DNA of 34,690 bases from IMG/VR virus record IMGVR_UViG_3300022413_000028, positions 1-34,690 of that record. One strand, given 5' to 3'. Below the pieces are notes generated by a model. The model made no database searches, was not told the DNA's origin, and saw nothing but the letters and a program-made list of their open reading frames with translations. This document shows positions 1-34,690 of the stretch, one piece after another. Position 1 is the stretch's first letter. Each line of letters begins with the position of its first letter. The stretch comes from a virus. Position numbers and translations under genes: made by a program.

Positions 1-292
1 GTTATTTGTGCACGTCTGCGGACAGAACCTTCTGGCCGGGTCGGCTCCAGGTTGCCGGTAGAGGGCCCTGTTAGAGCCTCTGCGGCGTGTCTGGCGGGCG
101 CCTTGGTCCTAGCCTTGCCGGGCTCTTGGGCCGCTTAGATCGGCTCTGCTATTCTCGCCCCGCCCGATTCTATTTACCCTAATTCGGCAATACCCATATA
201 GACTTAGTTCGGTGTTTCTCCACGGTCCATATAGGTCAAATACGGTAGAGCGTATATAGAGGGCTCAAGTTCTGGCTGGTTGATGCCGATGG
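1..292. other. non-coding leader with AT-rich patches
   Basis: No convincing gene lies here. The stretch from about 150 to 260 is richer in A+T than the rest of the window and holds three copies of an ATATAG core (196-201, 229-234, 254-259), spaced 33 and 25 bases apart; a further ATATAG lies at the other end of the window, in 34573-34600. These could be promoter -10 elements, operators or parts of an origin. The region precedes the plasmid-like operon, where a control region or origin would be expected, but nothing proves a function. Confidence 0.45.
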
Positions 293-511
293 ATGGTCAT
301 GGCTATCTACGACATCCACACGCCGGGGTTGGCTGAGGCGGTCGCCGTTTGGCGGGCCCAGTTCCTCACCGCCGACGATGATCCGCCGGCCGAGCTCGAA
401 CCGGTCGACTGGATTCACGCGGTGATGCTCGACGCTCTTACTGTCCGGCCCGACGGTTCCATTGGTACTGGCGGCTCTGGATCTTGGCGTGATCGTCAGG
501 GTTACCGGTGA
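293..511 (+). CDS. hypothetical small protein (72 aa)
   Basis: Small acidic protein of unknown function starting at ATG 293 or ATG 299. Codon use (many C or G third positions) and an orderly amphipathic N-terminal half (AEAVAVWRAQFL) suggest real coding; the Gly/Ser-rich tail after residue 55 is less protein-like. No Shine-Dalgarno sequence is obvious. It converges on the minus-strand gene 438-743 and overlaps it by 74 bases, so at least one of the two ends may be wrong. No family recognised. Confidence 0.45.
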   Translation: MVMAIYDIHTPGLAEAVAVWRAQFLTADDDPPAELEPVDWIHAVMLDALTVRPDGSIGTGGSGSWRDRQGYR

Positions 512-743
512 TGGCTACCGCCAGCTCTCGGTACGTCTTGCGGTACGGGCCTTTCGGGTCGTTGGCGCGGTTGATCCATTGCCGCTGCTCGTCGTCGAAG
601 GGAAACACTGACCGGTAGGCGATAGCGCCCATGAGGTCGACAGCGGGGTCGGGGCAACCGGCTCGGGCTTGTCGCCGGAGCTCGGCCCAGCGGGTTGCGT
701 CTTCGTCTGTTGCGTTCCGTTGGCGCGGTCCGGTCGGTGACAC
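438..743 (-). CDS. hypothetical small basic protein
   Basis: A 101-residue protein from a GTG start at 743. It is hydrophilic, rich in Arg, Gln and Asp, and the C-terminal part (YRELAVAITG, then a basic tail ending RQYQWNRRAGQ) could form a helix-turn-helix, which would suit a regulator transcribed away from the plasmid-like operon. Codons are C-ending as in neighbouring genes, which supports it over the other minus-strand frames. A TTGACA hexamer lies upstream on its strand (around 762-767), but its spacing to the GTG is too short for a normal promoter of this start. Function is not known. Confidence 0.5.
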   Translation of the reverse strand: MSPTGPRQRNATDEDATRWAELRRQARAGCPDPAVDLMGAIAYRSVFPFDDEQRQWINRANDPKGPYRKTYRELAVAITGNPDDHAKIQSRQYQWNRRAGQ

Positions 744-797
744 ATCGTGATAGTAGGCGAATTGTCAAGCCCGCCACGGATATCTGACACAAAGACC

Positions 798-834
798 TTA
801 ACAATCAACTAAGAACATGATACTGTCCGAGGGG
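798..834 (+). promoter_or_regulatory. putative promoter of the FtsK-Rep operon, leaderless start
   Basis: TTAACA at 798-803 and GATACT at 819-824 are separated by 15 bases and would start RNA close to 831-834, at the GTG that opens the next gene. Leaderless mRNA is frequent in actinobacteria. The spacing is shorter than ideal, so this is a prediction only. Confidence 0.4.
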
Positions 835-1394
835 TGACAGCCTTAGACCCCGCCGACGTGATCTTCCTCATCTGTTTCCTGCTCGGGCTCGGCGGTTTCG
901 GTATAGCCACCGGCGCCGTGTTCGACCGCGACCCCTCCCAAGTCCTGACAGCCTGGTGGCCCTGGGGACTCGGTGTCGCCCTGGTCGCCGTAACCGCCAT
1001 CGGGTCGAACACGGTCACCGTCAACCTCTTGTTGGCTGTCGTCCTGCTCCTACTCGCCGCCGCTATCACCGCCGGCATGTACTACCTGGCGGGCCTGCGA
1101 TTCACCGCCGACGTTGTGGACCTCCCCCAGCTGGAGAACATTCCCCGCGCTGCCATCGAGCAACCACCATCAGCCGTCGAAGAGGAACTAGAGGCCCGCG
1201 CTGCCGCCGCTGCTGCGCTCGACGAACTCGAGGCCGAACCCGAGATCCGCACCATCCACCGCCGGATCATCATCGACAACGTCTTAGACGTCGAACACCA
1301 CTACCGCGCCGGTGAGGTCGTCGACCATTGGCCCGAACCGGCCCACCGCGCCCCCGACCCGCTACCCGCCGCACGTAAAGCCCTCGAACGATGA
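834..1394 (+). CDS. membrane protein, first gene of the transfer/replication operon
   Basis: A 186-residue protein with three probable membrane helices: residues about 8-29, 38-57 and 62-86. A cytoplasmic tail follows, with an Ala/Glu-rich segment likely to be helical (about 110-138) and a hydrophilic end. The GTG start at 834 lies directly behind a promoter-like sequence. It overlaps the next gene by an ATGA junction and so is probably translated with it. Small membrane proteins commonly accompany FtsK/TraB-type ATPases in actinobacterial plasmids, where they help intramycelial spread (Spd proteins) or hold the ATPase at the membrane. A role of that kind is inferred from position only; no family signature is seen. 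Confidence 0.75.
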   Translation: MTALDPADVIFLICFLLGLGGFGIATGAVFDRDPSQVLTAWWPWGLGVALVAVTAIGSNTVTVNLLLAVVLLLLAAAITAGMYYLAGLRFTADVVDLPQLENIPRAAIEQPPSAVEEELEARAAAAAALDELEAEPEIRTIHRRIIIDNVLDVEHHYRAGEVVDHWPEPAHRAPDPLPAARKALER

Positions 1395-2011
1395 CCGCCA
1401 CCACCGAGAAACAGAAGCAGTGGTACCACCGGCTACCGCGACCCTCGACCGTTGTCCTCACCGTCAAGCTCGTGGTCGGTCTCGTTGTCACCTGGGCTGA
1501 ACTCGAGATCCTGGTGATCTTCTACATCTGGGGGTTCAGTTCGCAGCGTTGGCTGTTCCTCGCCGGCCTGGTCGTTTTCACCGTGACCGCCCGCGCTGAT
1601 CTGGCCGAAGAGTTCCGCGACGACGTGCGCACCACCTGTGACCGGTACCTGCATTTTGTTTGGCGTGTCCGATCCCCCGAGAAGTGGGGTTACAAACCCG
1701 ACGCCTGGCCATCCCTCACCGGCCGAATCGAGTTCGGCGAGTTCGTCGGCTGGCCGGCCGCCCTGGTCGCCATCATCCGGGCTCGGGGTCGAGCGATTCC
1801 GTTTAACCCTGTGACGTTCACGGTTCGCCGCCCCAACGACAAAGGCCACACCAGGAGCGGTAACGACGCCTGGCTCGCTGATTTTGCTGACTGGCTGAAA
1901 CGCCGGTACCGGTTCACCCTCGCCGCCCCCCGACCTCACCCCGAAGACTCGAACCGTGACCTGATCGAACTCCGGTCGCAGGTCATCCCTGACCTGATCG
2001 AGGCCGAATGA
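1391..2011 (+). CDS. membrane protein adjoining FtsK-like ATPase
   Basis: A 206-residue protein. A basic N-terminus (residues 1-20) is followed by two hydrophobic segments, about 21-40 and 41-66, and then a long soluble domain. That domain is rich in Arg, Trp and Phe with several short motifs (WGYKPDAWPS, GWPAALVAI) but no catalytic signature I recognise. ATGA overlaps on both sides tie it to the preceding membrane protein and to the ATPase. The topology fits a membrane anchor or adaptor for the DNA pump; that is inference from context. Confidence 0.75.
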   Translation: MTATTEKQKQWYHRLPRPSTVVLTVKLVVGLVVTWAELEILVIFYIWGFSSQRWLFLAGLVVFTVTARADLAEEFRDDVRTTCDRYLHFVWRVRSPEKWGYKPDAWPSLTGRIEFGEFVGWPAALVAIIRARGRAIPFNPVTFTVRRPNDKGHTRSGNDAWLADFADWLKRRYRFTLAAPRPHPEDSNRDLIELRSQVIPDLIEAE

Positions 2012-2904
2012 TTACAGAGAAATTCAATCTCGCCGCCAAGGTCGGATCGCTCGGCTCCGACAAGGCCCTGTTGGGCACTAACTGGCTCGGTAAGCCGTTC
2101 ATCCTCGACAAGTCATGGAGACCCCACGCCCTCATCTCCGGGGCCACAGGGACCGGTAAGGGCGTCCTGGTGCGCAACCTGCAATGCCACGACCTCGCCG
2201 TCGGTACACGGATTGCGGTCATCCAACCCAAACCAGGAGAAAACGGTTGGCTCGACGGTGCCGCCACCATCGCCACCACTCCAGAGCAGTGGTGCGAAAC
2301 GTTCGAGCGGTTCACCACCGAACAGAACCACCGGCAAGCCATCTGCGAGAACTACGTCGACCCCGCCACCGGCATTCGGGGTCTCGATAACATCAATGAA
2401 CTCCCACCCCAGGAACGACTGCCGGCGTGGCGGCTCTACGTAGACGAAGTCTCCGGGGTCCTAGGCAAGGCGACCCTGATCCGGGCTACCAACAAAGCAG
2501 CCCGTGACGACCTGATCCGCCAGATGGACTATATGGCCAGCTGTGTGACCGAGATCGTGCAGCGGGGCCGCTCCACCGGCATACACCTGGTGTTGATCAC
2601 CCAACGCCCGACCGTGGTCGCCAACTTCGCTGACGGGTCCGTCGGTGCTGCCATCTTCGCCAACATGGAACAACGAGCCCACGGCGACGCCAAAGGCGAC
2701 TCGCTCGACATGGCATTCGATCATTGCGGCCGACCCGATCCCGAAGTCGTCCGACTCGTCAAAGCAGCCGGCAAACCGGGACGTATGGCCTACTCGTTCG
2801 GTTGCGAAGCAGACGGCCCCGACGTCCAAGTCGGCCAGGTCGTCAAGATCAGCAAAGAACAAGCCCGAAGCTTCGCTATCAACGCCATGGAGCGCCAACC
2901 ATGA
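2008..2904 (+). CDS. FtsK/SpoIIIE/TraB-like DNA translocase ATPase
   Basis: A 298-residue P-loop ATPase. Walker A is GATGTGKG at residues 45-52 and Walker B is LYVDE at 143-147; a segment QRGRSTGIHLVLITQRP near 184-200 is the usual FtsK/HerA sensor region following the ATPase strand. It lacks its own membrane helices, which the two upstream proteins may supply. Proteins of this size next to a RepSA-like gene are typical of actinobacterial conjugative plasmids and AICEs (TraSA/TraB class), where one ATPase moves double-stranded DNA between cells. In a phage genome it might instead aid segregation or transfer of a plasmid prophage. Family assignment is secure; the biological role is inferred. 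It overlaps the Rep gene by ATGA. Confidence 0.9.
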   Translation: MITEKFNLAAKVGSLGSDKALLGTNWLGKPFILDKSWRPHALISGATGTGKGVLVRNLQCHDLAVGTRIAVIQPKPGENGWLDGAATIATTPEQWCETFERFTTEQNHRQAICENYVDPATGIRGLDNINELPPQERLPAWRLYVDEVSGVLGKATLIRATNKAARDDLIRQMDYMASCVTEIVQRGRSTGIHLVLITQRPTVVANFADGSVGAAIFANMEQRAHGDAKGDSLDMAFDHCGRPDPEVVRLVKAAGKPGRMAYSFGCEADGPDVQVGQVVKISKEQARSFAINAMERQP

Positions 2905-4124
2905 CCGCCACTGTCGCTCCCTTGGATGACCTTACGGGAACATCTTGGGAGATTTCGCAGCCGGTTCCAGCGGTTCCGCAGTTGTTCCCTGTGCGGGCTC
3001 TGAATCGTTGGGCGCTCGGCCGGTGCCCGTCCCATCCCAACGAGAGCTGTGCGTGTGAGCGTTCGGTGCCTGCTGTGTCGTCGTGTGGTGTCGCTGTTTC
3101 CGAGACGGGTTCGATCTTGATTTCGGAGGGTGAGCACGGGGCGTGGGGTTCGGAGCAGTTGGCGACGTGTAAGTCGCCGTGGTGCTGCGATTTCTGTGTC
3201 CGTGCGCATCGGGCGGATGCGTTGGAGCGGGCCGAGTTTGTGATCTCTGAGCATTTCGCAGCTGGTGGTTGTATCGCGTTGGCGACGTTCACGGTCGAGC
3301 ACGATCGCGGCACCCGCCTGGCGGGCCAGTTGTGGACGTTGAATGAGGCGTGGAAGGGAATCAAGGGGTTGAAGGCGTGGAAGGACCTTGGTGTGTCCGG
3401 GTATTCGCGGACGTTGCATGTGTCGTGTTCCCCGGTGAATGGTTGGCACGGTCACTATCACGTCCTGTTGTTCTTCGATGATGGTGTTACCCCGAAGCTC
3501 GACCTTGTCGAGGGGCTCCGCCCGAAGTGGAACGAGAAGCTACGCCAGCATGACGGGGATGGGGGTGACGCTTCGGTGAAGGCCCGTTACGTCGACAGCC
3601 TCGAGCAGGCGTTGTATCCGTGGCGTGAGACCGAGGAAACCGACCCGAGTGTGTGGGGGTCGGATGATTGGGCTGATGTTGACCCGTGGGAGAACACCAA
3701 CAAGTGGGACGGGGATGGTTTGTCGACGTGGGATCTGGCGTCGCTCGCTTCGGTTGGTCATCGGCGGGCGTTGGCGTTGTGGCATGAGTTCTATGACGCC
3801 ACTTCGGCGGATTCGGTGACGTCGTGGTCGCGGGGTCTGACTAAGGCATGGAATCAGGAGACCGAGCGCCGCAAAACCAAGTCGCCTGTAGCGCGCCCGA
3901 AGCCGGTGGCGTTGGTCGCTAACGATGTGTGGAACGCTGCTCACGCGCAGCGCGGGGGTGCTTTGGCTGAGGCCGGGTTGCGGGTAGGGGCGCGGGTGGG
4001 GTCTGTGGCTGGTGTGGCGGTCATGGTCGAGTTCTGGGCTCGTGGTTTGGGGCGGGCTATCTCGGTGGTCGAGTCCGATGGTTTACCGTTCGTGTTTTTT
4101 CCTACAGAAGAGAGAGTTACCTAA
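2901..4124 (+). CDS. rep: rolling-circle replication initiator (HUH Rep, RepSA/pC194-like)
   Basis: A 407-residue Rep starting at ATG 2901, overlapping the ATPase stop. A Cys-rich region (CKSPWCCDFC, about 90-105) precedes the HUH metal-binding motif HGHYH at residues 183-187, followed by VLLFF. A Glu-x3-Tyr pair (E235, Y239) matches the catalytic arrangement known for pC194/pUB110-type Rep proteins, in which the Tyr nicks the double-strand origin and the Glu helps end the round. The C-terminal 80 residues are less conserved in appearance. The gene favours G- and T-ending codons, unlike the C-ending codons of its upstream neighbours, suggesting a separate origin. Assignment to the rolling-circle class is firm on motifs; host range and whether it works in the phage cycle are not known. 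Confidence 0.88.
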   Translation: MTATVAPLDDLTGTSWEISQPVPAVPQLFPVRALNRWALGRCPSHPNESCACERSVPAVSSCGVAVSETGSILISEGEHGAWGSEQLATCKSPWCCDFCVRAHRADALERAEFVISEHFAAGGCIALATFTVEHDRGTRLAGQLWTLNEAWKGIKGLKAWKDLGVSGYSRTLHVSCSPVNGWHGHYHVLLFFDDGVTPKLDLVEGLRPKWNEKLRQHDGDGGDASVKARYVDSLEQALYPWRETEETDPSVWGSDDWADVDPWENTNKWDGDGLSTWDLASLASVGHRRALALWHEFYDATSADSVTSWSRGLTKAWNQETERRKTKSPVARPKPVALVANDVWNAAHAQRGGALAEAGLRVGARVGSVAGVAVMVEFWARGLGRAISVVESDGLPFVFFPTEERVT

Positions 4125-4333
4125 TGGCTGCTGATGACCGGACACACAAGATCAACTGTTCCAAGTTCTATGACGAACTGACGGAGCTCCTCGAGGTGAC
4201 GTCGATGGATATCCAGAAGATTGTTGAGATGTCGGTCGAGCGGGGTATCGGCCTGCTCCGGGCTGACCTGGCCCCCATTTTCGACGACCTGAAACCGCCG
4301 GCCCCGGTGCGGCTCAATGAACGAACCGGGTAA
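4124..4333 (+). CDS. small hypothetical protein after Rep
   Basis: A 69-residue acidic protein joined to Rep by a TAATG stop-start overlap. The middle part (YDELTELLEV ... IVEMSVERGIGLL) looks helical and could dimerise; there is no zinc motif or membrane segment. Its end overlaps the GIY-YIG gene by 17 bases. Similar small genes follow rep genes in actinobacterial elements and are often copy-control or accessory proteins, but no specific function can be claimed. Confidence 0.7.
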   Translation: MAADDRTHKINCSKFYDELTELLEVTSMDIQKIVEMSVERGIGLLRADLAPIFDDLKPPAPVRLNERTG

Positions 4334-4811
4334 CAGCGACCGCCGTTGGGTCATCTACCGGTTGTGGGGTTACCGCCGCCGGTGGGTGATCTTCGGCCGT
4401 CGTCGCCTCAAGTACGTGGGTATCTCTTCGGGGTTCAATTATCGGGCCGCTCAGCACGCGGCTACGAAACCGTGGTGGCGTGAGGTAGATCCCCGGTATG
4501 TGACAATCGAAGTCCTCGGCCCTGATGTGCGGACCCGTGAGCAGGCTGAGGACCTCGAGAATCGTTACATCGGCGCGGAGTGCCCTCAGTACAACCAAAT
4601 TGGGAACGGGGGCCGCTACGACGCTGCTAGCGCCCTCAGGGCGCAAGCCCGCGCCGGTGATGGTTGGTGGGTGCTCCGCGACGCCGTCGTCGTGTCATGG
4701 CTCGGGCTTGTTGTACGCCGAGAGGCCCGCGAGCTACGGGAGGCGGTCGCCCGCCTGCTGGTCTATAGCGCGGTGCTTGGCGTGTTCGTGGCCGCCGTCG
4801 TCTACGCCTAA
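4317..4811 (+). CDS. GIY-YIG nuclease-like protein with C-terminal membrane helix
   Basis: A 164-residue protein with the GIY-YIG layout: VIY at 12-14, YVGIS at 33-37, Arg43 in RAAQH, Glu81 in DLENRYI and Asn93 in QYNQ. These are the positions expected for the two tyrosines, the catalytic Arg, the metal-binding Glu and the Asn of the fold, so nuclease activity is plausible, although the first motif is VIY rather than GIY. Residues 147-164 form a hydrophobic C-terminal tail that could anchor the protein in the membrane, which is unusual for this fold. It is the last gene of the transfer/replication operon, so it may process DNA at the site of transfer; that is speculation. Confidence 0.75.
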   Translation: MNEPGNSDRRWVIYRLWGYRRRWVIFGRRRLKYVGISSGFNYRAAQHAATKPWWREVDPRYVTIEVLGPDVRTREQAEDLENRYIGAECPQYNQIGNGGRYDAASALRAQARAGDGWWVLRDAVVVSWLGLVVRREARELREAVARLLVYSAVLGVFVAAVVYA

Positions 4812-4816
4812 ACATT

Positions 4817-4846
4817 CTGGACAAATTGACCAAACGGCGCGATACT
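4817..4846 (+). promoter_or_regulatory. operator-promoter, copy 1 of a 20-base shared site
   Basis: The sequence CTGGACAAATTGACCAAACG at 4817-4836 recurs exactly at 23010-23029. It contains an imperfect 15-base dyad, TGGACAA-A-TTGACCA (4818-4832). TGGACA (4818-4823) serves as a good -35 with a 17-base spacer to GATACT (4841-4846), and RNA would start at about 4853, the ATG of the next gene. A repressor bound to the dyad would block this promoter. No other exact copy was noticed in the window. Confidence 0.65.
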
Positions 4847-4852
4847 AGAGGC

Positions 4853-5029
4853 ATGGGACACCCGCATTCCAACTACCGCAAAAGCCTTGAGACCGAAGCC
4901 AAGTTCAGGACCGCCGCCGCCAAAGCATCCGTTTGGAAAGCCAGAGACCAGCGCGACGCCAAGGTCGCAGAAATCGCCGACGACCTGAAGTTCAGTCTCT
5001 TTGAGGACGACGTCTCTCTTTGGAGCTGA
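4853..5029 (+). CDS. small charged hypothetical protein, likely leaderless
   Basis: A 58-residue protein, start chosen at ATG 4853 because the promoter at 4818-4846 places the RNA start on it; an upstream ATG at 4826 lies inside the -35 region. It is highly charged and helical in appearance (Ala/Lys/Glu-rich, residues 10-45) with an acidic end. No family recognised. Its promoter shares an operator with the gene at 23047, so the two are probably controlled by the same repressor. It faces the portal gene with a 12-base gap, leaving no room for a full terminator. Confidence 0.6.
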   Translation: MGHPHSNYRKSLETEAKFRTAAAKASVWKARDQRDAKVAEIADDLKFSLFEDDVSLWS

Positions 5030-5041
5030 TCCGATGAGCGT

Positions 5042-6427
5042 CTACTCGCCGTCTTCGTCTTCGCCTTGTTCGATCTCGAACCCGCCACCACCGTTGCCAT
5101 CGCCGTTGCTGTTGGTCCCATCGTCGGGCGGGGTCAACTGCACCGACGTGAGCCCGGAGTGTTTGCCCTGTAGCGCGACCAGGTTCCCCGATTGGACGAA
5201 GCTCACGGCGGCGTCGGGCTCGAACCCTGCTTCGACTAGGGTCCGGACCGTGGCTGCATCCTTCTGGCGTATGTCGGCTTCGTCGGCCTGGTCTTCCCGC
5301 AGGAACGCGATGTCGCGGTCGTCATACCACAAGCGGGAGACACCGGATAGCGGCGCGGGAACGATCTTGGATACGGCCGCCGCGAACGAACCCCATTGCG
5401 GTCGGGCGAAGTGATCACCGAACTTACGGCGGGCCTGCCCGTAATTGCTGTACGTAGCTGATGCGAGACCTTCGGAGAAACCGGCGATGATCGGCGGCAC
5501 CATCGCAGCCGCCGCGATCCTCGTTTCCGAGATGCCCTGTAGGCCTTTGTAATCCATATCCTTCATGGAGCTCCCAACCCGTTCGATCTTCGACCCCCCA
5601 CCAAGGAACAACGTCTTATAGGCGTTCAAGGCGCCCTCGTGCTGGTCGCGGAAATCGTCCTGGAACTCTTTGAACTCCTCGAAATCGACGGTGGCGTCGG
5701 GCATGACAACAAGGTTCACGGTGGCGCCCCGATCGAAGAAGTTGCCCTTGTGGACTACGGCGCTGTTGTCGGCCGACACGTCCCGAGTGATCGGTGTGAT
5801 CCATGACATGCCCCGGTAGTTGGCCACCGGATCAGGTATCGGCGACCAGTGCACAACCTCTTCCGGCAACAAGATCTCGTGGTTCCCCGACCCCGGTTCG
5901 CCCCACATGAACCCGATCACCTCAGCATCGATCGCGGCCGATGGGTCTTTGGCGTCGGTCTGGGAACCGAGGACAATGTGCATGTAGTCGGGCCGGAGTC
6001 GCCAGAGTCGGCCTCGGTGTTGGCGTAGATAGAAGTTGCCGGCCAGGCTCACGTCTTGCTCTGCCCGCCACAGCATCTCCCGAGTAGTGCCGTTCGGCCA
6101 CGGACTCTCAAGGATCGACAGATCAGGCGAGCCGAACAGTTTGCCGGGCCGGCCGCCTCGCAGTTCCTGCCACTGGAACCGTGCTTCGCTGAAGAGCATG
6201 GCGCGGGCGAGTATGCATGAGAACACTGGACCGGCTGAGCGGTAGGCGCCCTGGACCATGGCCTGAAAGCTGGTGTCGGGTGATTCGGTGTTGCTGTTGT
6301 TACCCATCGTCGTCTGCAAACCGAGCGGGTAGTTGTGGCCCAGGTAGTTGACCTGATTCATGAGCGCGTTGAGGTCGAACCGCTTGCCCTCTGGCTCGGT
6401 CGGTCGTAGGCGTTGAATCAATCCCAT
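5042..6427 (-). CDS. phage portal protein (HK97 family)
   Basis: A 461-residue portal; the ATG at 6427 is chosen because the frame upstream of it runs through the end of the preceding gene. The sequence has the expected order: N-terminal clip-proximal part, a central stretch with DISV-like hallmarks (EEVVHWSPIPDPVANYRGMSWI around 190-212), then GISETRIAAAAMVPPIIAGFSEGLASATYSN (in segments around 300-335), typical of HK97-type portals. The C-terminus is a Gly/Asn/Asp/Glu-rich disordered tail. The protein forms the dodecameric ring at one capsid vertex, where terminase docks and DNA passes. It is the last gene of the minus-strand packaging block and overlaps its upstream neighbour by 10 bases. 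Confidence 0.93.
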   Translation of the reverse strand: MGLIQRLRPTEPEGKRFDLNALMNQVNYLGHNYPLGLQTTMGNNSNTESPDTSFQAMVQGAYRSAGPVFSCILARAMLFSEARFQWQELRGGRPGKLFGSPDLSILESPWPNGTTREMLWRAEQDVSLAGNFYLRQHRGRLWRLRPDYMHIVLGSQTDAKDPSAAIDAEVIGFMWGEPGSGNHEILLPEEVVHWSPIPDPVANYRGMSWITPITRDVSADNSAVVHKGNFFDRGATVNLVVMPDATVDFEEFKEFQDDFRDQHEGALNAYKTLFLGGGSKIERVGSSMKDMDYKGLQGISETRIAAAAMVPPIIAGFSEGLASATYSNYGQARRKFGDHFARPQWGSFAAAVSKIVPAPLSGVSRLWYDDRDIAFLREDQADEADIRQKDAATVRTLVEAGFEPDAAVSFVQSGNLVALQGKHSGLTSVQLTPPDDGTNSNGDGNGGGGFEIEQGEDEDGE

Positions 6428-6621
6428 TGCGGTACCACCAGGGCTAGAGCGATCAGGGCAACCGAGCCGATGAGCAGGGCCCAAGGCCAGCTAGTGAGCA
6501 CGGTAATGGCCACCAGGACGCCACCTGCGCCGAACACAGCGGCCAGGACGTCGACGTAGGCGCGGGCGAGCTCGGCCACCGTTCGGCTTTCGGTTTTGCT
6601 GGCTTCGATTGCTTTGCTCAC
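6418..6621 (-). CDS. small two-helix membrane protein in the packaging block
   Basis: A 67-residue protein. The GTG at 6621 is preferred because AGGAG lies five bases before it on the minus strand, inside the end of the methyltransferase gene. Residues about 27-46 and 48-63 are hydrophobic and can form two membrane helices; the N-terminus is charged. Two-helix proteins of this size can be holins, but a holin-like gene also lies at 22683 and neither is beside the endolysin. The position between methyltransferase and portal is unusual for a lysis gene, so the function stays open. Confidence 0.65.
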   Translation of the reverse strand: MSKAIEASKTESRTVAELARAYVDVLAAVFGAGGVLVAITVLTSWPWALLIGSVALIALALVVPQWD

Positions 6622-6629
6622 CAGTGCTC

Positions 6630-7811
6630 CTAAATCATTGTCAGTTGTTCGCCGTGGGGTGTGACTGGTGATGGGCCGGCGTCGGGTTTCAACGCCCGCC
6701 AACACTCTTGGTAGCGGGCCTCGTACAAGTCGGGATTGTGGGGGTCGAGGTCGATCCCGGTCGCGTTACGTCCGTGGATGTCGGCTACTGCGAGTGTTGT
6801 TCCGGTTCCGGCGAACGGGTCGAGGACGTGCCCGGGCCGGTAATCATCGTGGCCGCAGTCGGACCAACCGAGCGTTGGGGCCGAGCGGATAACAGAGGCG
6901 TTGGCTTGACCGTTGTGGGTGTACTGGTTCGCCTTCTCCGCAACCCTGGCGCCATCGTTCATCGCCGACGAAGACCCGCCGCGATAGCTGGCAGATGGCA
7001 CGTATTCGGGTGGTCCGGTGATGCGTCGGCGTGGTTCCCCGCACACTGTGCACACTTCGGCAGGGCACATCGACAGGATCAGACGCTCAGCCAACGTTGG
7101 GGGCCACATGGCGTAGTGGGCTAGGGAGCTGCCGTGGGTGTTGATGTGCCATGTGAGGTTTTCGGTGTCGTTGCAGTGGTCGAGCGGCGGCGCCCCAGCC
7201 GACTGGCTGGCGTCATACGCTGGTAGCGGAATGCGGTCACCCCCGTACTTACCATCAACGCGATTCATTTTGGCTGGTAGTCGCTGCCCTGGGTGTTGCA
7301 CGGGGGTGCGTACGGCGTCGAGGTCGAACCACCGCTTCCCCGACTTCGTGGCCACCGTGATGTACGACGTTGCGGGCCGGTACTTGTCGCCCAGCGCCCC
7401 AACCGGCGGGTTCGCCCGCGCCCACACGATCACGTTCCGTATCCGCCACGGTTCAATCGTTCGTTCGGGGTTGAGTAGGTTGCGGCCGTAGGCGAGCGAC
7501 CAGGCGAACAGGGTCGGCACACCGGTCAACGACTTCGTTGGTGGTTCGACGTAATCGCCGACGTTGAACTTGTCGCCGAGCTCGAACGCGATCGACCCAT
7601 GCCCCGCCAACTTCGGGGCCAACGCCTCCACCAAGTCGAGCAGGTTGTCGAGGAACGCTGCCGGGGTCGCCTCCGAACCCCACTGCCCCACTAGATCGTT
7701 GTAGTTGCGGAGCGCGAGGAACGGCGGCGATGTGGCCACCAAATCCACCGAGTCATCCGGTAGGGCGCGGACTTGCTCCAAGGCATCGCCGGTGAGCCAC
7801 TCAACTGTCAT
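6630..7811 (-). CDS. DNA methyltransferase, N4-cytosine type (beta class)
   Basis: A 393-residue SAM-dependent DNA methyltransferase. The catalytic motif TSPPF is at residues 27-31 and the SAM-binding motif DPFAGTGTT at 331-339, so the catalytic motif comes first (beta-type order). TSPPF is the form seen in N4-cytosine enzymes such as M.PvuII, although N6-adenine activity cannot be excluded. A Cys cluster (C249, C254, C257, C319) may hold zinc. No restriction endonuclease partner is visible, so it is probably a solitary enzyme protecting phage DNA or altering host or phage regulation. It overlaps the large terminase gene by four bases, meaning it is expressed with DNA packaging genes. Confidence 0.88.
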   Translation of the reverse strand: MTVEWLTGDALEQVRALPDDSVDLVATSPPFLALRNYNDLVGQWGSEATPAAFLDNLLDLVEALAPKLAGHGSIAFELGDKFNVGDYVEPPTKSLTGVPTLFAWSLAYGRNLLNPERTIEPWRIRNVIVWARANPPVGALGDKYRPATSYITVATKSGKRWFDLDAVRTPVQHPGQRLPAKMNRVDGKYGGDRIPLPAYDASQSAGAPPLDHCNDTENLTWHINTHGSSLAHYAMWPPTLAERLILSMCPAEVCTVCGEPRRRITGPPEYVPSASYRGGSSSAMNDGARVAEKANQYTHNGQANASVIRSAPTLGWSDCGHDDYRPGHVLDPFAGTGTTLAVADIHGRNATGIDLDPHNPDLYEARYQECWRALKPDAGPSPVTPHGEQLTMI

Positions 7812-9361
7812 ACCGCGCTACTCCATAGCTTCGCTCGTGGCCGTTCCTGGCCGCCGAAGTCCAGGTCTTTGTTCGCATAGGCGCCGATGGCGCAGATAGC
7901 CAGGTCAATGTGTCGTTGGCTCGTCTTGCTGGTCTTCACCGGCCGCGCCCCGTGAGCGTCGATCTTGAGCACAACGTTGGCGACATGGCGCGCTAGGGCT
8001 GGGTTGCCGTCGTGGCTTAGGTCACCGTCGAGTATCGCGGCATAGAAGTCCTTCCAGGCGGGCACGATCCGAGCGAGCGAGTTCGTCGGCCACTCGACCA
8101 CCGGGTAACCCTCATCGATCAGGTCGGCCGCCGACTGTTGCCACCGGTGCGGATCGAGCAGGAGACCTCGAGCGCCAGCGGTGAACGCCGTTCGGATGTC
8201 CTGCATGACCGAGTTCACCGGCACTCGCCAGTCTGGGCCGTCGTTCTCGCCTTTCTCGTGGTGAGCGATGACGAACTCGAAGCCGTCGCGGGTACAGCCA
8301 ACAACGCCGGTCGAGTCACCCGACCATGAGCCATCGAGAAACAGCGTGCAGTCGAGTAGCCAGTCGGCCGGCACGTCGATTTCACCGCCGAAGCTGATCA
8401 GCTCACCCGACGACGGGCGCGCTACTTCCCTAGCTTCCCATCGGCCGGTTGGCACAGCGGCGATCTTGCCCGCGACCCATAGGTTCGTGCGCTTGGTCTT
8501 GAACTCGGCTTCGTGGGTGCGCATGACCGCCGACTCGAAATCTTCGACCGATACGAGGTCGCCGAGCCCTGGGTTGGCTTCGGCCCACACTGCCGGGTCG
8601 CGATGGTCGGCCTGGGCGCCCGCTGCCGGTTCCCACCATGAGAAGTAGAACGTCGGGTCATCGATCTCGCCCGATGCGACCTTCTTGCCGTATTCATACA
8701 GCCGGTAGCACAAGCTGTCGTTGCCGTAGCGGTCGGTCGGGTCACCGGCCGTTGTGATACCCAACATCATCGGCTCGACCCTGGCGCCCATGGCCAAGCT
8801 CATGACGTCCCACAGCTCATCGTCGGCCTGGACGTGCACCTCATCGAAGAGCACAAAGGTGGGATTCAAGCCTTCCTTGGAGTAGGCCTCGGCGCTCAGG
8901 ACTTTGAAGCGTGTCTCGGTCTCGGGCCACACGAGCTCGTTCTTGTACGGCTTCACCCGCGCCGACAGCTCGGGGTCGAGCTCGACCATCTGGCGCGCTG
9001 CACCGAACACGATTCGCGCCTGTTCACGGTCACCGGCCACCGCGTACACTTCGCCACCAGCCGGGCCCTGGTCAGCCTCGGCCAGCGCGATAGCCGACCC
9101 CATCGTCGATTTGGTGTTCTTGCGTGGCAGACCCAACAAACCGACACGGTGTTTCCGTTTGCCGTCCTCCCGGCGCGCCAACAACCGGTACAACTCCAAC
9201 TGCTGCCACGCCCGCAACTCGAGCAGCGCGCCCCGGGGCCCCCCGATCGAGTCCTTCGTGATACGGCAATGGCGTTGAGTGAACTCGATTGTGTCGGCCC
9301 CGTCACCGGCCGACATCTCCGCCTTGGTGACAGGCGACGACCAGCGCGGACGGCTACTCAT
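7808..9361 (-). CDS. terL: terminase large subunit
   Basis: A 517-residue packaging motor. The Walker A-like motif LPRKNTKST lies at 78-86 (the LPRKNGKS form of HK97/Terminase_1 proteins) and Walker B VLFDEVH at 170-176. The C-terminal nuclease half shows LDGSWSGDST at about 342-351 and a late Asp in HIDLAICAIGAYAN. ATP hydrolysis pumps DNA through the portal and the nuclease cuts the concatemer. It overlaps the small subunit by eight bases and the methyltransferase by four. Length and motif order are normal; there is no sign of an intein or truncation. Confidence 0.95.
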   Translation of the reverse strand: MSSRPRWSSPVTKAEMSAGDGADTIEFTQRHCRITKDSIGGPRGALLELRAWQQLELYRLLARREDGKRKHRVGLLGLPRKNTKSTMGSAIALAEADQGPAGGEVYAVAGDREQARIVFGAARQMVELDPELSARVKPYKNELVWPETETRFKVLSAEAYSKEGLNPTFVLFDEVHVQADDELWDVMSLAMGARVEPMMLGITTAGDPTDRYGNDSLCYRLYEYGKKVASGEIDDPTFYFSWWEPAAGAQADHRDPAVWAEANPGLGDLVSVEDFESAVMRTHEAEFKTKRTNLWVAGKIAAVPTGRWEAREVARPSSGELISFGGEIDVPADWLLDCTLFLDGSWSGDSTGVVGCTRDGFEFVIAHHEKGENDGPDWRVPVNSVMQDIRTAFTAGARGLLLDPHRWQQSAADLIDEGYPVVEWPTNSLARIVPAWKDFYAAILDGDLSHDGNPALARHVANVVLKIDAHGARPVKTSKTSQRHIDLAICAIGAYANKDLDFGGQERPRAKLWSSAV

Positions 9362-9800
9362 CGGCGGCTAGCTCGTCGATGTCCATCGCCTGCGTTTTCT
9401 TGCGGCGGTCGCGGTCGTCTTCCATCGCTTCGACCTTCTTCGCTGCCACCACCCCTTGTGCTTCGGTCATCTTCAACCGGCCCCGCGACACCGGCGTCAC
9501 ACCAAGATGATCAGCCAACGACCGGTACTCTTTCACGATCGCCGCCTTACCGGCTGCTTTCTCCGTCGAGTCAGGGCCTAGCGCTTGCTCTACCGCGTCG
9601 GCGGCGGCGCAGTAGACACTAATCAACGGGATGTCGGCCCCGTCCCACCAAAACGGGGTTTCGTCTACGTAGTGATCCCAAACAGCTTGGCCCGCTTCGT
9701 TGAGCTCCAAAACTGGGTTGTGGCCGTCGAGGTCGAGTGTCGTGGTCGGATCGGCTACCAGGCCTCTCGCTCTGCGTCTCGGCCGGCGTCGCGCGGTCAC
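9354..9800 (-). CDS. terS: terminase small subunit (P27-like)
   Basis: A 148-residue protein from a GTG at 9800 behind GAGGAG. A basic N-terminus (TARRRPRRRARG) could bind DNA; the middle is helical (VYCAAADAVEQALG ... EKAAGKAAIVKEYRSLADHLGVTPVSRGRLKM), in the style of P27-family small terminases, which recognise the packaging site and recruit the large subunit. It is the first gene of the minus-strand block, transcribed away from the protease gene. The family call rests on general pattern and position next to TerL. Confidence 0.82.
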   Translation of the reverse strand: MTARRRPRRRARGLVADPTTTLDLDGHNPVLELNEAGQAVWDHYVDETPFWWDGADIPLISVYCAAADAVEQALGPDSTEKAAGKAAIVKEYRSLADHLGVTPVSRGRLKMTEAQGVVAAKKVEAMEDDRDRRKKTQAMDIDELAADE

Positions 9801-9866
9801 TCAGTCTCCTCTATCACAAGTCGTTGCCCCTAGTGTGTCACTATTGGGAATGAGAATCGCTCTAAG
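9801..9866. promoter_or_regulatory. divergent control region between packaging and head genes
   Basis: This 66-base gap separates terS (minus) and the head protease (plus), so promoters for both late blocks must be here or inside the gene ends. It contains AATGAGAATCGCTCTA at 9849-9864, which recurs with one change upstream of the structural genes at 32406 (32352-32367). TAAGGT at 9863-9868 could be a -10 for the protease gene, giving a leaderless GTG at 9876. No good -35 is seen, which would fit activator-dependent late promoters. Confidence 0.5.
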
Positions 9867-10598
9867 GTGGTCGCGGTGGATCAAGTAGCAACCAGACAGC
9901 TCCGGTTTGAGCCGAGCGATTCCGACGGTAAGACACTCGTCGGCCTGGCCGTTCCGTTCAACGAGGTCACCCGGATAGACAACGCCTACGAAGGCACGTT
10001 TGACGAGCAGTTCGTGAGAGGCGCGTTCCGTCGCTCGCTTGGCCGGACCACACCCAAGCTCCAATTCGACCACGGCACGCACCCCCTTTTCGGGTCGCTC
10101 CCTGTCGGCGAGTTCCGCAAGCTCACCGAAACGAGCAAAGGGCTTGAGTTCGAGGCCCGCATATTCGACGCCGAGCTGTTCGCGCCCCTACGTGAAGCCA
10201 TCGCCTCGACAGCCATCGATGGCGTGTCGGTCAGATTCCGCCCGACGGTCGTAGAGATCGAAGAGCGCCCCGGAGACGTAGAACTCAGGTCGATTACCGA
10301 AGCCGAGCTGATCGAGCTCGGGCCCGTAATCTTCCCCGCTTACGCCGGTACGGCGATTGATCTCCGATCGATTGACCTGACCGACCATGATGACAGACAC
10401 CGCCTCGCTGAGGCCCTGCTAGCTGGTGTCTCGCTAGATCGCGGTTGCCGCGATCACCCCAACGGGCCAGGCCCCGACTCCGCGCCAGAGTCGCCCGCCA
10501 CTACCACCGACCCCGACCTAGTCGCCTCGGTGCGGTCCGGCGTGCCCGAACTTCAGACACACAAGGACTTCTACAAACGATGGATATCAAAGAGCTAG
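9867..10598 (+). CDS. prohead protease (HK97 family, S78)
   Basis: A 243-residue serine protease that trims capsid and scaffold segments during maturation. Family marks are LVGLAVPFNE near the N-terminus, the catalytic His in FDHG (about residue 73) and the Ser in DGVSVRF (about 115). The C-terminal third, after ATAIDLRS, is divergent and rich in Asp and Pro. Starts at GTG 9867 or GTG 9876; the latter fits a leaderless transcript. It overlaps the major capsid gene by 19 bases. Confidence 0.92.
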   Translation: MVAVDQVATRQLRFEPSDSDGKTLVGLAVPFNEVTRIDNAYEGTFDEQFVRGAFRRSLGRTTPKLQFDHGTHPLFGSLPVGEFRKLTETSKGLEFEARIFDAELFAPLREAIASTAIDGVSVRFRPTVVEIEERPGDVELRSITEAELIELGPVIFPAYAGTAIDLRSIDLTDHDDRHRLAEALLAGVSLDRGCRDHPNGPGPDSAPESPATTTDPDLVASVRSGVPELQTHKDFYKRWISKS

Positions 10599-12019
10599 AG
10601 ACCCACTGGCGGTCGCTGTACTCCCAGCTTGAGGCGTTGACGACCCCACCCGACGACTTCGACGACCCAGAGGCCTGGTCGATGCCCGACGAGTCGCGGG
10701 CCCGCTTCGACGAGCTCGAAACCGAGATCGCCGTTGTTGAAGGCCAAATCGAAACCACCCAACGCCGCAAGGCCGTTATTGCCCGCTCGAACTCGTTTGA
10801 GCCCGGTGATAGCCAGCAAGTGGCCGGCGGGGACTTGTTCCACATCAACCGGGACCGCGACCCCTACGACACCGCCACTATCGCCCTCGACGCCGACCTA
10901 CCGAACCTTCGGGGCCGTGTAGCCACCGGCCTGGAACGTGACGCCGTCACCCCCGACGCTGTCAAAGATCAGGCCATGAAGACCTTGGCCCGAGTGTCCG
11001 GCGACAAAAAAGCAGTCGCGGCCCGCTACTTGGCTACCGGGTCGGTCACGTACCGCAACGCCTTCGCCAAGTTGATGAGCGGCCAGGCCAACCAGTGGAC
11101 CGACAACGAACGCCAGATGGTCGCCCGCGCTCAGACGTTGACCGACGCCGCCGGCGGTTTCGCGGTGCCGTTCACCCTCGACCCGACAATCATCGGCATC
11201 GACGGCCTGTCGTTCAACCCGATCCGCAACATCGCCCGGGTTGTGCAAACAACTACCGACACGTGGAACGGTGTCACCGGCACCGCGGTTTCGTTCTCGT
11301 GGGACGCTGAAGAGGCGCAGGTCTCCGACGACGCGATCACGTTGGCTCAACCAAGCATCCCCGTCTACAAACTGGCCGGGTTCGTGCCGTTCAGCATTGA
11401 AGTTGGTGCCGACTGGGCCGACATCGATTCTGATTTGCGGATGGCGATGATGGAAGGCCGAGACAACGCTGAGGCCACCGCTCACGCCAAAGGCACCGGC
11501 TCGGCCCAACCGACCGGTATCGAAGTCGAACTCGACGGCACCGCATCGGAGATCTCCCCGGCCACCGCTGAAACGTTCTCATCACCCGACGTGTTCGAGA
11601 TCATGCGTTTGCTGCCGCCACGGCACCGCCAAGCCGGTCCGACGTGGGCGATGAACATTGGTACCGCCAACGCCATCCGCCAGTTCGCCACCACCGAAGG
11701 CGGACTGTTCTGGAACAGCTTGGCACCGTCGGCCCCCGAAACACTGCTCGGGTACCCGTGGGTTGAAGTGTCCGCTATGGACGACTCACCCGACATCGAC
11801 GCCACCGCCTCGGAGGACAACTTCATCCTGTTCCTCGGGAACTGGTCCCGGTACGTCATCGTCGACCGGATCGGTATGAACGTCGAACTGGTACCGCATT
11901 TGTTCGGAGCGAACAACCGGCCGACCGGGCAACGTGGCCTGTACGCCTACATGCGTTCCGGGGCCGAGTCGGTGGACGACAACGCCTTCCGGGTGCTGTC
12001 TGTGGCTACCACGGCATAA
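10580..12019 (+). CDS. major capsid protein (HK97 fold)
   Basis: A 479-residue capsid protein. The ATG at 10580 is chosen because the protein then starts with a helical, charged scaffold-like arm (residues 1-75, EAL/EGQIETTQRR pattern), the delta domain expected to be cut off by the protease. The HK97 core follows from about residue 170: GGFAVPFTLDPTI, then the E-loop and spine helix, and near the end SRYVIVDRIGMNVELVPHLF and GLYAYMRSGAESVD, which are typical P- and A-domain sequences. No separate scaffold gene exists, consistent with the built-in arm. Confidence 0.95.
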   Translation: MDIKELETHWRSLYSQLEALTTPPDDFDDPEAWSMPDESRARFDELETEIAVVEGQIETTQRRKAVIARSNSFEPGDSQQVAGGDLFHINRDRDPYDTATIALDADLPNLRGRVATGLERDAVTPDAVKDQAMKTLARVSGDKKAVAARYLATGSVTYRNAFAKLMSGQANQWTDNERQMVARAQTLTDAAGGFAVPFTLDPTIIGIDGLSFNPIRNIARVVQTTTDTWNGVTGTAVSFSWDAEEAQVSDDAITLAQPSIPVYKLAGFVPFSIEVGADWADIDSDLRMAMMEGRDNAEATAHAKGTGSAQPTGIEVELDGTASEISPATAETFSSPDVFEIMRLLPPRHRQAGPTWAMNIGTANAIRQFATTEGGLFWNSLAPSAPETLLGYPWVEVSAMDDSPDIDATASEDNFILFLGNWSRYVIVDRIGMNVELVPHLFGANNRPTGQRGLYAYMRSGAESVDDNAFRVLSVATTA

Positions 12020-12097
12020 ACACAATGGTTTGTCGCGGTGGGATCCTCACCTCCTGTCACCGGGGATTCCACCGCGACCCCCATCGAAAGGACTGAC

Positions 12098-12328
12098 ATG
12101 GCCGACACCATCAGATGCGAAGTTGGGTTCACCACCGGCGGGCGAACGTACCCCGTCGGCCAAGAGTTCGACGTCGACGACCCCATCGTCAAGCGTTACC
12201 CGTCGATGTTCTCCACCGAAGTGCGGACCGCGGCCACTGTGCCCGGTGAGGTCACCGCCCCACCCCCACCGGTGAAGAAGGCCACCAAACGGGCCGCCAA
12301 GCGGGCCAGCGCCCGCAAGGACGACTGA
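12098..12328 (+). CDS. small head protein with basic tail
   Basis: A 76-residue protein starting at ATG 12098 behind AAAGGA. The N-terminal half has beta character (VGFTTGGRTYPVGQEFDVDD); the end is a Pro run followed by a Lys/Arg/Ala-rich tail able to touch DNA. Small genes between capsid and connector in HK97-type phages usually code for head accessory or decoration-like proteins. Position supports a virion role; no family is recognised. Confidence 0.75.
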   Translation: MADTIRCEVGFTTGGRTYPVGQEFDVDDPIVKRYPSMFSTEVRTAATVPGEVTAPPPPVKKATKRAAKRASARKDD

Positions 12329-12331
12329 TCA

Positions 12332-12937
12332 GTGGCTTGGGCCCCCGACTACGCCGTAACCGCCGACCTGGCCGCCTATGAACGGATAGGCGACTCTGCC
12401 GACGACGCGCAACTGGCGTTGGCGATCACGGGCGCGTCGAGGGCCATAGACCACGCCACCAACCGACAGTTCGGGGTGACAGCCGCCACCGAAGAACGAA
12501 CCTACGACGCCTGCTGGTCACCGTCCCGATCGTTGTACGTGGCCGACATCGACGACGTGATGACCGCTGTTGGTCTCGTTGTCACCGTGTCCGGCAGCGC
12601 GCTGGCCTCTTCGGCCTATGAACTGACCCCAACCAACGCCGCCGCCAAATCCAGGCCTTGGACCAGGATCGCCACCGCATCAGCCACATCCCGGACACTT
12701 GGCACCGGACCACCCCAAATCCTGGTTGAAGCAACATGGGGGTGGACGGCGGTGCCCGACACCATCAAACAAGCCACCCTGTTGCAAGCGTCACGATTCT
12801 TCACCCGCCGCGAAGCCCCGTTCGGTGTGGCCGGGTCACCAGACATCGGCTCCGAACTTCGGCTCTTGGCCAAGGTCGACCCCGACGTCGCGGTGATGGT
12901 CCAGTCATACCGGCGTAACTGGCCGATGGTGTCATGA
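12332..12937 (+). CDS. head-tail connector (gp6-like adaptor)
   Basis: A 201-residue protein from a GTG at 12332, three bases after the previous stop. The order of an N-terminal helical part (DLAAYERIGDSADDAQLALAI, in shorter segments; IDHATNRQFG), a beta-rich centre and a helical C-terminus (IKQATLLQASRFFTRREAPFG) matches the gp6/gp15-type adaptor that forms a ring below the portal. The ending LLAKVDPDVAVMVQSYRR is common in these proteins. It overlaps the next gene by ATGA. Confidence 0.85.
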   Translation: MAWAPDYAVTADLAAYERIGDSADDAQLALAITGASRAIDHATNRQFGVTAATEERTYDACWSPSRSLYVADIDDVMTAVGLVVTVSGSALASSAYELTPTNAAAKSRPWTRIATASATSRTLGTGPPQILVEATWGWTAVPDTIKQATLLQASRFFTRREAPFGVAGSPDIGSELRLLAKVDPDVAVMVQSYRRNWPMVS

Positions 12938-13344
12938 TCGTGGCCGACGTGATGGACGAACTCGGGACCGCCCTCGAGGCCGTCACCGACCTCACCGGCC
13001 GCGTGTTCTACTACCCGCCGGCCAAGATCACCCCCCCGACCGCCATCATCGCGTTTCCCGACACGATCGAGTTCGACGAAACCTACGGGCGCGGCATGGA
13101 CCGCATCACGATCCCCGTGATCGTGGTCGCGGGGAACGTGTCGGTTCGGGCCGCCCGCGACCGGATCGTGGCCTACTGCAACGGGTCGGGCGCCAAATCG
13201 GTCAAGACCGCTATAGACGACGGCACGTACGTAGCGTGTGACACGGTGCGGGTAACAGCGGCCGAGCTCGACATCTTCACTATGAGCGGTGTCGATTACA
13301 TCTCGGCAACGTTCGAGGTCGACGTGACCGGATCAGGAACCTAG
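12934..13344 (+). CDS. probable tail terminator or head-tail joining protein
   Basis: A 136-residue protein with an N-terminal helix (VMDELGTALEAVTDLTGRVFYYPP) followed by beta strands and a second helix (VRAARDRIVAYC), the pattern of the tail-terminator/neck family acting between connector and tail tube. The position directly before the tail tube gene agrees. The ending (YISATFEVDVTGSGT) is also usual for these proteins. Assignment is by pattern and position, not by a unique motif. Confidence 0.7.
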   Translation: MIVADVMDELGTALEAVTDLTGRVFYYPPAKITPPTAIIAFPDTIEFDETYGRGMDRITIPVIVVAGNVSVRAARDRIVAYCNGSGAKSVKTAIDDGTYVACDTVRVTAAELDIFTMSGVDYISATFEVDVTGSGT

Positions 13345-13355
13345 CAAGGAGCAAC

Positions 13356-13763
13356 ATGGCATTCATCCACGGCAAGGACACGCTGATTACGGTCGACTCG
13401 AACGACCTCAGCGCGTTCACCAAGTCAAGCGACTACAGCGTGTCGACCGACTCGCACGACGTCACCACCTACGGCCAAAGCGGTCACGTCTACCAAGGCG
13501 GACTGACTGACGGATCCTTCAGCATGGAGGGCGTATATGACGACGGGGCGACATCACCCCGCGACATCATCGAACCGATACGTATAGCACGCACCGCCGT
13601 GACCATCGTCCGCCAACCCGAAGGCGCAGGCTCGACCCTCGCCCAGGATTCGTTCAGTGGACTGTGCACGTCCTATGAAGAATCGTCACCGGTTGACGAC
13701 ATGGTCACCTGGTCCGCCGAGTTCTCGATCTCCGGGGCCATCGACAGGACAGCGCAAGCATGA
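13356..13763 (+). CDS. major tail tube protein
   Basis: A 135-residue beta-rich protein behind AAGGAG at the gene junction. The sequence (GKDTLITVDSNDLSAFT at the start, then DSHDVTTYGQ, GSFSMEGVYDDG and a last strand VTWSAEFSISGAIDRT) is typical of siphovirus tube subunits in which D/N-L-T strands build the hexameric ring. Its place before the frameshifted chaperone pair and the tape measure is the standard one. Overlaps the chaperone gene by ATGA. Confidence 0.88.
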   Translation: MAFIHGKDTLITVDSNDLSAFTKSSDYSVSTDSHDVTTYGQSGHVYQGGLTDGSFSMEGVYDDGATSPRDIIEPIRIARTAVTIVRQPEGAGSTLAQDSFSGLCTSYEESSPVDDMVTWSAEFSISGAIDRTAQA

Positions 13764-14152
13764 GCAAAGGCGGGATCAAAGCAGCCGAGCAGGCCGACAC
13801 CAACGGCCACGTACCCGAACCCGACGACCTCAAGGCCGCGCTCCTCGCCCCCGAAGATCTCGACGCCAACACTGTCGACATCGAAATCGAAGGCATCGGT
13901 ACCGTCACCGTCCGACCGCTCACCCGCGAAGACTCCCACCTTGTCGCCAAGAAGAAAACCGCGATCGAGGCCGAGATACAGATGATCGTGCTCGGCATGG
14001 TCAACCCTCAACTCACGTTCGACGAGGCCAAGGCCCTGACCAAGAAACGGGCCGGGATCGTTCAGACCATCACCGACACGATCAGCCAAATCAGCGGCAT
14101 GGGGGAGGGAGCACGCAAGGAAGCGATCGCCGACTTTCTCAGCGAGACCTGA
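13760..14152 (+). CDS. tail assembly chaperone, G-type product
   Basis: A 130-residue protein with an N-terminal acidic region, a small beta domain (VDIEIEGIGTVTVRPLTREDS) and helical C-terminus, as in the gpG-type chaperones that coat the tape measure during tail assembly. The gene ends at TGA 14150-14152, while an open frame in the +1 (equivalently -2) phase continues to 14312. Its position between tail tube and tape measure supports the call. Confidence 0.8.
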   Translation: MSKGGIKAAEQADTNGHVPEPDDLKAALLAPEDLDANTVDIEIEGIGTVTVRPLTREDSHLVAKKKTAIEAEIQMIVLGMVNPQLTFDEAKALTKKRAGIVQTITDTISQISGMGEGARKEAIADFLSET

Positions 14153-14312
14153 TCTCGAGTTCGACCACTACCTAGCCACTCAACTCGGGATGACAGTCCG
14201 GGAGCTACGCCGGCGGATGACACATCAGGAGTGGGTTGACTGGAACGCCTACTACGCCATCAAAGCGCAGCGCGAAGAGATCGAGATGAAGAAGGCCAAG
14301 AGGGGCCGATGA
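14151..14312 (+). CDS. tail assembly chaperone T extension, reached by frameshift
   Basis: Fifty-three codons in the +1 frame relative to the upstream chaperone: DLEFDHYLATQLG, then RELRRRMTHQEW, then WNAYYAIKAQREE and a basic end. The LEF-HYL, W and AYY pattern is what the T part of G/T chaperone pairs looks like. The +1 frame is open from 13986. Two sites could serve: the stop itself (ACC TGA T, skipping T to read GAT) or GGGGG at 14101-14105. A separate 41-residue product from ATG 14190 is the alternative. The usual -1 shift does not connect the frames. Confidence 0.6.
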   Translation, partial: DLEFDHYLATQLGMTVRELRRRMTHQEWVDWNAYYAIKAQREEIEMKKAKRGR

Positions 14313-14313
14313 C

Positions 14314-14733
14314 ATGACCGACGCCATCAAAATCGAAGGCCTCAAGCAGTTCTCTCGTGACCTCAAGACCCTCGACAAGGATCTACCCAAGGCGCTTCGG
14401 TTGGCGTTCAACGAAGCCGCCGACCTCGTTGTCGACGACGCCCGCCCCCGGGTCGCGACCCAAAGCGGTCGAGCCCGCAAGACAGTCAAAGCGGCCAGCA
14501 CCCGCACCAAAGCCCGAGTATCCGGCGGCGGCGGTCGCGCCCCCTACTATCCGTGGCTCGATTTCGGTGGCCGGGTTGGTCGCAACCGATCGGTCAAACG
14601 GACGTTCAAGAAGAAGGGCCGCTACATCTACGCCGCCTACTTCAAACACCGGGACTCCGGCGACTTCCAAGACGTGCTGAACGAGAACCTGATCGACGTC
14701 GCCCGCAAAGCCGGGATCGAGGCCACCGACTGA
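14314..14733 (+). CDS. HK97 gp10-like head-tail/tail completion protein
   Basis: A 139-residue basic protein. Opening IEGLKQFSRDLKTLDKDLPKALRLAFNEAADLVVDDAR (given here only as segments: GLKQFSRDL, LPKALRLAFNEAA) and PYYPWLDFGG ... RYIYAAY are marks of the HK97 gp10 family that works at the head-tail joint or tail end. It lies after the chaperones here, whereas the family is usually encoded before the tail tube. It is joined to the tape measure gene by TGATG. Confidence 0.8.
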   Translation: MTDAIKIEGLKQFSRDLKTLDKDLPKALRLAFNEAADLVVDDARPRVATQSGRARKTVKAASTRTKARVSGGGGRAPYYPWLDFGGRVGRNRSVKRTFKKKGRYIYAAYFKHRDSGDFQDVLNENLIDVARKAGIEATD

Positions 14734-16079
14734 TGGCCAGCAAGTCAAAGGTCACACTCACATTCGCCGGCGATAGCGATCAGCTCGAAAAGACGTTCGA
14801 TCGTGTCGGCAACGCGGCCGACGAAATGAGCGATGATGTGTCTCGGGCATCGCGTGAGATGGGCCGCAGCTCGGCTGAATCGTTCGACACGGTAGGCAAC
14901 GCCGCCGGCGATCTCGACACACGGGCCATGGGCTTCCGCGACACCATCACCGGCGTACAGGACACCATGGGCGGCTGGAACCAGCTCATGGAAGGCGACA
15001 TTGCCGGCGGCATGTTCACCCTCGGTGCCGGCATCGGCGACCTGGCGTCCGGTGTTGAGAACCTCGTCGTACCCATCGTAAAGGCCGGCATCGAGCACGC
15101 CCGCACCGCTGGCATGTGGGTCGCCAACAACGCTCGCATGGTCGCCTCCAACATCGCCTCGGCGGCCCGCTCGGCCGCGGTGTGGATCGCGTCCGCTGCT
15201 CGGGCCACCGCAGCCGTTGTCGCCTCTGTAGCCCGCCAGGTGGCCGCTTGGGTTGTCCTAGGTCTCCAATCACTGTTACACGCCGCCAAGGTCGCGTTGG
15301 CGTGGCTGATCGCCATGGGCCCCATCGCGATAGTGATCGCCGCCGTCATCGGGCTCGTTGTCCTCATCATCAAGAATTGGGACACCATCAAACGGGTCAT
15401 CGCCGCCGGATGGAACTTCGTCAAACGGATCACCTCGGCGGTGTGGAACGCCATCAAGGCCGCCGTCGTGCGGATCGTGTCCGGGCTCATCAACCGCATC
15501 CGCCGCCAGATAGCCACCGTCAAGGCCATCATCCGAATCGGGTGGGCCGTAATCAAAGCCGTGACTACCGCAGCGTGGAACGCGGTCAAGAAGAAAGTGA
15601 CTGACATTTGGACGAAACTCAAATCGATTGTCCGCACCGGGAAAACGTCGATCGTTAACACCCTCAACACACTGAAGAGCGCGGTCACGAGAATCATGGG
15701 CGCGGTGGGGCGCGCTATCACCGCCCCGGTACGTACCGCGTTCCGGGCCGTCAAACGAATCTGGAACTCGACGGTCGGCGGTAAAGGGTTCAACATCCCC
15801 GGGTTCCTCGGGTTCGGTGGCATCAGCTTCCGGATACCCCGCCTGGCCGAAGGTGGGATCGTGCGCCGACCCACGTTCGCTCTCGTCGGCGAAGCCGGGC
15901 CCGAAGCTGTCGTACCCCTCGACCGGTCACTCAACGGAGTCGGCGGCCCAACGCAGGTCACCTTCGACTTCCGGACCGACGGCTCCGCGTTGGCTGACCT
16001 CCTGGTCGAAGTGCTCCGTAAGGGGATCGCCAACCGAGGCGGCACCGTCGAAGCGGTCCTAGGGCGCGGTGCCCCCTGA
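14733..16079 (+). CDS. tape measure protein (short)
   Basis: A 448-residue protein from ATG 14733. The N-terminal 100 residues are charged and helical (DQLEKTFDRVGNAADEMSDD), then come Ala-rich and hydrophobic helices (about 190-215 IAMGPIAIVIAAVIGLVVLII) and repeated W-N motifs (AAGWNFVK, SAVWNAIK, TAAWNAVK), all usual in tape measures. The end, GGIVRRPTFALVGEAGPEAVVPLDR, is a standard tape-measure C-terminus. Known scaling of about 0.15 nm per residue would give a tail near 65-70 nm, short for a siphovirus. Confidence 0.9.
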   Translation: MASKSKVTLTFAGDSDQLEKTFDRVGNAADEMSDDVSRASREMGRSSAESFDTVGNAAGDLDTRAMGFRDTITGVQDTMGGWNQLMEGDIAGGMFTLGAGIGDLASGVENLVVPIVKAGIEHARTAGMWVANNARMVASNIASAARSAAVWIASAARATAAVVASVARQVAAWVVLGLQSLLHAAKVALAWLIAMGPIAIVIAAVIGLVVLIIKNWDTIKRVIAAGWNFVKRITSAVWNAIKAAVVRIVSGLINRIRRQIATVKAIIRIGWAVIKAVTTAAWNAVKKKVTDIWTKLKSIVRTGKTSIVNTLNTLKSAVTRIMGAVGRAITAPVRTAFRAVKRIWNSTVGGKGFNIPGFLGFGGISFRIPRLAEGGIVRRPTFALVGEAGPEAVVPLDRSLNGVGGPTQVTFDFRTDGSALADLLVEVLRKGIANRGGTVEAVLGRGAP

Positions 16080-19000
16080 TGGCCTGGCCCATCGACCCCA
16101 TCAACCTCGAGGTCGGATTGTTCATCGACGGGGCATGGGTGGACGCCGTAGTCACCGGTGACGGTGTCCGCCTGGCCAACCCTGTCGCCATCAACCACGG
16201 CCGCTCCGACTGGGCCTCCCAGGTCGACCCCGGGCGGGCCACGTTCACCCTCGACAACCGAGACGGCCGATGGAGCCCAGACAATCCCTCGAGCCCCTAC
16301 ACCGGCACCTACCGCCGTAACATTCCGTGCCGGGTCGGGATAGGGCGCGGTACCGTCCACCTGGCGTCAACCGGGGTTTCCAACGACCTGGTCTCCACTC
16401 CCGACATTGCCGGCACCGGCGGCGGTTCCCCCACCGCGCCCGCCCACGTCGACGTCACCGAGTCAGCCGAAACCGTTCACACAACCTCCCACGGTGTGGA
16501 CATGCCAGCCACCGTGACCGCCGGTGACCGGCTCACCCTGGCCGTGACGTTCGGCCACGAGAACTACACCGCACCCACAGAACTGGACGACTGGGCGTTG
16601 GCCGTAGCGTCCAACCTCTACACCCCATGGAACGGGTGGGCTATCTACATCTCTGATGTGTTGAGCACTGCCGAAGCGGCCGCGCTGGCTGGAGCGACAG
16701 TCACTTTCGCTACCACCAACAACACGCGCTCATCCTCCCAGGTGATCCGAACCAGTGGCTGTCGTGCCGGCGGCGAAGGTACCGCGTGGGATATCGAATT
16801 CACCACCAAAACATCGAGCGACTCGCCCAATCCGCCGTCGTTGACCACGTCGTGGGGCGCGGACGAGCACCGCTGGTATGCGCTGGCGATCTACGGGTCA
16901 GCCGGTGAAACCGTGTCGGCCTACCCGACGTCGTACACGTCGGTTGCTGACGGGAACGTGGCCTCCCTCGTTCAGATCGGGTCGGCTCATCACACCACGT
17001 CGGCCGCCACCGAAGACCCCACCGCGTTCACCCTCACCGCTACCGAGAATTGGCAGGGTGTAACCCTCGCGTTCCGGGCCATCGAGGACACCGGCGGCGA
17101 CGGTGTGCTCGACATAGCCGGCGACATCGACCTGCGGGTCGAGTTCGAACTAGCCCAAGACCCGCCCGCCCTCGCCGCCGACGGGTCGGGTATCCGTTAC
17201 CACCTGGCCCGCAAACGGGACTACGCCGCCGACAACGGTTTCAACTTGGATTTGTACATAGCCAACTCGGGTGAGCTGGTAGCCGCCTTGGTTTGGGTTG
17301 ACACCAGCTCAGTATGGAAGAGCGTCACCACCGAACAAACCGGGGCCGCGCTGCCGCTCTCGTTCCTCCACGACCACGCCGCTATCCGGGTTGACCTCGA
17401 CGTCGACAACGGGGCCTCCGGTCACGACGTCGACTTCTACACCTCCGACGCCATCGATGGGACCTGGACCCAACTCGGTTCAACGGTCACCGTGGCCGGT
17501 ACCACCGACATAAAAACCAACGACGCCCCCCTCACGTTGGGTGGCACCTCCGACAATCCGACGTCGTACCCTGTCAGTAGAATCTTTGCGTTCGAGATGC
17601 GCGACGGTGGCGGCACTGGGACCGTGGTCGCTAACCCCGACTTCACCGCCCAAGGCCAAACCGAATACCGATACCAGGCTGACGGCCTGTTCCGCCTCCT
17701 CCAAGATTTGGGCGCCACCGCCTGGTATGACGCCCGAGACATCGACACCGACAACTTTGTCACCACCGCCGACCACTACCAGCGCGACCCCCTGTTTGGT
17801 CTCCTCAAAGAACTAGGGGCAACCGCCTGGTACGACGCCGGCGACATAAGCTCTAACACGTTCGTCGACGACGCCGGCCGGACCTGGACCATCGGGCCCG
17901 GCGGCCGGCTCAGTGACATGTTGTGGCGGTTCCACGGTGAACTAGCTAGCTTGCCGGTCCGGTGGAACGTCGACGGGTCAGACGTGACCAGCCCGGTAGA
18001 GGCCAATGGCCTTTTTCGTCGCCTGCGTCAAGGGAGACGCCGCCTCGATTCGGCTATCCGTCGGGCCATCATCCGCGACGCGGTGAGCGTGGTCGCCTAC
18101 TGGCCGTTGGAAGAAACCGGGGCCACCGTGTCGAGCTTCGGGGCCGCCGTCGGAACCAAACCGATGACGGTGGCCGACGGGTACCCCAACACCGCCGCCA
18201 ACAACACGTTCTTGGCGTCGGCTCCGTTACCGACCTTGGGCGACGCACAAATCACTGGGTTTACCGACCCACACACCGCAACCGGGGCGTGGCAAGTCCG
18301 ATGGTTACAAGAGGTCCCCACCGATTTCGTCGCCGGCACCGAAATCACATTCTTTGGTGTGTTCACCTCCGACATAGATTGGTTCCTGAATTTCCGGGAC
18401 GACGCTGGCGGTCAGCTCCGGGTCCTCGGCGCCCGCGGTGCCACCACCGTCTACACCGGTACCTGGACGTCGTTTAACGCCACCGGCGCGGCGTTCCGTA
18501 TGACCCTGTCGGTAACCCAGAACGGGTCAGACGTCGACGTCCTACTACTCGGCCAAGAACAAGACGAACCCATGGGCGGCGGGGTCGATGTGACCGCCGC
18601 TGTTGCTGGTTCGGCTGGCACCGTGACCGCTATCAATATCAACGGTGGTTTCAACGTTGGCGACTGGGCGTTCGGGCATGTCACCGTCCAAACCGCCGAA
18701 ACGTTGAGCAGTGAACTAGCGACCGAGCTCGACGCCCACGACGGGGAACGGGCCGGTCTCCGAATCCAACGCCTACTGACCGAAGAAGGGATCGCCTACC
18801 GGATCGAGGGCGACCCCGCCGACACCGAACAGATGGGACCACAACGACCGGCCACGTTGATGGACCTACTAGAGGAGTGCGCCAAAACCGATTTAGGGAT
18901 CCTGCACGAAGCTAGAGACTCGGTCGCTGTCGGGTACCGCACGAGGGCGTCGATGATCGACCAGGCTGTCGTCATCGATCTCGACTACGCCGCTGGGGAG

Positions 19001-22000
19001 GTGGCCGAACCGCCCGCCCTCGACCGCGACGACCACGACTTCGCCAACGACGTCGAAGTCAAAAACAAGGACGGGGCCACCGCCCGCGCTGTACTCGACG
19101 ACGGCACAGCCCTGTCCGTGTCCGAACCACCGACCGGGGCCGGCCGCTACGACTCAAGCTTCGACGTCAACTCCCAAGTGGCCCGCCTGCAAGCCCTGGC
19201 CGACACCCGCCTAGCTCTGTCGACTGTTGACGAGCCGAGAGTTTCCCGGTTGTCGCTCGCCCTACACCACCCCGCCCTCGTTGATGACGCTGCACTCACG
19301 ACCGCCATCCTCGATGCGTCGTTGGGTGACAGAGTCGAAGTGTCGAACAACCTCACCGAAGCGCTCGGGACATCTACCATCGACCAAATCATCCAAGGAA
19401 CCAGAGAACAAATAGGGAACTTCACACACACCCTCGGCGCGCTCACCACCCCCTACGCTCCGTGGGTGACCGGCGGCGGAGTCGAAGCCCCACCCGAACC
19501 CCATTCCGTGTCGTTCCGATCCCAGCTCGAGCTAGCCACGTTCGGGACGCCACCCCACGTCCTCACCGCCCTCGGTTACACCAGCACCACCAAAATCGCC
19601 CGCTCCGACCTCGACGGCATCCTCGACGACTGGGTAGCCTCCACCGGCGGCACAACCCGCAACGTCACCAGCACAGCCACGTGGACCACCGCCTGTGCCG
19701 CAGCGTTACCCGGCGACCTCATACGGGTCACCACCGGGTTCGATCCCGGTGGCGCCCTCGAACTGCGAGGCACCCGCTACAGCATCAGCCACGTCGGCTC
19801 CAACGGGCGGCTGACAGCGTCACCAGCGGGCGGGACCGCTGACCTACCCATCATTGTCACCTGCGCCGACGGTGAAGTCGTCGACGACAACAACACCTCC
19901 AGCAACGTTGGCGTCCTCGACATTATGAACTGTGAGCACGTGTGGGCGGTCGGGTTCAACGTCGAAGGCGGCCAGCACGGGATCCGCTGTTACAACTGGG
20001 GTGGTTCGGTCACCAACCCCGCCTACGTCGCCTACAACACCGTCCAATCGGTCGGGCACTCCGGGATCCACGTGCTCGGTTGGTCACAGCTGATCACCTC
20101 GTCTGGCGGTACCCCACCGTCGGGGGCCGGGAACACGTGGGGTCTCAGCCAATACGGTGTCGTCGAAGAGAACACCATCGACGGGACCGGGCTCATCGCT
20201 GACGCTTCCGGCCAGTCGATCAACCTGGGGATCGGGGCGGCTCCCGGTTGGGTGTCCTACTGCAAAGACCTCTGGGTGCGGGGCAACACCGTGTCAGACA
20301 TGACAGCCGAAGCTTTCGCCGCTCAACCTGGTTGCAGCAATATCTACTGGACCGATAACGAGGCATCGATCGGGTATGCCGTCTCGGTCCCTGTCGGTCT
20401 CTGCTATGTGGCCGCCGCTTACGATGTCCGCCCGGCGTTCTTCGACGCCGACCCTAACATCTGGTTCGAGGGGAACCGGGTCTACAACATGAATGTGACC
20501 TCAGCGTCGGGTAGCGCGGTCGACATCATGGGCTATATCGGCCTTAGCGGCATGCGGATCGCCAATAACATCTTCTGGACGTGGCCCCAGACCGGCACTC
20601 ACGCCGCCTGGCGGGCCCGCAACGAGCACGGCACCAACGACACCGAAGCCCTAACGTACTTCCGTAACGACCCCACGTGGGTCATCAACAACACCCTGTG
20701 GGGTGATGACAGCTTCGAGAACGCTGGCTACGGGGCATCACCGACCGTGTTCCCCGGGACCATCGACTTCGACCTGCGCAACAACATCGTTGACCAAGCA
20801 TCACCAGCTACCGGTGAGGTAGACGCCGCCGCCGCCGACTTCATCGACACCGTCCCCGCTGTTGGGGTGGCCGGCACCGCCGAATGGGAAACCTACGGGC
20901 TCGGTTCAGCGTTCGACCTGGCCCTAACCTCCACCCTGATCGTGTCCGGCGCCGACATCAGCGACGTGTCGTTCCTCATCTCCGACGACATCTCGCAACG
21001 AATGATCGACAAGGCCGCCCCCAACCCTGGAGCGTTCCAACCCCACCCCGCCAACGAAACCGAAACCGGGACACCAGCAAACCCGCCCACCCCCCCAATG
21101 CCACAGTTCTACGGCCCCGATTACCGGCCGACCCCACCCACCCCGCTCGACACGGTGGCGACCACTACCGCCACGTTCGCCGCCAACATTGCCGCCGCCG
21201 CACCGGGCGACAGACTCGAACTAGCGACCGGCAGCTACGGCGAGTGGGACATAACCGGTACTGGTTTGAACGGCACCGCCGCCAACCCGATCATCATCAC
21301 CCCAGCAGCGGGCGCGACCGTCACCTTCACCGAGATCGACATCCGGGAAAACTGCTCTCATGTCTGGTTCGGTAACTTCCAAGGCGAAGCCGAACACACC
21401 GGTTTCGTCATCGACCGGGCCGGGGGGGGCGGGGCCTGCCTCCGGGTCGGGTGGGATCAGCAACGTAGCGGAACCCACGACCACGAGAGCATCAACGATC
21501 TCAAATTCTGCGGCATGCACATAACCAACGTCGGTTTGAACAATGTTGTCATCAAAGGCGGGGCCGACAACATCGACATCGTCAACTGTCGGCTGACCCT
21601 CGGCGGTGTGACCGACCCCGACCGCGGCGAAATGATTTACATCGGCCAGGCCAACCCCGCCAGCTACCCGTCAGCCTCGGAGAACATCCTCATCCAGGGC
21701 AACATTTTTGAGGATGTCACCGCCGACGCTGTCGACATCAAATCCTCGGACAATCAGGGCATCGACGTACTCGACAACTACTTCGAGGTGGCCGCCCTCG
21801 ACGGGACCCTGTCCGGGTTCACAAACGGGATTGTGGCCGCCGTCGAAATCCTCACGCAACAAACCAGAGACCCCAAAATTCGGGTCATGCGGAACACGTT
21901 CCGAGACATCACCGAAACCGGGACCAACGCCAGGGCTCGAGCTATCACAACGTGGATGCCGATGGAGATCGGTTACAACATCATTTTCCGTACCGATCGG

Positions 22001-22372
22001 GAATCGATGCGGCTCAAGCAGACACTCTCCACGCTGCCCGCCTGGTGGACGGTCGACGTCAAGTTCGACGTTCACCACAACACCTGCTTTGACCACAACC
22101 AAGCTGCCGGCGGTTACGACAACATTCACTTCGAAGCGTTCGACACGGTCGACGCGGCCCGCCTCCGGTTCGTGTCGAACGTCACCGAGGGCGCTGTCAC
22201 CCTGCCCAGCGGTACCGGGGAGAACTCCGACAATCACTCGGCGGCGATCTCGGATTTCGTGGGGCCGACCACGGGAAGCGCGGACGCGGGCGACCACGTA
22301 GGGTCCGGTTACAAGCTGGCGTCGGGTTCGTCGATCCCGGGAACCGCTGGCGCGCTCGGGAAGGTCGAATGA
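16079..22372 (+). CDS. giant fused tail-tip and receptor-binding protein (2097 aa)
   Basis: One gene where most siphophages have several. Residues 1-100 look like a distal-tail platform; about 110-330 is a beta domain; 340-530 is a LamG/concanavalin-like fold. A short tandem repeat follows (LGATAWYDA-D near 545 and 580). A second LamG-like part runs to about 880, and about 880-1140 resembles the baseplate hub domain (LLTEEGIAYRIEGDP, DRVEVSNNL). Two right-handed beta-helix domains end the protein: about 1190-1650 and 1690-2090, each opening with an A-PGD-I/L-L motif (AALPGDLIRV, AAAPGDRLEL). The second resembles chondroitinase-B-like folds, so polysaccharide cleavage is possible, though I see no proven catalytic set. 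The role in host binding is well supported; the enzyme function is open. Confidence 0.85.
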   Translation: MAWPIDPINLEVGLFIDGAWVDAVVTGDGVRLANPVAINHGRSDWASQVDPGRATFTLDNRDGRWSPDNPSSPYTGTYRRNIPCRVGIGRGTVHLASTGVSNDLVSTPDIAGTGGGSPTAPAHVDVTESAETVHTTSHGVDMPATVTAGDRLTLAVTFGHENYTAPTELDDWALAVASNLYTPWNGWAIYISDVLSTAEAAALAGATVTFATTNNTRSSSQVIRTSGCRAGGEGTAWDIEFTTKTSSDSPNPPSLTTSWGADEHRWYALAIYGSAGETVSAYPTSYTSVADGNVASLVQIGSAHHTTSAATEDPTAFTLTATENWQGVTLAFRAIEDTGGDGVLDIAGDIDLRVEFELAQDPPALAADGSGIRYHLARKRDYAADNGFNLDLYIANSGELVAALVWVDTSSVWKSVTTEQTGAALPLSFLHDHAAIRVDLDVDNGASGHDVDFYTSDAIDGTWTQLGSTVTVAGTTDIKTNDAPLTLGGTSDNPTSYPVSRIFAFEMRDGGGTGTVVANPDFTAQGQTEYRYQADGLFRLLQDLGATAWYDARDIDTDNFVTTADHYQRDPLFGLLKELGATAWYDAGDISSNTFVDDAGRTWTIGPGGRLSDMLWRFHGELASLPVRWNVDGSDVTSPVEANGLFRRLRQGRRRLDSAIRRAIIRDAVSVVAYWPLEETGATVSSFGAAVGTKPMTVADGYPNTAANNTFLASAPLPTLGDAQITGFTDPHTATGAWQVRWLQEVPTDFVAGTEITFFGVFTSDIDWFLNFRDDAGGQLRVLGARGATTVYTGTWTSFNATGAAFRMTLSVTQNGSDVDVLLLGQEQDEPMGGGVDVTAAVAGSAGTVTAININGGFNVGDWAFGHVTVQTAETLSSELATELDAHDGERAGLRIQRLLTEEGIAYRIEGDPADTEQMGPQRPATLMDLLEECAKTDLGILHEARDSVAVGYRTRASMIDQAVVIDLDYAAGEVAEPPALDRDDHDFANDVEVKNKDGATARAVLDDGTALSVSEPPTGAGRYDSSFDVNSQVARLQALADTRLALSTVDEPRVSRLSLALHHPALVDDAALTTAILDASLGDRVEVSNNLTEALGTSTIDQIIQGTREQIGNFTHTLGALTTPYAPWVTGGGVEAPPEPHSVSFRSQLELATFGTPPHVLTALGYTSTTKIARSDLDGILDDWVASTGGTTRNVTSTATWTTACAAALPGDLIRVTTGFDPGGALELRGTRYSISHVGSNGRLTASPAGGTADLPIIVTCADGEVVDDNNTSSNVGVLDIMNCEHVWAVGFNVEGGQHGIRCYNWGGSVTNPAYVAYNTVQSVGHSGIHVLGWSQLITSSGGTPPSGAGNTWGLSQYGVVEENTIDGTGLIADASGQSINLGIGAAPGWVSYCKDLWVRGNTVSDMTAEAFAAQPGCSNIYWTDNEASIGYAVSVPVGLCYVAAAYDVRPAFFDADPNIWFEGNRVYNMNVTSASGSAVDIMGYIGLSGMRIANNIFWTWPQTGTHAAWRARNEHGTNDTEALTYFRNDPTWVINNTLWGDDSFENAGYGASPTVFPGTIDFDLRNNIVDQASPATGEVDAAAADFIDTVPAVGVAGTAEWETYGLGSAFDLALTSTLIVSGADISDVSFLISDDISQRMIDKAAPNPGAFQPHPANETETGTPANPPTPPMPQFYGPDYRPTPPTPLDTVATTTATFAANIAAAAPGDRLELATGSYGEWDITGTGLNGTAANPIIITPAAGATVTFTEIDIRENCSHVWFGNFQGEAEHTGFVIDRAGGGGACLRVGWDQQRSGTHDHESINDLKFCGMHITNVGLNNVVIKGGADNIDIVNCRLTLGGVTDPDRGEMIYIGQANPASYPSASENILIQGNIFEDVTADAVDIKSSDNQGIDVLDNYFEVAALDGTLSGFTNGIVAAVEILTQQTRDPKIRVMRNTFRDITETGTNARARAITTWMPMEIGYNIIFRTDRESMRLKQTLSTLPAWWTVDVKFDVHHNTCFDHNQAAGGYDNIHFEAFDTVDAARLRFVSNVTEGAVTLPSGTGENSDNHSAAISDFVGPTTGSADAGDHVGSGYKLASGSSIPGTAGALGKVE

Positions 22373-22432
22373 CCTTTGGGTGAGTCATCTCACTAGTCGA
22401 TCGTTTCCCCTGGTCAGATGGCCTAAGGTCTA

Positions 22433-22696
22433 GTGATCATGGGCGACATAGGCACCCTTGAGGTATTAGGGGCGGTGGTTGGGGCGGTGATCGCCGCGGG
22501 ATGGCCGGCGTACAACACAGCCCGCCGCGCTGGCCGGGCCATCACCGAGGACCACGACCATAACCGGGCCGAGCACGCCACAATCTTCGGCCTGCTCGGC
22601 GACCTCGTCCACTCCATCGCCGCCCTCCGTGAACGAGACGACGACGTGCTCGAACGGCTCGAACGCCTAGAAAGGTCCGACTGTGAAGAGGAATGA
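22433..22696 (+). CDS. membrane-anchored coiled-coil protein
   Basis: An 87-residue protein from GTG 22433 (or ATG 22439). Residues about 8-25 are hydrophobic (VLGAVVGAVIAAGW), and the rest is charged and helical with heptad-like spacing ending in LERLERLERSD. Small TM-plus-coil proteins at this place, between tail fibre and holin, are common in actinophages and may be holin partners or minor structural proteins. TAAGGT at 22424-22429 could be a -10 for a leaderless start. It overlaps the next gene by 14 bases. Confidence 0.7.
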   Translation: MIMGDIGTLEVLGAVVGAVIAAGWPAYNTARRAGRAITEDHDHNRAEHATIFGLLGDLVHSIAALRERDDDVLERLERLERSDCEEE

Positions 22697-22901
22697 CATT
22701 GTCATGCCGTCGTCGAAATGGTGGGCCAGCACCACCGTCTCGGTACTCACCGCGCTAGTGATGATCATCACCGCCCTCCAAAACGAAGGGGTCGAACTAC
22801 CCGAGCTCGTCGTACTCGCTGGCGCGGTGATGGGCCCGATCGCGGTCTACCTCAAACGAGAAAACAACCCATCACCCTCAGCCATCGAAGCCATGGGCTA
22901 G
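22683..22901 (+). CDS. holin-like membrane protein
   Basis: A 72-residue protein; GTG 22683 has AAAGG seven bases upstream, better than ATG 22704. It has two hydrophobic helices, about 15-32 (TTVSVLTALVMIITALQ) and 41-58 (LVVLAGAVMGPIAVYL), then a charged tail, the layout of class II holins of actinophages. Holins open the membrane at a set time to release endolysin. The endolysin is 5.4 kb away, so the pair is split. A stem-loop terminator follows. Confidence 0.65.
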   Translation: MKRNDIVMPSSKWWASTTVSVLTALVMIITALQNEGVELPELVVLAGAVMGPIAVYLKRENNPSPSAIEAMG

Positions 22902-22935
22902 CCTCACCGGCGAAGCCTCCCTTAGCTTCACCCGC

Positions 22936-22975
22936 AGGGCCCCCGGTCGACGTCACCCTAAGCACCGGGAGCCCT
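22936..22975 (+). terminator. stem-loop terminator after the late operon
   Basis: AGGGCCCCCGGT (22936-22947) pairs with ACCGGGAGCCCT (22964-22975) with one mismatch, around a 16-base loop. There is no T-run, as is common for actinobacterial terminators. It lies 35 bases after the holin-like gene and just before the promoter at 23010. Confidence 0.65.
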
Positions 22976-23009
22976 GTGGCGTTTGGGGATAAATCAGGGG
23001 ACAACACCC

Positions 23010-23040
23010 CTGGACAAATTGACCAAACGTATTGTATGAT
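23010..23040 (+). promoter_or_regulatory. operator-promoter, copy 2 of the shared 20-base site
   Basis: CTGGACAAATTGACCAAACG at 23010-23029 is identical to 4817-4836. The dyad TGGACAA-A-TTGACCA covers TGGACA (23011-23016) as -35, with TATGAT (23035-23040) 18 bases further as a strong -10. RNA would begin near 23046-23047, on a GTG codon. Repressor binding to the dyad would block the promoter, as in copy 1. Confidence 0.7.
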
Positions 23041-23046
23041 GTGGGT

Positions 23047-23313
23047 GTGCCCGAAGAACGACACCAAACAGCACAAGAGAAATACCTAGACCAAGTCCTC
23101 ATCAACCGAGGCAAAGGCAACCTACGGGCCTGCGTCATCGAGTACCGATCCCACGGGTACAGCTGGCACGCTATCGCCGCCATCATCGCCCGAATCGTGA
23201 ACGCCGGCACCGAACAAGACCGCCTGCGCCGCAACCTGAACCGCTGGTTCAACGACGACCCCGACGTTCTCGCCGCTGAACAACACCGACACAAACCCCG
23301 AACCGTCACATAG
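23047..23313 (+). CDS. small helix-turn-helix-like protein, candidate regulator
   Basis: An 88-residue basic protein; GTG 23047 is chosen because the promoter sets RNA start there (GTG 23041 and ATG 23032 are in frame upstream). The segment RACVIEYRSHGYSWHAIAAI followed by a helix and RRNLNRWF looks like a helix-turn-helix (G-Y-S as the turn). It is the first gene behind a regulated promoter in the early region, so it could be the repressor or a Cro-like protein acting on the two shared operators. That is a hypothesis; no family is recognised. Confidence 0.65.
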   Translation: MPEERHQTAQEKYLDQVLINRGKGNLRACVIEYRSHGYSWHAIAAIIARIVNAGTEQDRLRRNLNRWFNDDPDVLAAEQHRHKPRTVT

Positions 23314-23316
23314 ATC

Positions 23317-23421
23317 GAGACAAGAGAGCGTGGCCGTTCCAGTCCGTGGCCTGCTGCAAACCCCAAGCGAGCCCCTCGCAAGGCTCCATTGCCTTCAGCA
23401 GGTCGCCACGACTCTTGTCTC
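23317..23421 (+). ncRNA. structured RNA with a multi-stem junction
   Basis: Nested inverted repeats fold this intergenic RNA. The closing stem pairs 23317-23326 with 23412-23421 (10 bp) and, after a small internal loop, 23329-23334 with 23405-23410 (6 bp). Inside, CCTGCTG (23350-23356) pairs with CAGCAGG (23396-23402) and encloses two adjoining hairpins: GCGAG-CCC-CTCGC (23367-23379) and AAGGC-TCCATT-GCCTT (23380-23395). The second hairpin directly abuts the returning strand, as in a compact three-way junction. No known RNA family is recognised. It may be a small RNA, a leader element for the genes from 23498, or a transcription attenuator. Confidence 0.65.
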
Positions 23422-23425
23422 AACC

Positions 23426-23473
23426 CCCAGGCCAGCCACCTCTCGCCGCCCCGCCAAGGTGGCTGAGCCTGGG
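23426..23473 (+). terminator. long stem-loop following the structured RNA
   Basis: CCCAGGCCAGCCACCT (23426-23441) pairs with 23457-23473 over 16 bp with one bulged A, around a 15-base loop. There is no T-run, but the stability makes it a likely terminator or attenuator. It begins four bases after the structured RNA ends and lies 25 bases before the next gene start, so it may decide how much RNA reads into 23498 and beyond. Confidence 0.55.
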
Positions 23474-23497
23474 ATCCCGCCGACACTAAGGACACCT

Positions 23498-23626
23498 ATG
23501 CCCAACAACGAACCCGACCCGACCCCCGTCCGCAACTACGTAGCCGGACTCATCCTCTCGCTCGTCTTCGCCGTCGTTGGCGTTATCGCCATGTTTCTCG
23601 CCTTCGCCAGGATCCTCGGCCGATGA
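23498..23626 (+). CDS. small single-helix membrane protein (42 aa)
   Basis: A 42-residue protein from ATG 23498 with AAGGA seven bases upstream. After a short Pro/Asp-rich N-terminus, residues about 14-38 form one hydrophobic helix (VAGLILSLVFAVVGVIAMFL). Joined by an ATGA overlap to the next gene, so its stop is fixed and coding is likely. Function is not known. Confidence 0.65.
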   Translation: MPNNEPDPTPVRNYVAGLILSLVFAVVGVIAMFLAFARILGR

Positions 23627-23994
23627 TCACCGTCACTTGGGGAACCGACGAAGGCCCCAAAGGAACCAACATCGGCGGGCTGGGCGGAATCTTCGCCAAC
23701 GGAATGCGCTGGAACGACTACCTCGAACACGAGGCCAACGTGAGCGCCAACCACCCAGACCACCTAGAGGCACTCCGCCAATCGATCATCACCAACCGCA
23801 TTTGGGTTGACGGACGAACCCACCAACACGAAGACAACTATGTGCCCACCTTCAGCGACGGGAAATGGGGTAGCTGGTCATGGCGTGCCTGGGGTGACCT
23901 CATGGCCGCCGTCTGGTCAACCGAACTCGACCAAGACCTGAGCTACCTCGATTTCTACATGGGCACACCCGACCCACCATGGGGCACATCATGA
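23623..23994 (+). CDS. hypothetical protein (123 aa)
   Basis: A Trp-rich acidic soluble protein (WGSWSWRAWGDLMAAVW in the second half), with no membrane segment or recognised motif. ATGA overlaps on both sides place it in an early operon running from 23498 through the recombination genes. Codon use is typical of the window. No family recognised. Confidence 0.7.
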   Translation: MITVTWGTDEGPKGTNIGGLGGIFANGMRWNDYLEHEANVSANHPDHLEALRQSIITNRIWVDGRTHQHEDNYVPTFSDGKWGSWSWRAWGDLMAAVWSTELDQDLSYLDFYMGTPDPPWGTS

Positions 23995-24107
23995 CCCGCC
24001 GACTCGCAGACCTCGCCATCGGCCTAGCCGTCATCGCCGCCGCCGCCATCGTCGGCGCCGTAGCCGCCTGGCTGCTCGTGCTCCTCCTGGCGGTAACCGG
24101 CTCATGA
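23991..24107 (+). CDS. tiny membrane protein (38 aa)
   Basis: A 38-residue protein: a basic start (MTRRLAD) and one hydrophobic helix from about residue 8 to the end (IGLAVIAAAAIVGAVAAW). It fits exactly between the stop of the preceding gene and the start of the exonuclease gene, with ATGA overlaps at both ends, which is strong support for a real gene despite its size. Function is not known. Confidence 0.6.
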   Translation: MTRRLADLAIGLAVIAAAAIVGAVAAWLLVLLLAVTGS

Positions 24108-25150
24108 CCGACACGGCCCCCAGCAAAGACCAGGAGTGGCTCGACTGGCGTCGTGGTGGGATCGGCTCATCCGACGTGGCCGCAGCCGCTACGGGCCTCT
24201 ATGGCGGCGAGTACAAGGTCATAGCCTCCCGGCTCGGGATCATGGCCGACGAGATCCCGCAAGAGCTAGCCGACCGTGGCCACCGCTGGGAAGGCCCGAT
24301 CGCCGACGGCATCACCGCACATACCGGCCTGTACGTCGGCGGCGAACAACTCTGGCTCGAGCGCGACGACCGGCCACGGCATCGAGCCACACCCGACGGT
24401 CTCCTGTTTCCGACCGACACACCAACAATCGACGAAGCTGTCGCCGGTCTCGAAATCAAGACACGGGGCGCGATGTCGCCCTGGCCGTGGGACTACTACC
24501 TCACCCAGTCACAGTGGCAGATGTACGTTGCCGGTCTGCCGCGCTGGCTGCTCGTGGTAGCGACCATCGATTCCGAGCTCGACGAGCCGACCGGTGCGCT
24601 CACCCCCGAGATAGTTACCGACATCAAGTACCGGTGGGTTTACGCCGACGAACTACTGCACGCCAACCTGGTCGACTACGCCGACGGACTCCTCGCCAAG
24701 ATCGACGCCGGTCAACTACCCGAACCGACCGGGCCCGAAGCGTTGCCGTGGGTCAAAGCAGCCAACGCCACCGCCGACCCGATAGCAAGCGCCGACATCG
24801 ACGACCTGGCCGACCTGATCGAACGCTATGAAGCGCTCAAGGCCGCAGCCAAGGCGGCCGAAGACGAACGCAAAACCGCTGAGGCTGTACTACGGGCCCG
24901 CATGGGCGAAGCGACCGAAGCGACCACCAGTGACGGCGCCTGGCGTGTCCGCTGCGGTCTACCGGTCCGCAAGTTCACGGCCCAATCCGAAATCGACTGG
25001 CTCGACCTCTACGCCGAACGCCGACCCGAGCTGACCAAGGTCGTACTCGACCGGGCTGCAGCCAAGGCCGAGATGCCCGACGAATACGACGAGCTGAGGT
25101 TCCCGACGCCAGATCGGCGCCTGACCATCAAACACATGGAGGACTCATGA
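24104..25150 (+). CDS. YqaJ-type recombination exonuclease
   Basis: A 348-residue lambda-exonuclease-like nuclease. GIGSSD at 19-24, Glu63 in RWEGPIAD, TPDGL at 96-100, LEIKTR at 116-121 and QWQMYVAG near 137-144 give the G-S-D, E, D, E-x-K and Q-x-x-x-Y set of the YqaJ family. It would chew DNA ends to give single strands for the RecT-like partner encoded 194 bases downstream. After residue 200 there is an extended helical region. The pair acts in recombination-dependent phage replication or end repair. Confidence 0.92.
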   Translation: MTDTAPSKDQEWLDWRRGGIGSSDVAAAATGLYGGEYKVIASRLGIMADEIPQELADRGHRWEGPIADGITAHTGLYVGGEQLWLERDDRPRHRATPDGLLFPTDTPTIDEAVAGLEIKTRGAMSPWPWDYYLTQSQWQMYVAGLPRWLLVVATIDSELDEPTGALTPEIVTDIKYRWVYADELLHANLVDYADGLLAKIDAGQLPEPTGPEALPWVKAANATADPIASADIDDLADLIERYEALKAAAKAAEDERKTAEAVLRARMGEATEATTSDGAWRVRCGLPVRKFTAQSEIDWLDLYAERRPELTKVVLDRAAAKAEMPDEYDELRFPTPDRRLTIKHMEDS

Positions 25151-25347
25151 AAATACAAGTGAGGCCGCGAGCGGGGGGGCTGTGGGCGTTCCGACTTGTC
25201 GGCGGCGACGGCAACCCCATCGGCCACCCCGACGGCGTCGCCGATGCGTGGCCGAGTCGCGCCGACGCGGTCAAGGCCGGAGAGGCACACATAGCGAAAC
25301 TCATAGACATCAACCGCATGGCCGACGCCCCGTGGGAGGACGCATGA
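25147..25347 (+). CDS. small YegP-like domain protein
   Basis: A 66-residue protein set between exonuclease and RecT-like genes with ATGA overlaps on both sides. The sequence (GLWAFRLVGGDGNPIGHPDGV, then AWPSRADAVKAGEAHIAKL) resembles the short alpha-beta YegP/DUF1508 repeat. The resemblance is from general pattern only. A role in the recombination module is suggested by position. Confidence 0.6.
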   Translation: MKIQVRPRAGGLWAFRLVGGDGNPIGHPDGVADAWPSRADAVKAGEAHIAKLIDINRMADAPWEDA

Positions 25348-26150
25348 CCGAGCAAGCGATCGTTGTCCGCAACAGCGGCACCGCGCCCACCGCGCCACCG
25401 CCCGCCATCACCGGCCTGGGGGGCGCGCTACCCGAGGTGCTGCAACTGTGCAACGCCATCGCCGCCGGCGGAGAGCTCGTACCCAAGGACTACCGAGGGA
25501 AACCGGGTGCGGTCCTGTTGGCCAAGATGTGGGCCGACGCTCACGGTGTCGACCTGTTCACCGCCGTTCAGAACATCTACCTGATCCAGGGCAAACCGTA
25601 TGTATCGGCCGCGATGCGGGTCGCGTTGGCCACTGACGCCGGGTTCGAGCTCAAAGTGATCGAATCGAACCGCGAGGTCTGCACCATCGAAGTGTGGCAA
25701 CACCGCTCAGCTTCGGACGTCCTGCCGATCTTGCGGGGCGCGGTCACATCCCGTCTCGACGAGATGCCAGCCAAGACGCTCAGCAAAGACAACTGGACCA
25801 ACCACCCCGACGACATGCTGTTCGCTGACGCCTGCCGCAAAGCCGACCGCCGGTACGTGAAAACCGCCGCCGCGCTACTCGACGCCGCCCAAGACTATGC
25901 CGACGAACCCGACCCGCTCGACGTCATCGCCGACACACCCGAGCCCGACGCCGACCCGCCGGTCGACGCCGAGATCGTCGAGGCCGACGAAGCGCCTGAA
26001 CTGACCGAAGAGGACCTTAGGAGCGTCGCCAAGGTCGCGGACCTACTTCGTGCTGCTGGTGAGCTACGGGGCGAAGGCGTGGCCCTCGTGGCTGACATCG
26101 TCGCCGACCAGGACCTCGCCCGCGCTGTGATGGCCAAGGTCAGGCCATGA
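25344..26150 (+). CDS. recT: RecT-like single-strand annealing protein
   Basis: A 268-residue protein starting at ATG 25344. The hallmark is GKPGAVLLAKMWADAHGVDLFTAVQNIYLIQGKPYVSAAMRVAL (split: KMWADAHGVDLFTAVQNIYL, IQGKPYVSAAM), the pattern of phage RecT/Bet-type annealing proteins of actinophages, followed by D-MLFADACRKADRRYVK. The last 90 residues are acidic and disordered before a final helix. It should coat single strands made by the exonuclease and pair them with homologous DNA. A terminator follows at 26291. Confidence 0.82.
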   Translation: MTEQAIVVRNSGTAPTAPPPAITGLGGALPEVLQLCNAIAAGGELVPKDYRGKPGAVLLAKMWADAHGVDLFTAVQNIYLIQGKPYVSAAMRVALATDAGFELKVIESNREVCTIEVWQHRSASDVLPILRGAVTSRLDEMPAKTLSKDNWTNHPDDMLFADACRKADRRYVKTAAALLDAAQDYADEPDPLDVIADTPEPDADPPVDAEIVEADEAPELTEEDLRSVAKVADLLRAAGELRGEGVALVADIVADQDLARAVMAKVRP

Positions 26151-26169
26151 TTGCGCCATAATAAGGGTT

Positions 26170-26235
26170 TGAGGGCCTGCGACCGGTCGGTGTTGTCGGC
26201 GGGAACCGCAGGGTTGGCCAGGTCACAGGCCCTCA
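26170..26235 (+). ncRNA. 66-base inverted-repeat-bounded element
   Basis: TGAGGGCCTG (26170-26179) and CAGGCCCTCA (26226-26235) pair perfectly over 10 bp. The interior holds CGACCGGTCG (a palindrome), GCGG-GAA-CCGC (a small hairpin) and GACC/GGTC near both ends, so a folded domain is likely. Lengths and loops do not match a tRNA. It lies between the RecT-like gene and a strong terminator, so it could be a small RNA, a 3' stabiliser or a processing site. No family is recognised. Confidence 0.45.
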
Positions 26236-26290
26236 TCTAAATCGATCCGGTAGAAGCAGCCCTGCAGCGGGGGCCAAGCTCAACGGGTCA

Positions 26291-26343
26291 GCAGCGCGGT
26301 GCGTTCAGGTTCCCCCACCTACGCACCGCGCTGCTTCTGTTTT
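26291..26343 (+). terminator. strong intrinsic terminator
   Basis: GCAGCGCGGTGCGT (26291-26304) pairs perfectly with ACGCACCGCGCTGC (26321-26334) around a 16-base loop, then TTCTGTTTT (26335-26343). This is a textbook intrinsic terminator closing the recombination operon. Confidence 0.88.
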
Positions 26344-26385
26344 GTGGGCGGTTTAGCCCATCGGATCAGGCTAGCACCCACCCCC

Positions 26386-26414
26386 TTGCAATGGTACGCT
26401 GTAGACACTATGGT
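26386..26414 (+). promoter_or_regulatory. putative promoter for the replication operon, leaderless start
   Basis: TTGCAA (26386-26391) and TATGGT (26409-26414) are 17 bases apart. RNA would start at about 26421-26422, at ATG 26422 of the next gene. Neither ATG 26410 nor 26422 has a Shine-Dalgarno sequence, which agrees with a leaderless start. It lies 43 bases after the terminator. Confidence 0.5.
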
Positions 26415-26421
26415 AACGCTT

Positions 26422-26619
26422 ATGGCAGATACAGACATATGGCTGACCAACAAGGACGCCGCCCAACTCCTCAGCATCGCTCCCGGCACGCTCCGTAAAT
26501 GGCGGCTCGCCGACCGAGGCCCGAAGTACACCCGTATGCCTGGAGCCACCCCCACTAGCGGCCACGTCCGTTACCGCCGCTCCGACGTCCTCGCATGGCT
26601 CGAGGGGACCGGCCAGTGA
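26422..26619 (+). CDS. MerR/excisionase-like helix-turn-helix protein
   Basis: A 65-residue protein starting at ATG 26422 (ATG 26410 is an alternative). WLTNKDAAQLLSIAPGTLRKWR is the classic HTH_17 segment (in two parts: WLTNKDAAQLL and SIAPGTLRKWR), with VRYRRSDVLAWLE after it, the usual tail of excisionase-family domains. In AICEs a protein of this type lies with rep and integrase, but no integrase exists in this window. It may activate or repress the replication genes it precedes. Confidence 0.85.
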   Translation: MADTDIWLTNKDAAQLLSIAPGTLRKWRLADRGPKYTRMPGATPTSGHVRYRRSDVLAWLEGTGQ

Positions 26620-26777
26620 GCCCGGTTGTTGTATCTCTATCGGGCGGTGTCGGTTCTTGGTTCGCTGCTCGACGGTGGATAGACCAGCGCGGCCCCGAAG
26701 ACGTCACCCTGCTATTCGCCGACACCCTGATCGAAGACCCTGACCTATACCGATTCCTGCCATGGGAGGACCAGTGA
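26616..26777 (+). pseudogene. truncated PP-loop (PAPS reductase-like) protein
   Basis: A 53-residue protein from GTG 26616, joined by GTGA overlaps on both sides. It opens with the PP-loop SLSGGVGSWFAA and a second strand LLFADTLIEDPDLYRFL, the first quarter of phosphoadenosine-phosphosulfate reductase/adenine-nucleotide-hydrolase family proteins, which normally exceed 200 residues. The reading frame then stops, and the replication gene starts within four bases. It is probably a deletion remnant, or a mini-protein with a kept nucleotide-binding piece. A normal catalytic core is absent. Confidence 0.65.
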
Positions 26778-27769
26778 GCACGCTCGGGCGACACGAAGAC
26801 CCCCGCGCCCGTGTCTGGGTGCCCCTCTCCGTCGGCTACCTCGACGACCCTGTTATGTCCGCTTGCTCCACCGAGGCGCAGCTCGTCTACCTCCGCGGCT
26901 TGCTCCACGCCAAACGGGCCGCCAGCGACGGTGTCGTGTCGCTACGGATCATCACCGGCGCCCTATGGGAAGTCATGGAGCCCGCCGATGTGCGGGCCGC
27001 TGTCGACGAGCTCACGGCCGCCGATAAGTGGTTGCGGATCGATGTTGATACCTACGAAATAGCGCGCTGGGCCAAGTACAACGATCGCCCCGACTCGGGG
27101 GCGAATCGCTCCCGATCGGGGGCGATGAAAGGGAACCATCAGCGATGGCATATCGCCCGAAACGTTGTCGATCCCGATTGCCCTATCTGTAACGGTGATA
27201 TCAACCCAGAGGAAGAGGAACCCCAGGTGAATCGCACTGACATCGCCCCCGAGTCGCCCCCGACTCGGGGTACCGATCGCCCCCGAGTCGCACCCGAATC
27301 GCTAGAGGGAGAGGGAGAGGGAGAGCTAGATAACCCTCATCTACAGTTACTTAAAGACTCAACCGCCAACGGCGACGATGATGGAAGCAGAAGAATGGCG
27401 ACCGGTCCTGCCGTCGTAGCTCACAGCGCCCTTAGCGCGCTCGGCCTTCCCGACCCGAAGCCATCGGTTGGCGAACAGCGCACAGTCGAGCGAGCGCTCG
27501 ACGCCGGCGCCACCGTCTCACAGGTCGTAGACCTGGCCCACAAGGCCGTAGACGCCAATCCGGGCAACGTCCGCGCCTACTGGGCAAAGTCGGTCGCAAA
27601 CCTCGCACAGGACGTCACAGAGCGCCGTAAGAGCGAACCGAACCCCATGGCCAACATCGCCGGCGACGAAGCGTTCGCCTACCTCAACGACACCCAAGTC
27701 AAACCCGAAATCGCCAAAGCCAACCTTGCTGCCGCCCGAGCCGCCCTCCACACCAGGAAAACCACATGA
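26774..27769 (+). CDS. replication initiator / helicase-loader-like protein (lambda O-like layout)
   Basis: A 331-residue protein from GTG 26774 with GGAGG five bases upstream. The N-terminal 115 residues look like winged-helix DNA-binding domains (VWVPLSVGYLDDPVM ... EIARWAKYN). The motif GNHQRWHIARNVVDPDCPIC, a zinc-like signature frequent in actinophage replication proteins, follows. A disordered Pro/Glu-rich linker (residues about 155-200) precedes a C-terminal helical domain (VAHSALSALGLPDPKP onward). The linker DNA contains an iteron cluster, as in the lambda O gene. It would bind the origin and load the host helicase. No polymerase or helicase gene is in the window. Confidence 0.75.
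   Translation: MSTLGRHEDPRARVWVPLSVGYLDDPVMSACSTEAQLVYLRGLLHAKRAASDGVVSLRIITGALWEVMEPADVRAAVDELTAADKWLRIDVDTYEIARWAKYNDRPDSGANRSRSGAMKGNHQRWHIARNVVDPDCPICNGDINPEEEEPQVNRTDIAPESPPTRGTDRPRVAPESLEGEGEGELDNPHLQLLKDSTANGDDDGSRRMATGPAVVAHSALSALGLPDPKPSVGEQRTVERALDAGATVSQVVDLAHKAVDANPGNVRAYWAKSVANLAQDVTERRKSEPNPMANIAGDEAFAYLNDTQVKPEIAKANLAAARAALHTRKTT
27085..27365. other. putative replication origin within the initiator gene
   Basis: A 14-base motif close to TCGCCCCCGAGTCG occurs at 27243-27256, 27254-27267, 27277-27290 and 27288-27301 (two pairs, each 11 bases apart, the pairs 34 apart). Related copies lie at 27085-27097 and 27106-27118, with inverted copies at 27091-27104 and 27113-27125. Behind them come a purine tract of GAGGGA repeats (27302-27327) and an AT-richer stretch (27328-27365). 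Iterons, purine tract and unwinding region in this order, inside the initiator gene, is the lambda origin layout. Confidence 0.6.
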
Positions 27770-27945
27770 CCCCCAACGACGCACAAGCCCTCGCCGAAGC
27801 CCGAGCCCTACTCGACAACCTCGACGCCGGCACCACAACCCGCCAACCAATCCGAGACGGCGAACTAGCCCACATGACACCAGCCGAACGCCGAGCCGAG
27901 CTCGCCCGCCGATACCGGAGAATGCCGGGAGACGACGCAGCGTGA
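27766..27945 (+). CDS. small helical hypothetical protein (59 aa)
   Basis: A 59-residue protein from ATG 27766, overlapped by ATGA with the initiator gene and by GTGA with the next. The N-terminus is Ala/Leu-rich and helical (DAQALAEARALLDNLDAG); the end is basic (AELARRYRRMPGDDAA). No recognised family. Tight overlaps on both sides support coding. Confidence 0.65.
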   Translation: MTPNDAQALAEARALLDNLDAGTTTRQPIRDGELAHMTPAERRAELARRYRRMPGDDAA

Positions 27946-28287
27946 CCGACCTACCGATCCTCATACCCGCCGTCCTCTGCATTCTCACCATCACCGCCTA
28001 CGTGTGGCTCCAAACCAGCACACCACCACCAACCAAAACCCACACCCGAATTCGTTACCGCGACCCGTACCAAATGAAGCCGATGGGCACCATCAGCAAC
28101 AGCGTCGAACCCAAACCACGAACCCCCCACACCCACCCCCCCCCCCCCCAAACCACAACCAGGCGACATCCACACCTACCGCCAACGCGTCACCGAACTC
28201 GAAAACGAACTAGCCGCCGCCAACAACCTCGCCGACCAACTCGCCCGCCAACTCAAACTCGACCACGACAACCGAGCCGACGCCTAA
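27942..28287 (+). pseudogene. membrane coiled-coil protein, frame interrupted at a C14 run
   Basis: From GTG 27942 the frame gives one membrane helix (residues about 5-22, LPILIPAVLCILTITAYVWL) and a Pro-rich stretch. The run of 14 C at 28136-28149 changes frame. In the +1 frame the next codons give an ideal coiled coil (TYRQRVTELENELAAANNLA, DQLARQLK) ending at TAA 28285-28287, which overlaps the endolysin ATG. With 13 C the two halves form one 114-residue protein, so the run is one C too long or is variable. With 14 C the upstream frame instead joins the endolysin frame. A spanin-, holin- or signal-anchor-type role in lysis is possible; the exact function is not known. Confidence 0.6.
28136..28149 (+). 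repeat. C14 homopolymer, possible slippage tract
   Basis: Fourteen consecutive C on the plus strand, the longest homopolymer I noticed in the window. Such runs change length by slippage during replication and are also a common source of sequencing error, so the true length needs independent reads. Confidence 0.9.
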
Positions 28288-29138
28288 TGCCCCGCCAACC
28301 CTGGATAGCCGACCAGCTCCGCGACTACGGACTAACCGTCATCGAAGAACCAGGCTGGAAAGTCCGAGGCCCGTGGACATTCGAACCCCAAGGCGTCGTA
28401 GTCCACCACACAGCCTCCAGGAGAGGCTCCGACGTCCCATCCCTACGAATCGTCACCCACGGCCGCTCAGACCTCACAGGGCCCCTCTGTGCCGTTCTGA
28501 TAGGCCGCTCCGGTGTCTGCCACGTCATCGCCGCCGGCAGAGCCAACCACGCCGGCCGTGGCGGATACCGAGGCCTCACAGGAAACTCGAGTGTCCTAGG
28601 CATCGAAGCCGAAAACGACGGCATCGGCGAACCCTGGCCCGACCACCAACTCGCCGTGTTCCACCGCGCCACCGCCGCCCTACTCGACGGCATCAACCGC
28701 GACTACTCGTGGTGCTGCGGCCACAAAGAATGGACAACCCGCAAAATCGACCCCGCAGGAATCGACATGAACGACTTTCGCCGCTCAGTCGCTCTCCTGC
28801 TCAAACAAGGAGAACCAATGCCCGCCGACCGAACCGAACTCATCAAACAAGCCCAACAAGCCCTGAACGCCAACGGCGCCGACCCAGCCCTCGACGTAGA
28901 CGGCGACTTCGGGCCACTCACCGCCGCAGCCCTGACCGCAGTGCTTGACACCCTCAACAGCGACATTAACCAGATGCACAGAGACCTTGAGCAGTGCTCA
29001 ATGTCGCTCGAGGGCTGCAAGACAGACCTACTCGACGCCCAACTCGAAATCGACGAGCTCCCCTACGACATCGCCGACGCCCAACTAGGCCGCACCTACC
29101 GCGCCGTCGTTAACTCCGCCATCACAGGCGAACGGTGA
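28287..29138 (+). CDS. endolysin: N-acetylmuramoyl-L-alanine amidase with PG-binding domain
   Basis: A 283-residue endolysin from ATG 28287, sharing the A of the previous stop. The amidase_2/PGRP domain shows VVVHHTA (His40-His41), NHAGRGG (about 87-93), GIEAEN (105-110) and GHKEWTTRKIDP (His146, Lys152, Asp155), giving the zinc ligands and catalytic residues of the family. A peptidoglycan-binding repeat follows (TELIKQAQQALN ... LDVDGDFGPLTAAAL, 183-215), then a coiled-coil-like C-terminus (about 222-265), which is uncommon. It cleaves the amide bond between MurNAc and peptide in the cell wall. Confidence 0.93.
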   Translation: MPRQPWIADQLRDYGLTVIEEPGWKVRGPWTFEPQGVVVHHTASRRGSDVPSLRIVTHGRSDLTGPLCAVLIGRSGVCHVIAAGRANHAGRGGYRGLTGNSSVLGIEAENDGIGEPWPDHQLAVFHRATAALLDGINRDYSWCCGHKEWTTRKIDPAGIDMNDFRRSVALLLKQGEPMPADRTELIKQAQQALNANGADPALDVDGDFGPLTAAALTAVLDTLNSDINQMHRDLEQCSMSLEGCKTDLLDAQLEIDELPYDIADAQLGRTYRAVVNSAITGER

Positions 29139-29169
29139 TGGATACCGCCACTCAGACAGGAGACGAATC

Positions 29170-29472
29170 GTGAAGATGGCTCTAGCGCTTCTTGAAGCTT
29201 TGCTAGTGGGCGAAACCATTGCCGGACGCATCGACTGGGAGCAGATCGAAGACCCGGTAGACCCAGACGGCGACGCGGCCATGAGCATCGTGCAAACTCC
29301 GTTCGATCTCCACACGGTGGTTGTCCGATGTGAGCGAACGCTACGCATTGAGGCGGGCGAGTCCGTCGAAGAGTACGACATTGACATAGGGCTCTACTGG
29401 GCAGCATTGGGAGCCACAGCCCGAGCCAGTCATAGCGCCACCGATACCGGCATAACGAAAGAGGAACGATGA
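29170..29472 (+). CDS. small acidic hypothetical protein
   Basis: A 100-residue protein from GTG 29170, seven bases after AGGAG. It has a helical N-terminus (ALALLEALLVGETI) then beta-like, acidic sequence (TPFDLHTVVVRCERTLRIEAG). It contains the gene-end motif SHSA (GCCAGTCATAGCGCC), repeated at 29906-29920. First gene of the small-gene array; function unknown. Confidence 0.6.
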   Translation: MKMALALLEALLVGETIAGRIDWEQIEDPVDPDGDAAMSIVQTPFDLHTVVVRCERTLRIEAGESVEEYDIDIGLYWAALGATARASHSATDTGITKEER

Positions 29473-29744
29473 GCGATGATCTCGATAGCCGCCTAGAACT
29501 TGACGCGTCCTTCGCCGCCGGATTCGACGCCGGACTGAAGTACGCCATAGGCGACAACGACCCGAAAGACCAGGCATCGGCAGCCGCACGCGAGACAGTC
29601 CTGCGAATCATCGGCTCTTGGCTAGATCAGCGCATCCGACAGAACAAGGGACGCAAACTGCGCTCGACGTTCACCCTGATCGAAGTCCGAGGCTTCATTG
29701 CCCGCCTCGCTGACGAAGACCCATATCGGAGGCGACATGGCTGA
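29469..29744 (+). CDS. small helical hypothetical protein
   Basis: A 91-residue protein from ATG 29469 (GAGGAA upstream, ATGA overlap). The first half is acidic and Ala/Gly-rich (FAAGFDAGLKYAIGD), the second basic (RIIGSWLDQRIRQNKGRKLRS), perhaps nucleic-acid binding. No family recognised. Confidence 0.65.
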   Translation: MSDDLDSRLELDASFAAGFDAGLKYAIGDNDPKDQASAAARETVLRIIGSWLDQRIRQNKGRKLRSTFTLIEVRGFIARLADEDPYRRRHG

Positions 29745-29934
29745 GATCACCAACAACACCGGGCTCCGACGCAGCGTACGGGCAATGCTGCAACGACTGG
29801 AAGATGCCCGGGCCCTCACGCTTGAGGGTGACCCGGTATGGCAAGAAATGCACAACTTGCTTGACGACTGTTCTCGGGCGCTCGACGAGGATGTAGACCT
29901 GCTCGCCAGTCATAGCGCCGGTGACCCATCATGA
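29737..29934 (+). CDS. small helical acidic protein, AGDPS end
   Basis: A 65-residue protein. ATG 29737 is chosen over 29698 because GGAGG lies at 29728-29732. Helical, charged, with an end (SHSAGDPS) encoded by the repeated 24-base boundary sequence. No family recognised. Confidence 0.65.
   Translation: MAEITNNTGLRRSVRAMLQRLEDARALTLEGDPVWQEMHNLLDDCSRALDEDVDLLASHSAGDPS
29911..29934 (+). repeat. 24-base gene-boundary repeat, three copies
   Basis: CATAGCGCCGGTGACCCATC plus ATGA at 29911-29934 recurs with at most three differences at 30249-30272 and 31715-31738. Each copy codes for the same C-terminus (NAGDPS, NAGDPL or SAGDPS) and ends exactly in the ATGA stop-start overlap with the next gene. 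GGTGACC is itself palindromic. Confidence 0.85.
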
Positions 29935-30272
29935 GTAGCGAGCCATGCGAGGCGACTTGGGGGGTCGATGGGTCAGGGATTGCCTACCGATGCGACAAAC
30001 CCAAAGGTCACCCACCCGGCCGCCACGAGTACAACGGCAACGGTTGGCAGGTCTGGTGGCACGGGCAGATCGGCGTGCATCACCTTGGAGAGGTCCCACC
30101 TGATGCTCGCGTGGATGTCACCGGAGATACGGACCCTGATCTGACCGGTCCGTCGATGAAGTACTGCACCAACGTTTACCTGTGCGCAGAGTTTGGCGAA
30201 GGGTGCCTGTGCTCCACAGCGGAGCGTCGGGCCAAACGAGACGCCACACATAACGCCGGTGACCCATTATGA
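29931..30272 (+). CDS. small zinc-finger-like protein (Cys-Cys-GH-H pattern)
   Basis: A 113-residue protein with C6, C21, GH and H in the order C-x14-C-x4-GHxxGRH, a metal-binding pattern frequent in short actinobacterial and actinophage proteins, then a second Cys group (CTNVYLC, CLC, about 78-97). The end, HNAGDPL, is made by the boundary repeat at 30249-30272. Probably a small zinc protein of unknown target. Confidence 0.65.
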   Translation: MSSEPCEATWGVDGSGIAYRCDKPKGHPPGRHEYNGNGWQVWWHGQIGVHHLGEVPPDARVDVTGDTDPDLTGPSMKYCTNVYLCAEFGEGCLCSTAERRAKRDATHNAGDPL

Positions 30273-30442
30273 AGCGCACGGTTGTCACCGCAGCGACGGC
30301 CCTCGTGTTCGGCCTGCTGGCACTCGTCACCGGGTGGTTCTCGTGGTTCGGGGCGGCTCTCATCATGGCTTCGGCAATTGTTCTGGCTGCTGCCGCTGCG
30401 GCAGCTCGATACCCACATACCGCCGGAGATAGGAGCGAGTGA
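30269..30442 (+). CDS. two-helix membrane protein (57 aa)
   Basis: A 57-residue protein from ATG 30269. A basic start (MKRTV), then two hydrophobic helices, about 6-22 and 25-46 (split by GWFSWFG), and a charged end. ATGA overlaps fix both ends. A holin-like or membrane-effector role cannot be excluded. Unknown family. Confidence 0.6.
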   Translation: MKRTVVTAATALVFGLLALVTGWFSWFGAALIMASAIVLAAAAAAARYPHTAGDRSE

Positions 30443-30615
30443 TGACCGCCTGCAAGCACTGCGGCAGACCCATCCGAGAGCGAGTAATTGAACCTCGCCC
30501 TGGTTCGCACATATCCCGATGGTTCCCCGATCTCGGCGAGAAGGCCGACTGCCCGGCCCGGTATGCGGAGTACTGCGAACCCGTGGATAACGCCGATTCC
30601 GATGGAGACGAATGA
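30442..30615 (+). CDS. small zinc-ribbon-like protein
   Basis: A 57-residue protein from ATG 30442. C4-x2-C7 (MTACKHCGRPI) and two more Cys, 37 and 45, form a zinc-ribbon-like set. The acidic end (DNADSDGDE) comes from a boundary sequence also found at 31050-31071. ATGA junction to the next gene. Unknown function. Confidence 0.65.
   Translation: MTACKHCGRPIRERVIEPRPGSHISRWFPDLGEKADCPARYAEYCEPVDNADSDGDE
30584..30605 (+). repeat. 22-base gene-end repeat, two exact copies
   Basis: TGGATAACGCCGATTCCGATGG at 30584-30605 recurs exactly at 31050-31071. Both copies encode DNADSDGD close to a gene end. In the first the frame stops eight bases later, at TGA 30613-30615; in the second the frame runs on for 76 bases. 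Confidence 0.85.
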
Positions 30616-30830
30616 TGGATAACGACGAGCTGTTGTTTGCCGAGATCGAGCGCCGACGTCTAGACCCTGAGTTCATGGACCGGCTTGAGCGGATCATGAC
30701 CGAGAACGCCCACATCCTCAACCGGTTGGAACCTCACCTAGGACCCATCAAGATCGGGTGTCGACGATGCGGCCAGACATACGAGCCGACGACCGAAGAC
30801 CATTCGGCAACGTGCGAGCCGATTGGATGA
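30612..30830 (+). CDS. small helical protein with Cys-x2-Cys
   Basis: A 72-residue protein from ATG 30612 or 30615. Helical N-terminus (DELLFAEIERRRLDPEFMD), then CRRCGQTYEP and a third Cys near the end (ATC). It fits a zinc-ribbon of the small-gene array type. Unknown family. Confidence 0.65.
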   Translation: MMDNDELLFAEIERRRLDPEFMDRLERIMTENAHILNRLEPHLGPIKIGCRRCGQTYEPTTEDHSATCEPIG

Positions 30831-31147
30831 GCATGATTGAACTGCCAGTCGACTGGTTCGATTCTCCCGAGCCGTCCGACCCCATCACGAACAACGACCT
30901 CGACCCCACACCGCTCGACCCTGGCGACTACGCACCGTTCTGGGACATAGAGCGCGAGTGGATCGAACCACATCCCGACATGGAGGGCTACCGGTGCTCG
31001 ACCGGTTGGCACCACGTCGCCTACCAGAAACCACCCGTGCCGCCCATGCTGGATAACGCCGATTCCGATGGCGATACAATCGAACCCAATCGCATACACC
31101 TACAAGGGAGCGAACCAAATGATCAGAGTCCTACTCCGCCGCGCTGA
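30827..31147 (+). CDS. small acidic hypothetical protein with extended end
   Basis: A 106-residue protein. ATG 30827 overlaps the preceding TGA and is preferred over ATG 30758. Acidic, Pro-rich (DSPEPSDPITNN). The boundary repeat (DNADSDGD) lies at residue about 75-82, and reading continues into the next gene, overlapping it by 29 bases. This suggests the original stop was lost. No family recognised. Confidence 0.6.
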   Translation: MSMIELPVDWFDSPEPSDPITNNDLDPTPLDPGDYAPFWDIEREWIEPHPDMEGYRCSTGWHHVAYQKPPVPPMLDNADSDGDTIEPNRIHLQGSEPNDQSPTPPR

Positions 31148-31352
31148 CGACACCGACGCCTACCTGATCGGGGACTTTCCACCCGACCAGATCGACGGCA
31201 TCGAAGCGCTCATATCCGCTACGGAAATCTTCGATGGCGTAGACGACCCCGAACGACCGGGCCGCATCATTCGCCAGATAGTGCCAGCCGACCCGCCCTC
31301 GACGCCGAGATGGTGCCTAGAGCTTGTCTGGTTTGGGGTTGACGATGACTGA
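31119..31352 (+). CDS. small alpha/beta hypothetical protein
   Basis: A 77-residue protein from ATG 31119 with GGGAG about eight bases upstream. MIRVLLRRADDTDAYLIGDF and a Pro/Trp-rich end; acidic overall. Overlaps the next start (ATGACTGA). No family recognised. Confidence 0.65.
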   Translation: MIRVLLRRADDTDAYLIGDFPPDQIDGIEALISATEIFDGVDDPERPGRIIRQIVPADPPSTPRWCLELVWFGVDDD

Positions 31353-31566
31353 GCGCGTCACCATCGAGGGCCGCAACCTGGCCGTGACCGTCGACCAAGA
31401 CGACGACACGAAACGGCGCCGACCCAAGGCCTACACGCCACGATCTGGGCCAGTCCGTTCGAAGGAAGGGCGGACGCTTGAGCAGATCATTGCTGAGCCG
31501 AACCCGTATTGGCCCGAGCAGTTATCCATGGGTCACGCCACTTATGACGGAGACACCGATGGGTAG
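31345..31566 (+). CDS. small basic/acidic protein, paralogue A
   Basis: A 73-residue protein from ATG 31345, overlapping the previous TGA as ATGACTGA. MTERVTIEGRNLAVTVDQDD followed by KRRRPKAYTP is repeated in the gene at 31931-32056 (paralogue B). The second half is specific (EQIIAEPNPYWPEQ). Unknown function. Confidence 0.7.
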   Translation: MTERVTIEGRNLAVTVDQDDDTKRRRPKAYTPRSGPVRSKEGRTLEQIIAEPNPYWPEQLSMGHATYDGDTDG

Positions 31567-31738
31567 ACAATTGCCGACCGAGTGCGACGAATGCCACGGG
31601 ATCGTAGACCCGGGCGACTTCGGCGCTGAGGCCACGTGCACCTGCCCCGTGGCGACTAGCTGGACAACGACCAACCCAAATCTGGGGCCAGGCAACTGGC
31701 TCTGGTGGTCACAGCACAACGCCGGTGACCCATCATGA
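31559..31738 (+). CDS. small Cys-containing protein, AGDPS end
   Basis: A 59-residue protein. ATG 31559, overlapping the preceding TAG, is chosen (GGAG nearby) over ATG 31478. C8-x2-C11 and C26-x-C28 could bind zinc. The end, HNAGDPS, is made by the 24-base boundary repeat. Unknown function. Confidence 0.65.
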   Translation: MGRQLPTECDECHGIVDPGDFGAEATCTCPVATSWTTTNPNLGPGNWLWWSQHNAGDPS

Positions 31739-31938
31739 ACACAATCGAGGATGACGGTTGCTGCGCCCGAGCTGACGGACACCCAGGCCCATGCGAGTGG
31801 GAGTGCGGCGACTGTGGCGGCTCTGGCCGATGTCCGTTCTGTATCGGTGGCTGCGGTTGCGACGACGTCGTGAGCTGTGAATGGTGCGACGGCATCCACG
31901 CCTGCCCAACTTGCGAGAACGGATGGGTTTATGACTGA
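31735..31938 (+). CDS. Cys-rich DnaJ-type zinc-finger-like protein
   Basis: A 67-residue protein with 13 Cys. CGDCGGSG, CPFCIGGCG, CEWCDGIH and CPTCENG repeat the C-x2-C-x-G spacing of the DnaJ zinc domain, so two zinc sites are likely. No J-domain is present. Such mini zinc proteins may bind unfolded protein or nucleic acid. Starts at ATG 31735 with an ATGA overlap. Confidence 0.7.
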   Translation: MNTIEDDGCCARADGHPGPCEWECGDCGGSGRCPFCIGGCGCDDVVSCEWCDGIHACPTCENGWVYD

Positions 31939-32056
31939 GCGTGTCACCGTCGAAGGCCGTGGCCTGGCCGTCACTGTCGAAGAGGCCGACGACCCGAAAC
32001 GGCGCCGCCCGAAGACCTACACGCCACCGTGCGAGGCCGTCAGGTCACCGCGCTAA
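31931..32056 (+). CDS. short paralogue B of 31345-31566
   Basis: A 41-residue protein (MTERVTVEGRGLAVTV, then KRRRPKTYTP), matching the first 40 residues of paralogue A and starting at the same ATGACTGA junction. The stop TAA at 32054-32056 cuts the frame short; the frame beyond it stays open and keeps an HLERSRPNPY segment resembling the second half of paralogue A. It may be a degenerating copy or an independent short protein. Confidence 0.6.
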   Translation: MTERVTVEGRGLAVTVEEADDPKRRRPKTYTPPCEAVRSPR

Positions 32057-32325
32057 CCCGAATCGGGACCATCCCACCCCGAACACCTCGAACACCTCGA
32101 GCGGTCACGCCCCAACCCCTACGCATCACCGCGCCCCCCACCAAACCCCCGCCAACAACCAGGCCACCCACAACAACCACCGCGCCCACCACCAGCTCGA
32201 GCACGACCACCACCGCGCCCCCAACCACCACAACCACGATCAACGAAACCACCCTCACCCAAGCCACCGTCCTCAACCCCACCACCACCACCCAAGACCC
32301 CCGCAGCACCACCGGCCCCGGATAG
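32029..32325 (+). CDS. Thr/Pro-rich low-complexity protein (uncertain)
   Basis: A 98-residue reading frame from GTG 32029, overlapping paralogue B. After a short basic start it is Thr/Pro-rich (TTTTAPTTSSSTTTTAPP), like secreted-protein linkers, and has C-rich third positions. No signal peptide or Shine-Dalgarno sequence is seen, so it may be an accident of low-complexity DNA. Between 32057 and 32351 there is no other clear gene. Confidence 0.35.
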   Translation: MRGRQVTALTRIGTIPPRTPRTPRAVTPQPLRITAPPTKPPPTTRPPTTTTAPTTSSSTTTTAPPTTTTTINETTLTQATVLNPTTTTQDPRSTTGPG

Positions 32326-32351
32326 CACACAACACACGTTCCCTACGTGAT

Positions 32352-32371
32352 AATGAGAATCGATCTACACT
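32352..32371 (+). promoter_or_regulatory. late-type control motif before the second structural block
   Basis: AATGAGAATCGATCTA (32352-32367) matches 9849-9864 in 15 of 16 bases; both lie just upstream of virion genes. TACACT (32366-32371) could serve as -10, with RNA start near 32378 and an AGGGGAA ribosome site before ATG 32406. A shared late activator site is a good guess; resemblance to a metal-repressor (Fur/Zur-type) box is also noted. Confidence 0.5.
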
Positions 32372-32405
32372 CCAAATCGGAGCACCCAGCCGACCAGGGG
32401 AACCT

Positions 32406-32711
32406 ATGAGCCGATCCGAACACCTGACCCTCAGCACAACCGCCCAATCGGTCACCCTCACCAAAGGCGCCAACGACCAACCCTTCAACTACGTCACCGT
32501 TATCAACAACGACGGCGGCACCACCGCAGACGTGTACTTCACCGTCACCGGCGGCGGAGTAGCCCTCCCCGTCATCGCCCTCGCCAGCGACACCATGATC
32601 GCCTGCACCGGCCTACCCGTCGTCCCCGTAGCCATCACCGGCAACTACCAAATCAGTCTCTCCCTTGTCGCCTCCGTCGGTACGCCGGCCGTAACCGTGA
32701 TCGCAGCCTGA
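32406..32711 (+). CDS. small beta-rich structural protein
   Basis: A 101-residue protein from ATG 32406 with AGGGGAA upstream. The sequence is almost all beta-like and hydrophobic/Thr-Val rich (TAQSVTLTKGAND ... NYVTVINNDGG ... YQISLSLVASVG), as in phage decoration, tail-fibre or head-fibre proteins. A three-base-type junction links it to the LamG gene. A virion role is inferred from the shared late motif. Confidence 0.65.
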   Translation: MSRSEHLTLSTTAQSVTLTKGANDQPFNYVTVINNDGGTTADVYFTVTGGGVALPVIALASDTMIACTGLPVVPVAITGNYQISLSLVASVGTPAVTVIAA

Positions 32712-32713
32712 CC

Positions 32714-34129
32714 ATGACCAACAACTACCCCCCAGCACTGTTCAGGCTCTCCGGCAACTTCGACCCGTCCGTGTACGGCGCAACAGCGTGGTACGACGCC
32801 AAGGACCTCACCACCGCCATGGAAACACTCCCAAACCGGATCACCCCCACCGCCGACCCCGCCATCCGAGGCTCAGCCGACGACGACACCCTCAACAACC
32901 CGACATTCCTCGCCCACAACGGCAGCAACTACGTGTACTTCCCCGAGGTGGCCCTCAACGGTGTCTACTCTGATGCGTTCGCAACACCAGTCGGAGATTT
33001 CACGGTCATCTGGGACGGCGTCCTAGACGACCTCACAGGCGCCACCACACGGGGGCTCGTATGCCAATACTGCACTGGTACAAACCTCCGGGCATGGTCC
33101 CTGGCACTCAGCGCCAGCGGGCTCATCACGGTGTACCTAAGTATCGATGGAACAGCCAACGTCACCACTAACAGCACCATAAACATCAGCACCGCCGTCG
33201 CAGCAGGCCAGCGGTTCCAACTGAAAGCCGTGTTCGACTTCGACGCTGGCGGGGCAACCGTTACCTACACTGTTTCCACTGACGACGGGGTGACGTTCAA
33301 CGCGTTCGAAGCTGTCTCTGTTCCAACGGTTACGGCCACCCAGATCTACCAAGCAAGCGTCCCCATGAACATCGGGGCCCGCTACGCCACAGGGGCAACC
33401 GGAACCGGGGCAACCGAAGTCCTCGGCGGGATCGTCTACTCCGTCACCATCGAAGGGGTCGAACAATTCGCCCCCGGAGACGACATCGACACATCCGCTG
33501 ACCCCGATGCTGGGCAAACCGGTTGGACCGGCGGTAGCCGAACGTGGACCGTGCAACGAGCCACCAGCGGGCTCACCACCGCAGTCGTAACCCGCCCCGT
33601 CATGCTGTTCGACGGAACCGACGACTACCTACAACTACCAGCGAGTGACACGCCAGGGTTTAGCAAAGCAGCCGGAGAATTCGCGGCGATTGTGGCGTAC
33701 CGCAAGCACTACACGACAACATCGGCCGATCGGATTCTGTCATTCGAGAGCGCAGCCGATGACGGCGTATATCTAGCGTTTGACGCTAACGACGATGTAG
33801 GCACCTACTACGGCGACGGAACGGCAGTGAGCAGTATCCAAGCGACAGACGTAGTCGATGGGGATCTGTCCATCGCGGCAATGTCGATCCCGGCCACCAC
33901 GGTCGCGGCATACACGTCTGCAGGCGGACTATCCACCCCAACAGCCAAAAGCGGGGTAACTACCGAAGCCGCATTTGGTGCCGGTCGGGTCGCCTCTCAG
34001 GGGTTCGCTGTTAGTGCTCTACCTGGCGGTCTCGAGGTCTTTGCCGTGGTCGTCTTCGCCAGCAACAACCCCACCACAGCCCAACTCCAAAACGTCCAAC
34101 AGCGTCTACTCAGCGGAACCTACCTATGA
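32714..34129 (+). CDS. LamG/concanavalin-like virion protein
   Basis: A 471-residue beta-rich protein with two lectin-like domains. VYGATAWYDAKDLTT at about 21-35 opens a LamG-like module and closely matches two segments inside the 2097-residue tail protein. A second module runs from about 300 (VMLFDGTDDYLQLPAS ... AIVAYRKHYTTTSADRILSFES) with the usual D-G-x-D-D-Y start. It probably binds host glycans as an accessory tail or head fibre. Located far from the other tail genes. Confidence 0.75.
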   Translation: MTNNYPPALFRLSGNFDPSVYGATAWYDAKDLTTAMETLPNRITPTADPAIRGSADDDTLNNPTFLAHNGSNYVYFPEVALNGVYSDAFATPVGDFTVIWDGVLDDLTGATTRGLVCQYCTGTNLRAWSLALSASGLITVYLSIDGTANVTTNSTINISTAVAAGQRFQLKAVFDFDAGGATVTYTVSTDDGVTFNAFEAVSVPTVTATQIYQASVPMNIGARYATGATGTGATEVLGGIVYSVTIEGVEQFAPGDDIDTSADPDAGQTGWTGGSRTWTVQRATSGLTTAVVTRPVMLFDGTDDYLQLPASDTPGFSKAAGEFAAIVAYRKHYTTTSADRILSFESAADDGVYLAFDANDDVGTYYGDGTAVSSIQATDVVDGDLSIAAMSIPATTVAAYTSAGGLSTPTAKSGVTTEAAFGAGRVASQGFAVSALPGGLEVFAVVVFASNNPTTAQLQNVQQRLLSGTYL

Positions 34130-34186
34130 GCAGCGTATGAAGGCGAACCACCATCGAACGCTGCTGTGCTGTTAGCGGAACAGTAC
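34129..34186 (+). terminator. two abutting hairpins after the structural gene
   Basis: AGCAGCGT (34129-34136) pairs with ACGCTGCT (34158-34165), and directly next GTGCTGTT (34166-34173) pairs with AACAGTAC (34179-34186) around AGCGG, with one G-U pair. No T-run follows. Probably a terminator for the second structural block. Confidence 0.55.
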
Positions 34187-34215
34187 GACGAGCCCGACGA
34201 GTCAAGGTTGTAGCC

Positions 34216-34572
34216 ATGCGCCGGCCGTGCATCATGCCAGGCTGCAACAAGCTGTCACTCGACGGGGCCGCCCGCTGCCCAGCTCACCTCAGACAACAAG
34301 GGGCAACAAAGAACAGGGCCCGACAATCAAGGGCCCACCCATCACACGGGGCCGCCGCACTAACAAGGCGGGCCCTCAACCACATGGGCTACGGGCGGTG
34401 CGCCAAATGCCGGCGGCACTGCATAGCCCCCGCCCTCGAGGTCGACCACATCATCCCACTAGCAGACGGCGGCACCGACCGGGCCAGCAACACCCAGGCC
34501 CTATGCCTCCCATGCCACCGCGCCAAGTCAACCGCTGAACACCGAGCCCGAGCCCGCCGCCACTATCAATGA
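34216..34572 (+). CDS. HNH endonuclease
   Basis: A 118-residue protein. The core EVDHIIPLADGGTDRASNTQ gives Asp77-His78 and Asn92; CLPCHRAKS gives Cys97, Cys100 and His101; C62 and C65 complete the zinc site. A second Cys/His cluster (C5, C10, C21, H24) is at the N-terminus. Phage HNH proteins of this size usually sit beside terminase and help cos cleavage; here terminase lies about 10 kb away if the ends are joined. AAGG precedes ATG 34216 by about eight bases. Confidence 0.92.
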   Translation: MRRPCIMPGCNKLSLDGAARCPAHLRQQGATKNRARQSRAHPSHGAAALTRRALNHMGYGRCAKCRRHCIAPALEVDHIIPLADGGTDRASNTQALCLPCHRAKSTAEHRARARRHYQ

Positions 34573-34690
34573 TCCATTTGATCATATAGAACACTCAATA
34601 AACTCAGTGAATAAACACAAATAGATTTGATAAATCACAGGGGGAGGGGGGCGGGTCACCAACGCGACACACACCCCCCCCGCTATGCAC
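34573..34690. other. AT-rich end region with G and C runs
   Basis: No gene. Bases 34573-34642 are unusually AT-rich and contain ATATAG, a direct repeat AATAAAC (twice, 13 bases apart) and GATTT-GAT-AAATC. Next come G-rich (34641-34656) and C-rich (34673-34681) runs. If the molecule is circular this joins 1-292 to form one AT-rich intergenic control region; it could also hold a packaging end or origin. Confidence 0.4.

Follow-up and report, generated by a model that had tools for sequence, protein, structure and literature searches.

Why does a tailed phage carry a compact plasmid-type operon beside one end of its genome, and how did the two come together? The window (the whole stretch analyzed, 34,690 nucleotides) carries an operon at 834-4811; otherwise it is a tailed-phage genome, with genes for head and tail, for packaging and lysis, and for RecE/RecT. 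As the original prediction had claimed, virion and packaging genes lie in the same contig as the operon, including those for the portal, TerL, protease, MCP, adaptor, tail terminator, tail tube, tape measure and endolysin. The phage also encodes its own replication initiator and RecE/RecT, in addition to the Rep of the operon. Its closest relative is a colinear 31.9 kb genome from IMG/VR, IMGVR_UViG_3300022209_000009 (hereafter G001). The features of the region, with both ends of the genome, are as follows.

1-245: left end, conserved in G001 and there continuous with the right end of the window (cos-like junction)
246-833: variable region to the left of the operon; small ORFs at 293-511 (+ strand) and 438-743 (- strand)
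834-1394, + strand: predicted membrane protein A of 186 aa, starting with GTG and having three hydrophobic segments close to the N terminus
1391-2011, + strand: predicted membrane protein B of 206 aa, N-terminally hydrophobic and then a soluble domain; overlaps ftsK by 4 bases
2008-2904, + strand: FtsK/TcpA-type motor, 298 aa, Walker A GATGTGKG at residues 45-52, Walker B RLYVDE, TQRP; no transmembrane segment
2901-4124, + strand: Rep_1-type rolling-circle initiator, 407 aa, C90/C96/C99 cluster, T129/T131/H134, GWHGHYH at residues 181-187, invariant Y230
4124-4333, + strand: small ORF of 69 aa that links rep to the GIY-YIG gene; no Pfam or PHROG family
4317-4811, + strand: GIY-YIG-like nuclease, 164 aa, PHROG endonuclease 1.5e-7, C-terminal hydrophobic helix at residues 144-162
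4826-5029, + strand: small ORF of 67 aa, the last one in the variable region and next to the portal gene; no family
5042-6484, - strand: portal protein, PHROG 1.6e-35, 77% identical in G001; right neighbor of the cargo slot
34213-34690: right end, including an HNH gene (34216-34572), conserved in G001 and there adjacent to the left end

The six operon ORFs are intact and overlapping, and their coordinates agree with the claim that the genes are joined by overlaps: 4-base overlaps link operon ORFs, with the motor and rep genes sharing an ATGA at 2901-2904. Two membrane proteins had also been claimed, and the hydrophobic segments support both, strongly for protein A and at a borderline level of hydropathy for protein B. 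Protein A matched no Pfam or NCBIfam family, and a search for a sequence homologue of protein B found none. The GIY-YIG assignment of the last protein draws its sole support from PHROG profiles, as no match was found in Pfam, or by tblastn in plasmids or phages.

The motor belongs to the FtsK family (Pfam FtsK_SpoIIIE, 1.2e-10, 41.7 bits against a curated cut-off of 24). Its best fold match in the PDB was the conjugation coupling protein TcpA (6o1w, 3.7e-12), followed by the FtsK motor (8.9e-12), and profiles of plasmid-type and chromosomal FtsK scored alike on it (21.6 and 23.8 bits). The description of this protein as an FtsK/TraB-like ATPase with Walker A and B motifs stands as to the Pfam family, K51 and the DE of Walker B, but Walker A ends in GKG rather than GKS/T; nine aligned relatives have S or T at that last position, and the G could mean divergence or loss of activity. 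Neither a membrane domain nor a confident C-terminal winged-helix or DNA-recognition domain was found in the motor, and a single-protein search of IMG/VR returned no close relatives. A defense-system reading of the motor was rejected, since the only matches were of the FtsK/HerA type, to single components (SspH, 3.7e-12; mad8, 2e-10), and the operon contains no partner gene.

The Rep, which starts at 2901 and not at 2724, matches Rep_1 (PF01446) with 36.4 bits against a curated cut-off of 33.2 (E 5e-9). We aligned it in sets of 7 and 37 sequences. The HUH-Rep core (motif 1, HUH, tyrosine and cysteine cluster) is kept across the larger set, and T129, T131, H134, W182-H183-x-H185-x-H187 and Y230 are invariant in it. 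The protein is thus an HUH Rep, as predicted, but the E-x3-Y pair by which it had been recognized (EQALY, residues 235-239) is not a family motif: it lies within an insertion that has no counterpart in 36 of the 37 sequences, and the invariant tyrosine is instead Y230, in the context KARYVDS, with no conserved E four residues upstream. The lysine of the motif-3 YxxK is replaced by S233 (elsewhere K in 32 of the 37, T in three and D in one). Judged from the alignment, this substitution, together with the private insertion beside it, could mean divergence or loss of activity. A fold search with the Rep model, in which the region around Y230 was modelled poorly, gave no significant PDB match, and no close relative was found by single-protein search of IMG/VR, where the relatives of Rep lie mostly on contigs of 5-8 kb.

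The order of these genes is that of small actinobacterial rolling-circle plasmids. In pRE8424 (Rhodococcus), a 203-aa protein with two transmembrane segments precedes a 296-aa FtsK and, further on, Rep; membrane protein B matches the 203-aa protein in place and size, and pASV479 (Bifidobacterium) likewise encodes a protein with two transmembrane segments immediately before the motor. Both plasmids and pPA43082 (Pseudonocardia) encode a short FtsK-like motor and a Rep_1 initiator in one direction. Their Reps are 25-29% identical to that of the window, with the core residues kept, whereas their motors are only 23-26% identical, and they differ from the window in being stand-alone elements without virion genes, in having K in the YxxK of Rep and in lacking a protein like that at 4317-4811. 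FtsK also lies directly upstream of Rep in Pseudonocardia elements, and an integrated element of Acidimicrobiales has the same motor-Rep order; a motor search of 395 genomes of the class to which this Acidimicrobiales MAG belongs found only large frames resembling chromosomal FtsK.

A coupling gene directly upstream of an initiator or relaxase gene, the arrangement present here at 2901-2904, also defines the TcpA-RCR relaxase modules of IMEs and of Tn916/ICEBs1-type ICEs (PMC5357655). In many IMEs the mobilization module is an RCR relaxase gene preceded by an FtsK-like tcpA, and it has been proposed that small plasmids in which tcpA lies beside a PF01446 initiator can be mobilized (PMC5357655). 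The published cases differ from the window in that they are from Firmicutes and come with an integrase or a T4SS helper, and the relaxases of streptococcal IMEs fall in other families (PMC5357655); no T4SS genes were seen in the window. The operon further resembles AICEs of the pSAM2 type (PMC3218068) and the Streptomyces TraB plasmids pSVH1 and pIJ101 in combining an FtsK-domain transfer protein, membrane proteins and an RCR Rep. The predicted absence of an integrase was confirmed, however, in a Pfam search of the whole record, which returned no match to a tyrosine integrase, a serine recombinase or a ParA-type ATPase. Thus, although the gene set had been assigned to actinobacterial conjugative plasmids and AICEs, only the likeness to small plasmids and related integrated elements holds; an AICE requires an integrase, and that reading is not supported.

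Comparison with G001 indicates how the operon and the phage came together. The genes for the virion, packaging, replication and RecE/RecT are common to the two genomes and colinear (TerL is 79%, MCP 84% and portal 77% identical). They differ in a variable region at 246-5041, which separates the cos-like end from the portal gene: G001 lacks the operon and has other genes in the slot, and its methyltransferase gene is at another place. DNA similarity stops at 245 and phage DNA is again conserved from 5159 onward, and the two ends of the window meet in G001. Because the operon is missing from G001 although its genes for virion, recombination and replication are present, our data suggest that a phage gained a plasmid module and not the reverse; of the two readings originally put forward, a phage-plasmid or a transfer element that took up a virion module, the direction implied by the latter is thus not supported. 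The absence of an integrase had been taken to favor a plasmid prophage, which is not borne out, since G001 has neither operon nor integrase. A second genome with the operon/phage junction, which the original prediction had proposed to look for, was not found among IMG/VR relatives and 33 TerL-related records, and none of these 33 contained Rep_1. A TerL profile search of genome contigs gave no match, and so neither a host nor a prophage.

That the junction was found in one contig of one genome would fit a chimeric assembly of a plasmid contig with a phage contig. Such an assembly would need two joins, because both flanks of the variable region are phage DNA conserved in G001, and composition gives no sign of chimerism: the tetranucleotide distance of the operon to the rest is 0.137 (0.12-0.22 for other 4-kb segments), and its codon-position GC equals that of the phage. 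We therefore regard a chimera as highly improbable. An embedded filamentous-phage unit, suggested by the matches of Rep to many small viral contigs and, as an annotated one, to the inovirus blackswan219-6 (26%), is extremely improbable and was rejected; the motor has no Zot-family match and no transmembrane segment, the operon contains no small coat-protein gene, and the plasmid gene order of pRE8424 fits better.

The remaining alternatives accept a plasmid module in a phage and differ in what it does. It may be a hitchhiker: by recombination next to cos, a virulent phage would have received an integrated element or a small plasmid of the rolling-circle type, which is now borne in virions as selfish cargo from which the phage gains nothing. 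The operon indeed packs the complete gene set of a small plasmid into a compact 4 kb, its slot next to the packaging end differs in content between relatives, the phage retains its own replication initiator and RecE/RecT, and the Rep and motor motifs depart slightly from those of their families. However, its ORFs and overlaps are intact, no exact repeats longer than 13 bases are shared by the two borders, and its composition matches that of the phage, so it did not come very recently from a host of different composition; we consider such passive carriage unlikely but worth keeping in view. A true conjugative phage-plasmid, in contrast, would be kept as a circular plasmid prophage by Rep and would move between cells without virions through the motor and membrane proteins, as in Streptomyces, where transfer needs no more than one FtsK homologue, TraB (PMC4170104). 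The operon encodes two membrane proteins, a motor and a Rep, but the motor lacks the membrane and winged-helix parts of Streptomyces TraB, clt-like (TRS-like) 8-mer repeats form no clusters above chance in 1-5100, there is no ParA-type partition gene in the record, and operon-free G001 also lacks an integrase. This alternative is decidedly doubtful.

We favor, with moderate confidence, the reading that the cargo slot at 246-5041 holds a captured plasmid replication/mobilization module that gives the phage a plasmid-type second replication mode with motor-coupled DNA. The module is best read as one of the type membrane proteins, FtsK/TcpA-like motor and rolling-circle Rep, acquired by a phage that keeps its own replication genes. 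Rep would nick a putative origin through Y230 and so start rolling-circle copying of the circular phage genome, a second mode in addition to the initiator and RecE/RecT that the phage itself encodes; no replication origin was found, searches for promoters, border repeats, tRNAs and Rfam families gave nothing above chance, and no plasmid-state regulator was recognized. The two membrane proteins may anchor the motor, and the motor may couple this DNA to the membrane so that it is segregated or transferred, acting by itself as TraB does or via the pore of another element as TcpA does. Transfer is the least certain step of this mechanism, and both plasmid maintenance and cell-to-cell transfer are only putative. 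That a tailed-phage lineage, having gained the module, replicates as a rolling-circle plasmid and moves between cells without virions appears rather unlikely.

The window has phage genes and a plasmid replication initiator in one genome, which is the gene criterion for phage-plasmids; these are thought to arise by module exchange between phages and plasmids. Known phage-plasmids, including extrachromosomal mycobacterial prophages, are likewise tailed phages that have an initiator of the plasmid type and lack an integrase, but those of actinobacteria rely on parABS with RepA or RNA origins rather than on an RCR Rep with a motor (PMC11652158, PMC7157519). According to a 2024 review, no case of phage-plasmid formation via gain of plasmid genes had so far been observed (PMC11652158). 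The two colinear phages compared here differ at one slot by a whole motor-Rep module, which makes the question of phage-plasmid formation testable. A working module would unite packaging with rolling-circle replication, and possibly with transfer driven by a coupling protein, in one phage; if the module-gain reading is true, these genomes would represent a natural case of phage-plasmid formation through acquired plasmid genes, with the backbone available both with and without the module.

Six overlapping ORFs occupy positions 834-4811 on the + strand of the 34,690-base window record, which IMG/VR classes as linear:

834-1394, +, ORF 1, strong hydrophobic segments (Kyte-Doolittle scan)
1391-2011, +, ORF 2, borderline hydrophobic segments (Kyte-Doolittle scan)
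2008-2904, +, FtsK_SpoIIIE protein (motor), Pfam 1.2e-10, above the curated cut-off
2901-4124, +, Rep_1 protein (Rep), Pfam 5e-9, above the curated cut-off
4124-4333, +, ORF 5
4317-4811, +, GIY-YIG-like protein, PHROG endonuclease profiles 1.5e-7, C-terminal hydrophobic segment (Kyte-Doolittle scan)

These data bear out the overlapping FtsK-Rep gene set of the original prediction and its two leading predicted membrane proteins, and the PHROG profiles are the basis for assigning the GIY-YIG protein. Rep starts at 2901, via an ATGA overlap with ftsK. The E-x3-Y pair attributed to it (EQALY, residues 235-239) is not shared by the family, as 36 of the 37 aligned sequences have a gap at column 239; the tyrosine that never varies in this alignment is Y230, the position four residues before it holds no conserved E, and position Y+3 is S in the window versus K in 32 of the 37. 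By sequence, Rep is assigned to Rep_1 with one motif residue missing. The motor belongs to the FtsK/TcpA type except at the end of Walker A (GATGTGKG), where aligned plasmid motors have S or T. The best match to its structural model (mean pLDDT 64, with a poor C terminus) was the conjugation coupling protein TcpA (6o1w, E 3.7e-12, TM 0.61), followed by FtsK.

Outside the operon, and in the same contig as predicted, lies a tailed phage gene set: packaging and head genes (portal, TerL, a weak TerS, protease, HK97 major capsid), tail and connector genes (adaptor, tail terminator, tail tube, chaperone, neck, tape measure, a 2097-aa tail protein), and genes for a DNA methyltransferase, RecE, RecT, a replication initiator and an amidase endolysin. 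Two copies of the motif GATAWYDA lie in the 2097-aa protein (16079-22372), and a third in a 471-aa protein near the right end (32714-34129).

A TerL search of IMG/VR found relatives at 79, 74 and 74%. The best, G001 (IMGVR_UViG_3300022209_000009; 31,942 bases), is colinear across the virion, RecE/RecT and replication genes. Because window 34213-34679 and 1-245 match neighbouring G001 stretches ~20 bases apart, the window ends meet, and we infer that the opening was probably made at a cos-like site. Where the window has 246-5041, bounded by this site and the portal gene, G001 carries ~1.6 kb of unrelated genes instead. Neither the motor nor Rep has a relative in G001. Of 34 records, comprising the window and its 33 TerL relatives (many of them fragments), the window alone has Rep_1. 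The operon is therefore lineage-specific cargo, an argument drawn mainly from one near-complete relative, G001, that may itself be incomplete. A chimeric assembly would require two false joins, since phage DNA common to G001 lies on both flanks. In tetranucleotide usage the operon lies 0.137 from the rest of the window, near the bottom of the 0.12-0.22 range spanned by other 4-kb segments, and it matches the rest in codon-position GC too.

No tyrosine integrase, serine recombinase or ParA-type ATPase was found in G001 or the window. Integrase absence had been taken to favour a plasmid prophage; as G001 lacks both operon and integrase, it is instead a lineage trait. The two phages also differ in the position of the DNA methyltransferase gene, which is flanked by TerL and portal in the window (6630-7811) and beside the replication initiator in G001 (L010:1602-2942). 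Both have CCATATAG/CTATATGG boxes close to the cos-like junction (window 194-234; G001 stretch L011:12191-12255), and a degenerate GCC/TGCC-rich repeat of ~400 bases follows the G001 portal gene (L003:13080-13470).

Relatives of Rep are carried by small plasmids. In Rhodococcus pRE8424, Rep comes last in a row that starts with a 203-aa two-TM protein and continues with a 296-aa FtsK protein and two more ORFs; Bifidobacterium pASV479 and Pseudonocardia pPA43082 are similarly arranged, and in Pseudonocardia genomes an FtsK gene directly precedes Rep. An Acidimicrobiales MAG element encodes a DUF2637 membrane protein, an FtsK-like protein, a membrane protein, Rep and a tyrosine integrase. Many IMEs have a mobilisation module in which an FtsK-like tcpA immediately precedes the gene for an RCR-type relaxase; some PF01446 initiators double in replication and mobilisation, and small plasmids in which tcpA adjoins such an initiator have been proposed to be mobilisable (PMC5357655).

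Other stretches also combine such genes. L179:1-13549 (IMGVR_UViG_3300028597_001046) holds two diverged tandem units, each with Rep_1 and an HK97 major capsid gene, plus a small terminase gene and a TraB-like FtsK whose C terminus is a winged helix; it is an AICE-like element with capsid genes, perhaps a satellite. The Acidimicrobiales MAG has several Rep_1-like genes (L193:701-8491, ordered membrane-FtsK-membrane-Rep-integrase; L227, L229, L230, L231), and three more on contigs C35, C49 and C57 with a tyrosine integrase 2-3 kb downstream. A 2011 survey limited AICEs to Actinomycetales; these elements are AICE-like and fall outside that group. In a 57.6-kb viral contig (L107:9635-14390), Rep and a motor-like gene resembling inovirus follow tailed-phage genes, possibly as two adjacent prophages. 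The window itself, having no integrase, does not group with AICEs.

The operon is most likely a captured plasmid replication and mobilisation module. If both enzymes are active, Rep would nick a putative origin so that the circular phage genome is copied by the rolling-circle mode, and the motor and membrane proteins would anchor the copied DNA at the membrane to be segregated or transferred. The chief alternative is a selfish plasmid that hitchhikes next to the packaging end. We consider it less likely that the motor by itself achieves full conjugation. Streptomyces TraB moves double-stranded plasmid DNA on its own, with 8-bp repeats at clt as its recognition sites (PMC4170104), but the window motor lacks the membrane and winged-helix parts that TraB has of its own, the operon region contains no clt-like cluster of 8-bp repeats, and no partition gene was found; the first two features also place it outside TraB systems.

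Phage genes together with a plasmid Rep support the predicted phage-plasmid, a status read from gene content. Actinobacterial extrachromosomal prophages known so far rely on parABS together with RepA or RNA origins (PMC7157519). Because no tailed phage with a Rep of this type was found in the INPHARED set, the operon-bearing phage appears new as a variant. The value of the finding lies in the pair of colinear genomes, one with the module and one without.
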